DNA of 64,000 nt from Mesorhizobium sp. B2-8-5 (GTDB taxonomy: Bacteria > Pseudomonadota > Alphaproteobacteria > Rhizobiales > Rhizobiaceae), in the NCBI RefSeq assembly GCF_006440675.2, contig NZ_CP083951.1:3009501-3073500 (forward strand), written 5' to 3'. Made by a program: the position numbers and the translations under genes. The stretch's first letter is position 1, and every line of letters starts with the position of its first letter. Positions 1 to 64,000 of this stretch are shown here, piece after piece. Below the pieces are notes generated by a model, which was given only the letters and a program-made list of their open reading frames with translations, was not told where the DNA came from and did not search any database.

Positions 1-63
1 CCCCCCGGCGGCGCCGGTGACAAGCGCCCGTCGCGTCATCGTGTCTGGAATTTCAGCAGGCAA
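1..63 (-). CDS. SDR family oxidoreductase, N-terminal fragment (runs off left edge)
   Basis: Only the N-terminus is inside the window. The minus strand reads MTRRALVTGAAGG from an ATG at 39, which is the first beta strand and glycine-rich NAD(P)-binding turn of a short-chain dehydrogenase. A better start may be TTG at 63, since AGGAGG (75 to 70) lies 6 bases upstream of it, while the ATG has no such site. It is divergent from the enolase-superfamily gene, so it could be the sugar dehydrogenase of the same pathway (inference). The fragment is too short to assign a substrate. Confidence 0.6.
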   Translation of the reverse strand, partial: MPAEIPDTMTRRALVTGAAGG

Positions 64-95
64 GCCAAACCTCCTCTCAAGGTCATCTTGACGCG

Positions 96-113
96 ATGGA
101 TACCGGTATCCAT
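96..113. promoter_or_regulatory. 18-bp perfect palindrome in a divergent promoter region
   Basis: ATGGATACCGGTATCCAT is a perfect inverted repeat between the divergent SDR fragment and the enolase-superfamily gene. Its length, symmetry and location suit an operator for a dimeric LacI- or GntR-type repressor. I saw no second copy elsewhere in the window, and it does not resemble the GCTATTATAA sites of the neighbouring HutC regulon, so its regulator may lie outside. Confidence 0.6.
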
Positions 114-172
114 AGATGGCTGTCAACGGGCTTGTGCTACTGTTCGCGGGCCGTTGGAGCCGGGAGGAAAAA

Positions 173-1393
173 TTGAAGATCGTCGCGCTTGAAACGCTGC
201 AGCTGGCGGAGTTCCCATTCCTGTTCTGGCTTCGCGTCCACACCGATGCCGGCCTCATCGGCACCGGCGAAACCTTCTGGGCGCCGGGGCCTGTCGCCTC
301 CTACATCCACGACAATGTCGCGCCCTACCTCATCGGCAAGGATCCCCGCGATATCGAGCTGCACGACCGCACGCTGGGCAGCGTCTATGTCGGCGCGCGC
401 GATTCCGGCGCCGAGGTGCGCGGCAATTCCGCGGTCAACATCGCGTTGTGGGATATTTACGGCCAGGCGCTTGGCGAGCCGGTCTGGCGGCTGCTGGGCG
501 GCCGCACGCACAGAAACGTGCCGATCTACAACACCTGCGCCGGCTACAAGCATGTGCGCGCCAGCAAGAAGAACGCGCTGTTCGAGCGCGGCGAGGACTG
601 GTCGCTCAAATCGGGCGATTCCAACGAAGGCCCGTATGAGGATCTGCTCGCGTGGCGCTACAACGCCGGCGACCTCGCCAGAAGCCTGAAATCCGAAGGC
701 ATCGGCGCCATGAAGATATGGCCGTTCGATATCGCGGCCGAGGCATCGAACGGCGCCCGCATTTCGCTTGCCGACCTCGACAAGGCGCTGGAGCCGTTCC
801 AGAAGATCCGCGACGCCGTCGGCCGCGACATGGAGATCATGGTCGAATTGCATGGCCTCTGGAGCCTGCCGCCGGCGCTGCGCATCGCCGAAGCGCTGAA
901 AGCCTATGACGTCGCCTGGCTGGAGGAGCCGATCCGCTACAACGAACTCGACGCCATGGCCGAGTTGGCGCGCCACACATCGATCCCGATCGCCGCCAGC
1001 GAGCGGCTGGCCACGCGGCAGATGTTCAAGCAGCTTATCGACAAGCGCGCCGCTAGCGTGATCATGATCGACCTCGCCTGGTGTGGCGGCCTTTCCGAAG
1101 CGCGCAAGATCGCCAACATGGCCGAGGCCAGCGAATTGCCGGTGACGCTGCACGACTGCACGGGGCCGATCGTCTATGCCGCCAGTTGCGCGCTGTCGGC
1201 CACCTTGCCGAACGTCAATTACCAGGAAGCCGTGCGCGCCTATTTCACTGGATGGTACACCGAGATCGTCGCCGACATTCCGCCGGTTAGTGACGGCCGT
1301 GTCGCGCCGCTCGAGGGGCCGGGGCTCGGTCTCAGCCTTCGGCCGGAGCTGTTCCAGCGGCCCGATGCCACGGTGCGCATGACCAGGATCTAG
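173..1393 (+). CDS. Mandelate racemase/muconate lactonizing enzyme family protein, probable sugar-acid dehydratase
   Basis: A 406-aa enolase-superfamily enzyme. It has the capping domain (about 1-130) and a barrel carrying a probable catalytic Lys in MKIWPF (K181). Metal ligands are Glu in ELHG (E225), Glu in EEP (E251/252) and Glu in SERL (E277), and a His-Asp pair sits in LHDCTGP (H327). This layout fits acid-sugar dehydratases that make 2-keto-3-deoxy acids; the substrate cannot be read from sequence. I start it at TTG 173, because GGAGG (163-167) lies just upstream and translation then begins MKIVALETL; the ATG at 116 has no such site and overlaps regulatory DNA. It precedes the 2-oxoacid dehydrogenase genes and plausibly feeds them. 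Confidence 0.85.
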   Translation: MKIVALETLQLAEFPFLFWLRVHTDAGLIGTGETFWAPGPVASYIHDNVAPYLIGKDPRDIELHDRTLGSVYVGARDSGAEVRGNSAVNIALWDIYGQALGEPVWRLLGGRTHRNVPIYNTCAGYKHVRASKKNALFERGEDWSLKSGDSNEGPYEDLLAWRYNAGDLARSLKSEGIGAMKIWPFDIAAEASNGARISLADLDKALEPFQKIRDAVGRDMEIMVELHGLWSLPPALRIAEALKAYDVAWLEEPIRYNELDAMAELARHTSIPIAASERLATRQMFKQLIDKRAASVIMIDLAWCGGLSEARKIANMAEASELPVTLHDCTGPIVYAASCALSATLPNVNYQEAVRAYFTGWYTEIVADIPPVSDGRVAPLEGPGLGLSLRPELFQRPDATVRMTRI

Positions 1394-1420
1394 CGCACGG
1401 TTTTTTCGCCAGGACCTTTG

Positions 1421-1473
1421 TCAAAACAAAGTGATGGAGCGTTTCGCCGGCTCGGTGAAACGGTGAACGCGCT
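1421..1473. repeat. Partial copy of dispersed intergenic repeat (module B)
   Basis: AAAACAAAG, then a GAGCG-type hairpin whose second half contains GAAACGGTGAA. The same module follows the GCAATTCC hairpin at 9116-9170. Here only this second half is present, just after the enolase-superfamily gene. Confidence 0.55.
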
Positions 1474-1512
1474 TGCGCCTCGCAGGCTCTGCTCAGAGCC
1501 TGTAGACATTAT

Positions 1513-1523
1513 GCTATTATAAT
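1513..1523 (+). promoter_or_regulatory. Probable HutC-type regulator site 1
   Basis: GCTATTATAAT lies about 85 bases before the E1 gene. The 10-mer GCTATTATAA recurs before the regulator gene (5804-5813) and, on the other strand, before the importer (6666-6675). Such an AT-rich 10-mer at three promoters in GC-rich DNA suggests one regulator, most likely the HutC-type protein encoded at 5842. Confidence 0.65.
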
Positions 1524-1607
1524 CTATGATGAACCCGAAGCGAGCAGCCACAAGCTCGCCGCCGGCGCGTTTCTGTCCGGCACCAGACGGATTCACGGGA
1601 GGTTTTG

Positions 1608-4004
1608 GTGGCAATTTCTGCGGCGCGCGCACGCGAGGATTTCAACGGTGCGCCAAATCTGCCCGACCGAAAAATCCTGCTCGACCTGTTCGAGCGCATG
1701 GTGTTGCTGCGCCGCTTCGAAAGCATTGCCCAGATCGCTTGCCGCAAGGGTGAGACGCCCGGCTTCCTGCATCTCTATATCGGCGAGGAAGCGACCGGCG
1801 TCGGGGTCTGTGCGCATTTGCGGCCGACCGACTGGGTCACGTCGACCCATCGCGGCCACGGCCATGCCCTGGCCAAGGGCGCGAACCCTGGGCGCGTGAT
1901 GGCCGAGCTGTTCGGCAAGGCCGACGGCATTTGCGGCGGCCGCGGCGGCACCATGCATCTCTACGACCGCTCGGTCGGCTTGTTCGGCACCAACGGTATC
2001 GTCGCCGCCGGGATCGGCCATGCCGTCGGCATCGGCATGAGCGCCCGCCAGCAGGGCCGCGACGACATCGGTGTCGCTTTCTTCGGCGACGGCGCCGCCA
2101 ACCATGGCGGCTTCCACGAGGCGCTCAATTTCGCGGCGGTGCAGCGGGCGCCTGCGGTCTTCATCTGCGAGAACAATCTCTACGCCACCGCCACGCCGCT
2201 CAAATCGATCACGCTCAATCCCGAGATCGCCACCAAGGCCGCGTCCTACGGCATGCCCGGCGTCGCCGTCGACGGCAACGACGTCTTCGCCGTCTGGTTG
2301 GCCATGAAGGAAGCGACCGAACGTGCCCGCGCCGGCAAGGGCCCGACGCTGATCGAAGCCAAGACCTATCGCACCGTCGGCCACCACGAGGGCGACCCGG
2401 TCATCGGCACCTATAGGACGCAGGAAGAGCTCGACGCCTGGATCAAGCGCGATCCGATCGACATGTTCCGCAAGCGGCTGATCGAAGAGTACGGCGTCGC
2501 CAATGCCGAGGCGCTCGCGGCAATTGAGGCGCGGATCGAGAAGGTGGTCGAGGAGGCGCTCGCCTTCGCCCGCAATTCGCCCGAGCCAGATCCAGCAACG
2601 GTGCGCCTGCACGTCTTTGCCGATCCGATCAATCCGCCGGCTGCCCTGCAGCCGCGCGCCGTCGGCGAGACGCGAACGCAAGGCTGGCTCGAGGCGGTGC
2701 GCGACGGCATTGCCGAAGAGATGCGCGCCAATCCAGCGATCCTTTACTTCGGCGAGGGCACCGGCGAGCGCGGCGGCAGCTTTGCCCACACGAGGAACCT
2801 GTGGCAGGAGTTCGGTGCCGAGCGGATGGTCGACACGCCGATTTCGGAGCAGGGTTTTACCGCAGCCGCCGTCGGTGCTTCGGCTACCGGCGCGCGCACC
2901 GTTTCCGACCTGATGTTCGCCGACTTCGCCTTCGAAACCGCAGGGCAGATTTTTCTGCAGGCGGCGAAGCTGCGTTACATGACCAGCGGCGTCATGAGCG
3001 CGCCGATGGTGGTGCGCGTCGGCGCCGGCGCGCTGCGCAGTTCCGGCCCGCATCACAGCGGCATCTACCACCCGGTCTTCGCCCATATGCCGGGCTTGAT
3101 CGTCTGCGTGCCGTCGAACCCGGCGGACGCCAAGGGCCTGATGAAGACCGCGCTCCGGGCCGGCGATCCGGTCATCATGCTCGAACCCAAGGCGCTGTTC
3201 GCCTCCAAGGGCGAGGTGCCGGTCGGCGAGCATTATGTGCCGTTCGGCGTCGCGCGGATCGCGAGGGTGGGCCGCGACATCACCATCGTCGCGGCCGGGC
3301 AGATGGTGCAGCGCGCGTTGGAAGCCGCGGAGGCATTGGCCGCCGATGGCATCGAGGCCGAAGTGATCGACCCGCGCACCATCATGCCGCTCGACATCGA
3401 CACGATCGTGGCCAGCGTCAGGAAGACGCATCGCCTGCTCGTCGTCGACGAGGCGTGGGCAATGTGCGGCCTTGGCGGCGAGATCGCTCAGGCGATCAAC
3501 GAGCTCGCCTTCGACGAGCTCGACGCCCCACCCGGAAGGCTGCATACAGCGCCGACGTCGCATCCCTTCGCGCCGGTGCTGGAGCGAGCCATGCTGGTCG
3601 ACACGGCACGCATCGCCCAAGGCATTCGCGACGTCATCGCCGGCAAGCCGCCGGTGCCGGATCACTGGTACACCGTCGGCCTGAAAAGCGCCGCGCCGGC
3701 AAAGCCAGCACCTGTTTCAGCCAAGCCGCAGCCTACGGCACCAGCCGCTTCCATCGCCACCGCCGGCGACGACGAGCCGATCACGATGCCTTTCGGCGAT
3801 CTCACCGTCAGCGAAGGCACGGTCGTCAAATGGCTGAGGGCGGTGGGCGACGCGGTGAAAGAAGGCGAGCTGATCGCCGAGATCGAGACCGACAAGGCCG
3901 TGGTCGAGATCGAGGCGCCGGTCAGCGGAACGCTCAACGCCATCGATCAGCCGGTCGGCGCCGTGGTGCCGATGGGCGGGCGCATCGGCGGCATCAAGAG
4001 ATAA
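1608..4004 (+). CDS. Thiamine-dependent 2-oxoacid dehydrogenase E1, fused alpha and beta subunits with a C-terminal lipoyl domain
   Basis: A 798-aa fusion. Residues about 20-330 are E1-alpha, with the thiamine diphosphate motif GDG (160) to NN (189-190). Residues about 355-690 are E1-beta (GEGTGERGG, then the transketolase C-terminal half). After a Pro/Ala linker, residues about 722-798 are a lipoyl domain with the lipoylation Lys in ETDKAVV (K763). The lipoyl domain normally sits on E2. GTG 1608 is the preferred start, with GGGAGG at 1597-1602; TTG 1605 is too close. It is followed by a hydroxyacid dehydrogenase and a degenerate E2. Expected chemistry is oxidative decarboxylation or acyl transfer from a 2-oxoacid or acetoin-like substrate; the substrate is unknown. 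Confidence 0.85.
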   Translation: MAISAARAREDFNGAPNLPDRKILLDLFERMVLLRRFESIAQIACRKGETPGFLHLYIGEEATGVGVCAHLRPTDWVTSTHRGHGHALAKGANPGRVMAELFGKADGICGGRGGTMHLYDRSVGLFGTNGIVAAGIGHAVGIGMSARQQGRDDIGVAFFGDGAANHGGFHEALNFAAVQRAPAVFICENNLYATATPLKSITLNPEIATKAASYGMPGVAVDGNDVFAVWLAMKEATERARAGKGPTLIEAKTYRTVGHHEGDPVIGTYRTQEELDAWIKRDPIDMFRKRLIEEYGVANAEALAAIEARIEKVVEEALAFARNSPEPDPATVRLHVFADPINPPAALQPRAVGETRTQGWLEAVRDGIAEEMRANPAILYFGEGTGERGGSFAHTRNLWQEFGAERMVDTPISEQGFTAAAVGASATGARTVSDLMFADFAFETAGQIFLQAAKLRYMTSGVMSAPMVVRVGAGALRSSGPHHSGIYHPVFAHMPGLIVCVPSNPADAKGLMKTALRAGDPVIMLEPKALFASKGEVPVGEHYVPFGVARIARVGRDITIVAAGQMVQRALEAAEALAADGIEAEVIDPRTIMPLDIDTIVASVRKTHRLLVVDEAWAMCGLGGEIAQAINELAFDELDAPPGRLHTAPTSHPFAPVLERAMLVDTARIAQGIRDVIAGKPPVPDHWYTVGLKSAAPAKPAPVSAKPQPTAPAASIATAGDDEPITMPFGDLTVSEGTVVKWLRAVGDAVKEGELIAEIETDKAVVEIEAPVSGTLNAIDQPVGAVVPMGGRIGGIKR

Positions 4005-4027
4005 TCATCCATATCCGAAGGGCAAGC

Positions 4028-5038
4028 ATGAAGATCCTGTGCGCCAATTGGCAAGCCGCCGACGAGGCCGAGCTCGAACGCGAGCACTATCCCGACATCG
4101 AGTTCATCCTGGCCCGCTCGACAAATGACAAAGCCGCCGCGCTCGATCCGGCGGTTTGCCATGCGGTCGACGCGGTCATCAACTATTCGCCGACCCATAA
4201 TGTCGCCGCCGCGCCAGCCGCCTTTCCCAAGGCCAGGATCGCGGTGCGCTCCGGCGTCGGCTTCGACAACATCGATACGTCCGGCTGGGGCGCGCGCAAG
4301 ATTCCCGCCTGCAACGTGCCCGACTATGGCACCACCGAAGTCGCCGATCACGCCATCGGCCTGATGCTGGCACTGACGCGCGGCACGTCGGCCTATGGCG
4401 CCGAGCTTTCGGCCAATGGAGCCGAGGGCTGGCATTTCTCAAAAGCACCGCTGGTGCGCCGTCACAAGGGGGCGACCTTCGGCGTCGTCGGGCTGGGCCG
4501 CATCGGGCTGGCCGCAGCCCGCCGCGCCGCCGCCTTCGACATGAAGGTGGTGTTTTATGATCCGCATCTTCTGTCCGGCGTTGACCTGTCGACCGGCTAT
4601 GAGAGGGTGCATTCGCTGGCCGAGCTTATGAGGCGGGCCGATGTGGTGAGCGTGCATACGCCGTTGAGCGAGGAAACGCGCAAGCTCATCGGCGCGGATG
4701 CCTTCGCGGCCGCCAAGCCTGGCCTTGTCCTTGTCAACACAGCTCGGGGTCCGATCGTCGATCTCGACGCGCTGGAAGCAGTGCTGCGCAATGGCGTCGT
4801 CGCCGGCGCTGGGCTGGACGTCCTGCCGAACGAGCCCGGCGATCTCGAGCATTCGCTTCTGGCGGCGTGGCGGCGCCGCGAGCCGTGGATCGCCAACCGG
4901 CTGATCGTGACGCCGCACGCGGCTTTCTACAGCCCGGCGGCGATGCGCGACCTCAGGCTGAAATCGATCGAAGTCGTGCATGCCTATCTCGCCGAGGGCC
5001 GGCTGACCAACTGCGTCAACGCCGAGTATCTGAAATGA
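4028..5038 (+). CDS. D-isomer-specific 2-hydroxyacid dehydrogenase
   Basis: A 336-aa member of the D-2-hydroxyacid dehydrogenase family. It has a substrate-binding N-terminal part, a Rossmann motif GVVGLGRIGLAAARR near residues 154-170, the conserved NTARGPIVD segment and the catalytic PHAAFYS His region. It interconverts a 2-hydroxyacid and a 2-oxoacid with NAD(P)H. It lies 23 bases after the E1-lipoyl fusion, and its stop overlaps the next start (ATGA). A reasonable inference is that it makes, or drains, the 2-oxoacid used by E1. Confidence 0.85.
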   Translation: MKILCANWQAADEAELEREHYPDIEFILARSTNDKAAALDPAVCHAVDAVINYSPTHNVAAAPAAFPKARIAVRSGVGFDNIDTSGWGARKIPACNVPDYGTTEVADHAIGLMLALTRGTSAYGAELSANGAEGWHFSKAPLVRRHKGATFGVVGLGRIGLAAARRAAAFDMKVVFYDPHLLSGVDLSTGYERVHSLAELMRRADVVSVHTPLSEETRKLIGADAFAAAKPGLVLVNTARGPIVDLDALEAVLRNGVVAGAGLDVLPNEPGDLEHSLLAAWRRREPWIANRLIVTPHAAFYSPAAMRDLRLKSIEVVHAYLAEGRLTNCVNAEYLK

Positions 5039-5748
5039 ACATGGCGGTGGCATCGCGGCTGGCTGTTTCGCCCTATGCGCGCCGGCTTGCCCGCGAGCGT
5101 GGTTTCCCGCTCGAAGCGCTCCACGGCAGTGGTCCGGGCGGCCGCATCCTGGCCGCCGACGTGCTTGACTTTACCCCGGTCGATGCGCCGGCAGAGCTTC
5201 TGGCCGCGGCCCCGGCGTCTTCGCCTGTCGCGTCCCGCATCGCCGCCTTCGCGACATCGATCGCGCTGGACGCGTTGCACGAGTTGCTGAGCGCGCTGGA
5301 GAGCTCGGGGAAGGTGTTCGACATCGACGACATCGTGTTGCGTGCCACTGGTTGCGCGTTCGGCGAGATTTCAGAAGTGGCCAAGGTCAGGGAAGCGCCC
5401 GTGGCGCTCGAACTCGGCAACAGGCAAGTCGCGTTCGCGACCACATCGGGAATGCCGCTGACGGCGCTGCGCGGGGCGCGGCTTGCGGCGCAAGCGGGCA
5501 AACGCGACGATGCGGAAATACCGGCCGTCCTGTCGGTGCGGCTGCTGCCGCCGAGCGATATCCGGCCGGTGACGATGCCGCTGTTGCCGGGCCGGGCCAT
5601 GCGCCTGACAGTCTCGGTCGGCTCCGCCGGCGACAACGCCGAATGCCTGCTGACGGTGGACGCCGCGCGTGTCGACGAGGCAACCTCGACGGTCTGGCTC
5701 GCCGCGTTGAAATCGGCGGTCGAACATCCGCTTCGGCTCTTTGTCTAA
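5035..5748 (+). CDS. Degenerate dihydrolipoamide acyltransferase (E2)-like protein with E3-binding domain
   Basis: A 237-aa protein. Residues about 10-45 are a clear peripheral-subunit-binding domain (SPYARRLARERG, then GSGPGGRILAADV). The rest aligns by eye to a shortened E2 catalytic domain ending in WLAALKSAVEHPLRLFV. There is no N-terminal lipoyl domain; that domain sits on the E1 fusion two genes upstream. At the active site the usual DHRxxDG reads DAARVDE, so the catalytic His is Ala210 while the Asp (214) remains. It may serve mainly as a scaffold tethering E1 and E3, with altered or no acyltransfer. Its ATG overlaps the preceding stop. Confidence 0.7.
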   Translation: MNMAVASRLAVSPYARRLARERGFPLEALHGSGPGGRILAADVLDFTPVDAPAELLAAAPASSPVASRIAAFATSIALDALHELLSALESSGKVFDIDDIVLRATGCAFGEISEVAKVREAPVALELGNRQVAFATTSGMPLTALRGARLAAQAGKRDDAEIPAVLSVRLLPPSDIRPVTMPLLPGRAMRLTVSVGSAGDNAECLLTVDAARVDEATSTVWLAALKSAVEHPLRLFV

Positions 5749-5755
5749 GCATTGC

Positions 5756-5775
5756 TGCAAAACCGCAGTTTTGCA
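5756..5775 (+). terminator. Hairpin after the E1-E2 operon
   Basis: TGCAAAAC, loop CGCA, GTTTTGCA: a perfect 8-bp stem starting 7 bases after the stop. No T-run follows on the plus strand, so it may be a weak terminator or a 3' stabilising hairpin rather than a classic intrinsic terminator. Confidence 0.45.
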
Positions 5776-5800
5776 CGTCATGCGATAGCCTCGGGCGGCG

Positions 5801-5820
5801 GAAGCTATTATAAAAGCTTC
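5801..5820. promoter_or_regulatory. Probable HutC-type regulator site 2 (autoregulatory)
   Basis: GAAGCTATTATAAAAGCTTC is a near-perfect 20-bp dyad (arms GAAGCT/AGCTTC around an AT core). It contains the shared GCTATTATAA and lies about 20 bases before the regulator's own start, which suggests autoregulation. Confidence 0.7.
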
Positions 5821-5841
5821 GATACAGGCGCGACGAGGCCC

Positions 5842-6612
5842 ATGGACAACACCGTTCCCACCATCGACAGTCTTCCCAGGCGCTCGCTTGGACGCTCCAA
5901 CGGGCCGCTCTATCGCCAACTCGCCGACATCTTGCGCGTGCCGATCGGTGACGGCACCTTTCCCGTCGGCGGGGAATTGCCGAAGGAAGCGGCGATCGCC
6001 GAGCACTTCGGGGTCAGCCTGATCACCGTGCGCCAGGCGCTGCGCGATCTCGAAGCCGACGGACTGATCAAGAAGCGCTCGGCGAAACCGGCGGTGGTCG
6101 CGGCGCGCAGCCCGTCGGTCAATCTGAGCTGGAAGTTCAAGAACTTCGCCGACATGGCGGCCTTCACCAAGGACGCACAGCTTACGGTGAAATCCTATCG
6201 CAAGGAGGTCTCACCCGTGCTCCAGCGCCATTTCGGCATGGGCAAGGAGGAGGCGGGCTATTGCCTGCGCAGCGTGCTGTCGATCGGCGAACAGAGGAAG
6301 GCGCAGATCACCACCTATTTCCCTCCCGACATCGGCGCCAGGCTGAAGCGCGAAGACTTCTCCGACGTGCTGATCTTCCGCTCGGTGCAGAAGCATCTCG
6401 GGCTGCGCCTCGACGTGGCGCATGTCACCGTGCGCGCCGAAATCGCCGACGAGGCGGTTGCCGCCGATCTCGGCATCGCACTGGGCAGCGCGGTGCTGAC
6501 GGTGGAGATGCTCTATCAGTCGGCCGACCAGCGCAGCATCGAGTTCTCCGTCGCCCGCCATCCCGCCGATATTTTCAGCATCACCTACGACGCGCCGAAC
6601 GACCTCTCCTGA
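5842..6612 (+). CDS. GntR-family (HutC/UTRA type) transcriptional regulator
   Basis: A 256-aa regulator. The N-terminal winged helix (about 18-85) contains LYRQLADILR, then PKEAAIAEHFGVSLITVRQALRDLE, typical of GntR. The C-terminal part (about 100-250) is UTRA-like, the ligand pocket of the HutC subfamily. The start at 5842 has GAGG upstream and follows the dyad at 5801-5820. It lies between the E1-E2 operon and the importer, and the GCTATTATAA sites precede all three units, so it probably represses them until a pathway intermediate binds. The ligand is unknown. Confidence 0.88.
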   Translation: MDNTVPTIDSLPRRSLGRSNGPLYRQLADILRVPIGDGTFPVGGELPKEAAIAEHFGVSLITVRQALRDLEADGLIKKRSAKPAVVAARSPSVNLSWKFKNFADMAAFTKDAQLTVKSYRKEVSPVLQRHFGMGKEEAGYCLRSVLSIGEQRKAQITTYFPPDIGARLKREDFSDVLIFRSVQKHLGLRLDVAHVTVRAEIADEAVAADLGIALGSAVLTVEMLYQSADQRSIEFSVARHPADIFSITYDAPNDLS

Positions 6613-6656
6613 GACCCCTCGAAAGTGCGATTTCTGCCGTCGGGTGCATGGACAGG

Positions 6657-6675
6657 CCTATAAAATTATAATAGC
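6657..6675 (-). promoter_or_regulatory. Probable HutC-type regulator site 3
   Basis: CCTATAAAATTATAATAGC contains TTATAATAGC (6666-6675), the reverse complement of the 10-mer at sites 1 and 2. It lies about 140 bases before the first binding-protein gene. Confidence 0.65.
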
Positions 6676-6813
6676 ATGATAGCTAAGCTGAGGTGCCGGC
6701 GGTAGGCGAGATAGTGCGCGAATTCCGCCCGCGACCGCAGCTGTCGAGAGGCCCGGTGTCTGATCAAGATGGCGCAGTCCATCGCCAGCCGGGAGGAACA
6801 TAGGGAGGAGACA

Positions 6814-7878
6814 ATGCAGTCGAGGAGCCTGTGCGCCGGCTTGGTCGCGCTTGCCGGATTCGCAGCCTGCGCTGGAGCGACATCCGGCCATGCCGAAGCC
6901 AAGAAGACCTACGCCATCTACCTTTCCAACAATTTTGTCGGCAATGACTGGCGCCAGCAAATGGAGCGCGTCGCCAATGTCGCGGTCAACAAGGGGCCGC
7001 TGAAAGGCCGCGTCGACCTCAAGATCGAAAATGCCGAAAACACGGTCCAGGCGCAGATCAATTCCCTGAACAACATCATTCGCCAGAAGCCCGACGCGAT
7101 CCTGATCGACGCGTCGTCGGCCGAGGCTCTCAATCCAACGATCAAGAAAGCCTGCGACGCCGGCATAATCGTCGTCAGCTTCGACCAGACCGTGTCGACC
7201 GAATGCGCCTACAAGCTGCATTCCGACTTCGACATCATGGCCAACAACCAGGCCGAATGGATGGCCTCCATGCTCGGCGGCAAGGGCAAGGTCTTCATGG
7301 ACCGGGGCCTCGCAGGCGCGCCGATATCCGAGCAGTTCGAAAAGAATTTCGGCGCCGTGCTCAAGAAATATCCCGGCATCGAGATCGTTGGCTATTTCAA
7401 CGGCAACTACGCCGCAGGGCCCGAACAGGAGGGCGTGGCGAGCCTGCTCGCCGCGCACCCGGAGGTCGACGGCATCTTCTCGCAAGGCTACGGCACCGGC
7501 GCCATCAAGGCGCTGCAGAATGCCGACCGGCCGATGGTGCCGGTCGTCGCCGCCGCCTTCAACGGCACCGGCGTCAGCTGCGCCGAGACCAAGGGAGCGA
7601 AATGCTGGCTCGGCGCCAATCCGCCGTCCCTGTCCGCCGAAGCGATCAAGCTCGCCGTCGACATTCTCGATACCGGCAAGAAGCCGGCCGACACGACCGT
7701 GCTGTTCAATTCGCCCGGCCTGACCACGGATATGGTCGATGCCAAATACGCGCCGAATTCCTCGGCCGTGAAGATCGAACTCGGCAAGACCGTGTTCCCC
7801 GATCTGGCGCCGGGCCTTTCGCTGCCGGTATCGCCAAGCTGGGTGGAGATCACGCCCAAGGAGGCCTCGGGAAGCTGA
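6814..7878 (+). CDS. Ribose-type (CUT2) sugar ABC transporter substrate-binding protein, copy 1
   Basis: A 354-aa periplasmic protein with a Sec signal peptide (MQSRSLCAGLVALAGFAACAG, cleaved near GHAEA) and a type I periplasmic-binding fold (YLSNNFVGNDWRQQM, then QKPDAILIDASS, FDQTVS and GYGTGAIKAL). The start at 6814 has GGGAGGAG at 6803-6810. It is strongly similar to the next gene across its length, including KGPLKGRVDLKIEN, so the two are a recent tandem duplication. It captures the substrate for the permeases encoded downstream. Confidence 0.9.
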   Translation: MQSRSLCAGLVALAGFAACAGATSGHAEAKKTYAIYLSNNFVGNDWRQQMERVANVAVNKGPLKGRVDLKIENAENTVQAQINSLNNIIRQKPDAILIDASSAEALNPTIKKACDAGIIVVSFDQTVSTECAYKLHSDFDIMANNQAEWMASMLGGKGKVFMDRGLAGAPISEQFEKNFGAVLKKYPGIEIVGYFNGNYAAGPEQEGVASLLAAHPEVDGIFSQGYGTGAIKALQNADRPMVPVVAAAFNGTGVSCAETKGAKCWLGANPPSLSAEAIKLAVDILDTGKKPADTTVLFNSPGLTTDMVDAKYAPNSSAVKIELGKTVFPDLAPGLSLPVSPSWVEITPKEASGS

Positions 7879-7946
7879 TTTGATGAGGGCAGGGGCACCG
7901 CATCGCGGCGCCACGATTTCGAAACGAAAAACGGGAGGAGAAAATC

Positions 7947-9014
7947 ATGAAATTATTGAGCCGTTACACCGGCCTTGCAGCGCTTGCAGCCACCATGATG
8001 GTGGTTGGCATGCAGGCCGGCCATGCCGAAGACAAGAAACCCTACACCATCTATCTCTCCAACAATTTCGTCGGCAATGACTGGCGCCAGCAGATGGAGC
8101 GCGTCGCCACCGTGTCGGTCAACAAGGGGCCGCTGAAAGGCCGCGTTGACCTCAAGATCGAGAATGTCGAGAACACTGTACAGGCGCAGATCAACTCGCT
8201 GAACAACATCATCCGCCAGAAGCCGGACGCGATCCTGGTCGATGCCGGTTCGGATTCGGCGCTCAACCCCACCATCAAGAAGGCCTGCGACGCGGGCATC
8301 GTCGTCATCAGCTTCGACCAGGTGGTGACCGAGCCTTGCGCCTATGCCGTCGCTTCCGATTGGGACCGCATTCCCGCTGTCATGGCCGAGTGGATGGCCA
8401 CCCAGCTTGGCGGCAAGGGCAACATCATCCTCGACCGCGGCCTCGCCGGCGCACCGATCTCGGCGCAATTGCAGGGTGGGTACGAAAAGGTGCTGGCCAA
8501 ATATCCCGACATCAAGGTTGTCGGCTATTACAACGGCAATTACGCGCTCGGTCCGGAACAGTCCGGCGTGGCGGCACTGCTTGCCGCCAATCCGAAGATC
8601 GACGGCATCATGACACAAGGCTACGGTTCGGGCGCCATCCAGGCGCTGAAGGACGCCGGCCGGCCGATCGTCCCGGTCGTCGGCTTCTCCTACAATGTCG
8701 CGGCCGTCACCTGCGCGCAGACGCAAGGCGCCAAATGCATCCTCGGCTCGAATCCGGCCTATCTTTCCTCCGAAGCGATCAAGCTGGCGGTCGATATGCT
8801 GGACACCGGCAAGAAGCCGGCCGAACGCTCGGTGTCGGTCAAGGGTGATTTCGTGACGACCGATCCTTTCGAGTCGAAGCTTTATCCGGGCACCAAGATG
8901 ATCAAGATCGCGGTCGGCGAAAATGCCTTCCCCGACCAGGCGCCCGGCCTGACACTGCCGATCACGCCCGATTGGGTCGAGATCACCGCCGCGGAAGCCG
9001 CTGGCAGCAAGTAA
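7947..9014 (+). CDS. Ribose-type (CUT2) sugar ABC transporter substrate-binding protein, copy 2
   Basis: A 355-aa paralogue of the preceding gene. It has a signal peptide ending near GHAEDKK and the same type I fold, with FDQVVTEPCAYAV in the hinge region and GYGSGAIQALKDAG. A GGGAGGAG site precedes the start. The copies differ most around the middle third (SDFDIMANN versus SDWDRIPAV) and before the C-terminus, positions that could shift ligand preference. A strong terminator-like hairpin follows at 9034-9068. Confidence 0.9.
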   Translation: MKLLSRYTGLAALAATMMVVGMQAGHAEDKKPYTIYLSNNFVGNDWRQQMERVATVSVNKGPLKGRVDLKIENVENTVQAQINSLNNIIRQKPDAILVDAGSDSALNPTIKKACDAGIVVISFDQVVTEPCAYAVASDWDRIPAVMAEWMATQLGGKGNIILDRGLAGAPISAQLQGGYEKVLAKYPDIKVVGYYNGNYALGPEQSGVAALLAANPKIDGIMTQGYGSGAIQALKDAGRPIVPVVGFSYNVAAVTCAQTQGAKCILGSNPAYLSSEAIKLAVDMLDTGKKPAERSVSVKGDFVTTDPFESKLYPGTKMIKIAVGENAFPDQAPGLTLPITPDWVEITAAEAAGSK

Positions 9015-9033
9015 CATCCGGTTCCACGATCCT

Positions 9034-9068
9034 GTCTCCCGGCATCGAGCGATGCCGGGAGACCTTTT
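9034..9068 (+). terminator. Terminator-like hairpin after the second binding-protein gene
   Basis: A perfect 13-bp stem, GTCTCCCGGCATC / GATGCCGGGAGAC with loop GAGC, followed by CTTTT. It probably ends most transcripts after the two binding-protein genes and leaves lower read-through into the ATPase and permeases. Confidence 0.75.
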
Positions 9069-9070
9069 CG

Positions 9071-9170
9071 AGCAATTCCAGGAAAAGTGTGAGCGGTTTT
9101 CCGTCCGGAATTGCGTAAAAACAAAGAGATAGAGCGGTTCGCTGTTTCCTTGAAACGGTGAAACGCTCTG
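9071..9170. repeat. Dispersed intergenic repeat, full two-module copy
   Basis: Module A (9072-9114) is a hairpin with arms GCAATTCC/GGAATTGC and an inner GGAAAA/TTTTCC pair. Module B (about 9116-9170) is a second hairpin with arms AGAGCG/CGCTCT. Module A recurs at 20513, 45299 and 46764. Confidence 0.8.
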
Positions 9171-9181
9171 GAAAGCGGCCC

Positions 9182-10684
9182 ATGGATCTCGTCACCGTCA
9201 ACGGTCTGTCAAAACGCTATGGCGGCATCGTCGCGCTGAGCGAAGCCGCATTCAGCGCCCGCGCCGGCGAGGTGCACGCGCTGCTCGGGGAGAACGGAGC
9301 GGGCAAAAGCACCTTCATCCAGATCCTGTCGGGAGCGGTGCAGCATGACGGCGGCTCCATCCTCGTCGATGGCCAGGACTATCGGCCCGCGAACCCGGAT
9401 GCCGCGCAGGCGCGCGGCATTGCCGCCGTCTTCCAGGAACTGTCGCTCATCCCCGATCTCAGCGTCGAGCAAAACATCTGGTTCCGGCACGAGCCAAGGA
9501 CATGGCTTGGTACCGTCAACCGCGCTGAAATGCGCCGCGGGACGCTGGCGCTTCTCGAAAAATACGATTTCCCGGCGCTGCGTCCCGAACAGGAATTGCG
9601 GCGGCTGACGCTGGCCGAACGGCAGATCGTCGAGATCGCCAAGGGCCTGGCCAAGGACCCGCGCATCCTCATCCTCGACGAGGCGACTTCGGCGCTGCCG
9701 GCGCGGGAGGCTGAATGGCTGTTGAAGCTCACCCGGCAACTGGCCGCCGAAGGCAGGCTGGTCATCTTCATCTCGCATCGCATGGCCGAGGTGCGCGCCA
9801 TCGCAGACCGGCTGACGATCTTCCGCAATGGCAGCACTGTCGCCGCGCATGAGGCCGCTGCCGTTTCCGACGACGAGATCGTCACCCAGATGATCGGCCG
9901 GCATCTCGATCGGCTCTATCCCGAGCGCGTGCCGACGATGACGGATCGCGTCGCGCTCAAGGTCGCAAACCTCGCCAGCGGCAGCCGTCTCTCAGGGGTC
10001 GACTTTTCGCTTCGCGAGGGCGAGGTGCTCGGCGTCGGCGGCTTGCAGGGCCACGGCCAGCGCGAGCTGTTCCAGGCGCTGTTCGGCGCCACAAAGGCGA
10101 GCGGCACGATCGAGCTCTGGGGCAAGCCCGCGGCGATCGGCAATCCGCGCCAGGCGCTGACCGGCAAGGATGGCATCGCGCTGGTGCCGGAAGACCGGCG
10201 CGGCCAGGGCCTGCTCTTGACCAAGAGCGTACGCGAGAACCTGACGCTGTCGGTCATCAAGCGCTTCACCGAAAATGGCCTGCTCAGCCGGCAGAAGGAA
10301 GCGGCCCTGGTCAAGGAGATGGTCGATTTCCTGCGTATCAAGGCCGGCACGCCGGAACAGCTCGCCGGAACGCTGTCCGGCGGCAACCAGCAGAAGGTGA
10401 TCTTCGGCAAGATGCTTCTGACGCAAGCGCGCGTGCTCCTGCTCTACGATCCTACACGCGGCGTCGATGTCGGCACCAAGGGCGAGATCTTCCAGCTGAT
10501 GCGCGATCTCGCCGCCAAGGGCTACGCGATCCTGTTCCATTCGAGCGACATGCCAGAGCTCGTCCATGTCGCCGACCGCGTGCTGGTGATGCGCAACGGC
10601 CGTATCGCCGCGACGCTGGAGGGCGAGCATATTTCGGAGGAGGAAATCCTGCGCGCCGCCATGCTTGAAACCAGGACGGCCTGA
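9182..10684 (+). CDS. Sugar ABC transporter ATP-binding protein (two NBDs, CUT2 type)
   Basis: A 500-aa tandem ATPase. NBD1 has Walker A GENGAGKST, the signature-like LTLAERQIVEIAKG and Walker B ILILDEATSAL. NBD2 has a degenerate Walker A (GGLQGHGQREL), signature LSGGNQQKV and an altered Walker B, LLLYDPTRGVD, where the usual LDEPT reads YDPT. One active and one degenerate site is normal for this family; the YDPT form departs further. The start at 9182 (MDLVTV) follows the repeat element. It is followed by the two permeases with 3-bp spacing and a 4-bp overlap. Confidence 0.92.
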   Translation: MDLVTVNGLSKRYGGIVALSEAAFSARAGEVHALLGENGAGKSTFIQILSGAVQHDGGSILVDGQDYRPANPDAAQARGIAAVFQELSLIPDLSVEQNIWFRHEPRTWLGTVNRAEMRRGTLALLEKYDFPALRPEQELRRLTLAERQIVEIAKGLAKDPRILILDEATSALPAREAEWLLKLTRQLAAEGRLVIFISHRMAEVRAIADRLTIFRNGSTVAAHEAAAVSDDEIVTQMIGRHLDRLYPERVPTMTDRVALKVANLASGSRLSGVDFSLREGEVLGVGGLQGHGQRELFQALFGATKASGTIELWGKPAAIGNPRQALTGKDGIALVPEDRRGQGLLLTKSVRENLTLSVIKRFTENGLLSRQKEAALVKEMVDFLRIKAGTPEQLAGTLSGGNQQKVIFGKMLLTQARVLLLYDPTRGVDVGTKGEIFQLMRDLAAKGYAILFHSSDMPELVHVADRVLVMRNGRIAATLEGEHISEEEILRAAMLETRTA

Positions 10685-10687
10685 GGC

Positions 10688-11716
10688 ATGGTGATGTCCG
10701 CGGAGCAAACTGTGGAAAGGGCGCGAATGCCGGTGCGAACCAAGGACAGCAGGCCAGGCATGGATTGGCGCGGCCGCGCGCTCGACCGCGCGCCGTTCCT
10801 CGTCGCCTGCCTGATGCTGGCCTTGATCGTCGCCATCTATGGCAGCCTGCAGTCCGGCGTCTTCAGCCTGGACGAGCTCAATCTCGATACGGCGGCGGCG
10901 ATGACGCTGATGCTGGCGGCAACCGGACAGACCATCGTTCTGGTGCGCGGCGGCATCGATCTGTCGATCGGCGGCATGATCAGCCTCGGCACGGTGATCG
11001 CGGCGACGCGTTTCACCGACGATCCTTCGACCACGGCGTTCTGGGCGCTGGCCATACTGGCGCTCGGTTTCCTCATCGGCGCGCTCAATGGCCTGCTGAT
11101 CTCGCTGCTCAAGCTGCAGCCTTTCCTGGTGACGCTCGCTACCTGGTCGATCCTCAACGGCGTCGCCATGATCATCCTGCCGACCGATGGCGGCAGCGTT
11201 CCCGGTTGGTGGGTTGGTTTCGCCTCGGTGCAACTCCTCGGCCTGACCAGCCCGGTCTGGATGTTGCTGGCGCTGCTCGTGTTCTGGCGGTGGTTCCGTG
11301 CGACGCGCGTCGGCATCACCATCCAGGCCTCCGGCTCCAACGAGAAATCGGCGTTTCTGTCGGGGGTTTCCATCACCCGCGCCAACATCGTCACCTACGG
11401 CCTGTCAGGTCTGTTCGCCGCGGGCGCTGCGCTGTTTCTGATAACACAGACCGGCGCCGGTTCGCCGACCATAGGCAAGGACTACATCCTGCCTTCCGTG
11501 GCGGCCGCGGTCATCGGCGGCGTCAGCCTGTTCGGCGGTCGCGGCCATCTCGCCGGCACGCTGATCGGCGCTTTCGTGCTTACCCTCATCGGCAATCTGG
11601 TCTTCGTCCTGCACGTGTCGAGCTATTGGCAGCCGGTCGCGTCCGGCATCATCCTGCTGCTCTCGGTGCTCGCAAGCTCGATCGCCGAAAAGGCCGCGAG
11701 GAACCGCGTCCAATGA
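10688..11716 (+). CDS. Sugar ABC transporter permease (CUT2), subunit 1
   Basis: A 342-aa membrane protein with a charged N-terminal extension of about 30 residues, then about eight to ten hydrophobic segments. The CUT2 permease motif is present (VLVRGGIDLSIGGMISLGTV and, later, AAAVIGGVSLFGGRGHLAGTLIGA). It starts 3 bases after the ATPase stop and overlaps the next permease, so the two are probably translated together and form a heterodimer. Confidence 0.92.
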   Translation: MVMSAEQTVERARMPVRTKDSRPGMDWRGRALDRAPFLVACLMLALIVAIYGSLQSGVFSLDELNLDTAAAMTLMLAATGQTIVLVRGGIDLSIGGMISLGTVIAATRFTDDPSTTAFWALAILALGFLIGALNGLLISLLKLQPFLVTLATWSILNGVAMIILPTDGGSVPGWWVGFASVQLLGLTSPVWMLLALLVFWRWFRATRVGITIQASGSNEKSAFLSGVSITRANIVTYGLSGLFAAGAALFLITQTGAGSPTIGKDYILPSVAAAVIGGVSLFGGRGHLAGTLIGAFVLTLIGNLVFVLHVSSYWQPVASGIILLLSVLASSIAEKAARNRVQ

Positions 11717-12681
11717 GCGCTTTCCTCGCCCGCAACCGCCTCATCGTGCTTGCCTATGCCGGCATGGTCGTGCTGCTCCTGGTCACGGCGATTTTCTCGC
11801 CTGGCTTCCTCTCGGTCTCCAACATGCGCTCGACGGTGGTGCTGGCGGCCTTCGTCGGTATCGTCGCGCTCGGCCAGACCTTCGTCATCATCGGCGGCGG
11901 CATCGACCTGTCGGTGCCCTGGGTGCTGAATTCCGCGGCGATCGTCATGGCGCTGCTCTGCGGCGGGCAGGACCTGCCGCTTATCTGGGTCATGCCGCTG
12001 CTGCTTGCCGGCGGCGCCTTCATCGGGCTCATCAACGGCGTCGGCGTCGCCCAGTTCGGCGTGCCGCCGATTATCATGACATTGGCCACCAATGTCATCC
12101 TGCAGGGCCTGATCCTGGTGCTGACCGGCGGTTCGCCGACGCCGTCCGCGCCGGCGCTGATCCAGTTCCTGTCGGTCGGGCGCATCGGCGGCTTCCCGGT
12201 CATAGCGCTGATCTGGCTCGCGCTGACGCTGGTCGCCACGCTGTTGCTCTCCAAGGCCGCGTTCGGGCGTCATCTCTATGCGCTGGGAACCAGCGCGACC
12301 GTCGCCGAATTCTCCGGCGTGCCGACCGCGCGCATCACCATTCTGACCTACGTCGTCTCCGGCCTCACCGCCGCTTTCGCCGGCATGCTTTTTACCGGCT
12401 ATTCCGGCCAGGCCTATCTCGGCATGGGCGATGCCTATCTGTTCACCTCGATCGCGGCGGTCGCCATCGGTGGCGCTTCGATCCTCGGCGGCAGCGGGCA
12501 TTATCTCGGCACCGTCGCTGGCGCCATGGTGCTGACCATCCTCACCGGGCTCTTACCGGCGCTCAACCTGTCGAGCGGCGCGCTACTCGTCGTCTACGGC
12601 GCGGTGATCCTGATCACCGTGTCGATCGGCAGCGAGACCTTCGCCGGGCTCGGCGGCAGAATTCGCGGCAGAAGGGCTTGA
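11713..12681 (+). CDS. Sugar ABC transporter permease (CUT2), subunit 2
   Basis: A 322-aa permease whose ATG overlaps the preceding TGA. Family motifs are FVIIGGGIDLSVPWVLN and AVAIGGASILGGSGHYLGTVAGA. It is related to, but clearly diverged from, subunit 1. Many CUT2 systems use one permease as a homodimer; a pair like this is a frequent variant. Confidence 0.92.
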   Translation: MSAFLARNRLIVLAYAGMVVLLLVTAIFSPGFLSVSNMRSTVVLAAFVGIVALGQTFVIIGGGIDLSVPWVLNSAAIVMALLCGGQDLPLIWVMPLLLAGGAFIGLINGVGVAQFGVPPIIMTLATNVILQGLILVLTGGSPTPSAPALIQFLSVGRIGGFPVIALIWLALTLVATLLLSKAAFGRHLYALGTSATVAEFSGVPTARITILTYVVSGLTAAFAGMLFTGYSGQAYLGMGDAYLFTSIAAVAIGGASILGGSGHYLGTVAGAMVLTILTGLLPALNLSSGALLVVYGAVILITVSIGSETFAGLGGRIRGRRA

Positions 12682-12683
12682 GC

Positions 12684-13565
12684 ATGGTCGAAATCACTTG
12701 CGTCGTCGATGCCGAAGCAGAGCTGGGCGAGGGCACGCTCTGGGACCCTAAGGCCGGCGTGCTCTGGTGGATCGACATCTGGAAGAAGCTGATCCACCGC
12801 TACGACCCGTCGACCGGCAAAGACGAGGTGTTCGAGACGCCGGAATATCTCGGTTGCCTCGGCCTGCGCGAAAAAGGCGGCCTGGTGCTGACCATGACCG
12901 ACGGTTTTCATTTCTTCGACCCTGCGACTGGTGTGTTCGAAGCGATCGTCGACCCGGAAGCGCATATGCCGAAGACCCGTTTCAATGACGGCAAGCCGGA
13001 CCGGCAGGGGCGGTTCTGGTCAGGCTCGATGTTCGAGGTGCCTGGCAAGCCGATCGAATTCATCGGCGCGCTATACCGGCTCGATCCCGATCTTTCGGTG
13101 CACAAGATCATCGACGGCATCGGTTGCTCCAATGGGCTCGCCTGGAGCCCGGATTCGAAGACCATGTATTTCTCCGACAGCCATGCCGGCGCGGTGTGGG
13201 CCTATGATTTCGACCCCGCCACCGGCGACATCGAGAACCGCCGTACCTTCGTTGACATGACGGTCACCGGCGGCGTCGCCGACGGAGCTACGGTCGATGC
13301 CGAAGGCTGCTATTGGGTGACCATCCCGGTGACCAGCAAGGTCTGCCGCTACGATCCGACCGGCAAACTGATGCAGACGGTGCTCTTGCCGACCGACCTG
13401 CCGACCTGCTGCGAGTTCGGCGGCAAGGACCTCGATATCCTCTATGTCACCTCTGCCGTGCTCAAGCGTCCTGCCAGCCACTTCGTCGGCCAGAAGCATC
13501 CGGGCGGCCTGTTTGCGCTCGATGTCGGCGTCAAGGGTCTGACGCTGCCGACATTCAAGGGATAG
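12684..13565 (+). CDS. SMP-30/gluconolactonase family protein
   Basis: A 293-aa six-bladed propeller of the SMP-30 type. Typical motifs: LGEGTLWDPKAGVLWWIDI near the N-terminus (metal-binding Glu), RFNDGKPDRQGRFWSG, GIGCSNGLAWSPD, MYFSDSHAGAVWAYDFD and GVADGATVDAEGCYWV. Such enzymes hydrolyse sugar lactones to acids. It lies 2 bases after the permease. With the dehydratase at 173 it supports an oxidative route sugar, lactone, acid, 2-keto-3-deoxy acid. I start it at ATG 12684 rather than TTG 12678, which overlaps the permease stop. Confidence 0.88.
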   Translation: MVEITCVVDAEAELGEGTLWDPKAGVLWWIDIWKKLIHRYDPSTGKDEVFETPEYLGCLGLREKGGLVLTMTDGFHFFDPATGVFEAIVDPEAHMPKTRFNDGKPDRQGRFWSGSMFEVPGKPIEFIGALYRLDPDLSVHKIIDGIGCSNGLAWSPDSKTMYFSDSHAGAVWAYDFDPATGDIENRRTFVDMTVTGGVADGATVDAEGCYWVTIPVTSKVCRYDPTGKLMQTVLLPTDLPTCCEFGGKDLDILYVTSAVLKRPASHFVGQKHPGGLFALDVGVKGLTLPTFKG

Positions 13566-13830
13566 CGCCGGCAATCTAGGCGCGACATCGCGGGCAGCGC
13601 CTCGACCTTGCGCGCCGAGATGGTCCCATCGCCATAAGCGGGTTGACATTCACAGCGCGGGGTGCGTGCCAGCCACCAGAGGAATTTTCCGCGATTTCGG
13701 TGTGCAGCTGGAAAACCGTTGGCGGTCATTCGCGGAATCTCCTTGAGGCTGGCGCGCGGATTGATCAGTTTGTCCCCAAGCAGGACCACTTGCCAGGCGG
13801 ATAGTCGCGGCGGACAGGGAGAGAACAGCA

Positions 13831-14871
13831 ATGCGCACCAAAACCAGCATCCGCGTCGTCGGCTGCCACGCCGAGGGCGAGATCGGCGATGTCATCGTGG
13901 GCGGCGTGCTGCCGCCTGCCGGCCGCACGATGATGGAGAAGATGATCACGATGGAACGCGATCACGACCATATCAGGCGCATGCTGATCTGCGAGCCGCG
14001 CGGCAGCGTTGCCCGGCATGTCAATCTCCTGGTGCCCTCGACGCGCGAGGATTGCGCCGCGGGCGCCATCATCATGGAGCCGACCGAATATCCGCCGATG
14101 TCCGGCTCCAACACGATCTGCGTCGCCACGGTGTTGCTCGAGACCGGCATGGTGCCGATGCAGGAGCCCGAGACGCGCTTCAAGCTGGATATGCCCGGCG
14201 GCGTCATCGAGGTGCGCGCCGAATGCAGCGACGGCAAATGCCTGTCGATCACGCTGCGCAATGCCCCCGCCTTCGCCGAGCGCCTCGATGCCAATATCGA
14301 GGTGGAAGGGCTCGGCACGATCAAGGTCGATATTGCCTATGGCGGCATGTTCTACGCGATTGTCGATGCGCCCGCGCTCGGCTTCTCGGTCACCCCCGAC
14401 GAGGCCCGCGAATTGGCCGTGGCCGGCGAGAAGGTTCGCCGCGCGGCGCGCGAGCAGCTCGATGTCGTGCATCCGCAGTTCGACAATGTGCGCGGTGTGT
14501 CGATCGTGCAGTTCGCCATGCCGTTCCAGGGGCCAGGCAACGTCACGCGCAACACCTGCATCGTCTCGCCAGGACGCTCGGACCGCAGCCCGACAGGAAC
14601 CGGCACCTCGGCCCGCATGGCCGTGCTGCAGGCGCGAGGCCAGATGAAGGCCGGCGAGGTGCTGATCCATGAATCGATCATCGGCTCGCGCTTCACCGGC
14701 AAGATCCTCGAACTTACCGAAGTCGGAGGGCGCAAGGCGATCGTGCCGCAGATAACCGGCAGAGCCTGGATCACAGGAGAGCACAACTACTATCTCGATC
14801 CGACGGATCCCTATCCGCAAGGCTATGTGCTGTCGGATACCTGGGGCACCTCGACTTCGGTGACGCAATAG
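13831..14871 (+). CDS. Proline racemase-fold protein with Ser/Thr in place of the catalytic Cys pair
   Basis: A 346-aa protein of the proline racemase / 4-hydroxyproline epimerase / trans-3-hydroxyproline dehydratase superfamily (RVVGCHAEGEIGDVIVGG, GGMFYAIVDA, DRSPTGTGTSARMA). The first catalytic site, normally Met-Cys-Gly-His, reads MSGSN with Ser91. The second, normally DxxPCGxGT, has Asp251 and Thr255. The pair is thus Ser/Thr, so two-Cys racemisation is not expected. Dehydration or another activity on a hydroxy acid is possible. It is 265 bases after the lactonase, with GGGAGAG before the ATG, and may have its own promoter. Confidence 0.8.
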   Translation: MRTKTSIRVVGCHAEGEIGDVIVGGVLPPAGRTMMEKMITMERDHDHIRRMLICEPRGSVARHVNLLVPSTREDCAAGAIIMEPTEYPPMSGSNTICVATVLLETGMVPMQEPETRFKLDMPGGVIEVRAECSDGKCLSITLRNAPAFAERLDANIEVEGLGTIKVDIAYGGMFYAIVDAPALGFSVTPDEARELAVAGEKVRRAAREQLDVVHPQFDNVRGVSIVQFAMPFQGPGNVTRNTCIVSPGRSDRSPTGTGTSARMAVLQARGQMKAGEVLIHESIIGSRFTGKILELTEVGGRKAIVPQITGRAWITGEHNYYLDPTDPYPQGYVLSDTWGTSTSVTQ

Positions 14872-15088
14872 AATTTCCTGCAGTGCGCCGGCTCGGATAA
14901 CTCGAGCGCCCAGACGCTTCCAGCTTTTGGCCGGTGCGTTTGCGCTTGCAGAATGTCAGCGGACCTTGCAGGGAGGCGCCTGCTCTGATTCCCTGCGGTT
15001 GGTGGGGGTCGCCTGATTCGCGTGCTTGCTTCGGTTCCGCATGATCGTGCGGCGGAGCCGCAGGTGCCTTCGGTAGAAAGATGAGGAA

Positions 15089-16081
15089 ATGACCGCCAAG
15101 CCGGAAATCCTGGAGATGAGGCCCAAGATCACCGTTGTCGGGGTCGGGGGCGCCGGCGGCAACGCCGTCAACAACATGATCGCCGAAGGGCTGCAGGGCG
15201 TCGAGTTCGTCGTCGCCAACACCGATGCCCAGGCGCTCACCATGTCGAAGTCGTCGCGGCTGATCCAACTGGGTGCGCATGTGACCGAGGGCCTGGGCGC
15301 CGGGTCCTTGCCCCAGGTCGGGAGCGCTGCCGCGGAAGAATCCATCGACGAGATCATGGATCATCTTGCGGGAACGCATATGTGCTTCATCACCGCCGGC
15401 ATGGGCGGCGGCACGGGGACGGGTGCGGCGCCCGTGATCGCGCGTGCCGCGCGCGATGCCGGCATCCTGACGGTGGCCGTCGTCACCAAGCCTTTCGTGT
15501 TCGAAGGCAAGCGCAGGACGCAGGCGGCCGAGGAAGGCATCGAACGGCTTCGCGAGAGCGCCGATACCGTGATCGTCATCCCGAACCAGAACCTCTTCAG
15601 GGTCGCCGACGCCAGGACCACGTTCGCCGACGCCTTCGCCATGGCGGACCGCGTTCTCTACGCGGGTGTCGGCTGCATCACCGATCTCATCGTCAAGGAA
15701 GGCCTGATCAATCTCGATTTCGCCGACGTGAAGTCGGTGATGCGGGACATGGGCCGGGCGATGATGGGAACCGGCGAAGCCTCCGGGGAGGGGCGCGCCA
15801 AGATCGCGGCCGAGGCGGCGATCGCCAATCCGCTCCTCGATGAAGCTTCCATGTCCGGCGCCAGGGGGCTGCTCGTGTCGATCTGCGGCGGCATGGACAT
15901 GACGCTGTTCGAGGTCGACGAAGCCGCGACGCGGATACGCGAAGAGGTCGACGCCGATGCCGACATCATCGTCGGCGCCATCTTCGACCAGGCATTGGCG
16001 GGAAAGTTCCGCGTGTCCGTCGTCGCGACGGGTCTGCGCAAGAGCGCCGACATCGCGCAATTCGAGCAGAGGATCGCCTGA
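15089..16081 (+). CDS. ftsZ: FtsZ paralogue lacking the C-terminal linker and tail
   Basis: A 330-aa tubulin-like GTPase. The nucleotide-binding start is [15 protein letters not shown] (about 12-26), and the tubulin signature [13 protein letters not shown] lies near 104-116. The conserved FtsZ core continues through [16 protein letters not shown] and [11 protein letters not shown]. It ends at about residue 330, without the Pro/Gln-rich linker and conserved C-terminal peptide that bind FtsA and other partners. It resembles the short FtsZ2 known from rhizobia. It is a single gene between unrelated catabolic loci, so it is probably not the essential division ftsZ of the dcw cluster. Confidence 0.88.
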
Positions 16082-16183
16082 GACCACGGCGCCTCACGGC
16101 TGCGCTGGCCCCCGACGGCACGATGCAATCGGGCCGATATCCGTTTCCGGCGGCGAACAATCACGACCGCATGGACCCATATC

Positions 16184-16198
16184 TGTCCAGTTTGGACA
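16184..16198. promoter_or_regulatory. Operator-like dyad GTCCA-N3-TGGAC, copy 1
   Basis: TGTCCA-GTT-TGGACA, perfect 6-bp arms, about 100 bases before the YciI-like gene that opens the hydroxyquinol operon. Matching dyads occur at 18617-18631 and 27755-27769. Confidence 0.7.
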
Positions 16199-16299
16199 AA
16201 TTCATCGGTCCGTTCGACAGGAGTCGATTTAAGTTCCGGCAGGGAGGAGTAGAACTTAGCGACGATCGATGGAGTGTCGCGCCCCCCGGGAGGACTATC

Positions 16300-16587
16300 T
16301 TGCTCTTTGCCGTCCACTGTCTCGACTATGCCGATGCGCTTGCTCGCCGGCTTGCCAATTACGATGCCCACAAGGCCTATCTTGCCGCCGGATCGGTCGC
16401 GACCGTAATCTCCGGGCCGCTGGTCGCTGCGGACGGTGCGACCATGATCGGCTCGCTCTTCGTGTTTTCCGCGGACAGCATCGAAGATGTGAAGGCGTTC
16501 AACGCCACCGACCCGTTCAATGCCGCCAATGTCTGGCAAAGCGTCAGCATCAATCCGTTCCTGCTGCGTGTCGATAATCGCGGCTGA
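16300..16587 (+). CDS. YciI-like protein of the hydroxyquinol operon
   Basis: A 95-aa ferredoxin-like YciI-family protein: LLFAVHCLDYADALARR, then the conserved His in NYDAHKAYL, then SGPLVAADGATMIGSLFVFSADS. I start it at TTG 16300, because GGGAGG (16288-16293) lies 6 bases upstream and the family fold begins there; upstream in-frame codons run through the operator region. The maleylacetate reductase gene follows after 14 bases. Known YciI relatives include a dehydrochlorinase acting on a chlorinated hydroxyquinol (TftG), so a role on a trihydroxybenzene or its quinone is plausible but unproven. Confidence 0.7.
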   Translation: MLFAVHCLDYADALARRLANYDAHKAYLAAGSVATVISGPLVAADGATMIGSLFVFSADSIEDVKAFNATDPFNAANVWQSVSINPFLLRVDNRG

Positions 16588-16601
16588 CGGGGAGAGGCTC
16601 G

Positions 16602-17663
16602 ATGAAAAGCTTCGTCTATAATGGCCAGCCGGCGCGCGTCGTCTTCGGATCTGGCACCATTGCAAGGCTGCCGGAGGAGATCGACCGTCTGGGGCTGAAG
16701 CGTGTGCTCGTGTTGGCGACGCCGCCGCAGGAGACCGAAGCCCGGCGGCTTGCCGGTACGCTCGGCGGCACCGCGTCCGGTGTCTATGCCGGGGCGACGA
16801 TGCATACGCCCGTGTCCGTGACCGAGGACGCGCTGCGGGTCGTGGCGGAACTCGAGGCCGACGGGCTGGTCGCGGTCGGCGGCGGCTCCACGACGGGCCT
16901 CGCCAAGGCGATCGCGTTGCGCACCGACCTGCCGCAGATCGTAATGCCGACGACCTATGCCGGCTCGGAAATGACACCCATCCTCGGCGAGACGAAGGAT
17001 GGCGTGAAGGTCACCCAATCGAGCCCGCGCGTGCTGCCGGAAGTGGTCATCTACGACGTCGACCTGACGATGACGCTTCCCGCCGCGTTGTCGGGGACAA
17101 GCGGCATGAACGCCATCGCCCATGCGGTCGAGGCGCTCTACGCGAGGGAAAGCAACCCGGTTATAAACCTGATGGCCGCCGAGGCCATCGGCGCATTGGC
17201 GAGCGCCTTGCCGGTCATCGCCGAGAAGCCGCATGACCGCGATGCACGCTCCAAGGCGCTTTACGGCGCCTGGCTCTGCGGCATCTGCCTCGGCTCGGTC
17301 GGCATGGCGCTGCACCACAAACTTTGCCACACGCTGGGCGGCAGTTTCGATCTGCCGCATGCGGAGACCCATACGATCGTGCTGCCGCATGCGCTGGCCT
17401 ATAACGCCCCCGCCATTCCGGCGGTCATGGAAACCCTGCGGGCCGTGCTGAAGACGAACGACCCGGCGACGGCTCTCTACGATCTTGCGGGCAGGATCGG
17501 CGCAAAGCGCGCCCTGTCTGAGATAGGCATGCCGTCCGACGGGATCGACACCGCGACGGACCGCGCGCTGGCCAATCCCTACTGGAACCCGCGGGCGCTG
17601 GAGCGGGAACCGATCCGGGCTCTTATCGCGCGCGCCTATGCCGGCGAGCCGCCGCAGGCCTGA
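16602..17663 (+). CDS. Maleylacetate reductase
   Basis: A 353-aa iron-type alcohol dehydrogenase-fold protein. It has YNGQPARVVFGSGT at the N-terminus, the dinucleotide motif GGGSTTGLAKAIA (about 93-105), PTTYAGSEMTPI and the His-rich segment HHKLCHTLGGSFDLPHAETH, all characteristic of maleylacetate reductases. It reduces maleylacetate, the ring-cleavage product of hydroxyquinol, to 3-oxoadipate with NAD(P)H. It lies between the YciI-like gene (14 bases) and the dioxygenase (31 bases), as expected for a lower hydroxyquinol pathway. Confidence 0.9.
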   Translation: MKSFVYNGQPARVVFGSGTIARLPEEIDRLGLKRVLVLATPPQETEARRLAGTLGGTASGVYAGATMHTPVSVTEDALRVVAELEADGLVAVGGGSTTGLAKAIALRTDLPQIVMPTTYAGSEMTPILGETKDGVKVTQSSPRVLPEVVIYDVDLTMTLPAALSGTSGMNAIAHAVEALYARESNPVINLMAAEAIGALASALPVIAEKPHDRDARSKALYGAWLCGICLGSVGMALHHKLCHTLGGSFDLPHAETHTIVLPHALAYNAPAIPAVMETLRAVLKTNDPATALYDLAGRIGAKRALSEIGMPSDGIDTATDRALANPYWNPRALEREPIRALIARAYAGEPPQA

Positions 17664-17694
17664 GAACCCGAACGTCCCTGGAGGAGTTATCGCC

Positions 17695-18603
17695 ATGACA
17701 GGCACCGCAGACGCCGCTCGACCGAAATATCCCTATTTCGAGGAAGAGACCTCGGTCGACGTGGTCAACGCGCGCATGGGGCCGGATGTCGACCCGCGCC
17801 TGCGGCAGGTGATGGGCGTGCTGGTGAAGCACCTGCACGCCGCCATCAAGGAGATCGAGCCGACGCATGAGGAGTGGCTGCAAGGCATCAAGTTTCTCAC
17901 CGATGTCGGCAAGATGTGCTCCGACTGGCGGCAGGAATTCATCCTTCTTTCCGATACGCTTGGCGTTTCGATGCTTGTCGACGCGATCAATCACCGGCGT
18001 CCGAACGGCGCCACGGAAAACACCATCCTCGGACCGTTCTATGTGCCGGAGGCCCCGCGCTACGAGCACGGCGCTAACATCTGCCTCGACGGCAAGGGCG
18101 AGCCGATGGTGGTGCGCGGTCGCGTGCTCGACACGCAAGGCAAGCCGATCGCCGGCGCGCTGATCGATGTCTGGCAGACCAATGACGACGGCTTCTACGA
18201 TGTCCAGCAGAAGGACATCCAGCCCGACTGGAATCTGCGCGGGGTCTTCACCGCCGACAAGAAGGGCGAATACTGGTATCGTTCGGTCAAGCCGCGCTAC
18301 TATCCCATCCCCGACGACGGACCGGTCGGAAAGATGCTCGCCGCGCTCGGGCGTCATCCAAACCGGGCGGCGCATGTGCACTACATCGTCAGCGCGCCGG
18401 GTTACGATCCCGTCATCACCCACATCTTCGCGCCCGATTGCCGCTACCTCGCCGAGGACGCCGTCTTCGGCGTGAAGGATTCGCTGATCGCGGATTTCAC
18501 CAAAGTCACCAACCCGGAAAAGGCGCGCGAGCTCGGTTTCGACGCTCCGTTCTGGTCCGTCGAATGGGATTTCGTCATGGCTCCCAAGACCGCCGGAACT
18601 TGA
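17695..18603 (+). CDS. Intradiol ring-cleavage dioxygenase, probable hydroxyquinol 1,2-dioxygenase
   Basis: A 302-aa enzyme with an N-terminal helical dimerisation region (about 1-100) and a beta-sandwich catalytic domain. The Fe(III) ligands read Tyr168 (GFYDVQ), Tyr203 (RYYPIP), His227 and His229 (AAHVHYI). The motif ENTILGPFYVPEAPRYEHGANI is typical of hydroxyquinol and chlorocatechol enzymes. Co-location with maleylacetate reductase favours hydroxyquinol, cleaved to maleylacetate, over catechol; no muconate cycloisomerase is present. Start ATG 17695 has GGAGGAG at 17680-17686. Confidence 0.9.
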   Translation: MTGTADAARPKYPYFEEETSVDVVNARMGPDVDPRLRQVMGVLVKHLHAAIKEIEPTHEEWLQGIKFLTDVGKMCSDWRQEFILLSDTLGVSMLVDAINHRRPNGATENTILGPFYVPEAPRYEHGANICLDGKGEPMVVRGRVLDTQGKPIAGALIDVWQTNDDGFYDVQQKDIQPDWNLRGVFTADKKGEYWYRSVKPRYYPIPDDGPVGKMLAALGRHPNRAAHVHYIVSAPGYDPVITHIFAPDCRYLAEDAVFGVKDSLIADFTKVTNPEKARELGFDAPFWSVEWDFVMAPKTAGT

Positions 18604-18616
18604 GGCTGGTCAGTTT

Positions 18617-18631
18617 CGTCCAAATTGGACA
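18617..18631. promoter_or_regulatory. Operator-like dyad GTCCA-N3-TGGAC, copy 2
   Basis: CGTCCA-AAT-TGGACA, in the 88-base gap before the HTH-solute-binding fusion gene. It suggests that this gene is controlled by the regulator of the hydroxyquinol and importer operons, possibly itself. Confidence 0.7.
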
Positions 18632-18691
18632 AAAGCTGGCGTCGAGCCGCCTGATCGGCGTATCCTTCCGCGCTGGAAGGAGAATGTTCGG

Positions 18692-20383
18692 ATGAACGAT
18701 CACGAGTTCCTGCGCGTTTATGATTTCGTGGATCGCCTGCGCAGACCTTTCCTCGGCGTGACGGATGTCGAGGACGAGGCCGCCTGGCGCATCATCCACT
18801 ACCTCATGCGCTCGGAGCTCGAGGGCTATCCGGTGACGATCAGCAAGCTCGCGCTGGTCTCCAATCTCCCTCACGGCACCGCGATCCGGCGCATCCAGGG
18901 CATGATCGACGGCGGATTGATCGAAAGGCGGGCGGCTTCCGAAACGGCCAAGCGCTTCACGCTTCACCCGACGGCACGCCTCTCGAACCTCGCCATCAAT
19001 TATGCGGCGGAGACAAAAGCCCTGATCGCCGAGATCGTCGGCGGCCGTAACAATGAGGAGCATGAGGCCGACTATTATTTCGGCGCGCCGCAGCGCGGCA
19101 GTCCGATCATCCCGCCGATCAACCTTTTGACCAACAGGGTCACGAAAGGCGTCGAGCTGCAGTTCCTGCTGAACGACGACAATTACTTCGCCGCCATGCG
19201 CAACACGTGGTCGGACTTCCGCAACAATCTGGCGAGCGCCAAGAGCTTCAAGCTGGTGCACCAGAACGATCTTTACCGGGAGGGCCTGGCGAACGGCGCG
19301 CGCACCATCTCGGCCTACGACATGATCGCGATCGACATGCCTTGGCTCGGAGAATTCGCGAGCAAGGGACTTGTCCTGCCGATCGGCGAGACGATCCGCG
19401 AATCCGGCATCAACCCGATGGATTTCCATCCGTCGATCTGGTCGACGACGACCTGGCAGCGCGTCGAATACGGTGTGCCGATCTATTGCACGATAGAGGT
19501 GCTGGCCTGCCGGTCGGATCTCTTCGAAAGCGAGGGGCTGTCGCTGCCGCGCACCTTCGACGACGTCATCAGCGCCGGGCGCGCATTCCACAATCCGGCC
19601 GCGGAACGCTACGGCATCGCCTGGAACGCGGCGCACCGGCCGCTGGCATCGAGCTTCATGTTCTTCCTCGGCTGCTGCGGCCAGAGCGTGCTGTCGATCC
19701 GCCGCACGCCGACGGGCTATTCCACCGAAAACCTCGATGCGCAGCATATGCGGCCGCAGATCGACAGCGAAGCCGGCCTGCTGGCGCTCGACTACATGCA
19801 TCGCATGCTGGAGATCGCCCAGCCCGGCGCGCTCGAGGCGCATTGGGACGATTCCTGCGCGGTCTTCCTGCGCGGCCAGAGCGCGATGGGCTATGTCTGG
19901 ACGATGCGCGCCGCCCAGTTCGAGGCCGAAGTCCGCTCCGCCGTCAAGCGCCGCGTGGCCTACGTTCCGCAGCCTTCAGGACCGGGCGGCACCAACACCT
20001 CGCCGATCGGCGGGTTCCTGTTGTGCATCCCTTCCAACATCGATCCGAAGCGTCTGCCGCTGGCGGCCGAAGCGCTGGCCTGGATGGCATCGCGCGAGGC
20101 GATGAAGGAGCATGTGAAGAACGGTTTTCCCGTCGCGCCGCGTTTCTCGGTCAGCGCGGATCCGGAGGCGATCGGCAGCTCGCAGCTCGTGCGCTTCGTC
20201 GGCAGCCTCGCCAACCGCAATCTGCTGCGCAACTGGCAGCGCCCGCCGGTGCCGTTCTACACCGGCATGGAGCGCATCATCGGCGAGGAGGTTCACGACG
20301 CGCTTTCCGGCCGCAAATCCGACCGAGTGGCCCTGAAAGACGCCCAGGACCGCATCGAGCGGATCGTCGACCGCGTCGGCTGA
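18692..20383 (+). CDS. Winged-helix domain fused to a MalE-class (SBP_bac_1-like) solute-binding domain; probable regulator
   Basis: A 563-aa protein with no signal peptide. Residues about 45-115 form a MarR-like winged helix (YPVTISKLALVSNLPHGTAIR, then GGLIERR and KRFTLHPTARL). From about 130 to the C-terminus it reads as a family 1 extracellular solute-binding protein: KGVELQFLLND, IAIDMPWLGEFASKGLVLPI, YGVPIYCTIEVLACRSDLF, GQSAMGYVWTM and IGGFLLCIPSN. The DNA-binding head and missing signal peptide imply a cytoplasmic one-component sensor. Usual HTH-binding-protein fusions (LacI type) use the type I fold; the MalE-class fold is unusual. It lies after the hydroxyquinol genes, and GTCCA-N3-TGGAC dyads flank its presumed targets. 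Confidence 0.8.
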   Translation: MNDHEFLRVYDFVDRLRRPFLGVTDVEDEAAWRIIHYLMRSELEGYPVTISKLALVSNLPHGTAIRRIQGMIDGGLIERRAASETAKRFTLHPTARLSNLAINYAAETKALIAEIVGGRNNEEHEADYYFGAPQRGSPIIPPINLLTNRVTKGVELQFLLNDDNYFAAMRNTWSDFRNNLASAKSFKLVHQNDLYREGLANGARTISAYDMIAIDMPWLGEFASKGLVLPIGETIRESGINPMDFHPSIWSTTTWQRVEYGVPIYCTIEVLACRSDLFESEGLSLPRTFDDVISAGRAFHNPAAERYGIAWNAAHRPLASSFMFFLGCCGQSVLSIRRTPTGYSTENLDAQHMRPQIDSEAGLLALDYMHRMLEIAQPGALEAHWDDSCAVFLRGQSAMGYVWTMRAAQFEAEVRSAVKRRVAYVPQPSGPGGTNTSPIGGFLLCIPSNIDPKRLPLAAEALAWMASREAMKEHVKNGFPVAPRFSVSADPEAIGSSQLVRFVGSLANRNLLRNWQRPPVPFYTGMERIIGEEVHDALSGRKSDRVALKDAQDRIERIVDRVG

Positions 20384-20458
20384 ATCCGTTTTCTTGCGAC
20401 GCGCCTTGAAGCAGTTCAGCGTTTGATGGAATCGCCTGCTGCAACTCCTTGTTTTTGC

Positions 20459-20555
20459 GCAATTCCACAGGAAAACCGCAGTGCGGTTCTCCTGAAATCT
20501 CTTTGTTTTGACGCAATTCCGGACGGAAAACCGCTCACACTTTTCCGGGAATTGC
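20459..20555. repeat. Dispersed GCAATTCC hairpin repeats between convergent genes
   Basis: A partial copy starts at GCAATTCC (20459-20466) and contains a hairpin at about 20468-20494 (CAGGA...TCCTG with a GCGGTT core). A full copy (20513-20555) has arms GCAATTCC/GGAATTGC and ends directly against the stop codon of the convergent SDR gene. The hairpins may serve as a bidirectional transcription stop. Confidence 0.75.
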
Positions 20556-21362
20556 TTAGGCGATCGCTCGTATCGAGCCGCCATCCACGCCCCAGACGGA
20601 GGAGGTGACGAAGGAGGCGAGATCGGAGGCCAGGAACACGATGACGTTAGCCACTTCCTCCGGCTTGCCGAGGCGGCCGAGCGGCAGCTGGCGCAGCGAC
20701 ATCTCGTGCTCGACGGCCTTCTGCGGCTCCATATTGTGGAACTTGCCCATGGTTTCGGCAAAGCCGCCGGGCTGGGTCCAGAACGGCGTCCAGATCGGGC
20801 CGGGAGCCACGGCGTTGATGCGGATGTTGTTGGCGCCTTCGGTGCGCGCCAGACCCTTGGTCAGGGCGAGCACCGCCGCCTTGGACGCCGAGTAGTCGAT
20901 CGGAACGCCTTCTGGCTGACGCGCAAGGTCCGAGCCGTTGTTGACGATCGCGCCGTGTCCCTGCTTGCGCATGACCGGCAGGACGACGCGCGTCGTGCGG
21001 ACATAGCTCATGAAGTTGAGCGAGAAGGTCTTGTCCCACTCGGCGTCGGTCAGTTGGTCGAAGGTCCGCACCGCGCCGGCGCCGACATTGTTGACGAGGA
21101 CGTCGACCGTGCCGCCGAAATGGGCGATGGCGGCCGTCACTTTCTTCTCGATATCATCTGCCGAGGAAAGGTCGGCCTTGAACGTCGCGGCCGTGCCGCC
21201 GGCAGCCGTGACCGCGGCCGACGTCTCGGCGAGGGCCGCTTCGTCGATGTCGAAAAGCGCCACGCGGCTTGCCTCGCGGCCGAACGCTATCGCCGTTTCG
21301 CGGCCGATGCCCTTCGCCGCCCCGGTGATCAGCACCACCTTGCCCTTGAGATTGGTTTCCAT
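20556..21362 (-). CDS. SDR family dehydrogenase (last gene of the importer operon)
   Basis: A 268-aa classical SDR: cofactor motif TGAAKGIG (about 14-21), FDIDEAAL after strand 2 (an acidic residue favouring NAD), NNVGAG, catalytic Ser in NGSD, YSASKAA (Tyr and Lys) and a C-terminal GVDGGSIRAIA. ATG 21362 follows GGGAGGATCAAA. It oxidises or reduces a hydroxyl on the imported substrate or an intermediate. It lies 11 bases after the TIM-barrel gene and ends the operon that starts at 27671. Confidence 0.85.
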   Translation of the reverse strand: METNLKGKVVLITGAAKGIGRETAIAFGREASRVALFDIDEAALAETSAAVTAAGGTAATFKADLSSADDIEKKVTAAIAHFGGTVDVLVNNVGAGAVRTFDQLTDAEWDKTFSLNFMSYVRTTRVVLPVMRKQGHGAIVNNGSDLARQPEGVPIDYSASKAAVLALTKGLARTEGANNIRINAVAPGPIWTPFWTQPGGFAETMGKFHNMEPQKAVEHEMSLRQLPLGRLGKPEEVANVIVFLASDLASFVTSSVWGVDGGSIRAIA

Positions 21363-21373
21363 TTTGATCCTCC

Positions 21374-22231
21374 CTATCTTGCGGCGAATTGCGCCATGGT
21401 TGTTTCGAACGAGCGTCGCGCCGCCTCTTCGAGCGGCAGCACGCGATGCCTCTTTGAAATCACTTCGACCGAGTAGAAGCCGTCGAAGCCGGTCTTGCGG
21501 ATCGCGTCGATGAAGGCGGGGGGATTGAGCACGCCCTCGCCACAGAGCCGGCGTTCGTAGATCGTGTCTTCCCAAAGCGTGCCGACGACCTTCTCATCCG
21601 CGTCGTCGAGCTCGACCGAGACGACATATTGTTTTGGCACGGCGGCGACGGCTTCGTAGGGGATGCCGCCGCGGCCGATATGCCAGATGTCGAGCAGCAG
21701 GCCACCATTGGCGTTTGCCGCGCCTTCGACGATGGCGCGCGCGGTTTCCAGGGTGCGCACGTTGGAGAACGGCATCACCTCCACCGCGATCCTAGTTCCG
21801 TAACGGGCGGCGTCGTCGCAGATCGCGGCGAAGCTGTCCGTGACCTGCGCAAGGTCGATCGTGTCGGCATCGAATTCCGGCGCGATCTTGACGTCGCGGG
21901 CGCCGAGCGCCTCCGCCGCCTCGAAGAGCTCGCGCCGAACCTTGTCCGATGCGGCGCGCAGGGCGCCCGACGCGAACCAGTGGGTGATGAACTCCAGCTC
22001 GACATGCGGCATGCCATTGGCCTCGAGGATGCGGCGCATCTCCTTCAGGCCGATCTTCTCGCGCGTCGCCTGCAGATCGGCATGGATCAGGCCGACGCCC
22101 TTGTATCCGGCCCTGGCCGCCGCCTCGACACGCCGGGCGAACGGAAAGGGACTGATCTCGTTCGGCGCGAACGGATAGACGTCGCCGGAGATGGTCCAGT
22201 AGGCGGCGACGAGTTCAATGGGTTTGCTCAT
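21374..22231 (-). CDS. Sugar phosphate isomerase/epimerase-like TIM-barrel protein
   Basis: A 285-aa protein of the AP-endonuclease-2-like TIM-barrel family, which includes inosose dehydratase, IolI-type isomerases and 3-dehydroshikimate dehydratase. Visible metal-ligand candidates are Glu in AVEVMPF, Asp and His in LLLDIWHIGRGG, and Glu in YSVEVISK. Of the two adjacent ATGs I prefer 22231, 6 bases after AGGAG; 22234 is only 3 away. It sits between two SDR genes in an operon sharing an operator with hydroxyquinol genes. That makes dehydration of a cyclic keto-polyol an attractive role, but this is inference. Confidence 0.75.
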   Translation of the reverse strand: MSKPIELVAAYWTISGDVYPFAPNEISPFPFARRVEAAARAGYKGVGLIHADLQATREKIGLKEMRRILEANGMPHVELEFITHWFASGALRAASDKVRRELFEAAEALGARDVKIAPEFDADTIDLAQVTDSFAAICDDAARYGTRIAVEVMPFSNVRTLETARAIVEGAANANGGLLLDIWHIGRGGIPYEAVAAVPKQYVVSVELDDADEKVVGTLWEDTIYERRLCGEGVLNPPAFIDAIRKTGFDGFYSVEVISKRHRVLPLEEAARRSFETTMAQFAAR

Positions 22232-22241
22232 CATGTTCTCC

Positions 22242-23039
22242 TCAGACCGAGGCGCCTTCCGACCCGGTGCGGAAATCGAAGCTGGTCGTCAGGCCGCCGT
22301 CGGCGATGATCTCGGCGCCATTGAGCGCAGTGGAGGCGTCAGAAAGCAGGAAGAGGCCGGCGCGGGCGACCTCGGCCGGATCAAGGATGCGGCCGGCCGG
22401 CTGGCGGTTGGCGCGCGCGGCGAGGAAGCGGTCCGGATCGTTGGCGGATTTCATGTGCCGCTCGAAGAGGCCGGCGAGCATCGGCCCGGGGCTCAGCACG
22501 TTCGCGCGTATGCCCTGGCGCGCATGGTCCATCGCAACTGTGCGGGTAAGCTGGCGGACCGCGCCCTTCGAGGCGGCGTAGACGGCAAGCTGCTGCTCGG
22601 CGAAGGTCGCGTCGATGCTGGCGACCGCCACGATCGGGCCGCCGCCGCGCGCGGTCATCAACGGCAGCATGGCGCGAAAGGCGAGCGCCGTGCCGATGAA
22701 ATTGACCGACATGGTCCTTTCCATCGCCGCCTTGTCGAATTCGAGGATGGTGCCGACATTCAGCATGGCCGCCGACGTCACGAGGCCAAGCGTTCCAGGA
22801 TTTTCCCTGGTGATCATGTCCGTGATGCCGGCCCAGGTCGCCTCGTCGGTAACGTCGCCCCGGACATGCGAATAGCGTTCGCTTGCAAGACTCTCGGGCG
22901 CCGGCGCGAGATCGACGCCGATCGTGCGCACGCCGCTGTCGGTCAGCAGCCGGGCAATGTTGGTACCAAGACCAGAAGCCGTTCCGGAGACCACGACAAG
23001 GTCCGGCAAGGCGTTGCTAAAGACTGGCTCCGTGGCCAT
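22242..23039 (-). CDS. SDR family oxidoreductase
   Basis: A 265-aa SDR with a modified cofactor loop (VSGTASGLGTNIARLL), Asp after strand 2 (GVDLAPA, favouring NAD), AVASIDA with the catalytic Ser, YAASKGA with Tyr and Lys, and a C-terminal IADGGLTTSFD. Start 23039 follows GAGGAATACCCC. It lies just after the binding-protein gene and 10 bases before the TIM-barrel gene. It is probably the first oxidation step on the imported polyol; the direction is unproven. Confidence 0.85.
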   Translation of the reverse strand: MATEPVFSNALPDLVVVSGTASGLGTNIARLLTDSGVRTIGVDLAPAPESLASERYSHVRGDVTDEATWAGITDMITRENPGTLGLVTSAAMLNVGTILEFDKAAMERTMSVNFIGTALAFRAMLPLMTARGGGPIVAVASIDATFAEQQLAVYAASKGAVRQLTRTVAMDHARQGIRANVLSPGPMLAGLFERHMKSANDPDRFLAARANRQPAGRILDPAEVARAGLFLLSDASTALNGAEIIADGGLTTSFDFRTGSEGASV

Positions 23040-23072
23040 GGGGTATTCCTCTTTTCTGACGTCGGGAAGGGT

Positions 23073-23100
23073 GAGGCACGGCGGCGGGCCGCCGTGCCTC
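23073..23100 (-). terminator. Strong hairpin directly after the binding-protein gene
   Basis: GAGGCACGGCGGC / GCCGCCGTGCCTC form a perfect 13-bp palindromic stem 12 bases beyond the binding-protein stop. No T-run follows on the minus strand. It probably stabilises the upstream mRNA end or attenuates transcription rather than terminating fully. Confidence 0.6.
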
Positions 23101-23112
23101 GGATGCGGATAA

Positions 23113-24090
23113 TCAGCGGCCGAGCGCGGCGTTGCAGTCGGCGACGTTGGCCTTGGTGATGATCTCGTGCGGCAGGAAGATCTGCTTCTCCACCTTCTTG
23201 CCGTCGAGGAGATCGGCGACAGCCTGCGCGGCATATTTGCCGTCGTCGATCGGCGACTGCAGGACGGTGGCGTATTGCGTACCGTCCTTGATCTGGTTGA
23301 CGCCCTCGATCGAGCAGTTGGAGCCGACCAGGACCAGGCTTGCCGGATCGATGCCGGCGCGCTTGGCGGCGACGATCACGCCTGACATCATGTTGTCGGC
23401 CTGCGCATAGACGCCCTTCACGCTTGAGCCGAGTTGGGTGAAGAGGGCGGCGGCGGCATCCGTCGCCTTGGTCTGGTCCCAGTTGCCGTTCTGCTTGCCG
23501 GCCACCTGAATGCCGCTTGCCTTCTTGCCCAGGACATCCTCGAAGCCCTGCGAGCGCTGGATCTGAGGCGGTGTTCCGGGAACGCCCTCGACGATGAAGA
23601 CCTTGCCGTCGCTGCCGAGCTTCTTGTCGGAGAAACCCTTGATCATGGCTTCGCCGGCGGACTCGCCGTTGCCGATGTCCGACGGGCCGGTGAAGACGTC
23701 CCAGAATTGCGAATATTTCTCGTCCGGCCGCGAGTTGGTGATCACCAGCGGGATGCCGGCCTGCTTGATCTTGCGTAGCGACGGCACGATGGCGCTCGCA
23801 TCCGCGGGCCAAAGCACGATCGCGTCCGGCTTCTGGGCGATTGCCTGGTCGACCTGCGAGGCCTGCTCGGCGGCGTCGTAGTTGTTGATCTTGACCTCGA
23901 GATCGATGCCCGCGGCGGCCGCGACCTCCTTGAAGGCGCGCTGGTGGAGCGCGCAATATTCGCATTCCTCGGTGACCGTCAGCAGGATCACCTTCGCGCC
24001 CTTGGCCGCGGCGAAGGCCATTCCCGGCGCCATCAGCCCTCCGACGACCGTGGTCGCCAGCAAAAGTTTGGTGAGTTTTGCGAAGTTCAT
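23113..24090 (-). CDS. Ribose-type sugar ABC transporter substrate-binding protein of the hydroxyquinol-linked operon
   Basis: A 325-aa periplasmic protein. The signal peptide is MNFAKLTKLLLATTVVGGLM, with cleavage near AFAAA, followed by a type I fold (EVKINNYDAAEQASQVDQAI, KPDAIVLWPADASAI, VYAQADNMMSGVIVAAKRAG). A CEYC segment near the start of the mature protein is unusual. Start 24090 follows GGGAGGAG; upstream in-frame codons have no ribosome site. It delivers ligand to the permeases at 24180 and 25168. The ligand is probably sugar-like or cyclitol-like, by family. Confidence 0.9.
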   Translation of the reverse strand: MNFAKLTKLLLATTVVGGLMAPGMAFAAAKGAKVILLTVTEECEYCALHQRAFKEVAAAAGIDLEVKINNYDAAEQASQVDQAIAQKPDAIVLWPADASAIVPSLRKIKQAGIPLVITNSRPDEKYSQFWDVFTGPSDIGNGESAGEAMIKGFSDKKLGSDGKVFIVEGVPGTPPQIQRSQGFEDVLGKKASGIQVAGKQNGNWDQTKATDAAAALFTQLGSSVKGVYAQADNMMSGVIVAAKRAGIDPASLVLVGSNCSIEGVNQIKDGTQYATVLQSPIDDGKYAAQAVADLLDGKKVEKQIFLPHEIITKANVADCNAALGR

Positions 24091-24179
24091 TTTGGTTACT
24101 CCTCCCGTTTCAAGGTTGCACGTTCCCCCGCACCGCCGATCGGCTCGGCGGCGTTGCAAGGATCCGTCGGTTGTTTCCG

Positions 24180-25163
24180 CTAGGCGGAATGCACAGCCCG
24201 CGACATTGCGAGCCGTTCGCTCATCCATGCGCCCAACTGACCGTCGAGCAGCACGATCCCCATCAGCACGAGGCCGTTGGCGAAGAGAATCCCCGTCGCC
24301 CCCATGCCGATCAGACTCAGTCCATTGTTCATCACCGTCAGGATCAGCGATCCGAGCAGGACATGCGCGGGTGTGCCGGAGCCGCCGCTGAGGGCGACGC
24401 CGCCGACGATCGCGGCCGAGACGGCCTGCAGCATCAGCGTGCTGCCGGTGGTCGCCGCGGCGCTGGCGAGGCTCATCGACAGCAGGCTTCCCGCGAGCGC
24501 GGCCGTGGCGGCGGAAAGCACGAAGACGATCACCAGCGAGCGGCCGACCCTGGCGCCGCTCGCCGCCGCGACCTGGGGCTTGCTGCCGACGACGCGGATG
24601 TCGCGTCCCATCAGCGTGTAGTGCATGAACAGACCGACGAGCAGGAAAGCGGCAAGCGTCACGACGCTGCGCCAGGAAAGGACGGTCAGCAGCGGATCGT
24701 CCAGGGCCATGCCGAGGTCGAAATTGTCGGTGCTGATGACCTTGCCGCCGGCGAGCCAGAAGGCGAAGCCGGAGAGCGCCATCATCGAGCCGACCGAGAC
24801 AACGAGCGACGACACCTTGAAGCGGCTGATCACGAAGGCATTGACCAAGCCGACAAGCACGGCGAACGCCAGCGCGGCGACCACGCCATGGACGAGATTG
24901 CCGGCGCCGATGACGAGCGTGATCAGGCCGCCCACGGCGACCATGGAGCCGACGCTCAGATCGAACTCGCCGGCAATCATCGTCAACGACAGACCGAGCG
25001 CGACCATGCCGAGCAGTGCGAAGGACTGCATGAGCGCATAGAGATTGCGGCCGCTGATAAAAGCCGGATTCCAGATCGCGAAGGTGGCGACGAGAGCGGC
25101 GAGAAGGACAAGGCGCAGCAGCGTCGCGCCGGAAATCATCTTCGACTTGCGGATCGCGGCCAT
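24180..25163 (-). CDS. Sugar ABC transporter permease (CUT2)
   Basis: A 327-aa permease with the family motifs LTMIAGEFDLSVGSMVAVGG and AAIVGGVALSGGSGTPAHVLLGS. AGGAGG precedes the ATG, inside the end of the previous gene. It pairs with the permease at 25168 and is served by the ATPase at 26169. Confidence 0.92.
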   Translation of the reverse strand: MAAIRKSKMISGATLLRLVLLAALVATFAIWNPAFISGRNLYALMQSFALLGMVALGLSLTMIAGEFDLSVGSMVAVGGLITLVIGAGNLVHGVVAALAFAVLVGLVNAFVISRFKVSSLVVSVGSMMALSGFAFWLAGGKVISTDNFDLGMALDDPLLTVLSWRSVVTLAAFLLVGLFMHYTLMGRDIRVVGSKPQVAAASGARVGRSLVIVFVLSAATAALAGSLLSMSLASAAATTGSTLMLQAVSAAIVGGVALSGGSGTPAHVLLGSLILTVMNNGLSLIGMGATGILFANGLVLMGIVLLDGQLGAWMSERLAMSRAVHSA

Positions 25164-25167
25164 GGTC

Positions 25168-26172
25168 TTACCTCCTGAAGCCGAGCGCCAGCGCGCCGAG
25201 GATCACCGAGCCGATCACCACCAGGCCCTTGACGATGAGCTGGATCTCCAGCGACAGGCCCTTGAGCAAAAGGATGTTGGAGATCATCGCCAGGAACACG
25301 GCGCCGATCGCCGCGTCGAGAATCCGGCCCTGGCCGCCCTTGATCGCCACGCCACCGACGAGCACGGCGGCGATCGCGTCGAAATCCAGCCCCGCGCCGA
25401 GCTTGAGGTTGCCCTGCGCCGCCTGCGAGCCATAGAGCGCGCCGGCAAAGGCCGCAGCCATGGCGGCGAACATATAGGCAAGCACAAGCGTGCGGCCGAC
25501 GCGCAGGCCTGTGAAGCTGGCGGCCTTCGGGTTCAGCCCGATCAGGCGAAGCTCCCGGCCGAAGCGGGTCCGCTCGACGATGAAGCTCAGCACGATCGCA
25601 GCCAACAGGAAGAGCAGGATCTGATTGGGCAGGCCGAGGGTCCGTCCGACCCCGAGCCAGCTCGCGTCTCCCTGGCCCACGACCGTCAGGCCGCCGGAAT
25701 AGAACGAGCCGGCGCCGGTGATGATCGAAGCCATCGCTATCGTGGTGATGATCGGATTGGTGCGGAACAGGCCGACGGCGATACCCTGGGCCAACCCGAA
25801 CAGCCCGCCGATCAGGACCACCAGGATCACGCTCGCGAACAGGCCGAAATGCAGGAAGGATGCAAAAAGAATGGTGGAGACGGCGGCCGTCGCGCCCATC
25901 GACAACATGAAGAGATTGCCGGAAAGCGTGATAAGCGCCATGCCGACCGCGGCGATGCCGACCGCGGACGTGGAGTACATGATCGCCGACACATTGGCGC
26001 CCGAGGAAAAGCCGGGAATGGTGAATGTTGCCCACAGGGCGAACAGCACCGTGGCTGCCCACACCGCGGTGGATTGGATGCGCTCCGGCCGCATCAGGCT
26101 GGCGCCGAGCGCCGCCGCGTCGAATCCGACCAAGGCCCTGCCTCCGCTCCTTATATTGCCGTTGATGCTCAT
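25168..26172 (-). CDS. Sugar ABC transporter permease (CUT2)
   Basis: A 334-aa permease with MALITLSGNLFMLSMGATAAV in place of the more usual GGIDLS-type motif, and LVGGVAIKGGQGRILDAAIGA near the C-terminus. Its ATG overlaps the ATPase stop (ATGA), indicating translational coupling. The changed substrate-channel motif sets it apart from its partner at 24180. Confidence 0.9.
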   Translation of the reverse strand: MSINGNIRSGGRALVGFDAAALGASLMRPERIQSTAVWAATVLFALWATFTIPGFSSGANVSAIMYSTSAVGIAAVGMALITLSGNLFMLSMGATAAVSTILFASFLHFGLFASVILVVLIGGLFGLAQGIAVGLFRTNPIITTIAMASIITGAGSFYSGGLTVVGQGDASWLGVGRTLGLPNQILLFLLAAIVLSFIVERTRFGRELRLIGLNPKAASFTGLRVGRTLVLAYMFAAMAAAFAGALYGSQAAQGNLKLGAGLDFDAIAAVLVGGVAIKGGQGRILDAAIGAVFLAMISNILLLKGLSLEIQLIVKGLVVIGSVILGALALGFRR

Positions 26173-27671
26173 GCCGCCCTCCCGATGTCCGGACCGCGAA
26201 CGACATCGCCCAGGATGGAATCCATGGTCGTCTCCTCGACCGGCAGGTCGCGGACGATCTCGCCGCGGAAGACTGTGATCACGCGCTGCGACAGTTCCCG
26301 GATCTCTTCCAGGTCCGTCGAAAAGAACAGGACGACCAACCCCTCGCGGGCGAGCGCCTGGATTTCGCGGTAGATCTCGGTGCGGGCGCCGACATCGACG
26401 CCGCGTGTCGGCTCGTTGAGCACCAGGATCCTGGGCGAGAGCGCGACCGACTTGGCGATCGCCACTTTCTGCTGGTTGCCACCCGAAAGCGTCGACGCCG
26501 CAGCCGGCAGCCGGCGGGCGTCGATCTGGAACCGGCGGGCAAGCTCGCCCGCCTGCCTGCGCGCATCGGCGAGCGTCAGGACACCGAAGCGGTTGAGGCG
26601 GTCGAGTATCGCCGCTGTGAGGTTGACCTCGATGGGGGCTCCGAGGAAGAGGCTCTTGCCGGCGCGGTCCTCCGAGACATAGGCGATACCGGCACGGCTC
26701 GCCGCCGCAATCGAGGTGACCTCGACCGGAGAGCCGCCGACCCTGATCGTGCCGGCGTAGTGTCGCTCCAGGCCTGCCAGCGTTTCGACCAGCGCATTGG
26801 CGCCGGAGCCCAACTGACCGATGACGCCGACGATCTCGCCGGCGCGGAAGGCAAGATCGACGGGGCGGTATTTTCCCGCGACGCCAAGTCCCGCCAGCTC
26901 GATCACCGTCGCCGCCTCGGGCCCGGCCCGGTCGCGCGTTGCATGCGCCGAGGTTACCTCGCGACCGATCATCTCGGTGACGAGCTCGTCATTGGTCCAT
27001 TGCGCGGTCGGTTTCGTCAGGATGCGCTGTCCGTTCCGGAACACGGTCGTGCGATCGGTGAGGGCGAAGATCTCCGGCAGGCGATGGCTGATATAGACGA
27101 CGGCCGTTCCCTTGGCGCGCAGCCAGCGCACCGTGGCGAAGACCCGCTGGATCTCGGCGTCGGAAAGGCTCGCGGTCGGTTCGTCGAGGATGAGCACGCG
27201 CGCTCCGCGTATCACGGCGCGGCAGATTTCGAGGAGCTGCTGCTCGGCAATCGACAGGTTTCCGGCCTCGAGGTTGAGCGGCACATCCGACAGCCCGAGC
27301 TGATCCAGGGTCTCGCGTGCACGCGCCCTGTAGCGGGCGCGGATATAAAGCTGGGAGATATCGGGGTCGCCCAGAAGCACATTGTCCAGCACGGACAGAT
27401 GCGGAATGATCGACAGTTCCTGATAGACGACGGAAACAAGTTTCGGATTGGTGAGCTCACCGGGCCGCAGCAAATGCCCGCCGACGCGGACCTCGCCTTC
27501 GTCCGCAGGCATGAGGCCGGCGATGATACGCACCAACGTGCTCTTGCCGGCGCCGTTCTCGCCGCAAAGAGCATGGATCTCGCCGGCGTGAAGATCGAAG
27601 TCGATGCCCTTCAGCGCATGGACCCCGCCGAACGACTTGCGCAAGTTCGTGACCGTGAGAACGGCTTGCAT
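26169..27671 (-). CDS. Sugar ABC transporter ATP-binding protein (two NBDs)
   Basis: A 500-aa CUT2 ATPase and first gene of the operon. NBD1 has GENGAGKST, LSIAEQQLLEICRA and VLILDEPTASL. NBD2 has a degenerate Walker A (GQLGSGANALV), LSGGNQQKVAIAKS and LVLNEPTRGVD. It is preceded by about 220 bases carrying the GTCCA-N3-TGGAC dyad (27755-27769), so the operon (ATPase, two permeases, binding protein, SDR, TIM barrel, SDR) appears co-regulated with the hydroxyquinol genes. Confidence 0.92.
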   Translation of the reverse strand: MQAVLTVTNLRKSFGGVHALKGIDFDLHAGEIHALCGENGAGKSTLVRIIAGLMPADEGEVRVGGHLLRPGELTNPKLVSVVYQELSIIPHLSVLDNVLLGDPDISQLYIRARYRARARETLDQLGLSDVPLNLEAGNLSIAEQQLLEICRAVIRGARVLILDEPTASLSDAEIQRVFATVRWLRAKGTAVVYISHRLPEIFALTDRTTVFRNGQRILTKPTAQWTNDELVTEMIGREVTSAHATRDRAGPEAATVIELAGLGVAGKYRPVDLAFRAGEIVGVIGQLGSGANALVETLAGLERHYAGTIRVGGSPVEVTSIAAASRAGIAYVSEDRAGKSLFLGAPIEVNLTAAILDRLNRFGVLTLADARRQAGELARRFQIDARRLPAAASTLSGGNQQKVAIAKSVALSPRILVLNEPTRGVDVGARTEIYREIQALAREGLVVLFFSTDLEEIRELSQRVITVFRGEIVRDLPVEETTMDSILGDVVRGPDIGRAA

Positions 27672-27754
27672 AGCTCGTGAAACCTCCCAACACCGCGCCT
27701 CCGAGCGGTGCCAAAAGGCTTAAACGACAAGTTCGCCGGGGGTCGCGGGTAAAT

Positions 27755-27769
27755 GGTCCATATTGGACT
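27755..27769. promoter_or_regulatory. Operator-like dyad GTCCA-N3-TGGAC, copy 3
   Basis: GGTCCA-TAT-TGGACT, 84 bases upstream of the ATPase start. The five-base arms match copies 1 and 2 exactly, while the three-base centres differ (GTT, AAT, TAT), as expected for a dimer-binding site. Confidence 0.7.
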
Positions 27770-27892
27770 TTCTGTCCTGCCGGCGCATCGTTACCGCGCG
27801 GGCTATGTGCAGCACTCCTTCTCGGAGCAACCGATGAATCTGATCTGCGCCGATCTGCGCGAGCTGGCGAGCAGGTCTACGGAGCGTCTTCT

Positions 27893-29389
27893 TTAGTCGG
27901 TCTGGATCCAGACCGCCTTGGTCTCCAGATACTCGTGCAGATGCTCGACGCCGCCCTCGCGCCCGTAGCCGGACATCTTCATGCCGCCGAACGGCACGGC
28001 CGGGTCGATGGCGTGATACATGTTGACCCAGACCGAGCCGGCCTTGACGCGGCGCGCGAGCTTGTGCGCGGTGCCGAGATTGGTGGTGAATATGCCGGCC
28101 GCGAGACCGTAAGGCGTAGCGTTGGCGCGCGCGACGACCTCATCCAGCGTGTCGAAGGGCATGGCCGAGATGACCGGCCCGAAGATCTCTTCCCGCGCGA
28201 TGGTCATCTTGTCCGACACCGCGCCGAAGACGGTCGGCGCGATGAAGTTGCCGCCGTCATAGAGCTCGCCCGTCAGCCTTGAGCCGCCGGCGACCAGCCT
28301 GGCGCCTTCGTCGTTGCCGGCCTTGATGTAGCCTTCCACCTTGCCGGCCTGCCTCGCATTGATCAGCGGCCCGATCTCGGTTTCCGCCTCGATGCCGTGG
28401 CCGATGCGCAGCTTGCCGGCGAACTCGGCGACCCGGCGCACGAATTCGTCATGGATCTCGCGCGCCACGAACAGGCGTGAGCCAGCAATGCAGATCTGGC
28501 CGGAATGCACGAACACCGCCATCGCCGCGACCGGCACGGCCTTGTCGATATCGGCGTCGCGGCAGACGATGATCGGCGACTTGCCGCCAAGCTCCAGCGA
28601 GACGCGCTTGAGGTTGGCGACGCCGGCGCGGGCGATGGCCTGCCCGGTCAGCGTCGAGCCGGTGAAGACGATCTTGTTGACGTCGGGATGCTCGGCAAGC
28701 CGCGCGCCGGCCTCGGCGCCGGTTCCGGTGACGATGTTGACGACACCGTCAGGCACGCCGGCTTCCTGCATCAGCTTCGCGATCAGGAGCGGCGTCAGCG
28801 ATGCATCCTCCGACGGCTTCAGCACGATGGTGCAGCCGGTCGCCAGGGCCGGCGCGATCTTCCAGATCGAGGCGGCGGTCGGGGCATTCCAGGGGATGAT
28901 CGCGCCCACGACGCCGACCGGCTCGCGCCGGGTGAAGGTGACGATCTCGCCGGGGATCGAATTGTCGATCGCTTCGCCATGCAGGGCGGTCGCCATGCCG
29001 CCATAGAAGCGCAGCATGCCGATGACCCGGCGCCGGTTGGCCAGCGTGCGGGTGATCGGCAACCCCATGTCGAGCGTGTCGGAGACGCTGAGCTCTTCCC
29101 AATGTTTCTCGAACAGGTCGGCGATCCGCAAAAGCACGTATTGCCGCTCGTAAGGCGAGAATTTCGACCAGGGGCCTTCGAAGGCCGCGCGCGCCGCGGC
29201 CACCGCCGCGTCGATGTCGGCGGCCGACCCGCGCGGCACGGTTGCCAGCACTTCGCCCGTCGCCGGGTTCAGCGCCTGCATCTCCTCACCGGATTGCGCC
29301 GCGACCCATTTGCCGCCAACGAACATCGGCCGGAATTCGCCATGGTAGAGCGTGGTGGCCTTCGCCCTCGGGTCGAAGTTCAAGGTCAT
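27893..29389 (-). CDS. NAD(P)-dependent aldehyde dehydrogenase
   Basis: A 498-aa aldehyde dehydrogenase: PWNAPTAASIWKIAPALATG, FTGSTLTGQ (cofactor loop), catalytic Glu in SLELGGKSP and catalytic Cys in SGQICIAGSR, then EEIFGPV and a C-terminal FGGMKMSGYGREGG. Start ATG 29389 follows GAGGAGAC. It is transcribed in the same direction as the importer operon but separated from it by the operator region, so it may be a separate unit. The substrate is undefined. Confidence 0.88.
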   Translation of the reverse strand: MTLNFDPRAKATTLYHGEFRPMFVGGKWVAAQSGEEMQALNPATGEVLATVPRGSAADIDAAVAAARAAFEGPWSKFSPYERQYVLLRIADLFEKHWEELSVSDTLDMGLPITRTLANRRRVIGMLRFYGGMATALHGEAIDNSIPGEIVTFTRREPVGVVGAIIPWNAPTAASIWKIAPALATGCTIVLKPSEDASLTPLLIAKLMQEAGVPDGVVNIVTGTGAEAGARLAEHPDVNKIVFTGSTLTGQAIARAGVANLKRVSLELGGKSPIIVCRDADIDKAVPVAAMAVFVHSGQICIAGSRLFVAREIHDEFVRRVAEFAGKLRIGHGIEAETEIGPLINARQAGKVEGYIKAGNDEGARLVAGGSRLTGELYDGGNFIAPTVFGAVSDKMTIAREEIFGPVISAMPFDTLDEVVARANATPYGLAAGIFTTNLGTAHKLARRVKAGSVWVNMYHAIDPAVPFGGMKMSGYGREGGVEHLHEYLETKAVWIQTD

Positions 29390-29696
29390 CGTCTCCTCCT
29401 CACGAATTCCGACGCGACTATTACTCCGGCTGCCGGCGACCTCAAACAAGGAAAGCTAAAGGGCGTTCAGAAAATCGGACAACGCGCGTCTTCTCCGTCG
29501 GCAATGCATCGACAATGGAGAGGTCTGCGGCGAAGCCCGATCTGACCCAGTCGGTATTGGGCACAGGCCTGTGTCGGTCCGGCAGTCTAACCGGCGCCGG
29601 CCTCTTCCATCGCCCGACGTTTTGCAAGGTGCAAGGTTGCGCCAGGCCCGGCCGGCGGTTATGCCGGTCGATATTTCCAGACGAAAGGCAAAACCG
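29390..29696. other. Intergenic region between divergent aldehyde dehydrogenase and S-formylglutathione hydrolase genes
   Basis: 307 bases with no convincing gene. It holds the promoters of both divergent genes and a 12-bp perfect palindrome CACAGGCCTGTG at 29562-29573 that could be a protein-binding site. I see no GTCCA-N3-TGGAC or EcfG-type site here. Confidence 0.5.
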
Positions 29697-30530
29697 ATGA
29701 AGGTCGTTTCCACCTCCAAATCGCATGGCGGTATCCAGGGCGTCTATTCCCACGCTTCCGAGGTCTGCGCCTGCGACATGACCTTCGCCGTCTTCGTGCC
29801 GCCCCAGGCCAAGGACGGGCCGCTCCCGGTCCTGTGGTACCTGTCGGGCCTCACCTGCACGCATGCCAACGTCATGGACAAGGGCGAGTACCGGCGGATG
29901 GCATCCGAGCTTGGGCTCGTCGTCGTGTGTCCCGACACCAGCCCGCGTGGACCTGACGTTCCCGACGAGAAGGACAATTGGCAGTTCGGCTGCGGCGCCG
30001 GTTTCTACCTCGATGCGACGCAGGAGCCCTATGCGAAAAACTATAGTATGTATTCCTACATCACCGAGGAACTGCCGGCGCTGATTGCCGCCAACTTCCC
30101 GGTCGACATGGCACGCCGGGCCATCTTCGGCCATTCGATGGGCGGACATGGCGCGTTGACGATCGCGCTGAAGAATCCTGAGCGTTATCGGAGCTGCTCG
30201 GCCTTCGCGCCGATCGTGCAGCCGTCGACGGCCGGCTGGTCGCGGCCGGCCTTCGAAAAATATCTCGGAGCGGACGAAAAGAGCTGGCGGGCCTATGATG
30301 CCACGCTGCTGATCGAGGACGGCAAGCGTTTTCCGGAATTCCTCGTCGACCAGGGCACGGCCGACGGCTTCCTGCAGGACGGCCTTCGGCCATGGCTGCT
30401 CGAAGAGGCCTGCAAGAAGGCGGGCATCGACCTCACCCTGCGCATGCAGGACGGCTACGACCATTCCTACAATTTCATCTCGACTTTCATGGACGATCAC
30501 CTGAAGTGGCATGCCGCGCGGCTGGCTTGA
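29697..30530 (+). CDS. fghA: S-formylglutathione hydrolase
   Basis: A 277-aa esterase-D-type alpha/beta hydrolase. It has the nucleophile Ser in GHSMGGHGA, LWYLSGLTCTHAN around the oxyanion hole, the PDTSPRG and FLVDQGTADGFL (Asp) segments, and the catalytic His in YDHSYNF. It hydrolyses S-formylglutathione to formate and glutathione in formaldehyde detoxification. No glutathione-dependent formaldehyde dehydrogenase gene is adjacent. Start ATG 29697 gives the family's usual length. Confidence 0.93.
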   Translation: MKVVSTSKSHGGIQGVYSHASEVCACDMTFAVFVPPQAKDGPLPVLWYLSGLTCTHANVMDKGEYRRMASELGLVVVCPDTSPRGPDVPDEKDNWQFGCGAGFYLDATQEPYAKNYSMYSYITEELPALIAANFPVDMARRAIFGHSMGGHGALTIALKNPERYRSCSAFAPIVQPSTAGWSRPAFEKYLGADEKSWRAYDATLLIEDGKRFPEFLVDQGTADGFLQDGLRPWLLEEACKKAGIDLTLRMQDGYDHSYNFISTFMDDHLKWHAARLA

Positions 30531-30580
30531 TTATCTTCCGTAAAATGCGCGCCCGGCCGCCCTGGAATGGTCTATTCCGC

Positions 30581-30596
30581 GTCAGCCATGGCTGAC
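30581..30596. promoter_or_regulatory. 16-bp perfect palindrome
   Basis: GTCAGCCATGGCTGAC lies 50 bases after the hydrolase stop and about 40 bases before the EcfG-type promoter. It could be a hairpin ending the upstream transcript or an operator; no T-run follows. Confidence 0.45.
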
Positions 30597-30637
30597 CATC
30601 GGGCATTCACCTTCTGGTGAGCGCGAGAATTTCCGGC

Positions 30638-30662
30638 GGAACATTCGTCTTTTCGCGCTGTT
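30638..30662 (+). promoter_or_regulatory. EcfG-type general stress promoter
   Basis: GGAAC, a 16-base spacer, then TGTT: one base from the alphaproteobacterial EcfG consensus GGAAC-N16/17-CGTT. It lies 34 bases before the DUF2231 gene. Confidence 0.6.
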
Positions 30663-30696
30663 ACATCCTGGCAGCAGCGCGGAAAGGAGCTTCCTG

Positions 30697-31149
30697 ATGG
30701 AAAATCCGCAATCCACGGCAAGCATAGCTGGCCATCCCATCCATCCGATGCTCGTCACCATCCCGATCGCCTGTTTCGTCGGGACCTTGCTCACCGATAT
30801 CGTCTATTGGCGGACAGCCGAAATGACCTGGGCCAATTTTTCGGCCTGGCTTGTAACCGTCGGTGTCATCGTCGGTATTCTGGCCGCCACCGCGGGGCTT
30901 ACCGACTTTCTTGGCGACCGCAAGATACGCGCTCAGCCGACGGCATGGCTGCATATGGCCGGCAATCTCGTCGCGCTTGTTTTGTCCTTCTTCAACATGC
31001 TCATCCACACCCGCGATGCCTGGACGTCCGTCGTGCCAACCGGGCTGATCCTGTCGGCGCTGGTGGTGATCATCCTGATCTTCACCGGCTGGCTCGGCTG
31101 GGGGCTGGTCTATCGCCATCATGTAGGAGTGGCCGATGAGACGGTCTGA
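30697..31149 (+). CDS. DUF2231 inner-membrane protein
   Basis: A 150-aa protein with four hydrophobic segments and the DUF2231 opening GHPIHPMLVTIPIA, which puts a His-Pro pair at the membrane edge. The function of the family is not established. AAAGGAG precedes the ATG. Its end overlaps the start of the sorbosone-dehydrogenase-like gene, so the two form an operon behind the EcfG-type promoter and are probably stress-induced. Confidence 0.85.
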   Translation: MENPQSTASIAGHPIHPMLVTIPIACFVGTLLTDIVYWRTAEMTWANFSAWLVTVGVIVGILAATAGLTDFLGDRKIRAQPTAWLHMAGNLVALVLSFFNMLIHTRDAWTSVVPTGLILSALVVIILIFTGWLGWGLVYRHHVGVADETV

Positions 31150-32482
31150 CAGCGCGATCAAATGGACGACCGCGGCGCTTTGCTGCGCAATGGCCGTGGG
31201 CGTTGCCGGCTGCAGCGACGACAACACCGACCCGAACACGCAGATCGGCCCGAATCCGAAACTGCCGGAGATAAACCAGTACCTGTTCCCGCCGATGCAT
31301 CTGGCCTCGGTGGTCGGGTGGAAAAACGACGAAAAGCCGACCGTCGCGCAGGGCCTGCAGATCGAGGCGATGGCTAAGGGGCTTCAGCATCCGCGCTCGC
31401 TTTACGTGCTGCCCAATGGCGACATATTGGTGGTGGAATCGACGGCGCCGACCGAAGCATCGGTCAAGCGGCCCAAGGACATCGTCATGGGCTGGGTCGA
31501 GAACTGGGTCACTTCCGGCGGCGACACCGGGCCGAGCAACCGCATCACGCTGTTGCGCGACACCAATGGCGACGGCAAGCCGGACTACCAGGGCGTGTTC
31601 CTTGACCATCTCAACTCGCCCTTCGGCGTGGCGCTGGTCGGCAACGACCTTTATGTCGCCGATACGGACGCGATCGTGCGCTATCCCTATCAGCCGGGCG
31701 ACACCAAGATCACGGCGCCGGGCAAGGTGCTGACGCAACTGCCGGGCGGGCCGATCGATCACCACTGGACGAAGAGTCTGGTGGCGAGTCCCGACGGTTC
31801 GCTGCTCTATGTCGGCGTCGGCTCGAACTCCAACATTACCGAGAACGGCATCCAGGCCGAAAAGGACCGCGCCGCGATCTGGGAGGTCGACCGCGCCACC
31901 GGCCGCTGGCGCATTTTCGCCAGCGGTTTGCGCAACCCCAACGGGCTGTCGTTCGAACCTGAAAGCAACGCGCTTTGGACGGTGGTCAACGAGCGCGACG
32001 AACTCGGGCCCAACCTCGTGCCGGACTACATGACCTCGGTCAAGGACGGCGCTTTCTATGGCTGGCCCTACAGCTACTACGGCCAGCATGTCGATCCGCG
32101 CGTGATGCCGCAGCGGCCGGACATGGTGGCGAAGGCCATCCCGCCGGATTACGCGCTGAGCTCGCATGTCGCGCCGCTCGGGCTTGCCTTCTACACCGCA
32201 AGCAACCTGCCGCAATCCTATCGCGGCGGCGCTTTTGTCGGCGAGCATGGCAGTTGGGACCGCTCCCGCTTCAACGGCTACAAGGTCGTCTTCGTGCCGT
32301 TCAGCGGCGGGCATCCGAACGGCATGGCGCAGGACGTCGTCACCGGCTTCCTCAACGACAAGGGCGAGGCGAGGGGTCGTCCGGTCGGCGTTGCCGTCGA
32401 CAAATCCGGCGCCCTGCTGATTGCCGACGATGTCGGCAACACGGTGTGGCGGGTCACCGCCGCGGCGCCGGGATCCACGTAG
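31136..32482 (+). CDS. L-sorbosone dehydrogenase-like (PQQ-type propeller) lipoprotein
   Basis: A 448-aa exported protein. The signal peptide ends in a lipobox (VGVAGC), so the mature protein probably starts at Cys and is lipid-anchored. The body is a six-bladed propeller of the sorbosone/aldose sugar dehydrogenase type: GLQHPRSLYVLPNGDILVVE, ASGLRNPNGLSFEPES, LWTVVNERDELG, FVGEHGSWDRS and RPVGVAVDKSGALLIADD. Such enzymes oxidise sugars with PQQ in the periplasm; in this branch the substrate is often unknown. It overlaps the DUF2231 gene by 14 bases. Confidence 0.82.
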   Translation: MRRSDSAIKWTTAALCCAMAVGVAGCSDDNTDPNTQIGPNPKLPEINQYLFPPMHLASVVGWKNDEKPTVAQGLQIEAMAKGLQHPRSLYVLPNGDILVVESTAPTEASVKRPKDIVMGWVENWVTSGGDTGPSNRITLLRDTNGDGKPDYQGVFLDHLNSPFGVALVGNDLYVADTDAIVRYPYQPGDTKITAPGKVLTQLPGGPIDHHWTKSLVASPDGSLLYVGVGSNSNITENGIQAEKDRAAIWEVDRATGRWRIFASGLRNPNGLSFEPESNALWTVVNERDELGPNLVPDYMTSVKDGAFYGWPYSYYGQHVDPRVMPQRPDMVAKAIPPDYALSSHVAPLGLAFYTASNLPQSYRGGAFVGEHGSWDRSRFNGYKVVFVPFSGGHPNGMAQDVVTGFLNDKGEARGRPVGVAVDKSGALLIADDVGNTVWRVTAAAPGST

Positions 32483-32491
32483 GAACCTGGC

Positions 32492-33361
32492 TCAATCCCC
32501 GGACATCGAGCGGGCCATGTCGAGGAAGGCGCGCACGAGCTTGCCGCCGCTGCGCTCGCGCAGGCAGATCAGCGCTTCGTCCATCAGCGTCTCCGGCGCG
32601 TCGATTGTGATCGGCACCAGCCGCGAGTCGTGGCCGAACTCGGCCGCCGACACGAAACCGACGCCGGCTCCGGAGGCGACGATCTCGCGCACGGCCTCAC
32701 GGCCTTCCGCTTCGATGGCGGGCTTCAGCTCGACATTCGAAGCCGCGGCAAGATCTTCCAGCTTCTTGCGCGTTTTCGAGCCGCGCTCGCGCATCACGAG
32801 CGGTTCCTGCGCGAGCTGTCCGAGTGTCAGCGATTTCCTGTCCGACAACGGGTGTTCGGCGGAGACGAAGGCGGTGATCGGCGTCGAGTTGAGTTTGAGC
32901 ATCTCGAAATCGCGTCCCGCCGGCATTTCGCCGAGAACGCCTATATCGGCTTCATAGCTGTAAAGGCTGCTGATCACAGTTTCCGTGTTACCGGAGCGCA
33001 CGGACACCTGGACGCCGGGGTAGCGGGCGCGAAAGGCGCCAAGGATATGCAGCAGATGGTGCGCCGCGTCGGCAACGATGCGCAACGTGCCGGAGCGCAA
33101 CGCGCGCGATTCGGTCAAAAGTTCGAGCGCCTGCTGCTCGGTCTCGAACATGCGGTGGGTGATCTCGAGCAGCCTCTGGCCCTGAGTGGTCAGCGTGACC
33201 TGCTTCTTGTTCCGGTTGAACAGGAGCACGTCATATTCTTCCTCCAGCTTGCGCACCTGGTCCGAAATCGCCGGCTGGGTCAGGAAAAGCGCCTCCGCCG
33301 CACGCGAGAAGCCGCCGGAAATGGCCACCTGATGAAATGCTCTGAGCTGGACATAACGCAT
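32492..33361 (-). CDS. LysR-family transcriptional regulator, divergent from phnW
   Basis: A 289-aa LysR protein. The N-terminal helix-turn-helix is FHQVAISGGFSRAAEALFLTQPAISDQVRKLEEE, followed by the co-inducer domain (about 90-289). It is transcribed away from phnW across a 150-base gap, the standard LysR arrangement, so it probably activates the 2-aminoethylphosphonate operon. AT-rich dyads at 33430-33443 and 41280-41297 are candidate sites. It is convergent with the sorbosone dehydrogenase-like gene, 9 bases away. Confidence 0.88.
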   Translation of the reverse strand: MRYVQLRAFHQVAISGGFSRAAEALFLTQPAISDQVRKLEEEYDVLLFNRNKKQVTLTTQGQRLLEITHRMFETEQQALELLTESRALRSGTLRIVADAAHHLLHILGAFRARYPGVQVSVRSGNTETVISSLYSYEADIGVLGEMPAGRDFEMLKLNSTPITAFVSAEHPLSDRKSLTLGQLAQEPLVMRERGSKTRKKLEDLAAASNVELKPAIEAEGREAVREIVASGAGVGFVSAAEFGHDSRLVPITIDAPETLMDEALICLRERSGGKLVRAFLDMARSMSGD

Positions 33362-33429
33362 CCGCGTGGTTCCCGTACTGGCGCCTGAGCGTCAGGCTGT
33401 TATCATTAATCAGATCGATACATCAATAC

Positions 33430-33443
33430 AAAATAACGATTTT
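33430..33443. promoter_or_regulatory. Candidate LysR-regulator site before phnW
   Basis: AAAAT-AACG-ATTTT dyad in the LysR-phnW intergenic region. The related TAAAAT-N6-ATTTTA lies before the transporter genes (41280-41297); both contain AAAATAA and GATTTTAC. A second dyad, CTGTCAT-N6-ATGACAG (33472-33491), lies between this site and phnW. Confidence 0.45.
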
Positions 33444-33511
33444 ACAAATATGTCCTACCCGCCGAGAATGACTGTCATATTCCGATGACAGAATCGAAGT
33501 GGGAGGGCAGC

Positions 33512-34714
33512 ATGCTCGCTGAGATGAAACTTGCGGCGGCCAAGCCGCTGGATGGGCCGGCACTCGGCGAACCTTATCTGCTGACGCCCGGCCCGCTTAC
33601 CACGGCTTACGCCGTCAAGCAGGCGATGCTGCGCGACTGGGGCTCCTGGGACGGCGATTTCCGCGCCATGACCGCCGAGCTTCGCCGCCGCCTGCTGGCG
33701 CTCACCGGCGACAGCCGTGACGAGTTCGACTGCGTGCCGATGCAGGGCAGCGGATCGTTCTGCGTCGAAGCCATGCTCGGTTCGTTCGTTCCCCGGGATG
33801 GCAAGGTCCTGGTTTTAGCCAACGGCGCCTACGGTCTGCGCGCGGCGCAAACCATGCAGTATATCGGCCGCGCCTACACGTTGATCGACAAGGGCGACTA
33901 TCTGCCGCCGCGCGGCGAAGAGGTCGCGGCGGCTCTCGAGGCCGACCCCGCCATCACCCATGTCATCGCCATCCATTGCGAAACCAGTTCCGGCATCCTC
34001 AACCCGGTCGCCGAGATATCGGAGGCTGTCTATGCCAACGGCCGCAAGCTGCTGGTCGATTCAATGAGCGCGTTCGGCGCCATCCCGCTCGACGTCAATG
34101 AGATCCGATACGAGGCGATGGTGTCGTCGGCCAACAAATGCATCGAGGGCGTGCCGGGTTTCGGCTTCGTCATCGCCCGCAAGAGCGAACTGGAGGCAGC
34201 CAAGGGGCGTAGCCATTCGCTGTCGCTCGACGTCCATGCGCAATGGGCGAACATGAACAAGACCGGGCAGTGGCGCTACACGCCGCCGACCCATGTCGTC
34301 GCGGCCTTCCTCGAGGCGCTGCGCCTGCACGAGGCGGAAGGCGGCGTCGCCGGCCGCGGCGCGCGCTATACGCTGAACCGCGACGTCATGGTGGCCGGCA
34401 TGCGCGCGCTCGGTTTCGAGACGTTGCTCAAGGATCGCTGGCTGTCGCCGATCATCGTCACCTTCTTCAGCCCTGCGCATCCGAACTTCGCCTTCGACAG
34501 GTTCTACGAACTGATGAAGGACAAGGGCTTCATCATCTATCCGGGCAAGCTCACGGTCGTGGACTCCTTCCGCATCGGCTGCATCGGCCAGATGGACGAG
34601 CATGTCATGCGCCGTGTGGTCGAAGCAGCCTCCCAGTCGCTGAACGAAATGGGCGTCGACACCGCCGCCCCGTCCCCCGCCGCTATCGCCGAGCGCGCCA
34701 AGCTCGCCGCCTGA
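33512..34714 (+). CDS. phnW: 2-aminoethylphosphonate-pyruvate transaminase
   Basis: A 400-aa fold type I PLP enzyme: LLTPGPLTTAYAVKQAMLRDWGSWD at the N-terminus, VPMQGSGSFCVEAML, DSMSAFGAIPLD and the PLP Lys in SSANKCIEGVPG (K209). It converts 2-aminoethylphosphonate plus pyruvate to phosphonoacetaldehyde plus alanine. I start at 33512, which has GGGAGGG 5 bases upstream; the in-frame ATG at 33485 lies inside a dyad. It is followed by phnA (20 bases) and phnY, so phosphonoacetaldehyde is oxidised rather than cleaved by a PhnX. Confidence 0.93.
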   Translation: MLAEMKLAAAKPLDGPALGEPYLLTPGPLTTAYAVKQAMLRDWGSWDGDFRAMTAELRRRLLALTGDSRDEFDCVPMQGSGSFCVEAMLGSFVPRDGKVLVLANGAYGLRAAQTMQYIGRAYTLIDKGDYLPPRGEEVAAALEADPAITHVIAIHCETSSGILNPVAEISEAVYANGRKLLVDSMSAFGAIPLDVNEIRYEAMVSSANKCIEGVPGFGFVIARKSELEAAKGRSHSLSLDVHAQWANMNKTGQWRYTPPTHVVAAFLEALRLHEAEGGVAGRGARYTLNRDVMVAGMRALGFETLLKDRWLSPIIVTFFSPAHPNFAFDRFYELMKDKGFIIYPGKLTVVDSFRIGCIGQMDEHVMRRVVEAASQSLNEMGVDTAAPSPAAIAERAKLAA

Positions 34715-34734
34715 AGGTCTTTTGAGGATTTCCG

Positions 34735-35991
34735 ATGAACCAGATGTCTCCCGTCAACGTCACGGCCAACGGCCGTTCCTATGCCTGGCCGCGCGTGCCG
34801 GCCATCGCCATCTGCCTCGACGGCTGCGAGCCGGCCTATCTCGACGAGGCTATTCATGCCGGACTGATGCCAGCGCTCGAAAAGATCAAGAAGAAGGGCA
34901 CGGTGCGCTTCGCCCATTCGGTGATCCCGAGCTTCACCAACCCCAACAATCTGTCGATCGCCACCGGCCGGCCGCCAGCTGTGCACGGCATCTGCGGCAA
35001 CTACCTCTACAACCCGGAGACGGGCGAGGAGGTGATGATGAACGACCCGAAGTTCCTGCGCGCGCCGACGGTGTTCCAGGCCTTCTACGATGCAGGCGCC
35101 AAGGTGGCGGTGGTGACGGCCAAGGACAAGCTCAGGGCGCTGCTCGGCAAGGGACTGAAGTTCGACGACGGCCGGGCGATGTGCTTCTCGGCCGAGAGGT
35201 CCGACACCACGACGAAAATCGAGCACGGCATCGACAACGCGTCGAAGCATTTCGGCCTGCCAGTGCCCGAGGTCTATTCCGCGGAGCTTTCGGAATTCGT
35301 CTTCGCCGCCGGCGTGCAACTCCTGAAGGAGTTCCGGCCGGACGTGATGTATCTCACCACCACCGACTACGTGCAGCACAAATACGCGCCGGGCGTGCCC
35401 CAAGCCAACGCCTTCTACGAGATGTTCGACAAATACCTGGCGCAGCTGGATGCGCTGGGCGCGGCGATCGTCGTCACCGCCGACCACGGCATGAAGCCGA
35501 AGCACCATGCCGACGGCTCGCCCAACGTGGTCTATGTGCAAGACCTTCTCGACGAATGGCTGGGCAAGGAAGCCGCCCGTGTCATCCTGCCGATCACCGA
35601 CCCCTATGTCGTGCATCATGGGGCGCTGGGCTCCTTCGCCACCGCCTACCTTCCCAAAGGCGCGGACCGCGAGGCGGTGATGGAAAAGCTGCGCAAGGTC
35701 GAGGATATCATCCTGGTGCTCGGCCGCGAGGAAGGCTGCGCCCGCTTCGAACTGCCCGAGGACCGCATGGGCGACATCATCCTGATCTCGGGCGAGAACA
35801 AGACGATCGGCACGTCCGAACACCGGCACAATCTGGCCGCGCTCGACGAGCCGCTGCGCTCGCATGGCGGGCTGACCGAGCAGGAGGTGCCCTTCATCGT
35901 CAACCGCGTGCTGCCGGACCTGCCGAACGAGCCGGTTCTGCGCAACTTCGATGCCTTCTACCACGCGACGATGGCGGCCGCGCTAGGTTGA
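34735..35991 (+). CDS. phnA: Phosphonoacetate hydrolase
   Basis: A 418-aa alkaline-phosphatase-superfamily enzyme. Zn-site motifs: LDGCEPAYLDEA (Asp), Thr nucleophile in SFTNPNN (T68), TTDYVQHKYAPG (Asp, His) and VTADHGMKPKHH. It cleaves phosphonoacetate to acetate and phosphate. The fold is not the HAD fold of phosphonoacetaldehyde hydrolase, so this is the PhnW-PhnY-PhnA route. A large inverted-repeat element follows before phnY. Confidence 0.93.
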   Translation: MNQMSPVNVTANGRSYAWPRVPAIAICLDGCEPAYLDEAIHAGLMPALEKIKKKGTVRFAHSVIPSFTNPNNLSIATGRPPAVHGICGNYLYNPETGEEVMMNDPKFLRAPTVFQAFYDAGAKVAVVTAKDKLRALLGKGLKFDDGRAMCFSAERSDTTTKIEHGIDNASKHFGLPVPEVYSAELSEFVFAAGVQLLKEFRPDVMYLTTTDYVQHKYAPGVPQANAFYEMFDKYLAQLDALGAAIVVTADHGMKPKHHADGSPNVVYVQDLLDEWLGKEAARVILPITDPYVVHHGALGSFATAYLPKGADREAVMEKLRKVEDIILVLGREEGCARFELPEDRMGDIILISGENKTIGTSEHRHNLAALDEPLRSHGGLTEQEVPFIVNRVLPDLPNEPVLRNFDAFYHATMAAALG

Positions 35992-36004
35992 AGTTGAGCG
36001 TGGC

Positions 36005-36203
36005 GGTCGACCCCCACTCCGCCGAGCTTCGCTCGGCACCTCTCCCCCGATCGACGGGGGAGAGGAAAGGCGCCCAGTCGATTAGGCTGCGCTTTGAGCT
36101 GGAGGGTTTGGACTGCCAAGGATCAAGCGCCGACGCCGACTAATTTCCTCTCCCCCGTCGATCGGGGGAGAGGTGGCCGAAAGGGCCGGAGTGGGGGTCG
36201 ACC
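36005..36203. repeat. Nested inverted-repeat element between phnA and phnY
   Basis: Arms at 36005-36068 and 36144-36203 are inverted copies starting at the outside with GGTCGACCCCCACTCC. Each arm contains its own hairpin CTCTCCCCCG/CGGGGGAGAG, plus a small hairpin that differs between arms (CCGAGC-TTCG-CTCGG on the left, GGCC-CTTTC-GGCC on the right). The 75-base centre shows no gene. It looks like a non-coding mobile or REP-type composite. It may fold in the phnA-phnY mRNA and reduce expression of downstream genes. Confidence 0.8.
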
Positions 36204-36233
36204 CCGCGACGTATCCAAGACTGGAACCAACCC

Positions 36234-37688
36234 ATGACCCAACTCGATCCCGCCATCAAAGTCCGCCACGAACCGATGCGCATCGCCGGCGAGAAGGTCG
36301 ACGCCGAGCAGAGGCTGGAAGTGCGCTTCCCCTGGAACGATACCGTCATCGGCACGGTGTCCGCGGGCGGGGCGGAGCATGCCAGGCGCGCCTTCGAGAT
36401 CGCGGCTGCCTACCAGCCGAAGCTGACGCGCTACGAGCGGCAGAAGATCCTGCTCAGGACCGCCGAGCTGCTCAATGCCCGCAAGGACGAGCTGTCGGAT
36501 CTCATCACGCTGGAGCTCGGCATCTCCAAGCAGGATTCGCTCTACGAGGTCGGTCGCGCGTTCGACGTTTTTACGCTCAGCGGTCAGTTGGCCATCCAGG
36601 ACGACGGGCAGATATTTTCCTGCGATCTCACCCCGCATGGCAAGCAGCGCAAGATCTTCACCATCCGCGAGCCGCTCAACGCGATCTCGGCGATCACCCC
36701 GTTCAACCATCCGCTCAACATGGTGTCGCACAAGGTGGCGCCGGCGATCGCCACCAACAATTGCGTGGTAGTCAAGCCGACCGAGCTGACGCCGATCACC
36801 GCGCTGATGCTGGCCGACATCCTTTACGAGGCCGGCCTGCCGCCCGAAATGCTTTCGGTCGTCACCGGCTGGCCCGCCGATATCGGCGACGAGATGATCG
36901 CCAACCCCAACATCGACCTCATCACCTTCACCGGCGGCGTGCCCGTCGGCAAGATGATCGCGTCGAAGGCCGGCTACAAGCGCCAGGTGCTGGAGCTCGG
37001 CGGCAACGATCCGCTGATCATCCTCAACGATCTTTCGGACGAGGATCTGGCGAAGGCCGCCGATCTGGCTGTCGCGGGCGCCACCAAGAATTCCGGCCAG
37101 CGCTGCACGGCAGTGAAGCGCATCCTGGTGCAGGAAAAGGTTGCCGATCGTTTCGTGCCGATGGTGCTGGAGCGTGCCAAGGCGATCCGCTTCGGCGATC
37201 CGCGCGACCCGGCAACGCAGCTCGGCACGGTGGTGCACGAGAAGGCTGCGGCGCTGTTCGAAAGCCGTGTCCACATGGCGGCCGAGCAAGGCGCCGAGGT
37301 GCTTTACAATCCCGGCCGCAAGGGCGCGTTGCTGCCGCCGATCGTCGTCGACCGCGTGCCGCACCAGTCCGAGCTGGTGATGGAGGAAACTTTTGGGCCG
37401 ATCGTGCCGATCGTGCGCGCGCCGGACGATGACGAGGCGCTGATCGCGTTGTCGAACTCCACGGCCTTCGGCCTGTCGTCGGGCGTTTGCACCAACGACT
37501 TCCGCCGCATGCAGAAATACATAACCGGCCTCAAGGTCGGCACCGTCAACATCTGGGAAGTGCCGGGATACCGCATCGAGATGAGCCCATTCGGCGGCAT
37601 CAAGGATTCGGGCAACGGCTACAAGGAAGGCGTCATCGAGGCGATGAAGAGCTACACCAACGTCAAGACCTTCTCCTTGCCTTGGTAA
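36234..37688 (+). CDS. phnY: Phosphonoacetaldehyde dehydrogenase
   Basis: A 484-aa aldehyde dehydrogenase with a PhnY-like N-terminus ([25 protein letters not shown]). It has catalytic Glu in LELGGNDP, catalytic Cys in [11 protein letters not shown] and C-terminal [15 protein letters not shown]. It oxidises phosphonoacetaldehyde to phosphonoacetate. The start is 30 bases after the inverted repeat and has no clear Shine-Dalgarno, so translation may be weak or coupled to upstream structure. Confidence 0.9.
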
Positions 37689-37693
37689 GCGTC

Positions 37694-38812
37694 GTGAAGG
37701 ACAGTTTCGACCTTGCCGTGGTCGGCTCCGGCATTCTTGGGCTGGCTCATGCTCTTGCGGCGGCGCGCCGCGGCTTGCGCGTCATTGTCATCGATCGCGA
37801 CCAGAAAGCGAATGGCGCCTCAATCCGCAATTTCGGCCTCGTCGTCGTCACGGGACAGGAGTCGGGCCCGTCGCGCCGGCTGGCGGAACGCAGCCGCGAG
37901 ATCTGGCTCGATCTGTCGAATGAGGCGGGCATTGAGATCCTGCACCGCGGCAAGCTGATCGCGGCGCAACGCCCGGAAGCACTGGCTCTGCTGGAGACGT
38001 TCAAGTCCGGCGAGCATGGCAGCGCGTGCGGGCTTCTGACCGCTCGACAAGTGGTCGCGCAGCAGGCCGGCCTTGACGAGAAAGCAATCATCGGCGGGCT
38101 CTACAGCCCGTTCGAGTTGCGCGTGGAGTCCCGCGAGGTGCTGCCGCGGCTGGCGTCGTTCCTGGCTGAGAAATTCCGCGTCGTGTTCCGCACCGGCGTA
38201 TCGGTGACCGAGATCGCGCCGCCCTTCGTCGAAACCAGCGCGGGACGTGTCCATGCGCAAAAGGTCGTCGTCTGTCCCGGCGACGATTTCAGCTCGCTTT
38301 ATCCGGAACTGATCGGCAAGCACGGCGTGCAGCGCTGCAAGCTCCAGATGCTGCGGCTGGCCGCCCCCGGTTTCCGGCTCCAGTCGGCGCTGATGTCCGA
38401 TCTCAGCCTGTTGCGCTATGGCGGTTTCGCCGGCCTTCCTGAGGCCGCCGTGTTGCGAAGCAAGCTGGGCGAGCAGCGCGGGGCCGCGCTGGCCAACGGC
38501 GTTCACCTGATCGTCGTGCAGAGCGCGGACGGTTCGCTGGTCGTCGGCGACTCCCATCATTACGGGCTCACGCTCGATCCGTTCGGATCGGAAGCCGTCG
38601 ACCAATTGATCCTCGATGAATTCAAGACATTGTTCGGCACGGTGCCGAACGTGCTTGCGCGCTGGACGGGACATTACGCTTCAGCGAAGAATGCCGTGCT
38701 GCGCGACACCCCGCATGAAGACGTGCGGCTGGTGATCGTCACCAGCGGCACCGGCGCCAGCACCGGCTTCGGGCTTGGCGAGGAGACCATAACGGAGTTG
38801 TTCGGCCAATGA
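37694..38812 (+). CDS. FAD-dependent oxidoreductase of phosphonate clusters (DAO fold)
   Basis: A 372-aa D-amino-acid-oxidase-fold flavoprotein. It has the dinucleotide motif VVGSGILGLAHALAAARRG with the acidic IDRD after it, and C-terminal GTGASTGFGLGEE closing the FAD site. Related genes recur in aminoethylphosphonate clusters, where some oxidise 2-aminoethylphosphonate or its N-methyl form to phosphonoacetaldehyde (known for PbfC/PbfD-type flavoenzymes). The substrate here is inferred from context. It starts at GTG 37694, 5 bases after phnY, and overlaps the next gene (ATGA). Confidence 0.75.
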   Translation: MKDSFDLAVVGSGILGLAHALAAARRGLRVIVIDRDQKANGASIRNFGLVVVTGQESGPSRRLAERSREIWLDLSNEAGIEILHRGKLIAAQRPEALALLETFKSGEHGSACGLLTARQVVAQQAGLDEKAIIGGLYSPFELRVESREVLPRLASFLAEKFRVVFRTGVSVTEIAPPFVETSAGRVHAQKVVVCPGDDFSSLYPELIGKHGVQRCKLQMLRLAAPGFRLQSALMSDLSLLRYGGFAGLPEAAVLRSKLGEQRGAALANGVHLIVVQSADGSLVVGDSHHYGLTLDPFGSEAVDQLILDEFKTLFGTVPNVLARWTGHYASAKNAVLRDTPHEDVRLVIVTSGTGASTGFGLGEETITELFGQ

Positions 38813-40155
38813 CGCTCATCCATACCGAAGGCGAATCCAACAAGGCCGCCGCCCGACAGGAATGGAGCGCGAGGCAGAGCCACGCGCCTTCGCAGGAGCT
38901 TTTGCGCCGCGACGCCGACGCCTTCCTGCACCAGAGCCTTTCCAGCCCCTGCGTCTCTGCCATCGCCAAGGCGGAAGGCATCTGGATCGAGGACACGGCC
39001 GGACGCCGTTACATGGATTTCCACGGCAACAGCGTCCACCATATCGGCTACGGCCATCCGCGGCTCAAGGAAGCGATCGCCAAGCAGATGGATGAATTGC
39101 CGTTCTCTCCGCGCCGCTTCACTTGCGAGCCGGCGGTCGAGCTTGCCGAGACGCTCGGCAAGCTGGCGCCGGGGGACCTCGGCAAGGTGCTGTTCACGAC
39201 CGGCGGGTCGGACGCGATCGAGGTCTCGCTGAAGCTGGCGCGCGCCGCCACCGGCCGGTTCAAGACGCTGTCGTTCTGGGACGCGTTTCACGGCGCCGGC
39301 TTCGGCGCTTCCAGCGTCGGCGGCGAGGCGACATTCCGCTCCGGCATCGCCGGGCCGCTTTTGCCCGGCGCCGAGCATGTCGCGCCCTGGGCGCCGCACA
39401 ATTGCGCCTATGGGACTAAGTCGCTGGAGGATTCCGCCCGCGCGTGCGCCAGCATGATCGCTTACGTGCTGGGGCGCGAGGGCGATTTCGCCGCCTTCAT
39501 CGCCGAGCCGATGCGCGCGACGCCGCTGGTGCCGGCGCCTGGCTTCTGGAAGGCAGTGCGCGAGGCCTGCGACCGGCACGGCACGCTGTTGATCTTCGAC
39601 GAAATCCCGACCGGCCTCGGCAAGACCGGAAAATTCTTCGCCTCCGAGCATGACGGCGTGACGCCCGACATCATCGTGCTCGGCAAGTCGCTCGGCGGCG
39701 GCATCCTGCCGATCGCCTCGGTGATCGCGCGGCGCGATCTCGACGTCGCCGGCGACTATGCGATCGGCCACTACACGCATGAAAAGAACCCGGTGACGGC
39801 GCGCGCCGCGCTGACCACCATCGCCATTGTCCGCGAGGAAGGCCTGGTCGAGCGCTCGGCCGAGCTTGGCGCCCACGCACTAGGCCGTATGCAGGATCTC
39901 ATGCGGCGCTCGCCATTCGTCGGCGACGTCAGGGGCAGGGGGCTGATGTTCGGCGTCGAGATGGTCGAGGACAAGGCAAGCCGTGCCCCGGCGCGGGCCC
40001 TTGCCGAGCGGATCTACTATCGCTGCCTCGACCAGGGGCTGAGCTTCAAGATCAGCCAGGGCAATGTGCTGACGCTGTCGCCGCCGCTGGTGATTGCGCG
40101 CGCCGATCTCGACCGGGCGCTCGACATCGTCGAGGCCGCCGTGCTGGCGGCGTGA
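38809..40155 (+). CDS. Class III aminotransferase-fold PLP enzyme, probable (R)-1-hydroxy-2-aminoethylphosphonate ammonia-lyase (PbfA-like)
   Basis: A 448-aa class III aminotransferase-fold protein: DTAGRRYMDFHGNSVHHIGYGHP, FTTGGSDAIEVSLKLARAAT, LLIFDEIPTGLGKTGKFF (PLP Asp) and the PLP Lys in IIVLGKSLGGG. Such enzymes in phnW-phnY clusters have been identified as PbfA, which eliminates ammonia from (R)-1-hydroxy-2-aminoethylphosphonate to give phosphonoacetaldehyde. The phnA/phnY neighbours fit. An ordinary omega-transaminase role cannot be excluded. It overlaps both neighbours by a few bases. Confidence 0.68.
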   Translation: MTLIHTEGESNKAAARQEWSARQSHAPSQELLRRDADAFLHQSLSSPCVSAIAKAEGIWIEDTAGRRYMDFHGNSVHHIGYGHPRLKEAIAKQMDELPFSPRRFTCEPAVELAETLGKLAPGDLGKVLFTTGGSDAIEVSLKLARAATGRFKTLSFWDAFHGAGFGASSVGGEATFRSGIAGPLLPGAEHVAPWAPHNCAYGTKSLEDSARACASMIAYVLGREGDFAAFIAEPMRATPLVPAPGFWKAVREACDRHGTLLIFDEIPTGLGKTGKFFASEHDGVTPDIIVLGKSLGGGILPIASVIARRDLDVAGDYAIGHYTHEKNPVTARAALTTIAIVREEGLVERSAELGAHALGRMQDLMRRSPFVGDVRGRGLMFGVEMVEDKASRAPARALAERIYYRCLDQGLSFKISQGNVLTLSPPLVIARADLDRALDIVEAAVLAA

Positions 40156-41171
40156 ACCCGATGAAGGCTGTCCGCACCGACAGGGAGCTCGAATGCCCGG
40201 GGATCGACACGGGCCTGAAGGCGCGCGGTGTCGAACTGGTGACGTTGCCGGACGGAATTCCGGAAGCCGAGCTGATGGCGGCGGTCGCCGATGCCGACCT
40301 CATCCTGATGTGCTACACTCCGATCACCGCGCGCGTCATCGAGGCGGCGCCCAAACTCAAGGGCATCGTCAAATACGGCGTGGGCATCGACGCCATCGAT
40401 ATCCAGGCGGCGACGCGGCGTGGCATTCCGGTCGTCAATGTTCCCGAATATGCCGAGGAGACGGTGGCCGAGGGCGCCTTCGCGTTGATGATCGCGCTGG
40501 CGAAACGGCTGCCGGCGATTACGGCCGCTGTCTCGCGCGACGGCTGGATCTGGCCCGAGCAGCGCTGGCTCGGACGCGACATCTCCGGATCGACACTTGG
40601 CCTGGTGGGCTGCGGCAAGATCGGCCGCAGCATGGCGCGCATGGCCGGGCACGGGTTTCGGGCGCGGGTGCTCGGCTTCGATCCGGGCATCGACGCTGCG
40701 ACAATGCAAGATGCGGGGATCAAGAAGATCGACGATTTGCATGCCATGCTCGGCGCCTGCGATTTCGTGTCGATCCACTGCGTCCTGAACGAGCAGACAC
40801 GCGGCCTGATCGGCGGCCGAGAACTCGCCTGTATGAAGCCTTCGGCCATCCTCATCAACGTCTCGCGCGGGGCGCTGATCGACGAGGCAGCGCTTGTCGA
40901 AGCGATCGTTGCCGGACGCATCGCCGCAGCCGGGCTCGACGTCTACTCGCTGGAGCCGCTGGCCAGGTCCGGTCATCCGATGAGCGCGCTTTTCGATCGC
41001 GACAATGTGATCCTGTTTCCGCACCTCACCTTCTTCACGCATGAGGCGATGCGCCGGCTTGAGGATGACACTTTGGCCCGCTGTTTCGAGCTGCTCGAAG
41101 GTCGGCCGGTAACGATCCGCTCGCGGGACCCGCGCTTGCGCGCGCAGACGACGGGCGTCGAATTTCGCTGA
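40152..41171 (+). CDS. D-isomer-specific 2-hydroxyacid dehydrogenase in the phosphonate operon
   Basis: A 339-aa dehydrogenase: Rossmann motif GLVGCGKIGRSMARMAGHG, VSRGALIDEAALVEAI, and a catalytic His in FPHLTFFTHEA. The first possible start is GTG 40152 overlapping the previous stop; ATG 40161 is the alternative. Its tight coupling to the PbfA-like gene implies a role in the same pathway, for example handling a 2-hydroxy or 2-oxo phosphonate side product, but no such substrate is established here. Confidence 0.8.
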   Translation: MNPMKAVRTDRELECPGIDTGLKARGVELVTLPDGIPEAELMAAVADADLILMCYTPITARVIEAAPKLKGIVKYGVGIDAIDIQAATRRGIPVVNVPEYAEETVAEGAFALMIALAKRLPAITAAVSRDGWIWPEQRWLGRDISGSTLGLVGCGKIGRSMARMAGHGFRARVLGFDPGIDAATMQDAGIKKIDDLHAMLGACDFVSIHCVLNEQTRGLIGGRELACMKPSAILINVSRGALIDEAALVEAIVAGRIAAAGLDVYSLEPLARSGHPMSALFDRDNVILFPHLTFFTHEAMRRLEDDTLARCFELLEGRPVTIRSRDPRLRAQTTGVEFR

Positions 41172-41279
41172 AGAATCCGTCATTTCCGTGAGGTATCGCA
41201 ACCAGGAGTGCAGGAGAACACGCCCTGCAACGGCCATGCGACAGTTCCGTGACAAATATCAGTAGAGACTTGCCTGTCA

Positions 41280-41297
41280 TAAAATAAATAGATTTTA
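41280..41297. promoter_or_regulatory. Candidate LysR-regulator site before the phosphonate importer
   Basis: TAAAAT-AAATAG-ATTTTA, perfect 6-bp arms. It is preceded by TGTCAT, which also occurs before phnW. It lies about 130 bases before the binding-protein gene in a 257-base gap and suggests a second regulated promoter. A TTGACA at 41322-41327 is a possible -35. Confidence 0.45.
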
Positions 41298-41428
41298 CTT
41301 ATCGATCGGCGACCCTCAAAGTTGACACAACGACGACATGCACCAGCGCTACTGAGCCCTTGGCGGGCCGACCAATGCCATCACGAGTGCGTCGCAGATT
41401 GTGCCTTTCAATCAAAGGGGAACTGACC

Positions 41429-42460
41429 ATGAAATCGCGAAATCTCACCGTAGCTCTGGCCTTTACCGCGGCACTGTTGGGCTCGTCGGCGCTCGTCGCG
41501 CCGGCTTTCGCCAACGGCGTCGTCACCATCTACTCGGCCGATGGCCTGCATGACGGCAATGGCAGCTGGTACGAGACCGAGTTCGCCGCCTTCACCAAGG
41601 CCACCGGCATCACCGTGCAGTATATCGAGGGCGGTTCGGGCGGCGTCGTCGAACGCGTCGCCAAGGAGAAGTCGAACCCGCAGGCCGACGTTCTCGTCAC
41701 GCTGCCCCCCTTCATCCAGCGTGCCGCAGCCGACGGCTTGCTGCAGGATTTCAAGCCCGAAGGCTCCGACCAGATCGATGGCGGCACCGACAAGTACCGG
41801 CCGCTGGTCAACAACTACATGAACTTCATCTACAACAGCGCCGTGCTGTCGGAAGCGCCGAAGAGCTACAACGACCTGCTCGATCCGAAATTCAAGGGCA
41901 AGATCCAGTATTCGACGCCCGGCCAGGCCGGCGACGGCACCGCCGTCATGCTTGAGATCATCCACGCCTTCGGCGGCGAGGATGCGGGCTTCGAATTCAT
42001 GAAGAAGCTGCAGGACAACAATGTCGGCCCGTCCGCCTCGACCGGCAAGCTGACCGCGTTGGTCAACAAGGGCGAGCTGCATGTGGCCAATGGCGACCTG
42101 CAGATGAACATGTCGCAGATGGCCGACAATCCGAACATCAAGGTGTTCTGGCCCGCGGGTCCGGACGGCACCCGCTCCACGTTCGCGCTGCCCTATGAAA
42201 TCGGCCTGGTCACCGGCGCGCCCAACAGCGACAACGGCAAGAAGCTGATCGAGTTCCTGCTGTCCAAGGAAGCGCAGTCGACGGTAAGCTCGGTCGCGCT
42301 CGGCATGCCGGCCCGCAAGGACGTGAAGCCGGACGACACCAATTTCGCCAAGGCGCAGGAGGCGATGAAGGGCGTGACCATCTGGGCGCCGAACTGGGAC
42401 GATGCGCTCATCAAGCTGCCCGACTACGTCAAGAAGTGGAACGAAGCGACGGGAAGTTGA
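41429..42460 (+). CDS. phnS: 2-aminoethylphosphonate ABC transporter substrate-binding protein (probable)
   Basis: A 343-aa periplasmic protein. The signal peptide is [20 protein letters not shown], cleaved near APAFAN, with a type II fold of the ferric/2-aminoethylphosphonate class ([47 protein letters not shown]). Its position at the end of the aminoethylphosphonate operon, before the ATPase and two permeases, supports phosphonate uptake. It starts at ATG 41429, which begins the signal peptide. Confidence 0.82.
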
Positions 42461-42491
42461 TCTTCTGGTGGGCAAATCCGGAGGAGCAGCC

Positions 42492-43637
42492 ATGTCGGTG
42501 CCCGCTTTCACGGGAAGCAATGTCATGGACGTCGACGCCGCGAAAATTCGCGGCGCCGGCTCCAATGTCCACTTCGACAAGGTCAGTGTCGCCTATGGCG
42601 GGCATGTCGTGCTGCATCCGCTGACGCTCGACATCGCGCCTGGCGAGATCCTGGCGATGATCGGGCCCTCCGGCTCCGGCAAGACGACGGCGCTCCGGGC
42701 CGTCGCCGGCTTCGTCCGGCCGGCCAGCGGCCGCATCCGCATCGGCGCCACCGACGTGACCGATCTCCCGCCCTATGAGCGCGGGCTCGGCATGGTGGTG
42801 CAGAACTACGCGTTGTTTCCGCATATGCGGGTCGAAGACAACGTCGCCTTTGGTCTGAGAGCCCAAGGCGCCGACAAGGCGCTGGTTGCCGAGCGCGTCA
42901 AGGACTCGCTTGCGACCGTCGGCATGTCGGGCTTTGCCAAGCGCTATCCACGGGAGCTTTCCGGCGGCCAGCAGCAGCGTGTCGCCATCGCGCGGGCGCT
43001 TGCGGTCAGGCCGCGCGTGCTCCTGCTCGACGAGCCGCTTTCGGCGCTGGACGCGCAGATCAGGCGCAACATGGTCGAGGAGATCGCCAAGCTGCATCGC
43101 GACCTGCCTGGACTGACGATTCTCTATGTCACCCACGACCAGACCGAAGCGCTGACGCTTGCCGACAAGATCGCCATCATGCGCGACGGAAGGGTGTCCT
43201 CGCACGGGCCGACGGGGGAGCTTTACCGCCGACCGCCGAACCGCTTCACGGCCGAGTTCCTCGGCCGCGCGAATCTTTTGCCGGTCACGGTCGCGGAAGG
43301 CGCCGGGCCGAAGGGACTGGCCAAGGCGAAGCTCGGCGATGTCTTGCTTGCGGGCGCCGCGCGCGGCGAAAAGCCCGGCGACAAGACCTTGCTCTGCATC
43401 AGGCCGCAGCATCTCAGCCTCACCGGCGACGAGGAACACACCAACCGGATCGTCGGCACGCTGAAGGAAGTGCACTGGCAAGGCGAACTCACCCATCTGG
43501 TGCTCGATGTCGACGGCACGCCGGTGCGCGTCTCGGCGACCAGGCTGCCGGTGAGCCTGCCGGAGCGCGGCTCGGCGATGCCGCTGTTCTTTACGCCCGG
43601 CGACACCTCGCTCGTTCCGGAAGACATCCGTGGCTGA
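42492..43637 (+). CDS. phnT: 2-aminoethylphosphonate ABC transporter ATP-binding protein (probable)
   Basis: A 381-aa ATPase of the spermidine/phosphonate (POTA-like) class: Walker A GPSGSGKTT, Q-loop VVQNYALFPHM, signature LSGGQQQR, Walker B VLLLDEPLSALD, then a C-terminal TOBE-like regulatory domain (about 280-381). GGAGGAG precedes ATG 42492. The next gene starts inside its end. Confidence 0.88.
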   Translation: MSVPAFTGSNVMDVDAAKIRGAGSNVHFDKVSVAYGGHVVLHPLTLDIAPGEILAMIGPSGSGKTTALRAVAGFVRPASGRIRIGATDVTDLPPYERGLGMVVQNYALFPHMRVEDNVAFGLRAQGADKALVAERVKDSLATVGMSGFAKRYPRELSGGQQQRVAIARALAVRPRVLLLDEPLSALDAQIRRNMVEEIAKLHRDLPGLTILYVTHDQTEALTLADKIAIMRDGRVSSHGPTGELYRRPPNRFTAEFLGRANLLPVTVAEGAGPKGLAKAKLGDVLLAGAARGEKPGDKTLLCIRPQHLSLTGDEEHTNRIVGTLKEVHWQGELTHLVLDVDGTPVRVSATRLPVSLPERGSAMPLFFTPGDTSLVPEDIRG

Positions 43638-44487
43638 CGCGGCCATCCTTCCCGCGCAGATAACCAGAAAGGTGCCCGGCCGGCTCTGGATTGTGCCGCC
43701 GGCGGCGCTGCTGGCGCTGCTGTTCTTCTATCCGCTGGTGCTGATCGTCCAGCAGGCTTTTACCGACGACAGCGGCATGGCCAATGTCGCCGAATTCGTG
43801 CGTGTGCTGCATGCGCGCTTCTTCCTCAACGCGCTCATCAACACCATCACCATTTCGGTCGCCGCGACCGCCGGATGCCTTATCGTCGGACTGGTGCTGG
43901 GGCTGATCCTCGCCTTCGTGCCGTTTCCCGGCAGCGGCGTGATCGCCCGGCTGATCGACACCTTCATCGCCTTGCCGACCTTCCTGGTGACGCTTGCCTT
44001 CACCTTCCTCTACGGCTCGGCCGGCATGCTCAACGCCGGGCTGATGGAAGTGTTCTCGTTGCAGGCGCCGCCCGTCAACTTCCTCTACTCGACCTGGGGC
44101 GTGGTCCTGGCCGAGGTCACCGTCTACTCGCCCTTCGTGCTGCGCCCGCTGCTCGCTGCGTTTTCGCTGGTCGATCGCGGCCAGATCGAAGCGGCGAGCG
44201 TGCTTGGCGCGCGGCCGTTCCGCATCGTTCGCCAGGTCATTCTGCCCGCCGCCGTTCCGGCGCTGATTGCCGGCGGCAGCCTCTGTCTTTTGTTGACGGT
44301 CAACGAATTCGGCATCGTGCTGTTCATCGGCGCCAAGGGCGTCATCACTTTGCCGCTGCTCATCTACAGCAAGGCCATCCAGGAATCGGCCTATCAGGTC
44401 GCCTGCATCATCGCCGTCATCAACATCGCGCTGTCGCTCGGGCTGTTCGGCCTCTACCGGTTCGCCGCCGGCCGGCTGGGAGCATAA
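43630..44487 (+). CDS. phnU: 2-aminoethylphosphonate ABC transporter permease 1 (probable)
   Basis: A 285-aa membrane protein with about six hydrophobic segments. The EAA-type coupling loop reads QIEAASVLGARPFRIVRQVILPAAVPAL. GTG 43630 overlaps the ATPase gene by 8 bases. It pairs with the next permease. Confidence 0.87.
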   Translation: MADAAILPAQITRKVPGRLWIVPPAALLALLFFYPLVLIVQQAFTDDSGMANVAEFVRVLHARFFLNALINTITISVAATAGCLIVGLVLGLILAFVPFPGSGVIARLIDTFIALPTFLVTLAFTFLYGSAGMLNAGLMEVFSLQAPPVNFLYSTWGVVLAEVTVYSPFVLRPLLAAFSLVDRGQIEAASVLGARPFRIVRQVILPAAVPALIAGGSLCLLLTVNEFGIVLFIGAKGVITLPLLIYSKAIQESAYQVACIIAVINIALSLGLFGLYRFAAGRLGA

Positions 44488-44489
44488 AG

Positions 44490-45284
44490 ATGCTGGTCTG
44501 GTCGCGCCCCGGTCGCATGCTGATCTGGACAGTCTTCGCGCTGTTGTTCGGCGTCTTGTTCCTGGCTCCGCTCGCCGTCATCCTGCTCTCCAGCCTGGCC
44601 GACCAGTGGAACGGCGTGCTGCCGAGCGGACTGACGGTCGAACACTATAGCGATGTCATGCAGGGCGCCGCGTGGAAAGCGATGCAGGCCAGTCTGATCA
44701 CCGGCTGTCTTGCCAGCGCGCTGGCCCTGGTCAGCGGCACTTGGGCGGCGCTCGCGCTGCGTGTCCAGGACGCCACGCTGGCGAGAGTGCTCGGGCTTTT
44801 GTTCTTCATCCCAAGCGCGGTGCCTTCGGTGTCCGTGGGTCTCGGCCTGCTGGTTGCCTTCAGCCATCCGCCGCTGCTGCTCAACGGTACGATTGCCATC
44901 GTCATGATCGCGCATTTCGTGCTGATCTCGGCCTTCACCTTCGGCAATGTCTCGGCCGGGCTGGCGCGGCTTTCGCCGGACTTCGAGCAAGTGGCGTCGA
45001 GCCTCGGGGCGCGTCCTGCGTACCGACTCTGGCATGTCACGCTGCCGTTGCTCACGCCTTACCTGGTCGCCGCCTTCGGCTTGAGCTTCGCGCTGTCGAT
45101 GGGCGAGCTCGGCGCGACGGTGATGGTTTATCCGCCGGGCTGGGTGACGCTGCCGGTATCGATCTTCAGCCTGACCGATCGCGGCGACGTCTTCGCGGGC
45201 GCGGCGCTGACCATGGTGCTCGTCGCCGTGACGCTGTTGCTGCTGCTCGGGCTCGAGCGGCTGACCGGACGCCAGACGCGATAG
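44490..45284 (+). CDS. phnV: 2-aminoethylphosphonate ABC transporter permease 2 (probable)
   Basis: A 264-aa membrane protein with about six hydrophobic segments and the coupling loop FEQVASSLGARPAYRLWHVTLPLLTPYL. It starts 2 bases after the previous stop. It is the last gene of the phosphonate locus; a repeat element separates it from the convergent ROK regulator. Confidence 0.87.
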   Translation: MLVWSRPGRMLIWTVFALLFGVLFLAPLAVILLSSLADQWNGVLPSGLTVEHYSDVMQGAAWKAMQASLITGCLASALALVSGTWAALALRVQDATLARVLGLLFFIPSAVPSVSVGLGLLVAFSHPPLLLNGTIAIVMIAHFVLISAFTFGNVSAGLARLSPDFEQVASSLGARPAYRLWHVTLPLLTPYLVAAFGLSFALSMGELGATVMVYPPGWVTLPVSIFSLTDRGDVFAGAALTMVLVAVTLLLLLGLERLTGRQTR

Positions 45285-45298
45285 TGCCTTGTTTCGAC

Positions 45299-45366
45299 GC
45301 AATTCCGGACGGAAGGCTACGGCGAAGCCGCCGAGCCTGACCGCGTCACACTTTTCCTGGAATTGC
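45299..45366. repeat. Dispersed GCAATTCC repeat with altered centre, between convergent genes
   Basis: Arms GCAATTCC (45299-45306) and GGAATTGC (45359-45366) enclose a longer centre than other copies: about 25 bases containing GGCTACGGCGAAGCC replace the usual AAAACCGCTT. It lies between phnV and the ROK gene, one base before the latter's stop codon. Confidence 0.75.
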
Positions 45367-45367
45367 T

Positions 45368-46573
45368 TTAGCCCACCGGCTTCTGCAGCACGTCGAACTG
45401 CGGATTGGTTTCCGAGAAGATCGGCAAGGCCGCGGCGCCGAGGACGGACGTGTCCTTTCCCGCGGCGCCCACCACGACGCGTGGCGCGACGCGGGCTCTG
45501 GTCGAGCTCACCGAGAGATGGAGCGGTTCGAGCCGGCCGGCCAGCGCCTCGATCACAGGCAGCGGCATGAAGCCGCCGAGCACGACGGTCTCGGGATCGA
45601 GCGCCATTTCCAGGATATCGATCGCCTGCCGCAGCGGATCGACCGCCTCGGCGAGCCAGGCTTCGAACCGGCTGTCGCCCTTTGCCAAAAGCTCTTCCAG
45701 CAGGTCGGGAGAGGCATGGTCGGGATCCGGCAGGTCGAGCTTGTCATAGGCAGCGCGCAGCGAGACGTAGCGCTCGAGGCAGCCGCGCTTGCCGCAATCG
45801 CAGGGCAGGCCGCCTGGCTTGACGATGATGTGGCCGATCTCGCCGGCATTGTGTCGAGAGCCCTTGTAGAGATGACCGTCGAGGAAAAGGCCGGCGCCGA
45901 GGCCCGTCCCGATGAAGAGATAGACAAAGCTGCCGAGCTTGCGTGCAACGCCATAAAGCCGCTCGCCGATGGCCGCAGCCGTGGCGTCGTTCTCGACGGT
46001 GACGGTGATGCCTGTGAGCCGTTCCAGCTCGTCGGCGACCGGAAAGTCGTGCCAGCCGGGAAGGGCCGTCGGGCCGACCGAAGTCATGCCTTCGACGCCG
46101 AACGGCCCGGGCATCGCCATGCCGGCGCCAAGCAGTCTTGTCCGGTCCAGTCGGCAGGTTGCGATCAGGTCGCTTGAGATCGCGGCAAGCAGGGGCATGG
46201 CCTCAGTGGGAGTCGGCCGGTCGACATGTCTCTCGATGCGCGCGCGGACGGCGCCGGAAAGATCTGTGACGACGCCAACGGCTAGCTGGTGGTCGAGCTG
46301 CAGGCCGATCGAATAACCGCCATCCGGGTTGATGGAGTAGGGAACGGCAGGCTGGCCGCGCGCGCCTTTCAGCGTTGCTTCAGGACGCAGCAGCCCGGCC
46401 GCTTCCAATTCCTCGACGATGTTGGAGATGGTCTGCGACGACAGCGCCGTCAGCCTCGCGATCGCGGCCCGTGACAGCGCGCCGTTGACGCGGATCGCTT
46501 CGATCACAACGCGCCGATTGTGCGATTTCGCCTGCTCGAGATTTGTGCCGGAGATGGCTTTTTTGAGGGTCAT
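45368..46573 (-). CDS. ROK-family transcriptional regulator
   Basis: A 401-aa protein. Its N-terminal winged helix (GALSRAAIARLTALSSQTISNIVEELEAAGL) is joined to a ROK sugar-kinase-like domain with VENDATAAAIGE, FIGTGLGAGLFLDG, NAGEIGH and an intact zinc motif CDCGKRGCLE. It is likely a sugar-responsive repressor. ATG 46573 is used; GTG 46591 would add six residues. A TATAAT box and an AAATCAA-G-TTGATTT dyad lie just upstream, suggesting autoregulation. Its other targets are not evident in the neighbourhood. Confidence 0.88.
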   Translation of the reverse strand: MTLKKAISGTNLEQAKSHNRRVVIEAIRVNGALSRAAIARLTALSSQTISNIVEELEAAGLLRPEATLKGARGQPAVPYSINPDGGYSIGLQLDHQLAVGVVTDLSGAVRARIERHVDRPTPTEAMPLLAAISSDLIATCRLDRTRLLGAGMAMPGPFGVEGMTSVGPTALPGWHDFPVADELERLTGITVTVENDATAAAIGERLYGVARKLGSFVYLFIGTGLGAGLFLDGHLYKGSRHNAGEIGHIIVKPGGLPCDCGKRGCLERYVSLRAAYDKLDLPDPDHASPDLLEELLAKGDSRFEAWLAEAVDPLRQAIDILEMALDPETVVLGGFMPLPVIEALAGRLEPLHLSVSSTRARVAPRVVVGAAGKDTSVLGAAALPIFSETNPQFDVLQKPVG

Positions 46574-46615
46574 GCGGTCGTTACCAGTCACGGAACTGTA
46601 GATTGCTACTTTAGA

Positions 46616-46630
46616 AAATCAAGTTGATTT
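46616..46630. promoter_or_regulatory. Operator-like dyad before the ROK regulator
   Basis: AAATCAA-G-TTGATTT, a perfect odd-centred palindrome directly downstream of the minus-strand TATAAT, where a repressor would block initiation. Confidence 0.65.
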
Positions 46631-46631
46631 A

Positions 46632-46659
46632 ATTATATCGACGACCAGCAACTGGCCAA
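46632..46659 (-). promoter_or_regulatory. Sigma-70-type promoter of the ROK regulator
   Basis: On the minus strand: TTGGCC (46659-46654), a 16-base spacer, then a perfect TATAAT (46637-46632). It is followed immediately by the 46616-46630 dyad. Confidence 0.55.
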
Positions 46660-46763
46660 AAGCCTGGGCCAGCCCGCAGGCTCGCAGCCGAAATATCGGA
46701 ATTTGGTGGTGGTGAACATGCTGGCGCGGCGTGGTCGTAGGTCTTGAGCCAAGATTGTTTTAC

Positions 46764-46806
46764 GCAATTCCGGACGGAAAACCCTTCGCACTTTTCCTGG
46801 AATTGC
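46764..46806. repeat. Dispersed GCAATTCC hairpin repeat
   Basis: Arms GCAATTCC (46764-46771) and GGAATTGC (46799-46806), with inner GGAAAA/TTTTCC pairing. Same family as the copies at 9072, 20513 and 45299, here about 80 bases before the GT4 gene. Confidence 0.8.
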
Positions 46807-46883
46807 TTTGACCCGCGACCAATTGGGCAGGAACGATCTCGCGGCTGACGCATTTTGCTTCGCGTCAGCAGTCGAGGGACCCG

Positions 46884-47942
46884 ATGCGCATAGCCCATGT
46901 CGCGCCGCTCTACGAATCCGTGCCGCCGAAACTTTATGGCGGCACCGAGCGGATCGTCTTCTACATTACCGAAGCACTGGTCGGGCTCGGGCATGACGTC
47001 ACGCTGTTCGCGAGCGGCGACAGCGAGACATCGGCGCGACTGGTGCCGGGTCGCGACCAGGCGATCCGCCTCGACCCGCGGCCGAAGAAATCGGAAATCG
47101 CCGCGCATCTGGCGATGCTCGCCGATGTGCGCGAACGCGCCGGCGAATTCGACGTCATCCATTTCCATCTCAGCCACTTCCTGCATTTTCCGTTTTTCGA
47201 AGAGATTGCGGGTCGCACGGTGACAACGCCGCATGGCCGGCTCGACTATGTCGACCTGGCGCCGGCGTACCAACGTTTTCCGCGTTTCCCGATGATCTCG
47301 ATTTCGCAGAGCCAGAAGCGCGGTTTGCCCGACGCAAATTGGCTCGCCACGATCCATCACGGATTGCCGCTCGACGCCTATCAGCCGACTTATCAGCCGC
47401 AAGCGGAAGAGCCGTATCTGGCCTTCCTCGGACGCCTGTCCCGCGACAAGCGGCCGGACCGCGCCATCGAGATCGCGCGGCGGTCCGGCTTGAAGTTGAA
47501 GCTGGCGGCCAAGATCGGCGACGACGACCGCGCTTATTTCCGTGACAACATCGAGGCGCTCATCGATGGCGACCGCATCGACTATGTCGGCGAGATCACG
47601 GAAGACGAGAAGGCCGAATTCCTGGGCAATGCGACAGGCCTGCTGTTTCCAATCGACTGGCCGGAACCGTTCGGCCTCGTCGCGATCGAGGCCATGGCCT
47701 GCGGCACACCGGTGATCGCCTGGAACAACGGCGCCCTGCCGGAGATCGTCGACAATGGCGTCACTGGCTTCGTCGTGGCCAATGTCGACGATGCGGTCGC
47801 ATCGATGCCCGCGCTTCTCGAACTCGACCGGCGGCAGGTGAGGGCAGTCTTCGAGAAAAGGTTCTCGGCGACAAGAATGGCGCGCGACTACCTTTCTGCC
47901 TATATGCGTCTGACCGGCATGCCGGAGGCCAAGGCCTCCTGA
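46884..47942 (+). CDS. GT4-family glycosyltransferase
   Basis: A 352-aa GT-B enzyme. The N-terminal acceptor-side motif is PPKLYGGTERIVFYITEAL, with HFHLSHFLHFPFF. The C-terminal donor side has FLGRLSRDKRPDRAIEIARRSG and the E-x7-E motif in EPFGLVAIEAMACG. It transfers a sugar from an activated donor; the acceptor is unknown. GAGGGA precedes the ATG. It is first of a same-strand group with a debranching-like glucosidase and trehalose synthesis genes, suggesting a link to storage or stress carbohydrate. Confidence 0.85.
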   Translation: MRIAHVAPLYESVPPKLYGGTERIVFYITEALVGLGHDVTLFASGDSETSARLVPGRDQAIRLDPRPKKSEIAAHLAMLADVRERAGEFDVIHFHLSHFLHFPFFEEIAGRTVTTPHGRLDYVDLAPAYQRFPRFPMISISQSQKRGLPDANWLATIHHGLPLDAYQPTYQPQAEEPYLAFLGRLSRDKRPDRAIEIARRSGLKLKLAAKIGDDDRAYFRDNIEALIDGDRIDYVGEITEDEKAEFLGNATGLLFPIDWPEPFGLVAIEAMACGTPVIAWNNGALPEIVDNGVTGFVVANVDDAVASMPALLELDRRQVRAVFEKRFSATRMARDYLSAYMRLTGMPEAKAS

Positions 47943-47950
47943 CCTTGGAT

Positions 47951-48054
47951 GATTTCAGGCCTGTTCGACCTGAAATCTGAATCCGGCACTAAATCAAAGA
48001 GATAGAGCATGATGTCGTCCGAAAACCGCTTCACACTTTTCGGCATCATGCTCT
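47951..48054. repeat. Composite intergenic repeat of two hairpins
   Basis: The first hairpin has arms GATTTCAGG (47951-47959) and CCTGAAATC (47969-47977). The second (48004-48054) has arms AGAGCATGATG/CATCATGCTCT with inner CCGAAAA/TTTTCGG. The AAAGAGATAGAGC linker also occurs in the 9071-9170 repeat, so the families are related modules. It could end the GT4 transcript. Confidence 0.7.
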
Positions 48055-48082
48055 AGGGTGGGGCAACCGAAAGAGGTGACGA

Positions 48083-50245
48083 ATGACGGAGCTCGACGAG
48101 CGCAAGCTCGATCCTGCCGTGGCCCTTTCCTCGCTCGACGAGACGGCGCCGCGAGAACCGCACCGGCTTTTTGCTCTCAAGCAGGGCGACTGCTTCGCCG
48201 TCGCCGACGCCTATGGCGACATCAGGGGCGCCGGCGACGGCTTCTTCCGCGATGACACGCGCGTGCTGTCCGAATTCCGGCTGACCATCGGCGGCAGGCC
48301 GATGTCGCTGCTCGGCGCATCGCTCAGCCAGGACAATGTGCTGTTCACGTCCAACCTGACCAACCTGCCTATTCAAAGCGCTGCCGGCCGCGATATGCCG
48401 CAGGGCGCGATCCATATCGAGCGCGTCAGGCTGATCTGGCAGGACAGGCTGTTCGAGCGCATCACGCTTTCCAACTACAGCCGCGAGCATTCTACCATCA
48501 CCGCCTCGCTGCATTTCGCCGCCGACTTTCGCGACATGTTCGAGGTGCGCGGCTCAACCCGGGTGAAGCGGGGCACCACGCATATCGCCAAGACGGACAA
48601 GACCTCGGTCCTGCTCGGCTATGATGGCCTGGACGGTTTGCCGCGACTTTCGGCAATCTCCTTTTCGCAGGCGCCAGACCAGTTGAGCGACAATCGCGCC
48701 GATTTCCTCATCGCCGTGACCAAGCGCAGTCAAAAGGTGCTTTACGTCGAGGTCGGCCCCGCGGTCGCCGACGCGCCCGATCGCGACCGCTTCCGCGCCG
48801 CGGCGGCGCGCGCGCGGTTCGGCATGCGCGCCAAGCGCAGGCACGGTGCCACGGTGCACAGCTCGGGGCGCGTGTTCAACGATTGGGTCGAGCGCGCCCG
48901 CGCCGATGTGGCGCTGCTCACCACCGAGCTTTCGACCGGGCCTTATCCCTATGCCGGCATCCCGTGGTTTTCGACCGCGTTCGGCCGCGACGGCGTGATC
49001 TCGAGCCTGCAGATGCTTTGGCTCAATCCCGGACTGGCGCGCGGCGTGCTGGCTTTTCTGGCCGAGCATCAGGCGACGGAGACTTCGCCGTTCAGCGATT
49101 CCCAGCCCGGCAAGATCATGCATGAGACACGCAAGGGCGAGATGGCGGCGCTGCGCGAGCTTCCCTTCGGCCGCTATTACGGCGGTGTCGACACCACGCC
49201 GCTCTATATCCATCTGGCTTCCGCCTATGCCGACCGCACCGGCGACATGGCCTTCATCGACAAGCTTTGGCCCTCGCTGAAGGCTGCCGCCGAATGGACG
49301 GAGGAGGCGAGCCGCGCCACCGGCTTCGTCACCTACCAGCGCGCCGCCGAGTCCGGCCTCGCCAACCAGGGGTGGAAGGACAGCTTCGATTCGGTCTTCC
49401 ACGCCGACGGCCGCATCCCCAAGGGGCCGATCGCACTGGTCGAGGTGCAAGGCTATGTCTTTGCCGCCTTCCGCGGCCTGGCGGCGCTCGCGCGCCGCCG
49501 CGGCGAATTCGCGGATGCCGAGCACTGGGAAAACCGCGCCGAGGAAATGCGGGTCGCCGTGGAACGCGATTTTTGGCTGGACGACCTGAATTTCTACGCC
49601 TTGGCCATCGATGGCGAAGGCCAGCCCTGCAAGGTTCGAACGACAAATGCCGGGCACCTGCTTTTCGTCGGGCTGCCGCAGCCCGAGCGCGCCAGGCTGG
49701 TCGCCGACCAATTGCTGTCGGCCGCCTTCCATTCCGGCTGGGGACTGCGGACGCTCGCCGACGATGCGGTGTTCTTCAACCCGATGTCCTACCACAACGG
49801 CTCGATCTGGCCGCACGATACCGCGCTTTGCGGCGTGGGCCTGGCGCGCTACGGCGAACGCGACAGCGTGGTGCGGCTGATGAGCGGCACATTCGAATCG
49901 GCCGTGCATTTCAATATGCGGCTGCCAGAACTGTTCTGCGGCTTCGCCCGGGCGCCGGGCGAAGCGCCAATCGCCTATCCGGTAGCCTGCCTGCCGCAAG
50001 CCTGGTCGGCGGGCTCCACCTTCATGCTGATGCAGGCCTGTCTGGGCCTGGAAATCGATGGCTGGGAAGGCGAATTGCATGTCACGCGCCCAAGGCTGCC
50101 GATCGGTATCGACACCCTCATGCTCCGGCATCTGAGCGTCGGGGACAAGGTCGTCGACTTGACCTTCCAGCGGGTAGGCGACCGTGTCGCCGCCTTCCTT
50201 TCCGATCGTCATGAAGGTCAGGTGCCGCTTATCGTGCGGACTTAG
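48083..50245 (+). CDS. Amylo-alpha-1,6-glucosidase / glycogen-debranching-like protein
   Basis: A 720-aa protein. Residues about 25-230 are an N-terminal debranching-type beta domain (GDCFAVADAYGDIRGAGDGFFRDDTRVLSEF). The remainder is an (alpha/alpha)6 glucosidase barrel with IPWFSTAFGRDGVISSLQM, WKDSFDSVFHADG and SYHNGSIWPHDTAL. The last two match the catalytic-side segments of this family. It probably trims alpha-1,6 branches or a related glucoside in the cytoplasm; no signal peptide is visible. AGAGGTGACGA precedes the ATG. It is followed by otsA and otsB. Confidence 0.85.
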   Translation: MTELDERKLDPAVALSSLDETAPREPHRLFALKQGDCFAVADAYGDIRGAGDGFFRDDTRVLSEFRLTIGGRPMSLLGASLSQDNVLFTSNLTNLPIQSAAGRDMPQGAIHIERVRLIWQDRLFERITLSNYSREHSTITASLHFAADFRDMFEVRGSTRVKRGTTHIAKTDKTSVLLGYDGLDGLPRLSAISFSQAPDQLSDNRADFLIAVTKRSQKVLYVEVGPAVADAPDRDRFRAAAARARFGMRAKRRHGATVHSSGRVFNDWVERARADVALLTTELSTGPYPYAGIPWFSTAFGRDGVISSLQMLWLNPGLARGVLAFLAEHQATETSPFSDSQPGKIMHETRKGEMAALRELPFGRYYGGVDTTPLYIHLASAYADRTGDMAFIDKLWPSLKAAAEWTEEASRATGFVTYQRAAESGLANQGWKDSFDSVFHADGRIPKGPIALVEVQGYVFAAFRGLAALARRRGEFADAEHWENRAEEMRVAVERDFWLDDLNFYALAIDGEGQPCKVRTTNAGHLLFVGLPQPERARLVADQLLSAAFHSGWGLRTLADDAVFFNPMSYHNGSIWPHDTALCGVGLARYGERDSVVRLMSGTFESAVHFNMRLPELFCGFARAPGEAPIAYPVACLPQAWSAGSTFMLMQACLGLEIDGWEGELHVTRPRLPIGIDTLMLRHLSVGDKVVDLTFQRVGDRVAAFLSDRHEGQVPLIVRT

Positions 50246-50287
50246 AAGAAGGCGTCGCAAGCCCGCGTTCAACAATCGAAAAATGTC

Positions 50288-50312
50288 GGAACCCCTGGCC
50301 GGTTCGTGCGTT
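50288..50312 (+). promoter_or_regulatory. EcfG-type general stress promoter before otsA
   Basis: GGAAC, a 16-base spacer, then CGTT: an exact match to the alphaproteobacterial general-stress consensus, 84 bases before otsA. It agrees with trehalose synthesis as a stress response. Confidence 0.7.
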
Positions 50313-50395
50313 GCACAGCTGGACCGGTCTGCCGTCCGCAGCCGGCAAGAACGAAAAACAAAAGAGCGGACAGCCGGAGGCAGCCTGGCATTTCA

Positions 50396-52186
50396 ATGAC
50401 ACAATATAGCGTTCTGTTACTGGTCCTCATTCTGGCAAGCCTTGGACTTTCCGCATTCGCGATTTTCATTTCGATATCCCGATACCGCCGCAATCACCCG
50501 AGGGCCGCGGCTTCGCCGGCTTCCGGCGACGACTTTGCCACCGAGGCCGCGCGCAAGGTGCTGCGCGAATTCGAGAAGAACGGGCAGTCGGTCGACGCGG
50601 CGCTGGTTACATGGTCGCCGGAGACGTTGCGCAAGATCCTCGCGGATGAGTTGCCGGATGCGCAGGTCATCATCGTCTCCAATCGCGAGCCTTATATCCA
50701 CAACGAAACCAGGGACGGCGACGTCGAGCTTGTCGTGCCGGCGAGCGGGCTGGTCTCGGCGCTGGAACCGATCACGCGCGCTTGCGCCGGCACCTGGATC
50801 GCCTATGGCGGCGGCAGCGCGGACCGGACGGTGGTGGACAGGAACGACCGTATGCAAGTGCCGCCCGGCAATCCTTCCTACACGCTGCGCCGCGTCTGGC
50901 TGAGCGACGACGAATATCAAGGCTATTATCTTGGCTTCGCCAATGAGGGGCTGTGGCCGCTCTGCCACATCGCGTTCACGCGTCCGATCTTCCGCGAATC
51001 GGACTGGGAGGCCTATGAGGCCGTCAACCGCAAATTCGCCGAGACGGTGGTTGCCGAGGCGCGCAACGAGCGGCCGATCGTGCTGGTCCAGGACTATCAC
51101 TTCGCGCTTCTGCCGCGCATGATCCGCGAGCGCCTGCCGGAGGCGATCGTCATCACCTTCTGGCACATACCGTGGCCGAACTCGGAAGTGTTCAGCATCT
51201 GCCCGTGGCGCGAGCGCATCCTCGACGGCCTGCTCGGCAGCTCGATCGTGGGCTTCCACACCCAGTTCCACGCCAACAACTTCACCGAAAGCGTCGACCG
51301 TTTCATGGAAAGCCGGATCGAGCGAGCCGACGCTGCCATTTCCTATGGCGGCCAGGTGACGCTGGTGCATTCCTATCCGATCTCGATCGAGTGGCCGGTC
51401 GAGCTGCTGAAAACTCTTCCGAGCGTCGAGGAGTGCAGGGCGCGCGTGCGCAAGCGGTTCAGAATTCCAGCAGGCGCCAAGCTTTGCGTCGGCGTCGAGC
51501 GTCTCGATTACACCAAAGGCATCCTCGATCGCTTCCATGCGCTTGAGGAACTGTTCATCCGTCATCCAGAAACGGTCGGCAACGTGGTATTCCTGCAGAT
51601 CGCTGCACCAAGCCGGGGCACGCTGCCTGCCTACAAGCAGCTTCACGACGAATGCCTGCGCTATGCCGACGAACTCAACCAGCGCTACGGCAGCAAATCC
51701 TATCAGCCGGTTGTCATGGTGGCCGAGCACCATGCGCAAGCCTCGGTCTATGAGCTTTATCGCGCCGCCGACATCTGCCTCGTCACCAGTCTGCATGACG
51801 GCATGAATCTCGTCGCCAAGGAGTTCGTGGCGTCGCGCGACGACGAGCAGGGCGTGCTGCTGCTCAGCACCTTCGCCGGCGCCTCGCGCGAATTGCTGGA
51901 GGCGCTGATCGTCAATCCTTACGACGCGGCGATGATGAGCGAGACGATGCTGCAGGCGCTGACCATGGGAACGGACGAGCAGCACGAGCGCATGCGGCGC
52001 ATGCGCGACATCGTGCGCGACAACAATGTCTACCGCTGGGCCGGCAGCATGCTGCTCGACGCGGCGCGGCTGAGAAAGCGTGGCGACCTCGACCGGGTCA
52101 CCGCCTTATACGACCGGCCGACCGGCCCCACCGGGGACAATGTCGTCTCCATGTTCGAACGCAAACAGGCAGTCGGATTCCGATGA
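50396..52186 (+). CDS. otsA: Trehalose-6-phosphate synthase with an N-terminal membrane anchor
   Basis: A 596-aa GT20 enzyme. The catalytic part begins near residue 95 ([10 protein letters not shown]) and carries the [19 protein letters not shown] and [16 protein letters not shown] motifs for glucose-6-phosphate and UDP-glucose. It is over 100 residues longer than E. coli-type OtsA. The extra N-terminus holds a single strong transmembrane segment (about 4-27), then Arg-rich SRYRRNHPR, predicting a membrane-tethered enzyme. It is overlapped by otsB (ATGA). The codons from GTG 50306 overlap the EcfG-type promoter, so ATG 50396 is preferred. Confidence 0.9.
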
Positions 52187-52965
52187 CCATTCAAGCAGAC
52201 CTTACCCCGCCGCTGCCCGGAGGCCGGTGGGCGCTTTTCCTCGATATCGACGGCACCTTGCTGGAGCATGCGGCGCATCCCGACGCCGTCTCGGTCAGCG
52301 AGGAGTTGCGCATTCTCCTGGCGATGATCGAGCGGCGGCTCAACGGTGCGCTCGCCTTCATCACAGGGCGCTCGATAGCAGCCGTCGACCATCTGTTCGA
52401 CCCGTTGAAACTGCGAATCGCCGGCCTCTACGGGCTGGAACACAGGCTCGCGCCGGACGGAAAGATCGAAGCCGCCGACGAGCCGGCGGATATGGCGGCG
52501 CTCGCCGACGAGATCGAACTCGAGCTGGCAAGCAAGGCCGTCTATGTCGAGCGCAAGGGGCCGGTGCTCGCCATCCACACGAGAGCCGCCCCGCAGCTTC
52601 TGGCGCGGGCGACGGAATTGGTCGAGGCAGCACTTGCGCGTTTGCCGCAAGGCTACCGCGTGATCGCCGGAAATGCGGGCGTCGAGCTGATGCCGCTCGA
52701 AGCGGCCAAGGGCGCCGCGATCCGGCGCTTCATGCAGCTCGATCCGTTCACCGGCAGGCGTCCGGTGTTCCTCGGCGACGATACGTCCGACGAGAACGGC
52801 TTCGACACGGTCAACGCCGCGGGTGGGATCTCGATCCGCGTCAAGCCGCAAGGCGAGACCGCGGCGCGCTTCGCCATCGAAGATGTCGCGAGCGCCATTG
52901 CCTGGCTCGAAGCCAATTTCGGGAAGCCGGCCACGCCAGCGGCCAGCCGCAATCTCGTCGCCTAA
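52183..52965 (+). CDS. otsB: Trehalose-6-phosphate phosphatase
   Basis: A 260-aa HAD-superfamily phosphatase: nucleophile motif FLDIDGTLLE (DxD), ITGRS and GDDTSDENGF (motif 4). It dephosphorylates trehalose-6-phosphate to trehalose. The start overlaps the otsA stop, so the two are translationally coupled behind the EcfG-type promoter. Confidence 0.93.
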   Translation: MTIQADLTPPLPGGRWALFLDIDGTLLEHAAHPDAVSVSEELRILLAMIERRLNGALAFITGRSIAAVDHLFDPLKLRIAGLYGLEHRLAPDGKIEAADEPADMAALADEIELELASKAVYVERKGPVLAIHTRAAPQLLARATELVEAALARLPQGYRVIAGNAGVELMPLEAAKGAAIRRFMQLDPFTGRRPVFLGDDTSDENGFDTVNAAGGISIRVKPQGETAARFAIEDVASAIAWLEANFGKPATPAASRNLVA

Positions 52966-52985
52966 GCCGGCCAAGCGCTACGCCG

Positions 52986-53723
52986 CTATTGCTGCTGCAG
53001 GCCGGTGATCATGGCGATGATCTCGTTCTTGTCGGTCTTCTTCGTCTCGCGCACGCCGATCTGCTTGCCGCGCCTCAAGGCGCAGACGCGGTCCGACAGC
53101 TTGAACACCTGGTCGAGGCTGTGGCTGATGATCAGGATGCCGACATTGCGCTGCTTCAGCGACAGAACGATTTCTTCCACCTTGGCGGTCTCAGCGACGC
53201 CAAGGGCGGCCGTCGGCTCGTCGAGCAGGATCAGCTTGCTCGCCCAGTGCGTCGCCCTGGCGATCGCGACGCCCTGGCGCTGGCCGCCGGAGAGGTCGCG
53301 GATGGTGGCATGCGCGGAAGGGATGCGTACGTCGAGCTCCTTCACCAGCTTTTCCGTCTCGGCGATCATGCGGCGGCGGTCGAGCAAGCCGAAGCGGTTC
53401 AGCGGCTCGCGGCCGAGGAACATGTTCATGTAGACGGTCTGCTGGTCGGCTAAAGCGAGATCCTGATAGACCACCTCGATGCCGTGCGCACGCCCCATGG
53501 TGGCGTTCGACATCGTCACCGGCTTGCCCTCGATGGCTATCGTGCCGGAGGAAGGCGGATGCACGCCCGAGACGATCTTGACCAGCGTCGACTTGCCGGC
53601 TCCGTTGTCGCCGACAAGCGCCACGATCTCGCCCGGAAAGACTTCGAGCGAGAAGTTCTCGATCGCGGTGATGCCGCCGAAATTCTTGCGGATATCCTGA
53701 AGCTGCAGAATGGGCGCGTTCAT
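52986..53723 (-). CDS. Sugar ABC transporter ATP-binding protein, single NBD (FrcA-like)
   Basis: A 245-aa ATPase with one complete NBD: Walker A GDNGAGKST, signature LSGGQRQGVAIARA, Walker B LILLDEPTAALG and the H-loop ISHSLDQ. Unlike the other two CUT2 ATPases in the window it is not duplicated, so it should act as a homodimer. ATG 53723 is preferred, 6 bases after AGGAG; ATG 53729 overlaps that site. It is the last gene of the operon from 60647 and is convergent with otsB. Confidence 0.9.
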   Translation of the reverse strand: MNAPILQLQDIRKNFGGITAIENFSLEVFPGEIVALVGDNGAGKSTLVKIVSGVHPPSSGTIAIEGKPVTMSNATMGRAHGIEVVYQDLALADQQTVYMNMFLGREPLNRFGLLDRRRMIAETEKLVKELDVRIPSAHATIRDLSGGQRQGVAIARATHWASKLILLDEPTAALGVAETAKVEEIVLSLKQRNVGILIISHSLDQVFKLSDRVCALRRGKQIGVRETKKTDKNEIIAMITGLQQQ

Positions 53724-53732
53724 CGTCATCTC

Positions 53733-54932
53733 CTAGACAGGCCAGGCATAGGGTTCGCCAAAGCCGTTCTCGATGGTTTCGACCTTCGGATCGCCCTTCG
53801 AGATACCTGAGACGCCGACGACATAGGCGCGGGTGACGAAGGCCTGGCCGCGGAAGCCGAAGATGGCGCTGTCGCCGGGTTTGGGGGCGTTCACGCCGGA
53901 GGCGTCGATCATGGCGTAGTAGTCGATCGCCGAGGGCGGCGGCACCTCGACGCTTTTGAGCGCCGAGGCTGTGGTGGTTGGTTCGGCCGAGACGATCGCC
54001 TTGACGTCATAGTCCGGGAAGATCGGGTCGATATAGAAGCCGCCGCCGAAGCAGTAGGCCTTGCCGCCCGACAGATGCGAGACCTCGGTGAGGTAGAGCA
54101 CCGCAGGCAATTCCGGCAGGTCTTCCATGACATGCAGCGCCGTGGTGCCGTGCAGGCCGTTGCCGGGCTCGCACTGCGTGGCGCCGGCTTCGGCCAGCGC
54201 GGCCAGCATGACGCTCGACGTCGTGCCAGGCGCATTGATTTCGATCTCCCTGCGCCCCGCCTTTGAGAGCGCCTCGGCGGCCTTGCTCAGCGTTGCAAGA
54301 TTGGGCGTCGGCAACACTTTTCGCGCGGCATGGTCGAAGAGCAGGGCAGGGAAGGTGGTGATACCGGCAAAGCGGCCGCCCGGAACGGCATCGAGCCGGT
54401 CGGCGACGCCGACGACCTCGCCGGCGTCGAAGCCGCCTTCATGGCCGCGGTAGAAAATGTCGCCTTCGGCCGCGATGCGGGCGAGCAGGTCCTGGACATG
54501 GCCGGCGGCCTCGGCGCCCCTGCCTGCTTCCTCGGCCTTGGTGTCGTTGAAGACGGTCCAGTAATCGGGCTGGAAGGTGCTCGCCGCCGCCTCCGCTTCG
54601 AATTTCGCGATCTGCTGCAAATGGCCGAGATGTCCGAGCTTCATCCCGGCCTTGTGCGTGGCGCGCGCGCAGGCCATGTCGACCGCCACGGCGCGTTCGA
54701 TGCCGCCGCGCATCACCGCCTTGCAGAATGAGCTCGAGCGCCCGACCTGCTTGGTCATGGCGAAAATCTTCAGGCCGAGCCGGTCGGCTTCCTGCTTGAG
54801 GACCGCCGCATTGTGCTCGACCGTGTCGAGATCGAGCACATAGGCATTGGCCGGCAGCTTGCCTTGCTGATGAAGGCCGATCGCCGCCTCGATGAAAGCG
54901 GGATTGCGGCGGCGCAGAACGTCGAGAAACAT
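53733..54932 (-). CDS. YhfX-like PLP-dependent protein (alanine racemase N-terminal barrel)
   Basis: A 399-aa protein with an alanine-racemase-type PLP barrel: PANAYVLDLDTVEHNAAVL, candidate PLP Lys in IFAMTKQVGRSS, and EINAPGTTSSVMLAALAEAG. It resembles YhfX of the E. coli php locus, whose reaction is not well established. Its place between the permease and ATPase of a sugar-type importer, with an M20 hydrolase in the same operon, suggests an amino-bearing substrate. AGGAA precedes the start. Confidence 0.75.
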   Translation of the reverse strand: MFLDVLRRRNPAFIEAAIGLHQQGKLPANAYVLDLDTVEHNAAVLKQEADRLGLKIFAMTKQVGRSSSFCKAVMRGGIERAVAVDMACARATHKAGMKLGHLGHLQQIAKFEAEAAASTFQPDYWTVFNDTKAEEAGRGAEAAGHVQDLLARIAAEGDIFYRGHEGGFDAGEVVGVADRLDAVPGGRFAGITTFPALLFDHAARKVLPTPNLATLSKAAEALSKAGRREIEINAPGTTSSVMLAALAEAGATQCEPGNGLHGTTALHVMEDLPELPAVLYLTEVSHLSGGKAYCFGGGFYIDPIFPDYDVKAIVSAEPTTTASALKSVEVPPPSAIDYYAMIDASGVNAPKPGDSAIFGFRGQAFVTRAYVVGVSGISKGDPKVETIENGFGEPYAWPV

Positions 54933-54945
54933 AGAAAAGATTCCT

Positions 54946-55917
54946 TCAGCGGGATTTGTCGCGCAGCGACACGGCGACGGCGGTGAGGATGATCAGGCCG
55001 CGCACGATCATCTGGTCGGAGACCGAAAGGCCCATCAGGATCAGCCCGTTGTTCAGCATGCCCATCATCAGCGAGCCGACGAGAGCGCCGACGATCGAGC
55101 CCTTGCCGCCGTTGAGCAGCGTGCCGCCGACGATGACGGCAGCGATCACCGTCATCAGGTCGGTCTCGCCGAGCGTGTATTTCGCCGCTTGCAGGCGCCC
55201 GGCGTAGAGCAGTCCGGCAAGCCCCGCGAGCCCGCCGCTGATGGTGAGCACGGCGAGCCTGATCTTGGGCACGCTGATGCCCGAGACGCTCGCCGCGCGG
55301 GCGTTGTCGCCGGTCGCCAGCACATGGGCGCCGAAACGCGTCTCACGGTAGACGAGGTGGCCGATGGCGATGGCAATGACCGTCCACCAGATCAGCGACG
55401 GCACGCCGAGCAGCGACCCCGAGCCGAAGAAACCGGTGAAGGTCTCGTTGGTGACCGAGATCGAACGAAGATCGGTCATCGAGCGCGAGACACCGGCGAA
55501 CAGGCCCATCGTCGCCAGCGTCACCAGGAAGGACGGCAGCCTTACATAGGCGACCAGCGCGCCGTTGATGAGGCCGATCAGGATTCCGGCACCCAGGCCG
55601 GCGACGATGCCCGCCGCCATCCCATAGGAGGCGATGGTGACGGCGGCGGCGAGCGCCGCCACCGCGACGATCGAGCCGATCGAAAGGTCGATCTCGCCGG
55701 CCGACATGACGAAGACGAGGCCTATCGCCATGATCGTCACCGGCGCCGTCTGCAGCACGATGTTGGAGAGGTTGCGGACGGTGAGGAAGCCGCTGTCCCG
55801 CAATATGATAGCGAAGAACAGGAAGATCGCCAGAAAGCCGAGATAGACGACATATTGCTGCAGATTGAAACGGCTAGCGAGGCTGCCCACCTCGGTACTG
55901 GTGTTGGCACTGAACAT
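54946..55917 (-). CDS. Sugar ABC transporter permease (CUT2)
   Basis: A 323-aa permease with FVMSAGEIDLSIGSIVAVAA and AVIVGGTLLNGGKGSIVGALVGS, typical of CUT2. It is the only permease of this operon, so it is probably a homodimer, matched to the single-NBD ATPase. GGAGATCGAAC precedes the ATG. Confidence 0.92.
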   Translation of the reverse strand: MFSANTSTEVGSLASRFNLQQYVVYLGFLAIFLFFAIILRDSGFLTVRNLSNIVLQTAPVTIMAIGLVFVMSAGEIDLSIGSIVAVAALAAAVTIASYGMAAGIVAGLGAGILIGLINGALVAYVRLPSFLVTLATMGLFAGVSRSMTDLRSISVTNETFTGFFGSGSLLGVPSLIWWTVIAIAIGHLVYRETRFGAHVLATGDNARAASVSGISVPKIRLAVLTISGGLAGLAGLLYAGRLQAAKYTLGETDLMTVIAAVIVGGTLLNGGKGSIVGALVGSLMMGMLNNGLILMGLSVSDQMIVRGLIILTAVAVSLRDKSR

Positions 55918-55960
55918 GTTCGATCTCCGATGATGCGTGCTTCGCAGCCTGCCACCGCGT

Positions 55961-57022
55961 TTACTTCATGGCGTCCGCGATGGTCGCGGGCACATCCTTG
56001 TTGAGCGACTTCTTCCAGCCTTCCTTCACCGTCTCCTTGGTGACGGCAATGGAATCGACGGCATAGAAAGGCTCGGCCTTCAGGCCGACCAGGGAACCAG
56101 CCGAGGCACGCGCCAGCGTCACGCCGATCGAGTAGGCCTCGTCGGCGACAAGGGCCGCGATGTTGCCGCCCTTGACCATATCGAGCGCGGCCGGTTCGTT
56201 GAGGTCGAGCGTGACGATCTTGGTGTGCTTGTTGCCAGCGGCGCGCAATGCGGAGAGCACGCTGAGAGCCGGCTCGGCCCAGGTGACATAGATGCCGTCG
56301 AGGTCCGGATGCTGGGTGATCATCGCCTGCGCGATGTCCTCGCTGCGCGCCGGGTCGGCCATCCCGGCCTCGGCGGCGATCTTCATGTCGGGATAATCCT
56401 GTTCGATCGTCTTCTTGAAGGCGCCGTCGCGCTGGTTGGTGACGTAGAAGTCGGCGTCATGGAAGATGTAGCCAACCTTGCCCTTCTTGCCGAGCGCCTC
56501 GGCCATGGCGATGCCGGCCTTGTTGCCCATCTGGAAGAGGTCGTCCGAAACGATGGCGACGTAATCCGTGCCCTGCTTGTAGCCGGCCGGGCAATTGTCG
56601 ACGAAGCCGAGCTTGACGCCGGCCTGTCGGGCCGGGTCGTAGACCGAGGCGGCGGTCGCCGGATCGACCGGCAGCGACAGGATGATCGACGGTTTCTTGG
56701 CCATCACCGTCTCGACATCGGCTTTCTGGCGCGCGGCGTCGAAGCCGGCGTCGGTCTGCGCCACCACTTCGACGCCGAGACGCTTGAACTCGTCGCGCGC
56801 GCCGGCGTTGACGGCATTGGTGTACTCGCTCATCTCGTGCCAGACGAGAGCTGCGGTGAACTTGCCGTCCTTGATCTGCTGCTCCTGCGCCTCTGTCAGC
56901 GTCAGCGAGGCCGCCGGAACCGGCTTCTCGCCGTTCGGGCCGGTGGTGACGCCTTCGGCGGCGAAGGCGTGAGCGGCGAACAGGTTCGCCAATACAGTCA
57001 TGATACTCAATGCTTTGCGCAT
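55961..57022 (-). CDS. Sugar-type ABC transporter substrate-binding protein, copy B
   Basis: A 353-aa periplasmic protein. The signal peptide is MRKALSIMTVLANLFAAHAF, cleaved near AFAAE, with a type I fold (AALVWHEMSEYTNAVNAGARDEFKRLG, KKPSIILSLPVDP, GYIFHDADFYVTNQRDGAFKKTIE). It is clearly paralogous to the next gene upstream (57087). The two differ around residues 30-60 and at the C-terminus. Both keep the WAEPA and IVTLDL segments. Confidence 0.9.
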   Translation of the reverse strand: MRKALSIMTVLANLFAAHAFAAEGVTTGPNGEKPVPAASLTLTEAQEQQIKDGKFTAALVWHEMSEYTNAVNAGARDEFKRLGVEVVAQTDAGFDAARQKADVETVMAKKPSIILSLPVDPATAASVYDPARQAGVKLGFVDNCPAGYKQGTDYVAIVSDDLFQMGNKAGIAMAEALGKKGKVGYIFHDADFYVTNQRDGAFKKTIEQDYPDMKIAAEAGMADPARSEDIAQAMITQHPDLDGIYVTWAEPALSVLSALRAAGNKHTKIVTLDLNEPAALDMVKGGNIAALVADEAYSIGVTLARASAGSLVGLKAEPFYAVDSIAVTKETVKEGWKKSLNKDVPATIADAMK

Positions 57023-57051
57023 ATCGGTTCCCCTTTTTGTTCAGGAAGAGA

Positions 57052-57079
57052 GCTCCGGCCCGGTAAGCCGAGCCGGAGC
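57052..57079 (-). terminator. Hairpin between tandem binding-protein genes
   Basis: GCTCCGGC / GCCGGAGC 8-bp stem, 7 bases after the stop of the upstream binding-protein gene. It could protect or attenuate the message between the two copies. Confidence 0.45.
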
Positions 57080-57086
57080 GTGGGCT

Positions 57087-58148
57087 TCACTTGGCCGCGT
57101 CGAGCACCGACTGCGGTGCATCGCGGTTCAACGAATCCTTCCAGCCCTGGGAGACATTTTCCTTGGTTACGGTCAGCGCCGGCGCCACGACGAAGGCGGG
57201 CGTCTGCTGGCCGAGCAGGGACTTCATGCCGGAGGCGGCCATGGCGCGGCCGAGTTCATAGGCCTTATCGGCGACGAGTGCCGCGACATTGCCGCCCTTG
57301 ACCATGTCGAGGGCGACCGGCTCGGCAAGATCGAGCGTGACGATCTTGGTGTGCGTGTTGCCGGCGCCGCGCAGCGCCGAAAGCACGCCGTCGGCGGGCT
57401 CGGCCCAGGTTACATAGATGCCGTCGAGTTCGGGATGCTGCAGCAGCATTGCATTGGCCAGTTCCTCGGCACGGGCCGGGTCGGAAATGCCCTGTTCGGC
57501 GACGATCTTGATGTCGGGATAATCCTTCTCGATGGTCTTCTTGAAGGACTGGTCGCGCTGGTTGGTGACGTAATAATTGGCGTCGTGGAAGATATAGCCG
57601 ACCTTGCCCTTGCCGCCGATGGCCTTGGCCATGGCATCGGCCGCCTGCTTGCCCATCTGGTAGAGATCGTCGGTGACGATCGAGGCGTAGTCGGTGCCTT
57701 GCTTGTAATCCTTGGGCAGGTTGGACAGGAACACCAGCTTGACGCCATCCTTGACCGCCTGGCGGAAGGCTTCGGCGGAAGTGACAGGGTCTAGAGGCAA
57801 CGCCAGGATGACGTTCGGCTTGGCGGCGAGCGCGGTCTCGATGTCGCTGCGCTGGCGGGCGGCGTCGAACTGCGCGTCGGTCTTGACCGCGATCGAGATG
57901 CCGGCCCGGGCGAACTCGTCCGTGGCGCCCGCGGTCACCGCGTTGGTGAAGTCGGAAGAGGTGTGCCACAGAAGGGCTGCCTTGTAGCCCTTGTCCTTCA
58001 GGGCCGCGATGTCGGCATCGCTCAGCGTCAGGCTGGAACTCGGGGTGGCGGTCTCGCCCTGCGGTCCGACCGTCTGCGCGTGAGCCGCGCCGGCGGCGAG
58101 CATCAACCCGCCGGCCAGGGTGGCGGCAATCCATTTCTTCATCAGCAT
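57087..58148 (-). CDS. Sugar-type ABC transporter substrate-binding protein, copy A
   Basis: A 353-aa periplasmic protein with signal peptide MLMKKWIAATLAGGLMLAAG (cleaved near AHAQ) and a type I fold (AALLWHTSSDFTNAVTAGATDEFARAG, GYIFHDANYYVTNQRDQSFKKTIE, WAEPADGVLSALRGAGNTHTKIVTLDL). It is a tandem paralogue of the gene at 55961. GGGAGACT precedes the ATG. Confidence 0.9.
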   Translation of the reverse strand: MLMKKWIAATLAGGLMLAAGAAHAQTVGPQGETATPSSSLTLSDADIAALKDKGYKAALLWHTSSDFTNAVTAGATDEFARAGISIAVKTDAQFDAARQRSDIETALAAKPNVILALPLDPVTSAEAFRQAVKDGVKLVFLSNLPKDYKQGTDYASIVTDDLYQMGKQAADAMAKAIGGKGKVGYIFHDANYYVTNQRDQSFKKTIEKDYPDIKIVAEQGISDPARAEELANAMLLQHPELDGIYVTWAEPADGVLSALRGAGNTHTKIVTLDLAEPVALDMVKGGNVAALVADKAYELGRAMAASGMKSLLGQQTPAFVVAPALTVTKENVSQGWKDSLNRDAPQSVLDAAK

Positions 58149-58182
58149 GTTTCAGTCTCCCATTTTCTGCTTCGTTGATCTT

Positions 58183-59436
58183 TCAGTCGGCCACGCCACA
58201 ATAGCGGGCCATGAAGGCTGCGAAGCCGACGATGCCGGCGAGGTATTCCTCGACATCGACGTGCTCCTCGAAAGTGTGGCAGTTGCGGATGTCGCCCGGC
58301 GCGCAATAGACGGCGGGAATGCCCAGCCGATTGACGAAGAACGAGGATTCCGACCAGAAGGGCGCGCCCTCGATCATGCCGCGTCCGCCCATGGCGCCTG
58401 CCATCGAGTCCGAAAGCAGGGCGACTTCGGCGCGCGTCTCGTCGATCTCGGCGGCGGTGCCGCCCAGCCTGTGGTCGCGACCGGCCGGATAGGCGAACTC
58501 GACGGTGATCTCCGGATCGGTGATCGCGCCGCGCACCGCGGCCTCTATCTCGGCGGCGGCCGTGTCGAGGTCCTCGCCCGGCAGGAGCTTGCGGATCAGC
58601 GACAGCGTGCATCGCTCGGGCACGGCGATATAGCCGCCGCCGGTTAGGCCGGTGATCAGCAGGAAGCCGCGCCCGGTGAGCTTGTGCTCGGCGCGGGCAG
58701 CCACCGCGTCCGAATGCTTCCAGAGCGCCGTCATTGCGGCATGCGCGGCGCGCAGCGCATCCTTGCCGAGCTCCGGCACGCCGAAATAGGCCGACTTGCC
58801 GGTGATCGTGATGTCGGTGATGAAGAAGCCGATCTGCGCGGCGTAGACGGCAAGCCGCGTCGGCTCGACATAGACGGTGAAGTCGGGCGCCGCGACCTCG
58901 CCGGCCTCGATGCGCTCGACGAAATGCTTGATGCCGGCGGAGACGCCGGTGCCGGGCTGACCGCTTTCCTCATCGCCGACGAAGGCGAAGGCGACATCGC
59001 CCTTGAGGCGAATGCCGGCCTTGTAGAGCAGCGAGAGCGCCGCCAGCGAGGCGGTGATGCCGGCCTTGAGATCGCCCGAGCCGCGGCCCCAGACCGCGTT
59101 GTCGACGATGGGCGCGCCGAACGGGTCCTCGCGCTCGGTGCCGGCCCAATGCTCGCGCCAGCCGTCGACATGGACGGTGTCGGTATGGCCGATGAACAGC
59201 AGGCGCTTGCCCTGGCCAGTTCCCTTGCGCTCGCCCCAGATGTTCGGCCTGCCGGGCAGGAAATCCGCGCGGCTCAAGCCGCTCAGTCCCAGCTCACGCA
59301 TTTTCGCTTCGAGGAAGTCGACGAAATTCGCTTCATTGCCGGTGATGCTGTCGCGGCCGATCGCGCCCCTGAACAGCGCCAGCGCCTGGTCGGAATCGAG
59401 AGCGGCGCGCAGCCGGGTTGTGATGTCGCTGGTCAC
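58183..59436 (-). CDS. M20-family metallohydrolase (ArgE/DapE type)
   Basis: A 417-aa metallohydrolase: metal ligands His in GHTDTVHVDGW, Asp in GRGSGDLKAG, Glu in GDEESGQPG and in VEPTRL, and a C-terminal His in NCHTFEEHVDVEE. M20 enzymes remove acyl groups or cleave small peptides. It starts at GTG 59436, overlapping the ROK stop (GTGA), with GGAGGT upstream; the long in-frame extension above it is shadow of the ROK gene. Encoded with an importer and a YhfX-like protein, it may deacylate the imported compound (inference). Confidence 0.87.
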   Translation of the reverse strand: MTSDITTRLRAALDSDQALALFRGAIGRDSITGNEANFVDFLEAKMRELGLSGLSRADFLPGRPNIWGERKGTGQGKRLLFIGHTDTVHVDGWREHWAGTEREDPFGAPIVDNAVWGRGSGDLKAGITASLAALSLLYKAGIRLKGDVAFAFVGDEESGQPGTGVSAGIKHFVERIEAGEVAAPDFTVYVEPTRLAVYAAQIGFFITDITITGKSAYFGVPELGKDALRAAHAAMTALWKHSDAVAARAEHKLTGRGFLLITGLTGGGYIAVPERCTLSLIRKLLPGEDLDTAAAEIEAAVRGAITDPEITVEFAYPAGRDHRLGGTAAEIDETRAEVALLSDSMAGAMGGRGMIEGAPFWSESSFFVNRLGIPAVYCAPGDIRNCHTFEEHVDVEEYLAGIVGFAAFMARYCGVAD

Positions 59437-60647
59437 AGCACGACCTCCTTCAGGGCAGCCGCCTGGGCGGTGGGAAGTGAAATCCGGCCGTCCGGCGCGT
59501 CGACGCCGAAGAGCGTGTTGTGCAGCTGGCCAAGGCCGATCGCGGCGGCGCCGATCAGCGCCGCCCGCGCGCCCAGCTCGCCCGCCTCGACGGTGACAGG
59601 GTAGGGGAAGCAGAGCGGTATCAAGGCTTTGACGCGTGAGAGGATTTCCGGCCTGAGGCCGATCGAGCCGCCCAGTATTACCTTTTCCGGATTGGCGACG
59701 GCGGCGATCGCGGCGATGCCTTGCGCCAGATAGCGCGCCGTCTCGTCGAGCACTATGAGCGCTGCCTTGTCGCCTGTTGCGGCATTCTCGAAGATCGCGG
59801 GGACCGCGACCTGGGTGCCGGTCAGGGATCTGTAGCGCTCGGTCATCGCATGCGTCGCCACCGCCCGCTCGAAAGCGCCGGTGCGCAGCGATTCCGCGGC
59901 GAACGGATCGGCGCCGATCGGCATGAAACCGATTTCGCCCGCCGCATGGGTGGCGCCGCGCACCAGATGGCCGCCCAGCATCAGGCCGCTGCCGACGCCG
60001 GTGCCAAGCGCGATATAGGCGAGATTGTCGATACCCTGGCCCTGGCCCAGCCAATTCTCGCCAAGCACGGCGAGATTGACGTCGTTCTCGATCATCACCG
60101 CGACGCCGAGCGCCTTCTCAAAGGCGTCAAGCACATTCATGGCATCGAAGCCGGCGATGTTCGGCGCGAGCAGGATGCGGCCGGTCGCGGGGTCAGGCGC
60201 GCCCGGCGCGCCGATGACGGCAAGGCGGATTTTCTTGCGGGGAATCCGCTCCCTGGCCGCGGCCTGGAAGGCGAGCGCCGCGATCTGGTCGATGATGAAC
60301 TGGCCGCCGCGCGGATCGGTCGGCGTCGCCGCTTCGGCGAAGATCTGGCAGGCGAGGTCGGTCAGCGCCACGCGCACCTTGGTGCCGCCCAGGTCGACAG
60401 CGATAATGTAGGCGGCGTCGTGGACAAGCTCATAGGTGACGGCGGTGCGTCCGACATGGCCGCTGGTGCGTCCGGTCTCCTGTACCCAGCCTTCCTGCTC
60501 GAGGCCACGTACGATTTCCGAAATCGTCTGCTTCGAAAGGCCGGTGAGCTTGGAAATCGAGGCCCGCGATATCGGCCCGCCGTGGACGATCGCCTCCATG
60601 ACGGAGCGTTGCGAGAACTGGCGGGAAATACGCGGCAGATCGCTCAC
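59433..60647 (-). CDS. ROK-family transcriptional regulator lacking the zinc motif
   Basis: A 404-aa regulator. The N-terminal winged helix is GGPISRASISKLTGLSKQTISEIVRGLEQEG. The ROK domain has VDLGGTKVRVALTD, IENDVNLAVLGE, ALGTGVGSGLMLGG and HAAGEIG. After GEIG the usual His is Phe, and the CxCGxxGC zinc site is absent (MPIGADPFAAES). That contrasts with the intact motif in the ROK protein at 45368. It is first gene of the importer operon, so it is probably autoregulatory, with a dyad over its -10 region. Confidence 0.87.
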   Translation of the reverse strand: MSDLPRISRQFSQRSVMEAIVHGGPISRASISKLTGLSKQTISEIVRGLEQEGWVQETGRTSGHVGRTAVTYELVHDAAYIIAVDLGGTKVRVALTDLACQIFAEAATPTDPRGGQFIIDQIAALAFQAAARERIPRKKIRLAVIGAPGAPDPATGRILLAPNIAGFDAMNVLDAFEKALGVAVMIENDVNLAVLGENWLGQGQGIDNLAYIALGTGVGSGLMLGGHLVRGATHAAGEIGFMPIGADPFAAESLRTGAFERAVATHAMTERYRSLTGTQVAVPAIFENAATGDKAALIVLDETARYLAQGIAAIAAVANPEKVILGGSIGLRPEILSRVKALIPLCFPYPVTVEAGELGARAALIGAAAIGLGQLHNTLFGVDAPDGRISLPTAQAAALKEVVL

Positions 60648-60661
60648 GGCGGGCCTCGGAT

Positions 60662-60688
60662 TAATTCGTTCTGTAACCGAACTTATTA
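60662..60688. promoter_or_regulatory. Operator-like dyad before the second ROK regulator
   Basis: TAATTCGTTC, a 7-base spacer, then GAACTTATTA; arms match at 8 of 10 positions. It covers the predicted -10 of the operon promoter. Confidence 0.6.
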
Positions 60689-60708
60689 TTCAGGCATTTG
60701 CTTGTCAA
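60680..60708 (-). promoter_or_regulatory. Sigma-70-type promoter of the ROK-importer operon
   Basis: On the minus strand: perfect TTGACA (60708-60703), a 17-base spacer, then TAAGTT (60685-60680), which lies within the dyad's right arm. Confidence 0.55.
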
Positions 60709-60844
60709 CGACCTTGTTGCGTCGCCTGGGAACGGCGATCGGATGTGGATGCTGGCGGAGCTCCGCCGACAATTCAGCCGGACAACCGCTATTGCGATCA
60801 ATGGCTTACGAAAGAATGTTGCTGGCTTCTGGGGATGCCTGCCG

Positions 60845-63800
60845 CTACTCGGCCGCCAGCTTGCGTCGGGCAAGGCTGATCTCGTCCAGCGGGAGTTCCG
60901 GCTCGTCATGGCTTTCTTCGTGACCGCGGAACGAGCTCAGCCAATGCGAAAGATCGTCGAGGTAGAGATAGATCACCGGTGTGGTGAAGAGCGTCAGCGC
61001 CTGACTGACGAGCAGTCCGCCGAACATCGTGTAGCCGAGGGGCTGGCGGATCTCCGCCCCGGTGCCGTTCTCCAGCATTAGCGGCAGCGCGCCGAGCATC
61101 GAGACCATGGTGGTCATCATGATGGGGCGGAACCTGAGCAGGCAGGCCTGGCGGATCGACTCCAGCGAACTGAGATGCTGGTCCCGTTCCGCCGCGATGG
61201 CGAAGTCGACCATCATGATGCCGTTCTTCTTCACGATGCCGATGAGCAGGATGACGCCGATCAGGCCGATCAGGTTGAACTCCATGTGGAAGACGAGCAG
61301 CGTTCCCAGCGCGCCAAGCCCGGCCGAGGGAAGGGTGGACAGAATGGTCAGCGGGTGGATGTAGCTTTCGTAGAGGATGCCGAGGATCAAATAGACCACG
61401 ACCAATGCGCCGAGGATGAGCACCGGCACGGATGACAGCGACTGCTGGAAGGCCTGGGCCGTGCCCGTGTAGCTGGTCTGGATGGTGGCGGGCAGCCGCA
61501 TCTCGGCGGCGGTCCTGTCGATCGCGGCGGTGGCCTGTCCCAGCGCTACATTGGGCGCCAGGTTGAAGCTGATCGTCACCGACGGGAACTGGCCTTCATG
61601 GTTGATGACCAGCGGCTGCACCGGCTTCGTCGTCCACTTGGCGATGGCCGAGAGCGGCACCTGCGAACCGCTCGATGTCGTCAGATAGATCTGGTCGAGC
61701 GCCTTGAGGTTGCCGCGCAGCGACGGCAGCACCTCCATGATCACGTCATAGGTCGAAAGCTGGGTGAAATATTGGGCGATCTGGCGCTGGCCGAAAGCGT
61801 CGTTGAGCGTGTTGTCGACGTCGTTGGCCGTCAGGCCGTAGCGAGCAGCCTGGTCGCGATCGACCTGCAGCGTGAGCGTGGTGCCGGAACTCATCTGATC
61901 GGTCGAGACGTCCCGCAATTCGGGCAGGCGCTGCAAGGCCGTCAACAGCTTGGGCGCCCAGCTGTCCAGCGTGTCGAGGTCGCTGCTTTCCAGCACATAC
62001 TGGTATTGCGACGCGGACAGCTTGCCGCCGACACGCACGTCCTGCGAGGCTTGCATGAACAGGCGCGCGCCCCGAACGGCCGCGAGTTTCGGCTGCAACC
62101 GGCGGATGATCTGGTCGGCCGAAGCGTCGCGCTCGTCGCGCGGCTTCAACTGGATGAACATGCGGCCGGTGTTCTGCGTGTTGCCGCTGCCGCCCGTCGA
62201 TGCCGCGAAATGCGCAACCGCCGGATCCTTGGAGACGATCCCGGCAAACCGCGCCATATAGGACTGCATCTGGCCGGCGGAGACATCCTGGCCGGCGATC
62301 ACCTGGCCGAAAATCAGGCCGGTATCCTGCTGCGGAAAGAAGCCGCTCGGGACAAGGGTGAAGAAATAGCCGGTCAGCGCCACGCAGCCCAGGAACACCA
62401 GAAGGGTGATGAAACGATGCGCAAGCGCCCGGTCGAGGCCGCGCTCATAGGCGCGCAGCATGCCGTCGAAGACGCTTTCGCTCCAGCGGTAGAGCCTGCC
62501 GTGGTGTTCCTCGGCCGCCGGCTTGATGAAGCGTGAGGCGAGCATCGGGGTAAGCGTCAGCGAAACGCAGGCCGAAACCAGAATGGTCATGGCCAGCGTC
62601 ACCGCGAACTCCTTGAACAGGCGACCGATGATGCCGCTCATCAGGAGCAATGGGATCAGCACCGCTACCAGCGAGATCGAGATCGACATGATGGTGAAGC
62701 CGATCTCGCTGGCGCCGCGGATCGCTGCCTGCATTGGCTTCTCGCCATGCTCGATGTAGCGGACGATGTTCTCCAGCATGACGATGGCGTCATCGACGAC
62801 GAAGCCTATGGAGATGGTCAAGGCCATCAGCGACAGATTGTCGATCGAATAGCCGGCGGACCACATCAGGCCGCAGGCGCCGAGCAGCGCCAGCGGGACG
62901 GTGAAGGCTGGGATGGCCGTCGCCCAGACATTGCGCAGGAACAGGAAGATCACCATCACGACCAGCCCGATGGTGAGCATCAGCGTGAACTGCACGTCCG
63001 CTACCGAAGCGCGGATGGTCTGGGTGCGATCCGAAAGCACCTGCAATTTGAGCGAGGCCGGCATCGAGGCGGTCAGCATCGGCAGCTCCGCCTTGATCTT
63101 GTCGACCGTGTCGATGATGTTGGCGCCTGGCTCCTTGAAGATGACGAGGACGACGCCGCGCGTCGTGTCGGCCCAGCCGGCCTGGGTGTAGTCCTGCGCG
63201 TCGAGCACCGCCCGGCCGACATCCTTGACCCGCACCGGCGCGCCGTCGCGATAGGCGATGATGGCGTTGTTCCAATCGTCGGCCGCGGTCATCTGATCGT
63301 TGGAGAAGATGGTGAAGGAGCGCACCTCGCCCTGGATGTTGCCTTTGGGCAGGTCCACGGTGCCGATCGAGAGCGGGGTGCGCACCGCTTCGAGCGACAG
63401 GCCCCTTGCCGCCAGCTTGGCCGGATCGAGCTGGACCCGGATCGACGGCGTCTGCTGGCCGCCGACCAGCACCTGGCCGACGCCGTCGACATGGCTGATC
63501 ACCTGCGCAAGCTTGGTGTAGACGTCGTCGCTCAACGTCGTCAGCGGCAAGTCCGTCGAGCTCGCCCCGATCAGCATGATCGGCGAGTCGGTCGGATTGA
63601 CCTCCCTATAGGTGGGCGGATTGGGGAGGTTCTTCGGCAATTGTCCGCCGGCGGCGTTGATGGCCGACTGCACCAGCCCGGCGGCCGATGCGATGTCGAC
63701 GTTGAGAGCGAATTGCAGCGTGACCTGGCTGGAGCCTGACAGGCTGCTCGACGTCATTTCGGCAATGCCGGGGATTTGCGCGAACTGCGTCTCGAGCGGC

Positions 63801-64000
63801 TGGGTCACCGACGACGCCATGGTGATCGGGTCGGCGCCCGGCAGGCTGGTTGACACCTGGATCGTCGGGAAGTCGACGTTGGGCATCGGCGCGACCGGCA
63901 GGTTGAGATAGGCGACGACGCCGACGAACAGCACGCCGATCATCAGGAGCGAGGTAGCGACCGGGTAGCGGATGAAAGGCGTGGAAACACCGATCGCAGC
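60845..64000 (-). CDS. RND-family efflux pump inner-membrane subunit (MdtB/MdtC-like), 5' end beyond the window
   Basis: 1051 residues are visible. The reading frame stays open to base 64000, and the first residues (GVSTPFIRYPVATSLLMIGV) match the N-terminus of HAE1-type pumps, so only a few residues are missing; the ATG at 63943 is internal. Features include PLPVAPMPNVDFP-like PVAPMPNVDFPTIQV, a proton-relay segment with paired Asp (GFVVDDAIVMLENI), two large periplasmic loops, and a second RND half from about residue 540. It exports drugs or other toxic compounds with a membrane-fusion protein, probably encoded just upstream outside the window. Confidence 0.92.
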   Translation of the reverse strand, partial: AAIGVSTPFIRYPVATSLLMIGVLFVGVVAYLNLPVAPMPNVDFPTIQVSTSLPGADPITMASSVTQPLETQFAQIPGIAEMTSSSLSGSSQVTLQFALNVDIASAAGLVQSAINAAGGQLPKNLPNPPTYREVNPTDSPIMLIGASSTDLPLTTLSDDVYTKLAQVISHVDGVGQVLVGGQQTPSIRVQLDPAKLAARGLSLEAVRTPLSIGTVDLPKGNIQGEVRSFTIFSNDQMTAADDWNNAIIAYRDGAPVRVKDVGRAVLDAQDYTQAGWADTTRGVVLVIFKEPGANIIDTVDKIKAELPMLTASMPASLKLQVLSDRTQTIRASVADVQFTLMLTIGLVVMVIFLFLRNVWATAIPAFTVPLALLGACGLMWSAGYSIDNLSLMALTISIGFVVDDAIVMLENIVRYIEHGEKPMQAAIRGASEIGFTIMSISISLVAVLIPLLLMSGIIGRLFKEFAVTLAMTILVSACVSLTLTPMLASRFIKPAAEEHHGRLYRWSESVFDGMLRAYERGLDRALAHRFITLLVFLGCVALTGYFFTLVPSGFFPQQDTGLIFGQVIAGQDVSAGQMQSYMARFAGIVSKDPAVAHFAASTGGSGNTQNTGRMFIQLKPRDERDASADQIIRRLQPKLAAVRGARLFMQASQDVRVGGKLSASQYQYVLESSDLDTLDSWAPKLLTALQRLPELRDVSTDQMSSGTTLTLQVDRDQAARYGLTANDVDNTLNDAFGQRQIAQYFTQLSTYDVIMEVLPSLRGNLKALDQIYLTTSSGSQVPLSAIAKWTTKPVQPLVINHEGQFPSVTISFNLAPNVALGQATAAIDRTAAEMRLPATIQTSYTGTAQAFQQSLSSVPVLILGALVVVYLILGILYESYIHPLTILSTLPSAGLGALGTLLVFHMEFNLIGLIGVILLIGIVKKNGIMMVDFAIAAERDQHLSSLESIRQACLLRFRPIMMTTMVSMLGALPLMLENGTGAEIRQPLGYTMFGGLLVSQALTLFTTPVIYLYLDDLSHWLSSFRGHEESHDEPELPLDEISLARRKLAAE

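Follow-up and report, generated by a model that had tools for sequence, protein, structure and literature searches.

The gene at positions 18692..20383 (+ strand, 563 aa) of the window, as the whole 64-kb stretch of DNA that was analysed is called here, very probably encodes a cytoplasmic transcription factor that responds to a ligand and regulates its own gene. It would belong to a widespread family, apparently without a name so far, in which a winged helix-turn-helix is joined to a solute-binding-protein domain (wHTH-SBP). The architecture of the protein, its predicted fold, the missing signal peptide (by a crude scan), the positions and conservation of a palindromic dyad and the split of fused from exported forms on one branch of a tree were established by computation. 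The regulon in the window would comprise the regulator itself, an operon encoding an importer, a short-chain dehydrogenase (SDR), a TIM barrel and a second SDR, and an operon encoding a YciI-like protein, a maleylacetate reductase and a dioxygenase.

An N-terminal MarR-like winged helix followed by a full-length family 1 (MalE-type) solute-binding domain had been proposed in an earlier note on this DNA, together with a structure prediction of the full protein as a check. AlphaFold2 gives both a winged helix, at residues 3-116 (18698..19039, + strand), and a complete MalE-type domain. The assignment of the former draws on the AlphaFold2 models, on fold comparison, in which the best matches of the N-terminal domain belong to the MarR family so that the predicted structure has the MarR-type winged-helix fold, and on a profile comparison with the PDB, which matched 4mnu (SlyA-like) at E 1e-4. 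In the model, residues 61-73 form the presumed recognition helix and residues 77-93 the wing; R66, within this helix, and G75, just past it, are invariant in 24 divergent N-termini. The MarR_2 profile scores 24.4 bits in the query, below the curated Pfam cut-off of 27, and reaches E 0.01 or better in 30 of 57 aligned relatives. No LysR or SgrR structure is named among the fold matches listed, which does not exclude either likeness. The second domain, of the class II SBP_bac_1 (MalE-type) kind, spans residues 150-563, with a start at about 150 (19139..20380, + strand). Pfam SBP_bac_1 and SBP_bac_8 both match the query and were found in 57/57 and 56/57 of the aligned relatives, respectively, and fold comparison matches the C-terminal domain to class II binding proteins.

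The genes on either side of the regulator were assigned by Pfam. On the same strand and upstream lie a YciI-like gene (16300..16587; YCII, E 5.6e-12; TTG start assumed), a member of the Fe-ADH family presumed from its neighbour to be a maleylacetate reductase (16602..17663), and an intradiol dioxygenase (Dioxygenase_C/N; 17695..18603) presumed to be a hydroxyquinol 1,2-dioxygenase, its substrate being a deduction and its sequence falling below the NCBIfam catechol dioxygenase cut-offs. The opposite strand carries an importer ATPase with two ABC_tran stretches (26169..27671), permeases B (25168..26172) and A (24180..25163), both BPD_transp_2, a binding protein of type I fold (23113..24090; Peripla_BP_4, E 3.2e-52), an SDR (22242..23039; a longer ORF to 23234 was scanned), a xylose-isomerase-like TIM barrel (21374..22234; AP_endonuc_2) and a further SDR (20556..21362; a longer ORF to 21575 was scanned). 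Permeases of the CUT1 type (BPD_transp_1) are thus not beside the regulator of the window, the adjoining importer consisting of BPD_transp_2 permeases with their own type I binding protein. Since that binding protein has the type I fold and the regulator the class II fold, two unrelated folds may here read related compounds. The same pairing is open to another reading, in which the protein is a transcription factor whose SBP domain binds no ligand and serves as a dimerisation or protein-contact module, for example by docking on the importer or another protein; the importer uses an unrelated type I binding protein, so the regulator need not share its ligand, and we nevertheless consider a module of this kind distinctly unlikely.

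The dyad GTCCA-N3-TGGAC occurs exactly at only three places in the window (16185, 18618 and 27756) and at six in the 6.46-Mb genome, these three included; the relaxed form RTCCA-N3-TGGAY occurs at ten. The copy GTCCAAATTGGAC (18618..18630; no strand is assigned to any of the three) begins 74 bp upstream of the regulator ATG and is a candidate autoregulatory operator, GTCCAGTTTGGAC (16185..16197) lies about 100 bp upstream of the yciI-like gene, with its start assumed at 16300, and GTCCATATTGGAC (27756..27768) precedes the start of the importer ATPase gene by about 85 bp. The dyad shared by three promoters in the earlier note is therefore present in exact form at all three, and it is kept in the near relatives: in L006 and L007 (88-89% identity) at all three promoters, and in L005 (98% identity) ahead of yciI and of the regulator, a further copy lying on a separate contig of the same genome with flanks that resemble the importer site of the window. 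Because the regulator's own promoter carries a site, autoregulation is likely. Mismatched forms of the dyad were not enriched in the window (25 against 22.6 expected), and therefore only exact sites were used. The three genomic copies outside the window sit in stop-free frames of 1953, 1002 and 1137 bases and those inside it in frames of 1350, 1893 and 606 bases, on either strand, in this GC-rich DNA; a stop-free-frame test does not tell the two sets apart. A scan for sigma-70 promoters found none.

Two further features upstream were recorded. Directly before the YciI dyad, 15089-16081 (+) encodes a protein of 330 residues, short for FtsZ, which we take to be FtsZ-like from a tubulin signature spotted by eye, GGGTGTG. 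A second importer operon, of the ribose type, occupies 9158-14871 (+), a stretch with no exact dyad, and includes genes that we presume, having named them by eye, to be SMP-30-like and proline-racemase-like.

Beyond the near relatives, the core TCCA-N3-TGGA recurs in many relatives at 33-55% identity. Within 250 bp upstream it is the commonest of 3328 palindrome classes, although it had already been noticed in several relatives before this ranking was made, and it is present in 22/68, 9/30 and 5/19 loci after dereplication at 95, 70 and 60%, against means of 0.2, 0.1 and 0.06 in mononucleotide shuffles (largest 2). Within 1400 bp the corresponding counts are 29/68, 12/30 and 7/19, the full 1400 bp being available for 61 of the 68 loci, and 311 composition-matched palindrome classes average 1.1, 0.48 and 0.30; GC-rich classes reach similar raw counts over this distance, so that the match in composition matters. 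For these counts L080, a 438-aa frame matching residues 168-559 only, was left out, L021 and L105 are the window's own gene, and loci held under two identifiers with short and long flanks were reduced to one by the 95% dereplication. The loci L131-L142 are longer fetches of twelve genomes and stand outside the 250- and 1400-bp counts, in which their 1.5-kb loci are included. For some distant relatives the start may be misplaced by as much as about 100 bp, which makes the distances of their sites approximate.

The core within 250 bp is confined to near copies of the window and to relatives below 38% identity; none of the 28 loci of the 38-60% identity group has it at that distance. Taken as evidence against a shared operator, this last result was set aside, as it is partly explained by sites lying farther upstream. 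Among the Rhizobiaceae loci of this group, six of twelve (L131, L132, L134, L138, L140 and L142, from L131-L142) have a site 1.06-1.24 kb upstream, ahead of a dehydrogenase-regulator pair; the intervening gene resembles the 6-phosphogluconate/hydroxyisobutyrate-dehydrogenase-like protein of L009, and such a gene precedes the regulator in 6/6 of the site-bearing loci and 4/6 of the others. Below 38% identity the exact core was found in 12 of 14 long loci (L057-L070). It lies no more than 300 bp upstream of the regulator in eight of them, by a gene of the importer binding-protein family that heads the gene run leading to the regulator in L058 and L061, and ahead of the next gene, in L064 a xylose-isomerase-like TIM barrel, in L064 and L069. 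As a control, the search was extended to 318 regions upstream of ORFs other than the regulator in long loci, these and others, and 13 of them carried the core. Six belong to genes of the importer binding-protein family, two to the TIM-barrel family, one each to a YciI and an importer ATPase gene (both in L007), one to the M24-family gene of L060 and two to crude opposite-strand ORFs. Importer, YciI or adjacent catabolic genes thus account for 11 of these 13. The one locus outside the class (L104, genome G895, 33% identity) has ATATCCATTTTGGATAA at -144, and the 29 sites of the low-identity group have in common a spacer and flanks that are largely A/T, roughly AWATCCAWWWTGGATAWW. Pairs of cores are spaced 21 bp apart in three loci (L036, L044, L095) and 85 bp apart in three (L044, L089, L095), which is suggestive, and only that, of cooperative dimers on one face of the helix. 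No exact core was found in all 16 loci of L008-L017 and L051-L056, in 6/12 of L131-L142, or in L067 and L068. A different operator was sought among the upstream and intergenic palindromes of these loci and none stood out; several top classes in that ranking come from near-identical Rhodobacterales loci. Taken together, many relatives keep the candidate operator core ahead of their own gene or operon and a sizeable part shows none. Where it is shared, the core makes the regulons of many relatives predictable from sequence.

These sites could in principle be bound by another regulator, with the wHTH-SBP protein controlling something else. The operators are tied to this protein by position, and an IclR-type regulator lies beside hydroxyquinol-type genes in L009, with the same gene family in L056; against this, the core keeps reappearing in front of genes or operons of the family amid otherwise different neighbours, namely an importer with E1, lipoyl and aldehyde dehydrogenase genes (L063), the dehydrogenase-regulator pair (six loci) and a YciI-importer arrangement (L007), and a second regulator acting at the dyads seems very unlikely. 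Judged by its conservation, RTCCA-N3-TGGAY would be the specific target of the wHTH-SBP family.

The neighbours of the regulator in other genomes, tabulated by script from crude ORF calls, bear on what it might control. Maleylacetate-reductase-like and dioxygenase genes adjoin it in the window, in L005 and in L009 and, judged by gene family (F21, F29), in L056. The loci of L006 and L007 keep the regulator, YciI, the importer operon and all three dyads, and yielded no match to maleylacetate reductase or dioxygenase; dioxygenase homologues occur elsewhere in these genomes, at 61-63% at best, on contigs free of exact dyads. Neither gene was found in the loci L011-L017. The position of the regulator between a hydroxyquinol operon and an importer had been put forward as a sign of its role, and the dyads at both operons in the window bear this out, but hydroxyquinol as the core of the regulon is weakened by L006 and L007. 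As a universal target, hydroxyquinol was rejected on the dioxygenase homologues of L006 and L007, which lie off the dyad-bearing contigs, and on L011-L017, which have neither gene. We conclude from the neighbourhoods that import is the more constant target, with hydroxyquinol cleavage joining it now and then. In L063 the binding protein divergent from the regulator is again Peripla_BP_4, giving the type I/class II pairing of the window, and downstream follow an SDR, an M24-family protein, two E1-type subunits, a lipoyl protein and an aldehyde dehydrogenase.

Other genes recur in these surroundings. At 5536-6315 of L009 the IclR-type regulator (Pfam) stands beside the maleylacetate-reductase-like gene, and with its counterpart in L056 (F27) it is a competing regulator for the hydroxyquinol genes there. 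The mid-identity loci L009, L011, L014 and L055 hold varying sets of a Gfo/Idh oxidoreductase, a zinc alcohol dehydrogenase, YciI and a PRISE-type reductase, families that were assigned by similarity to L009.

A deoxyinositol oxidised once and dehydrated twice has, by arithmetic, the formula of hydroxyquinol, and the two SDRs, the IolE-like barrel and YciI could presumably carry out this conversion. On a bolder reading, to which we give a minor chance, the protein would be the founding example of an undescribed family that arose once, from a MarR-like winged helix and a relative of exported SBPs, and that has kept to a single operator language, RTCCA-N3-TGGAY, throughout Pseudomonadota as it moved from one catabolic regulon to another; in the window it might control an undescribed route from an imported cyclitol-like compound, by oxidation and dehydration (two SDRs, the inositol-dehydratase-like TIM barrel and YciI), to hydroxyquinol and ring cleavage.

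The spread of the family was followed by several searches. Of 7999 candidates scored in a protein search, 622 are relatives at E 0.001. In whole-genome searches that took in the window's own genome, the family was present in 32/397 genomes of the order at E 1e-60, in 41/394 genomes of the taxonomic family at E 1e-50, and in 6/398 genomes of the phylum, one of them outside the class, when the distant member L063 served as query at 1e-50. Full-length relatives sharing 33-55% identity are found throughout the order and in Rhodobacterales, with a single case outside the class, and among the loci that bear a name are those of Mesorhizobium, Rhizobium lusitanum, Lichenifustis, Thioclava and Pseudooceanicola; among the same-genus genomes listed in the order-wide search at E 1e-60, 0/8 had a match. 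The window's own genome has a single copy of the fusion, its other six matches spanning only parts of residues 175-560. In a tree of 75 SBP domains, unrooted, of a sampling chosen by the analyst and with three long-branched rows (two of them fused), 54 fused and 21 exported forms are separated by one change with support 100/100, a split that fits a single fusion event.

The absence of a signal peptide, also claimed earlier, agrees with a crude hydropathy scan, which detected no signal-peptide-like stretch at the N-terminus of the regulator. The best-scoring hydropathy segment in its first 45 residues gives 0.20; by the same crude measure a value of 1.8 is reached by 1/116 fused relatives (median 1.07) and by 89/107 exported, SBP-only relatives (median 2.05). 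One such exported relative, P0121, has a signal-peptide-like start and is without the winged helix, and in L067 the two forms stand side by side: the fused protein is followed about 130 bp downstream by an SBP-only protein of 448 residues with a signal-peptide-like start, and then by a BPD_transp_1 permease (7995-11216). The regulator is thus probably not exported and sits in the cytoplasm. That it is an importer component, working from the cytoplasm or exported by an unusual route and with an incidental N-terminal domain, is exceedingly improbable: most sources that name relatives, among the 120 of 622 matches listed, do call them extracellular solute-binding protein or multiple sugar transport system substrate-binding protein, but no signal-peptide-like stretch was found, the N-terminal domain could be aligned in most of the distant members found, the candidate operators are conserved and the neighbouring importer already has a type I binding protein. 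One fragment among the same listed matches bears the name DNA-binding MarR family regulator. A family of probable regulators lies concealed in databases behind labels like extracellular solute-binding protein.

For the cytoplasmic transcription factor favoured here, we infer DNA binding, dimerisation, ligand binding and a direction of control, as follows. The MarR-like winged helix would bind the palindrome RTCCA-N3-TGGAY as a dimer, and the class II MalE-type domain would close on an imported or catabolic small molecule, altering DNA affinity or geometry; on the model of SgrR and LacI, a cytoplasmic ligand might close the cleft and so displace the two winged helices of the dimer with respect to the 11-base core. 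Most MarR proteins are repressors, and derepression by the ligand is somewhat favoured over activation. As the sensor is a cousin of well-studied sugar-binding proteins, its ligands should be screenable by standard binding assays. The protein would also illustrate how a binding protein of the transport type can become an intracellular sensor, and it might serve as a scaffold for biosensors.

Regulators of this general kind are known. SBP Pfam domains are described as also acting as sensor domains of transcriptional regulators (PMC9602780), the companion domain of LysR-type regulators as mainly periplasmic-binding-protein-like II (PMC5882156), and DsvR, a Vibrio (V. cholerae) homologue of E. 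coli SgrR, as an HTH with SBP_bac_5, SgrR itself being negatively self-regulating, in control of SgrS and tied to sugar metabolism (PMC13060122). The view that HTH/binding-protein regulators use the type I fold, and that one with a MalE-type fold is unusual, is too strong in the light of these accounts: SgrR and LysR already use class II domains. No description of a regulator combining an HTH with SBP_bac_1 appears in the titles and abstracts listed by searches of the open-licence literature, so the wHTH-SBP family is apparently unnamed so far, within an already known kind of regulator.

The SgrR family comes close in having an N-terminal HTH and a class II SBP in one chain, with no signal peptide (predicted here). 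It differs in its SBP_bac_5 domain and its own HTH model, where the protein of the window has SBP_bac_1/SBP_bac_8, and in being tied in E. coli to the small RNA SgrS rather than to importer and catabolic operons. The SgrR-type HTH and SBP_bac_5 Pfam models gave no match in the query at E 1, and both are absent from the 12 Pfam families listed for the 57 relatives at E 0.01. LysR-type regulators likewise join a DNA-binding domain to a periplasmic-binding-protein-like II domain, but their HTH is of the LysR type and their effector domain measures about 200 residues, whereas the protein here has a full sugar-SBP-type domain of about 410; neither the LysR HTH nor the LysR substrate domain matched the query in Pfam at E 1. 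With MarR/SlyA it shares the winged-helix fold and a palindromic candidate operator; MarR proteins bind ligands inside a subunit of roughly 140 residues, whereas the protein of the window adds a 410-residue SBP domain. Exported CUT1-type sugar-binding proteins (5iai Arad_9887, P0121) have an SBP_bac_1-type domain of the same fold, P0121 differing by its signal-peptide-like start and lack of a winged helix. LacI/GalR regulators combine a LacI HTH with a type I PBP, neither of which matched the query in Pfam at E 1, and yet the protein of the window would work likewise, as a DNA-binding head joined to a sugar-binding-protein sensor.
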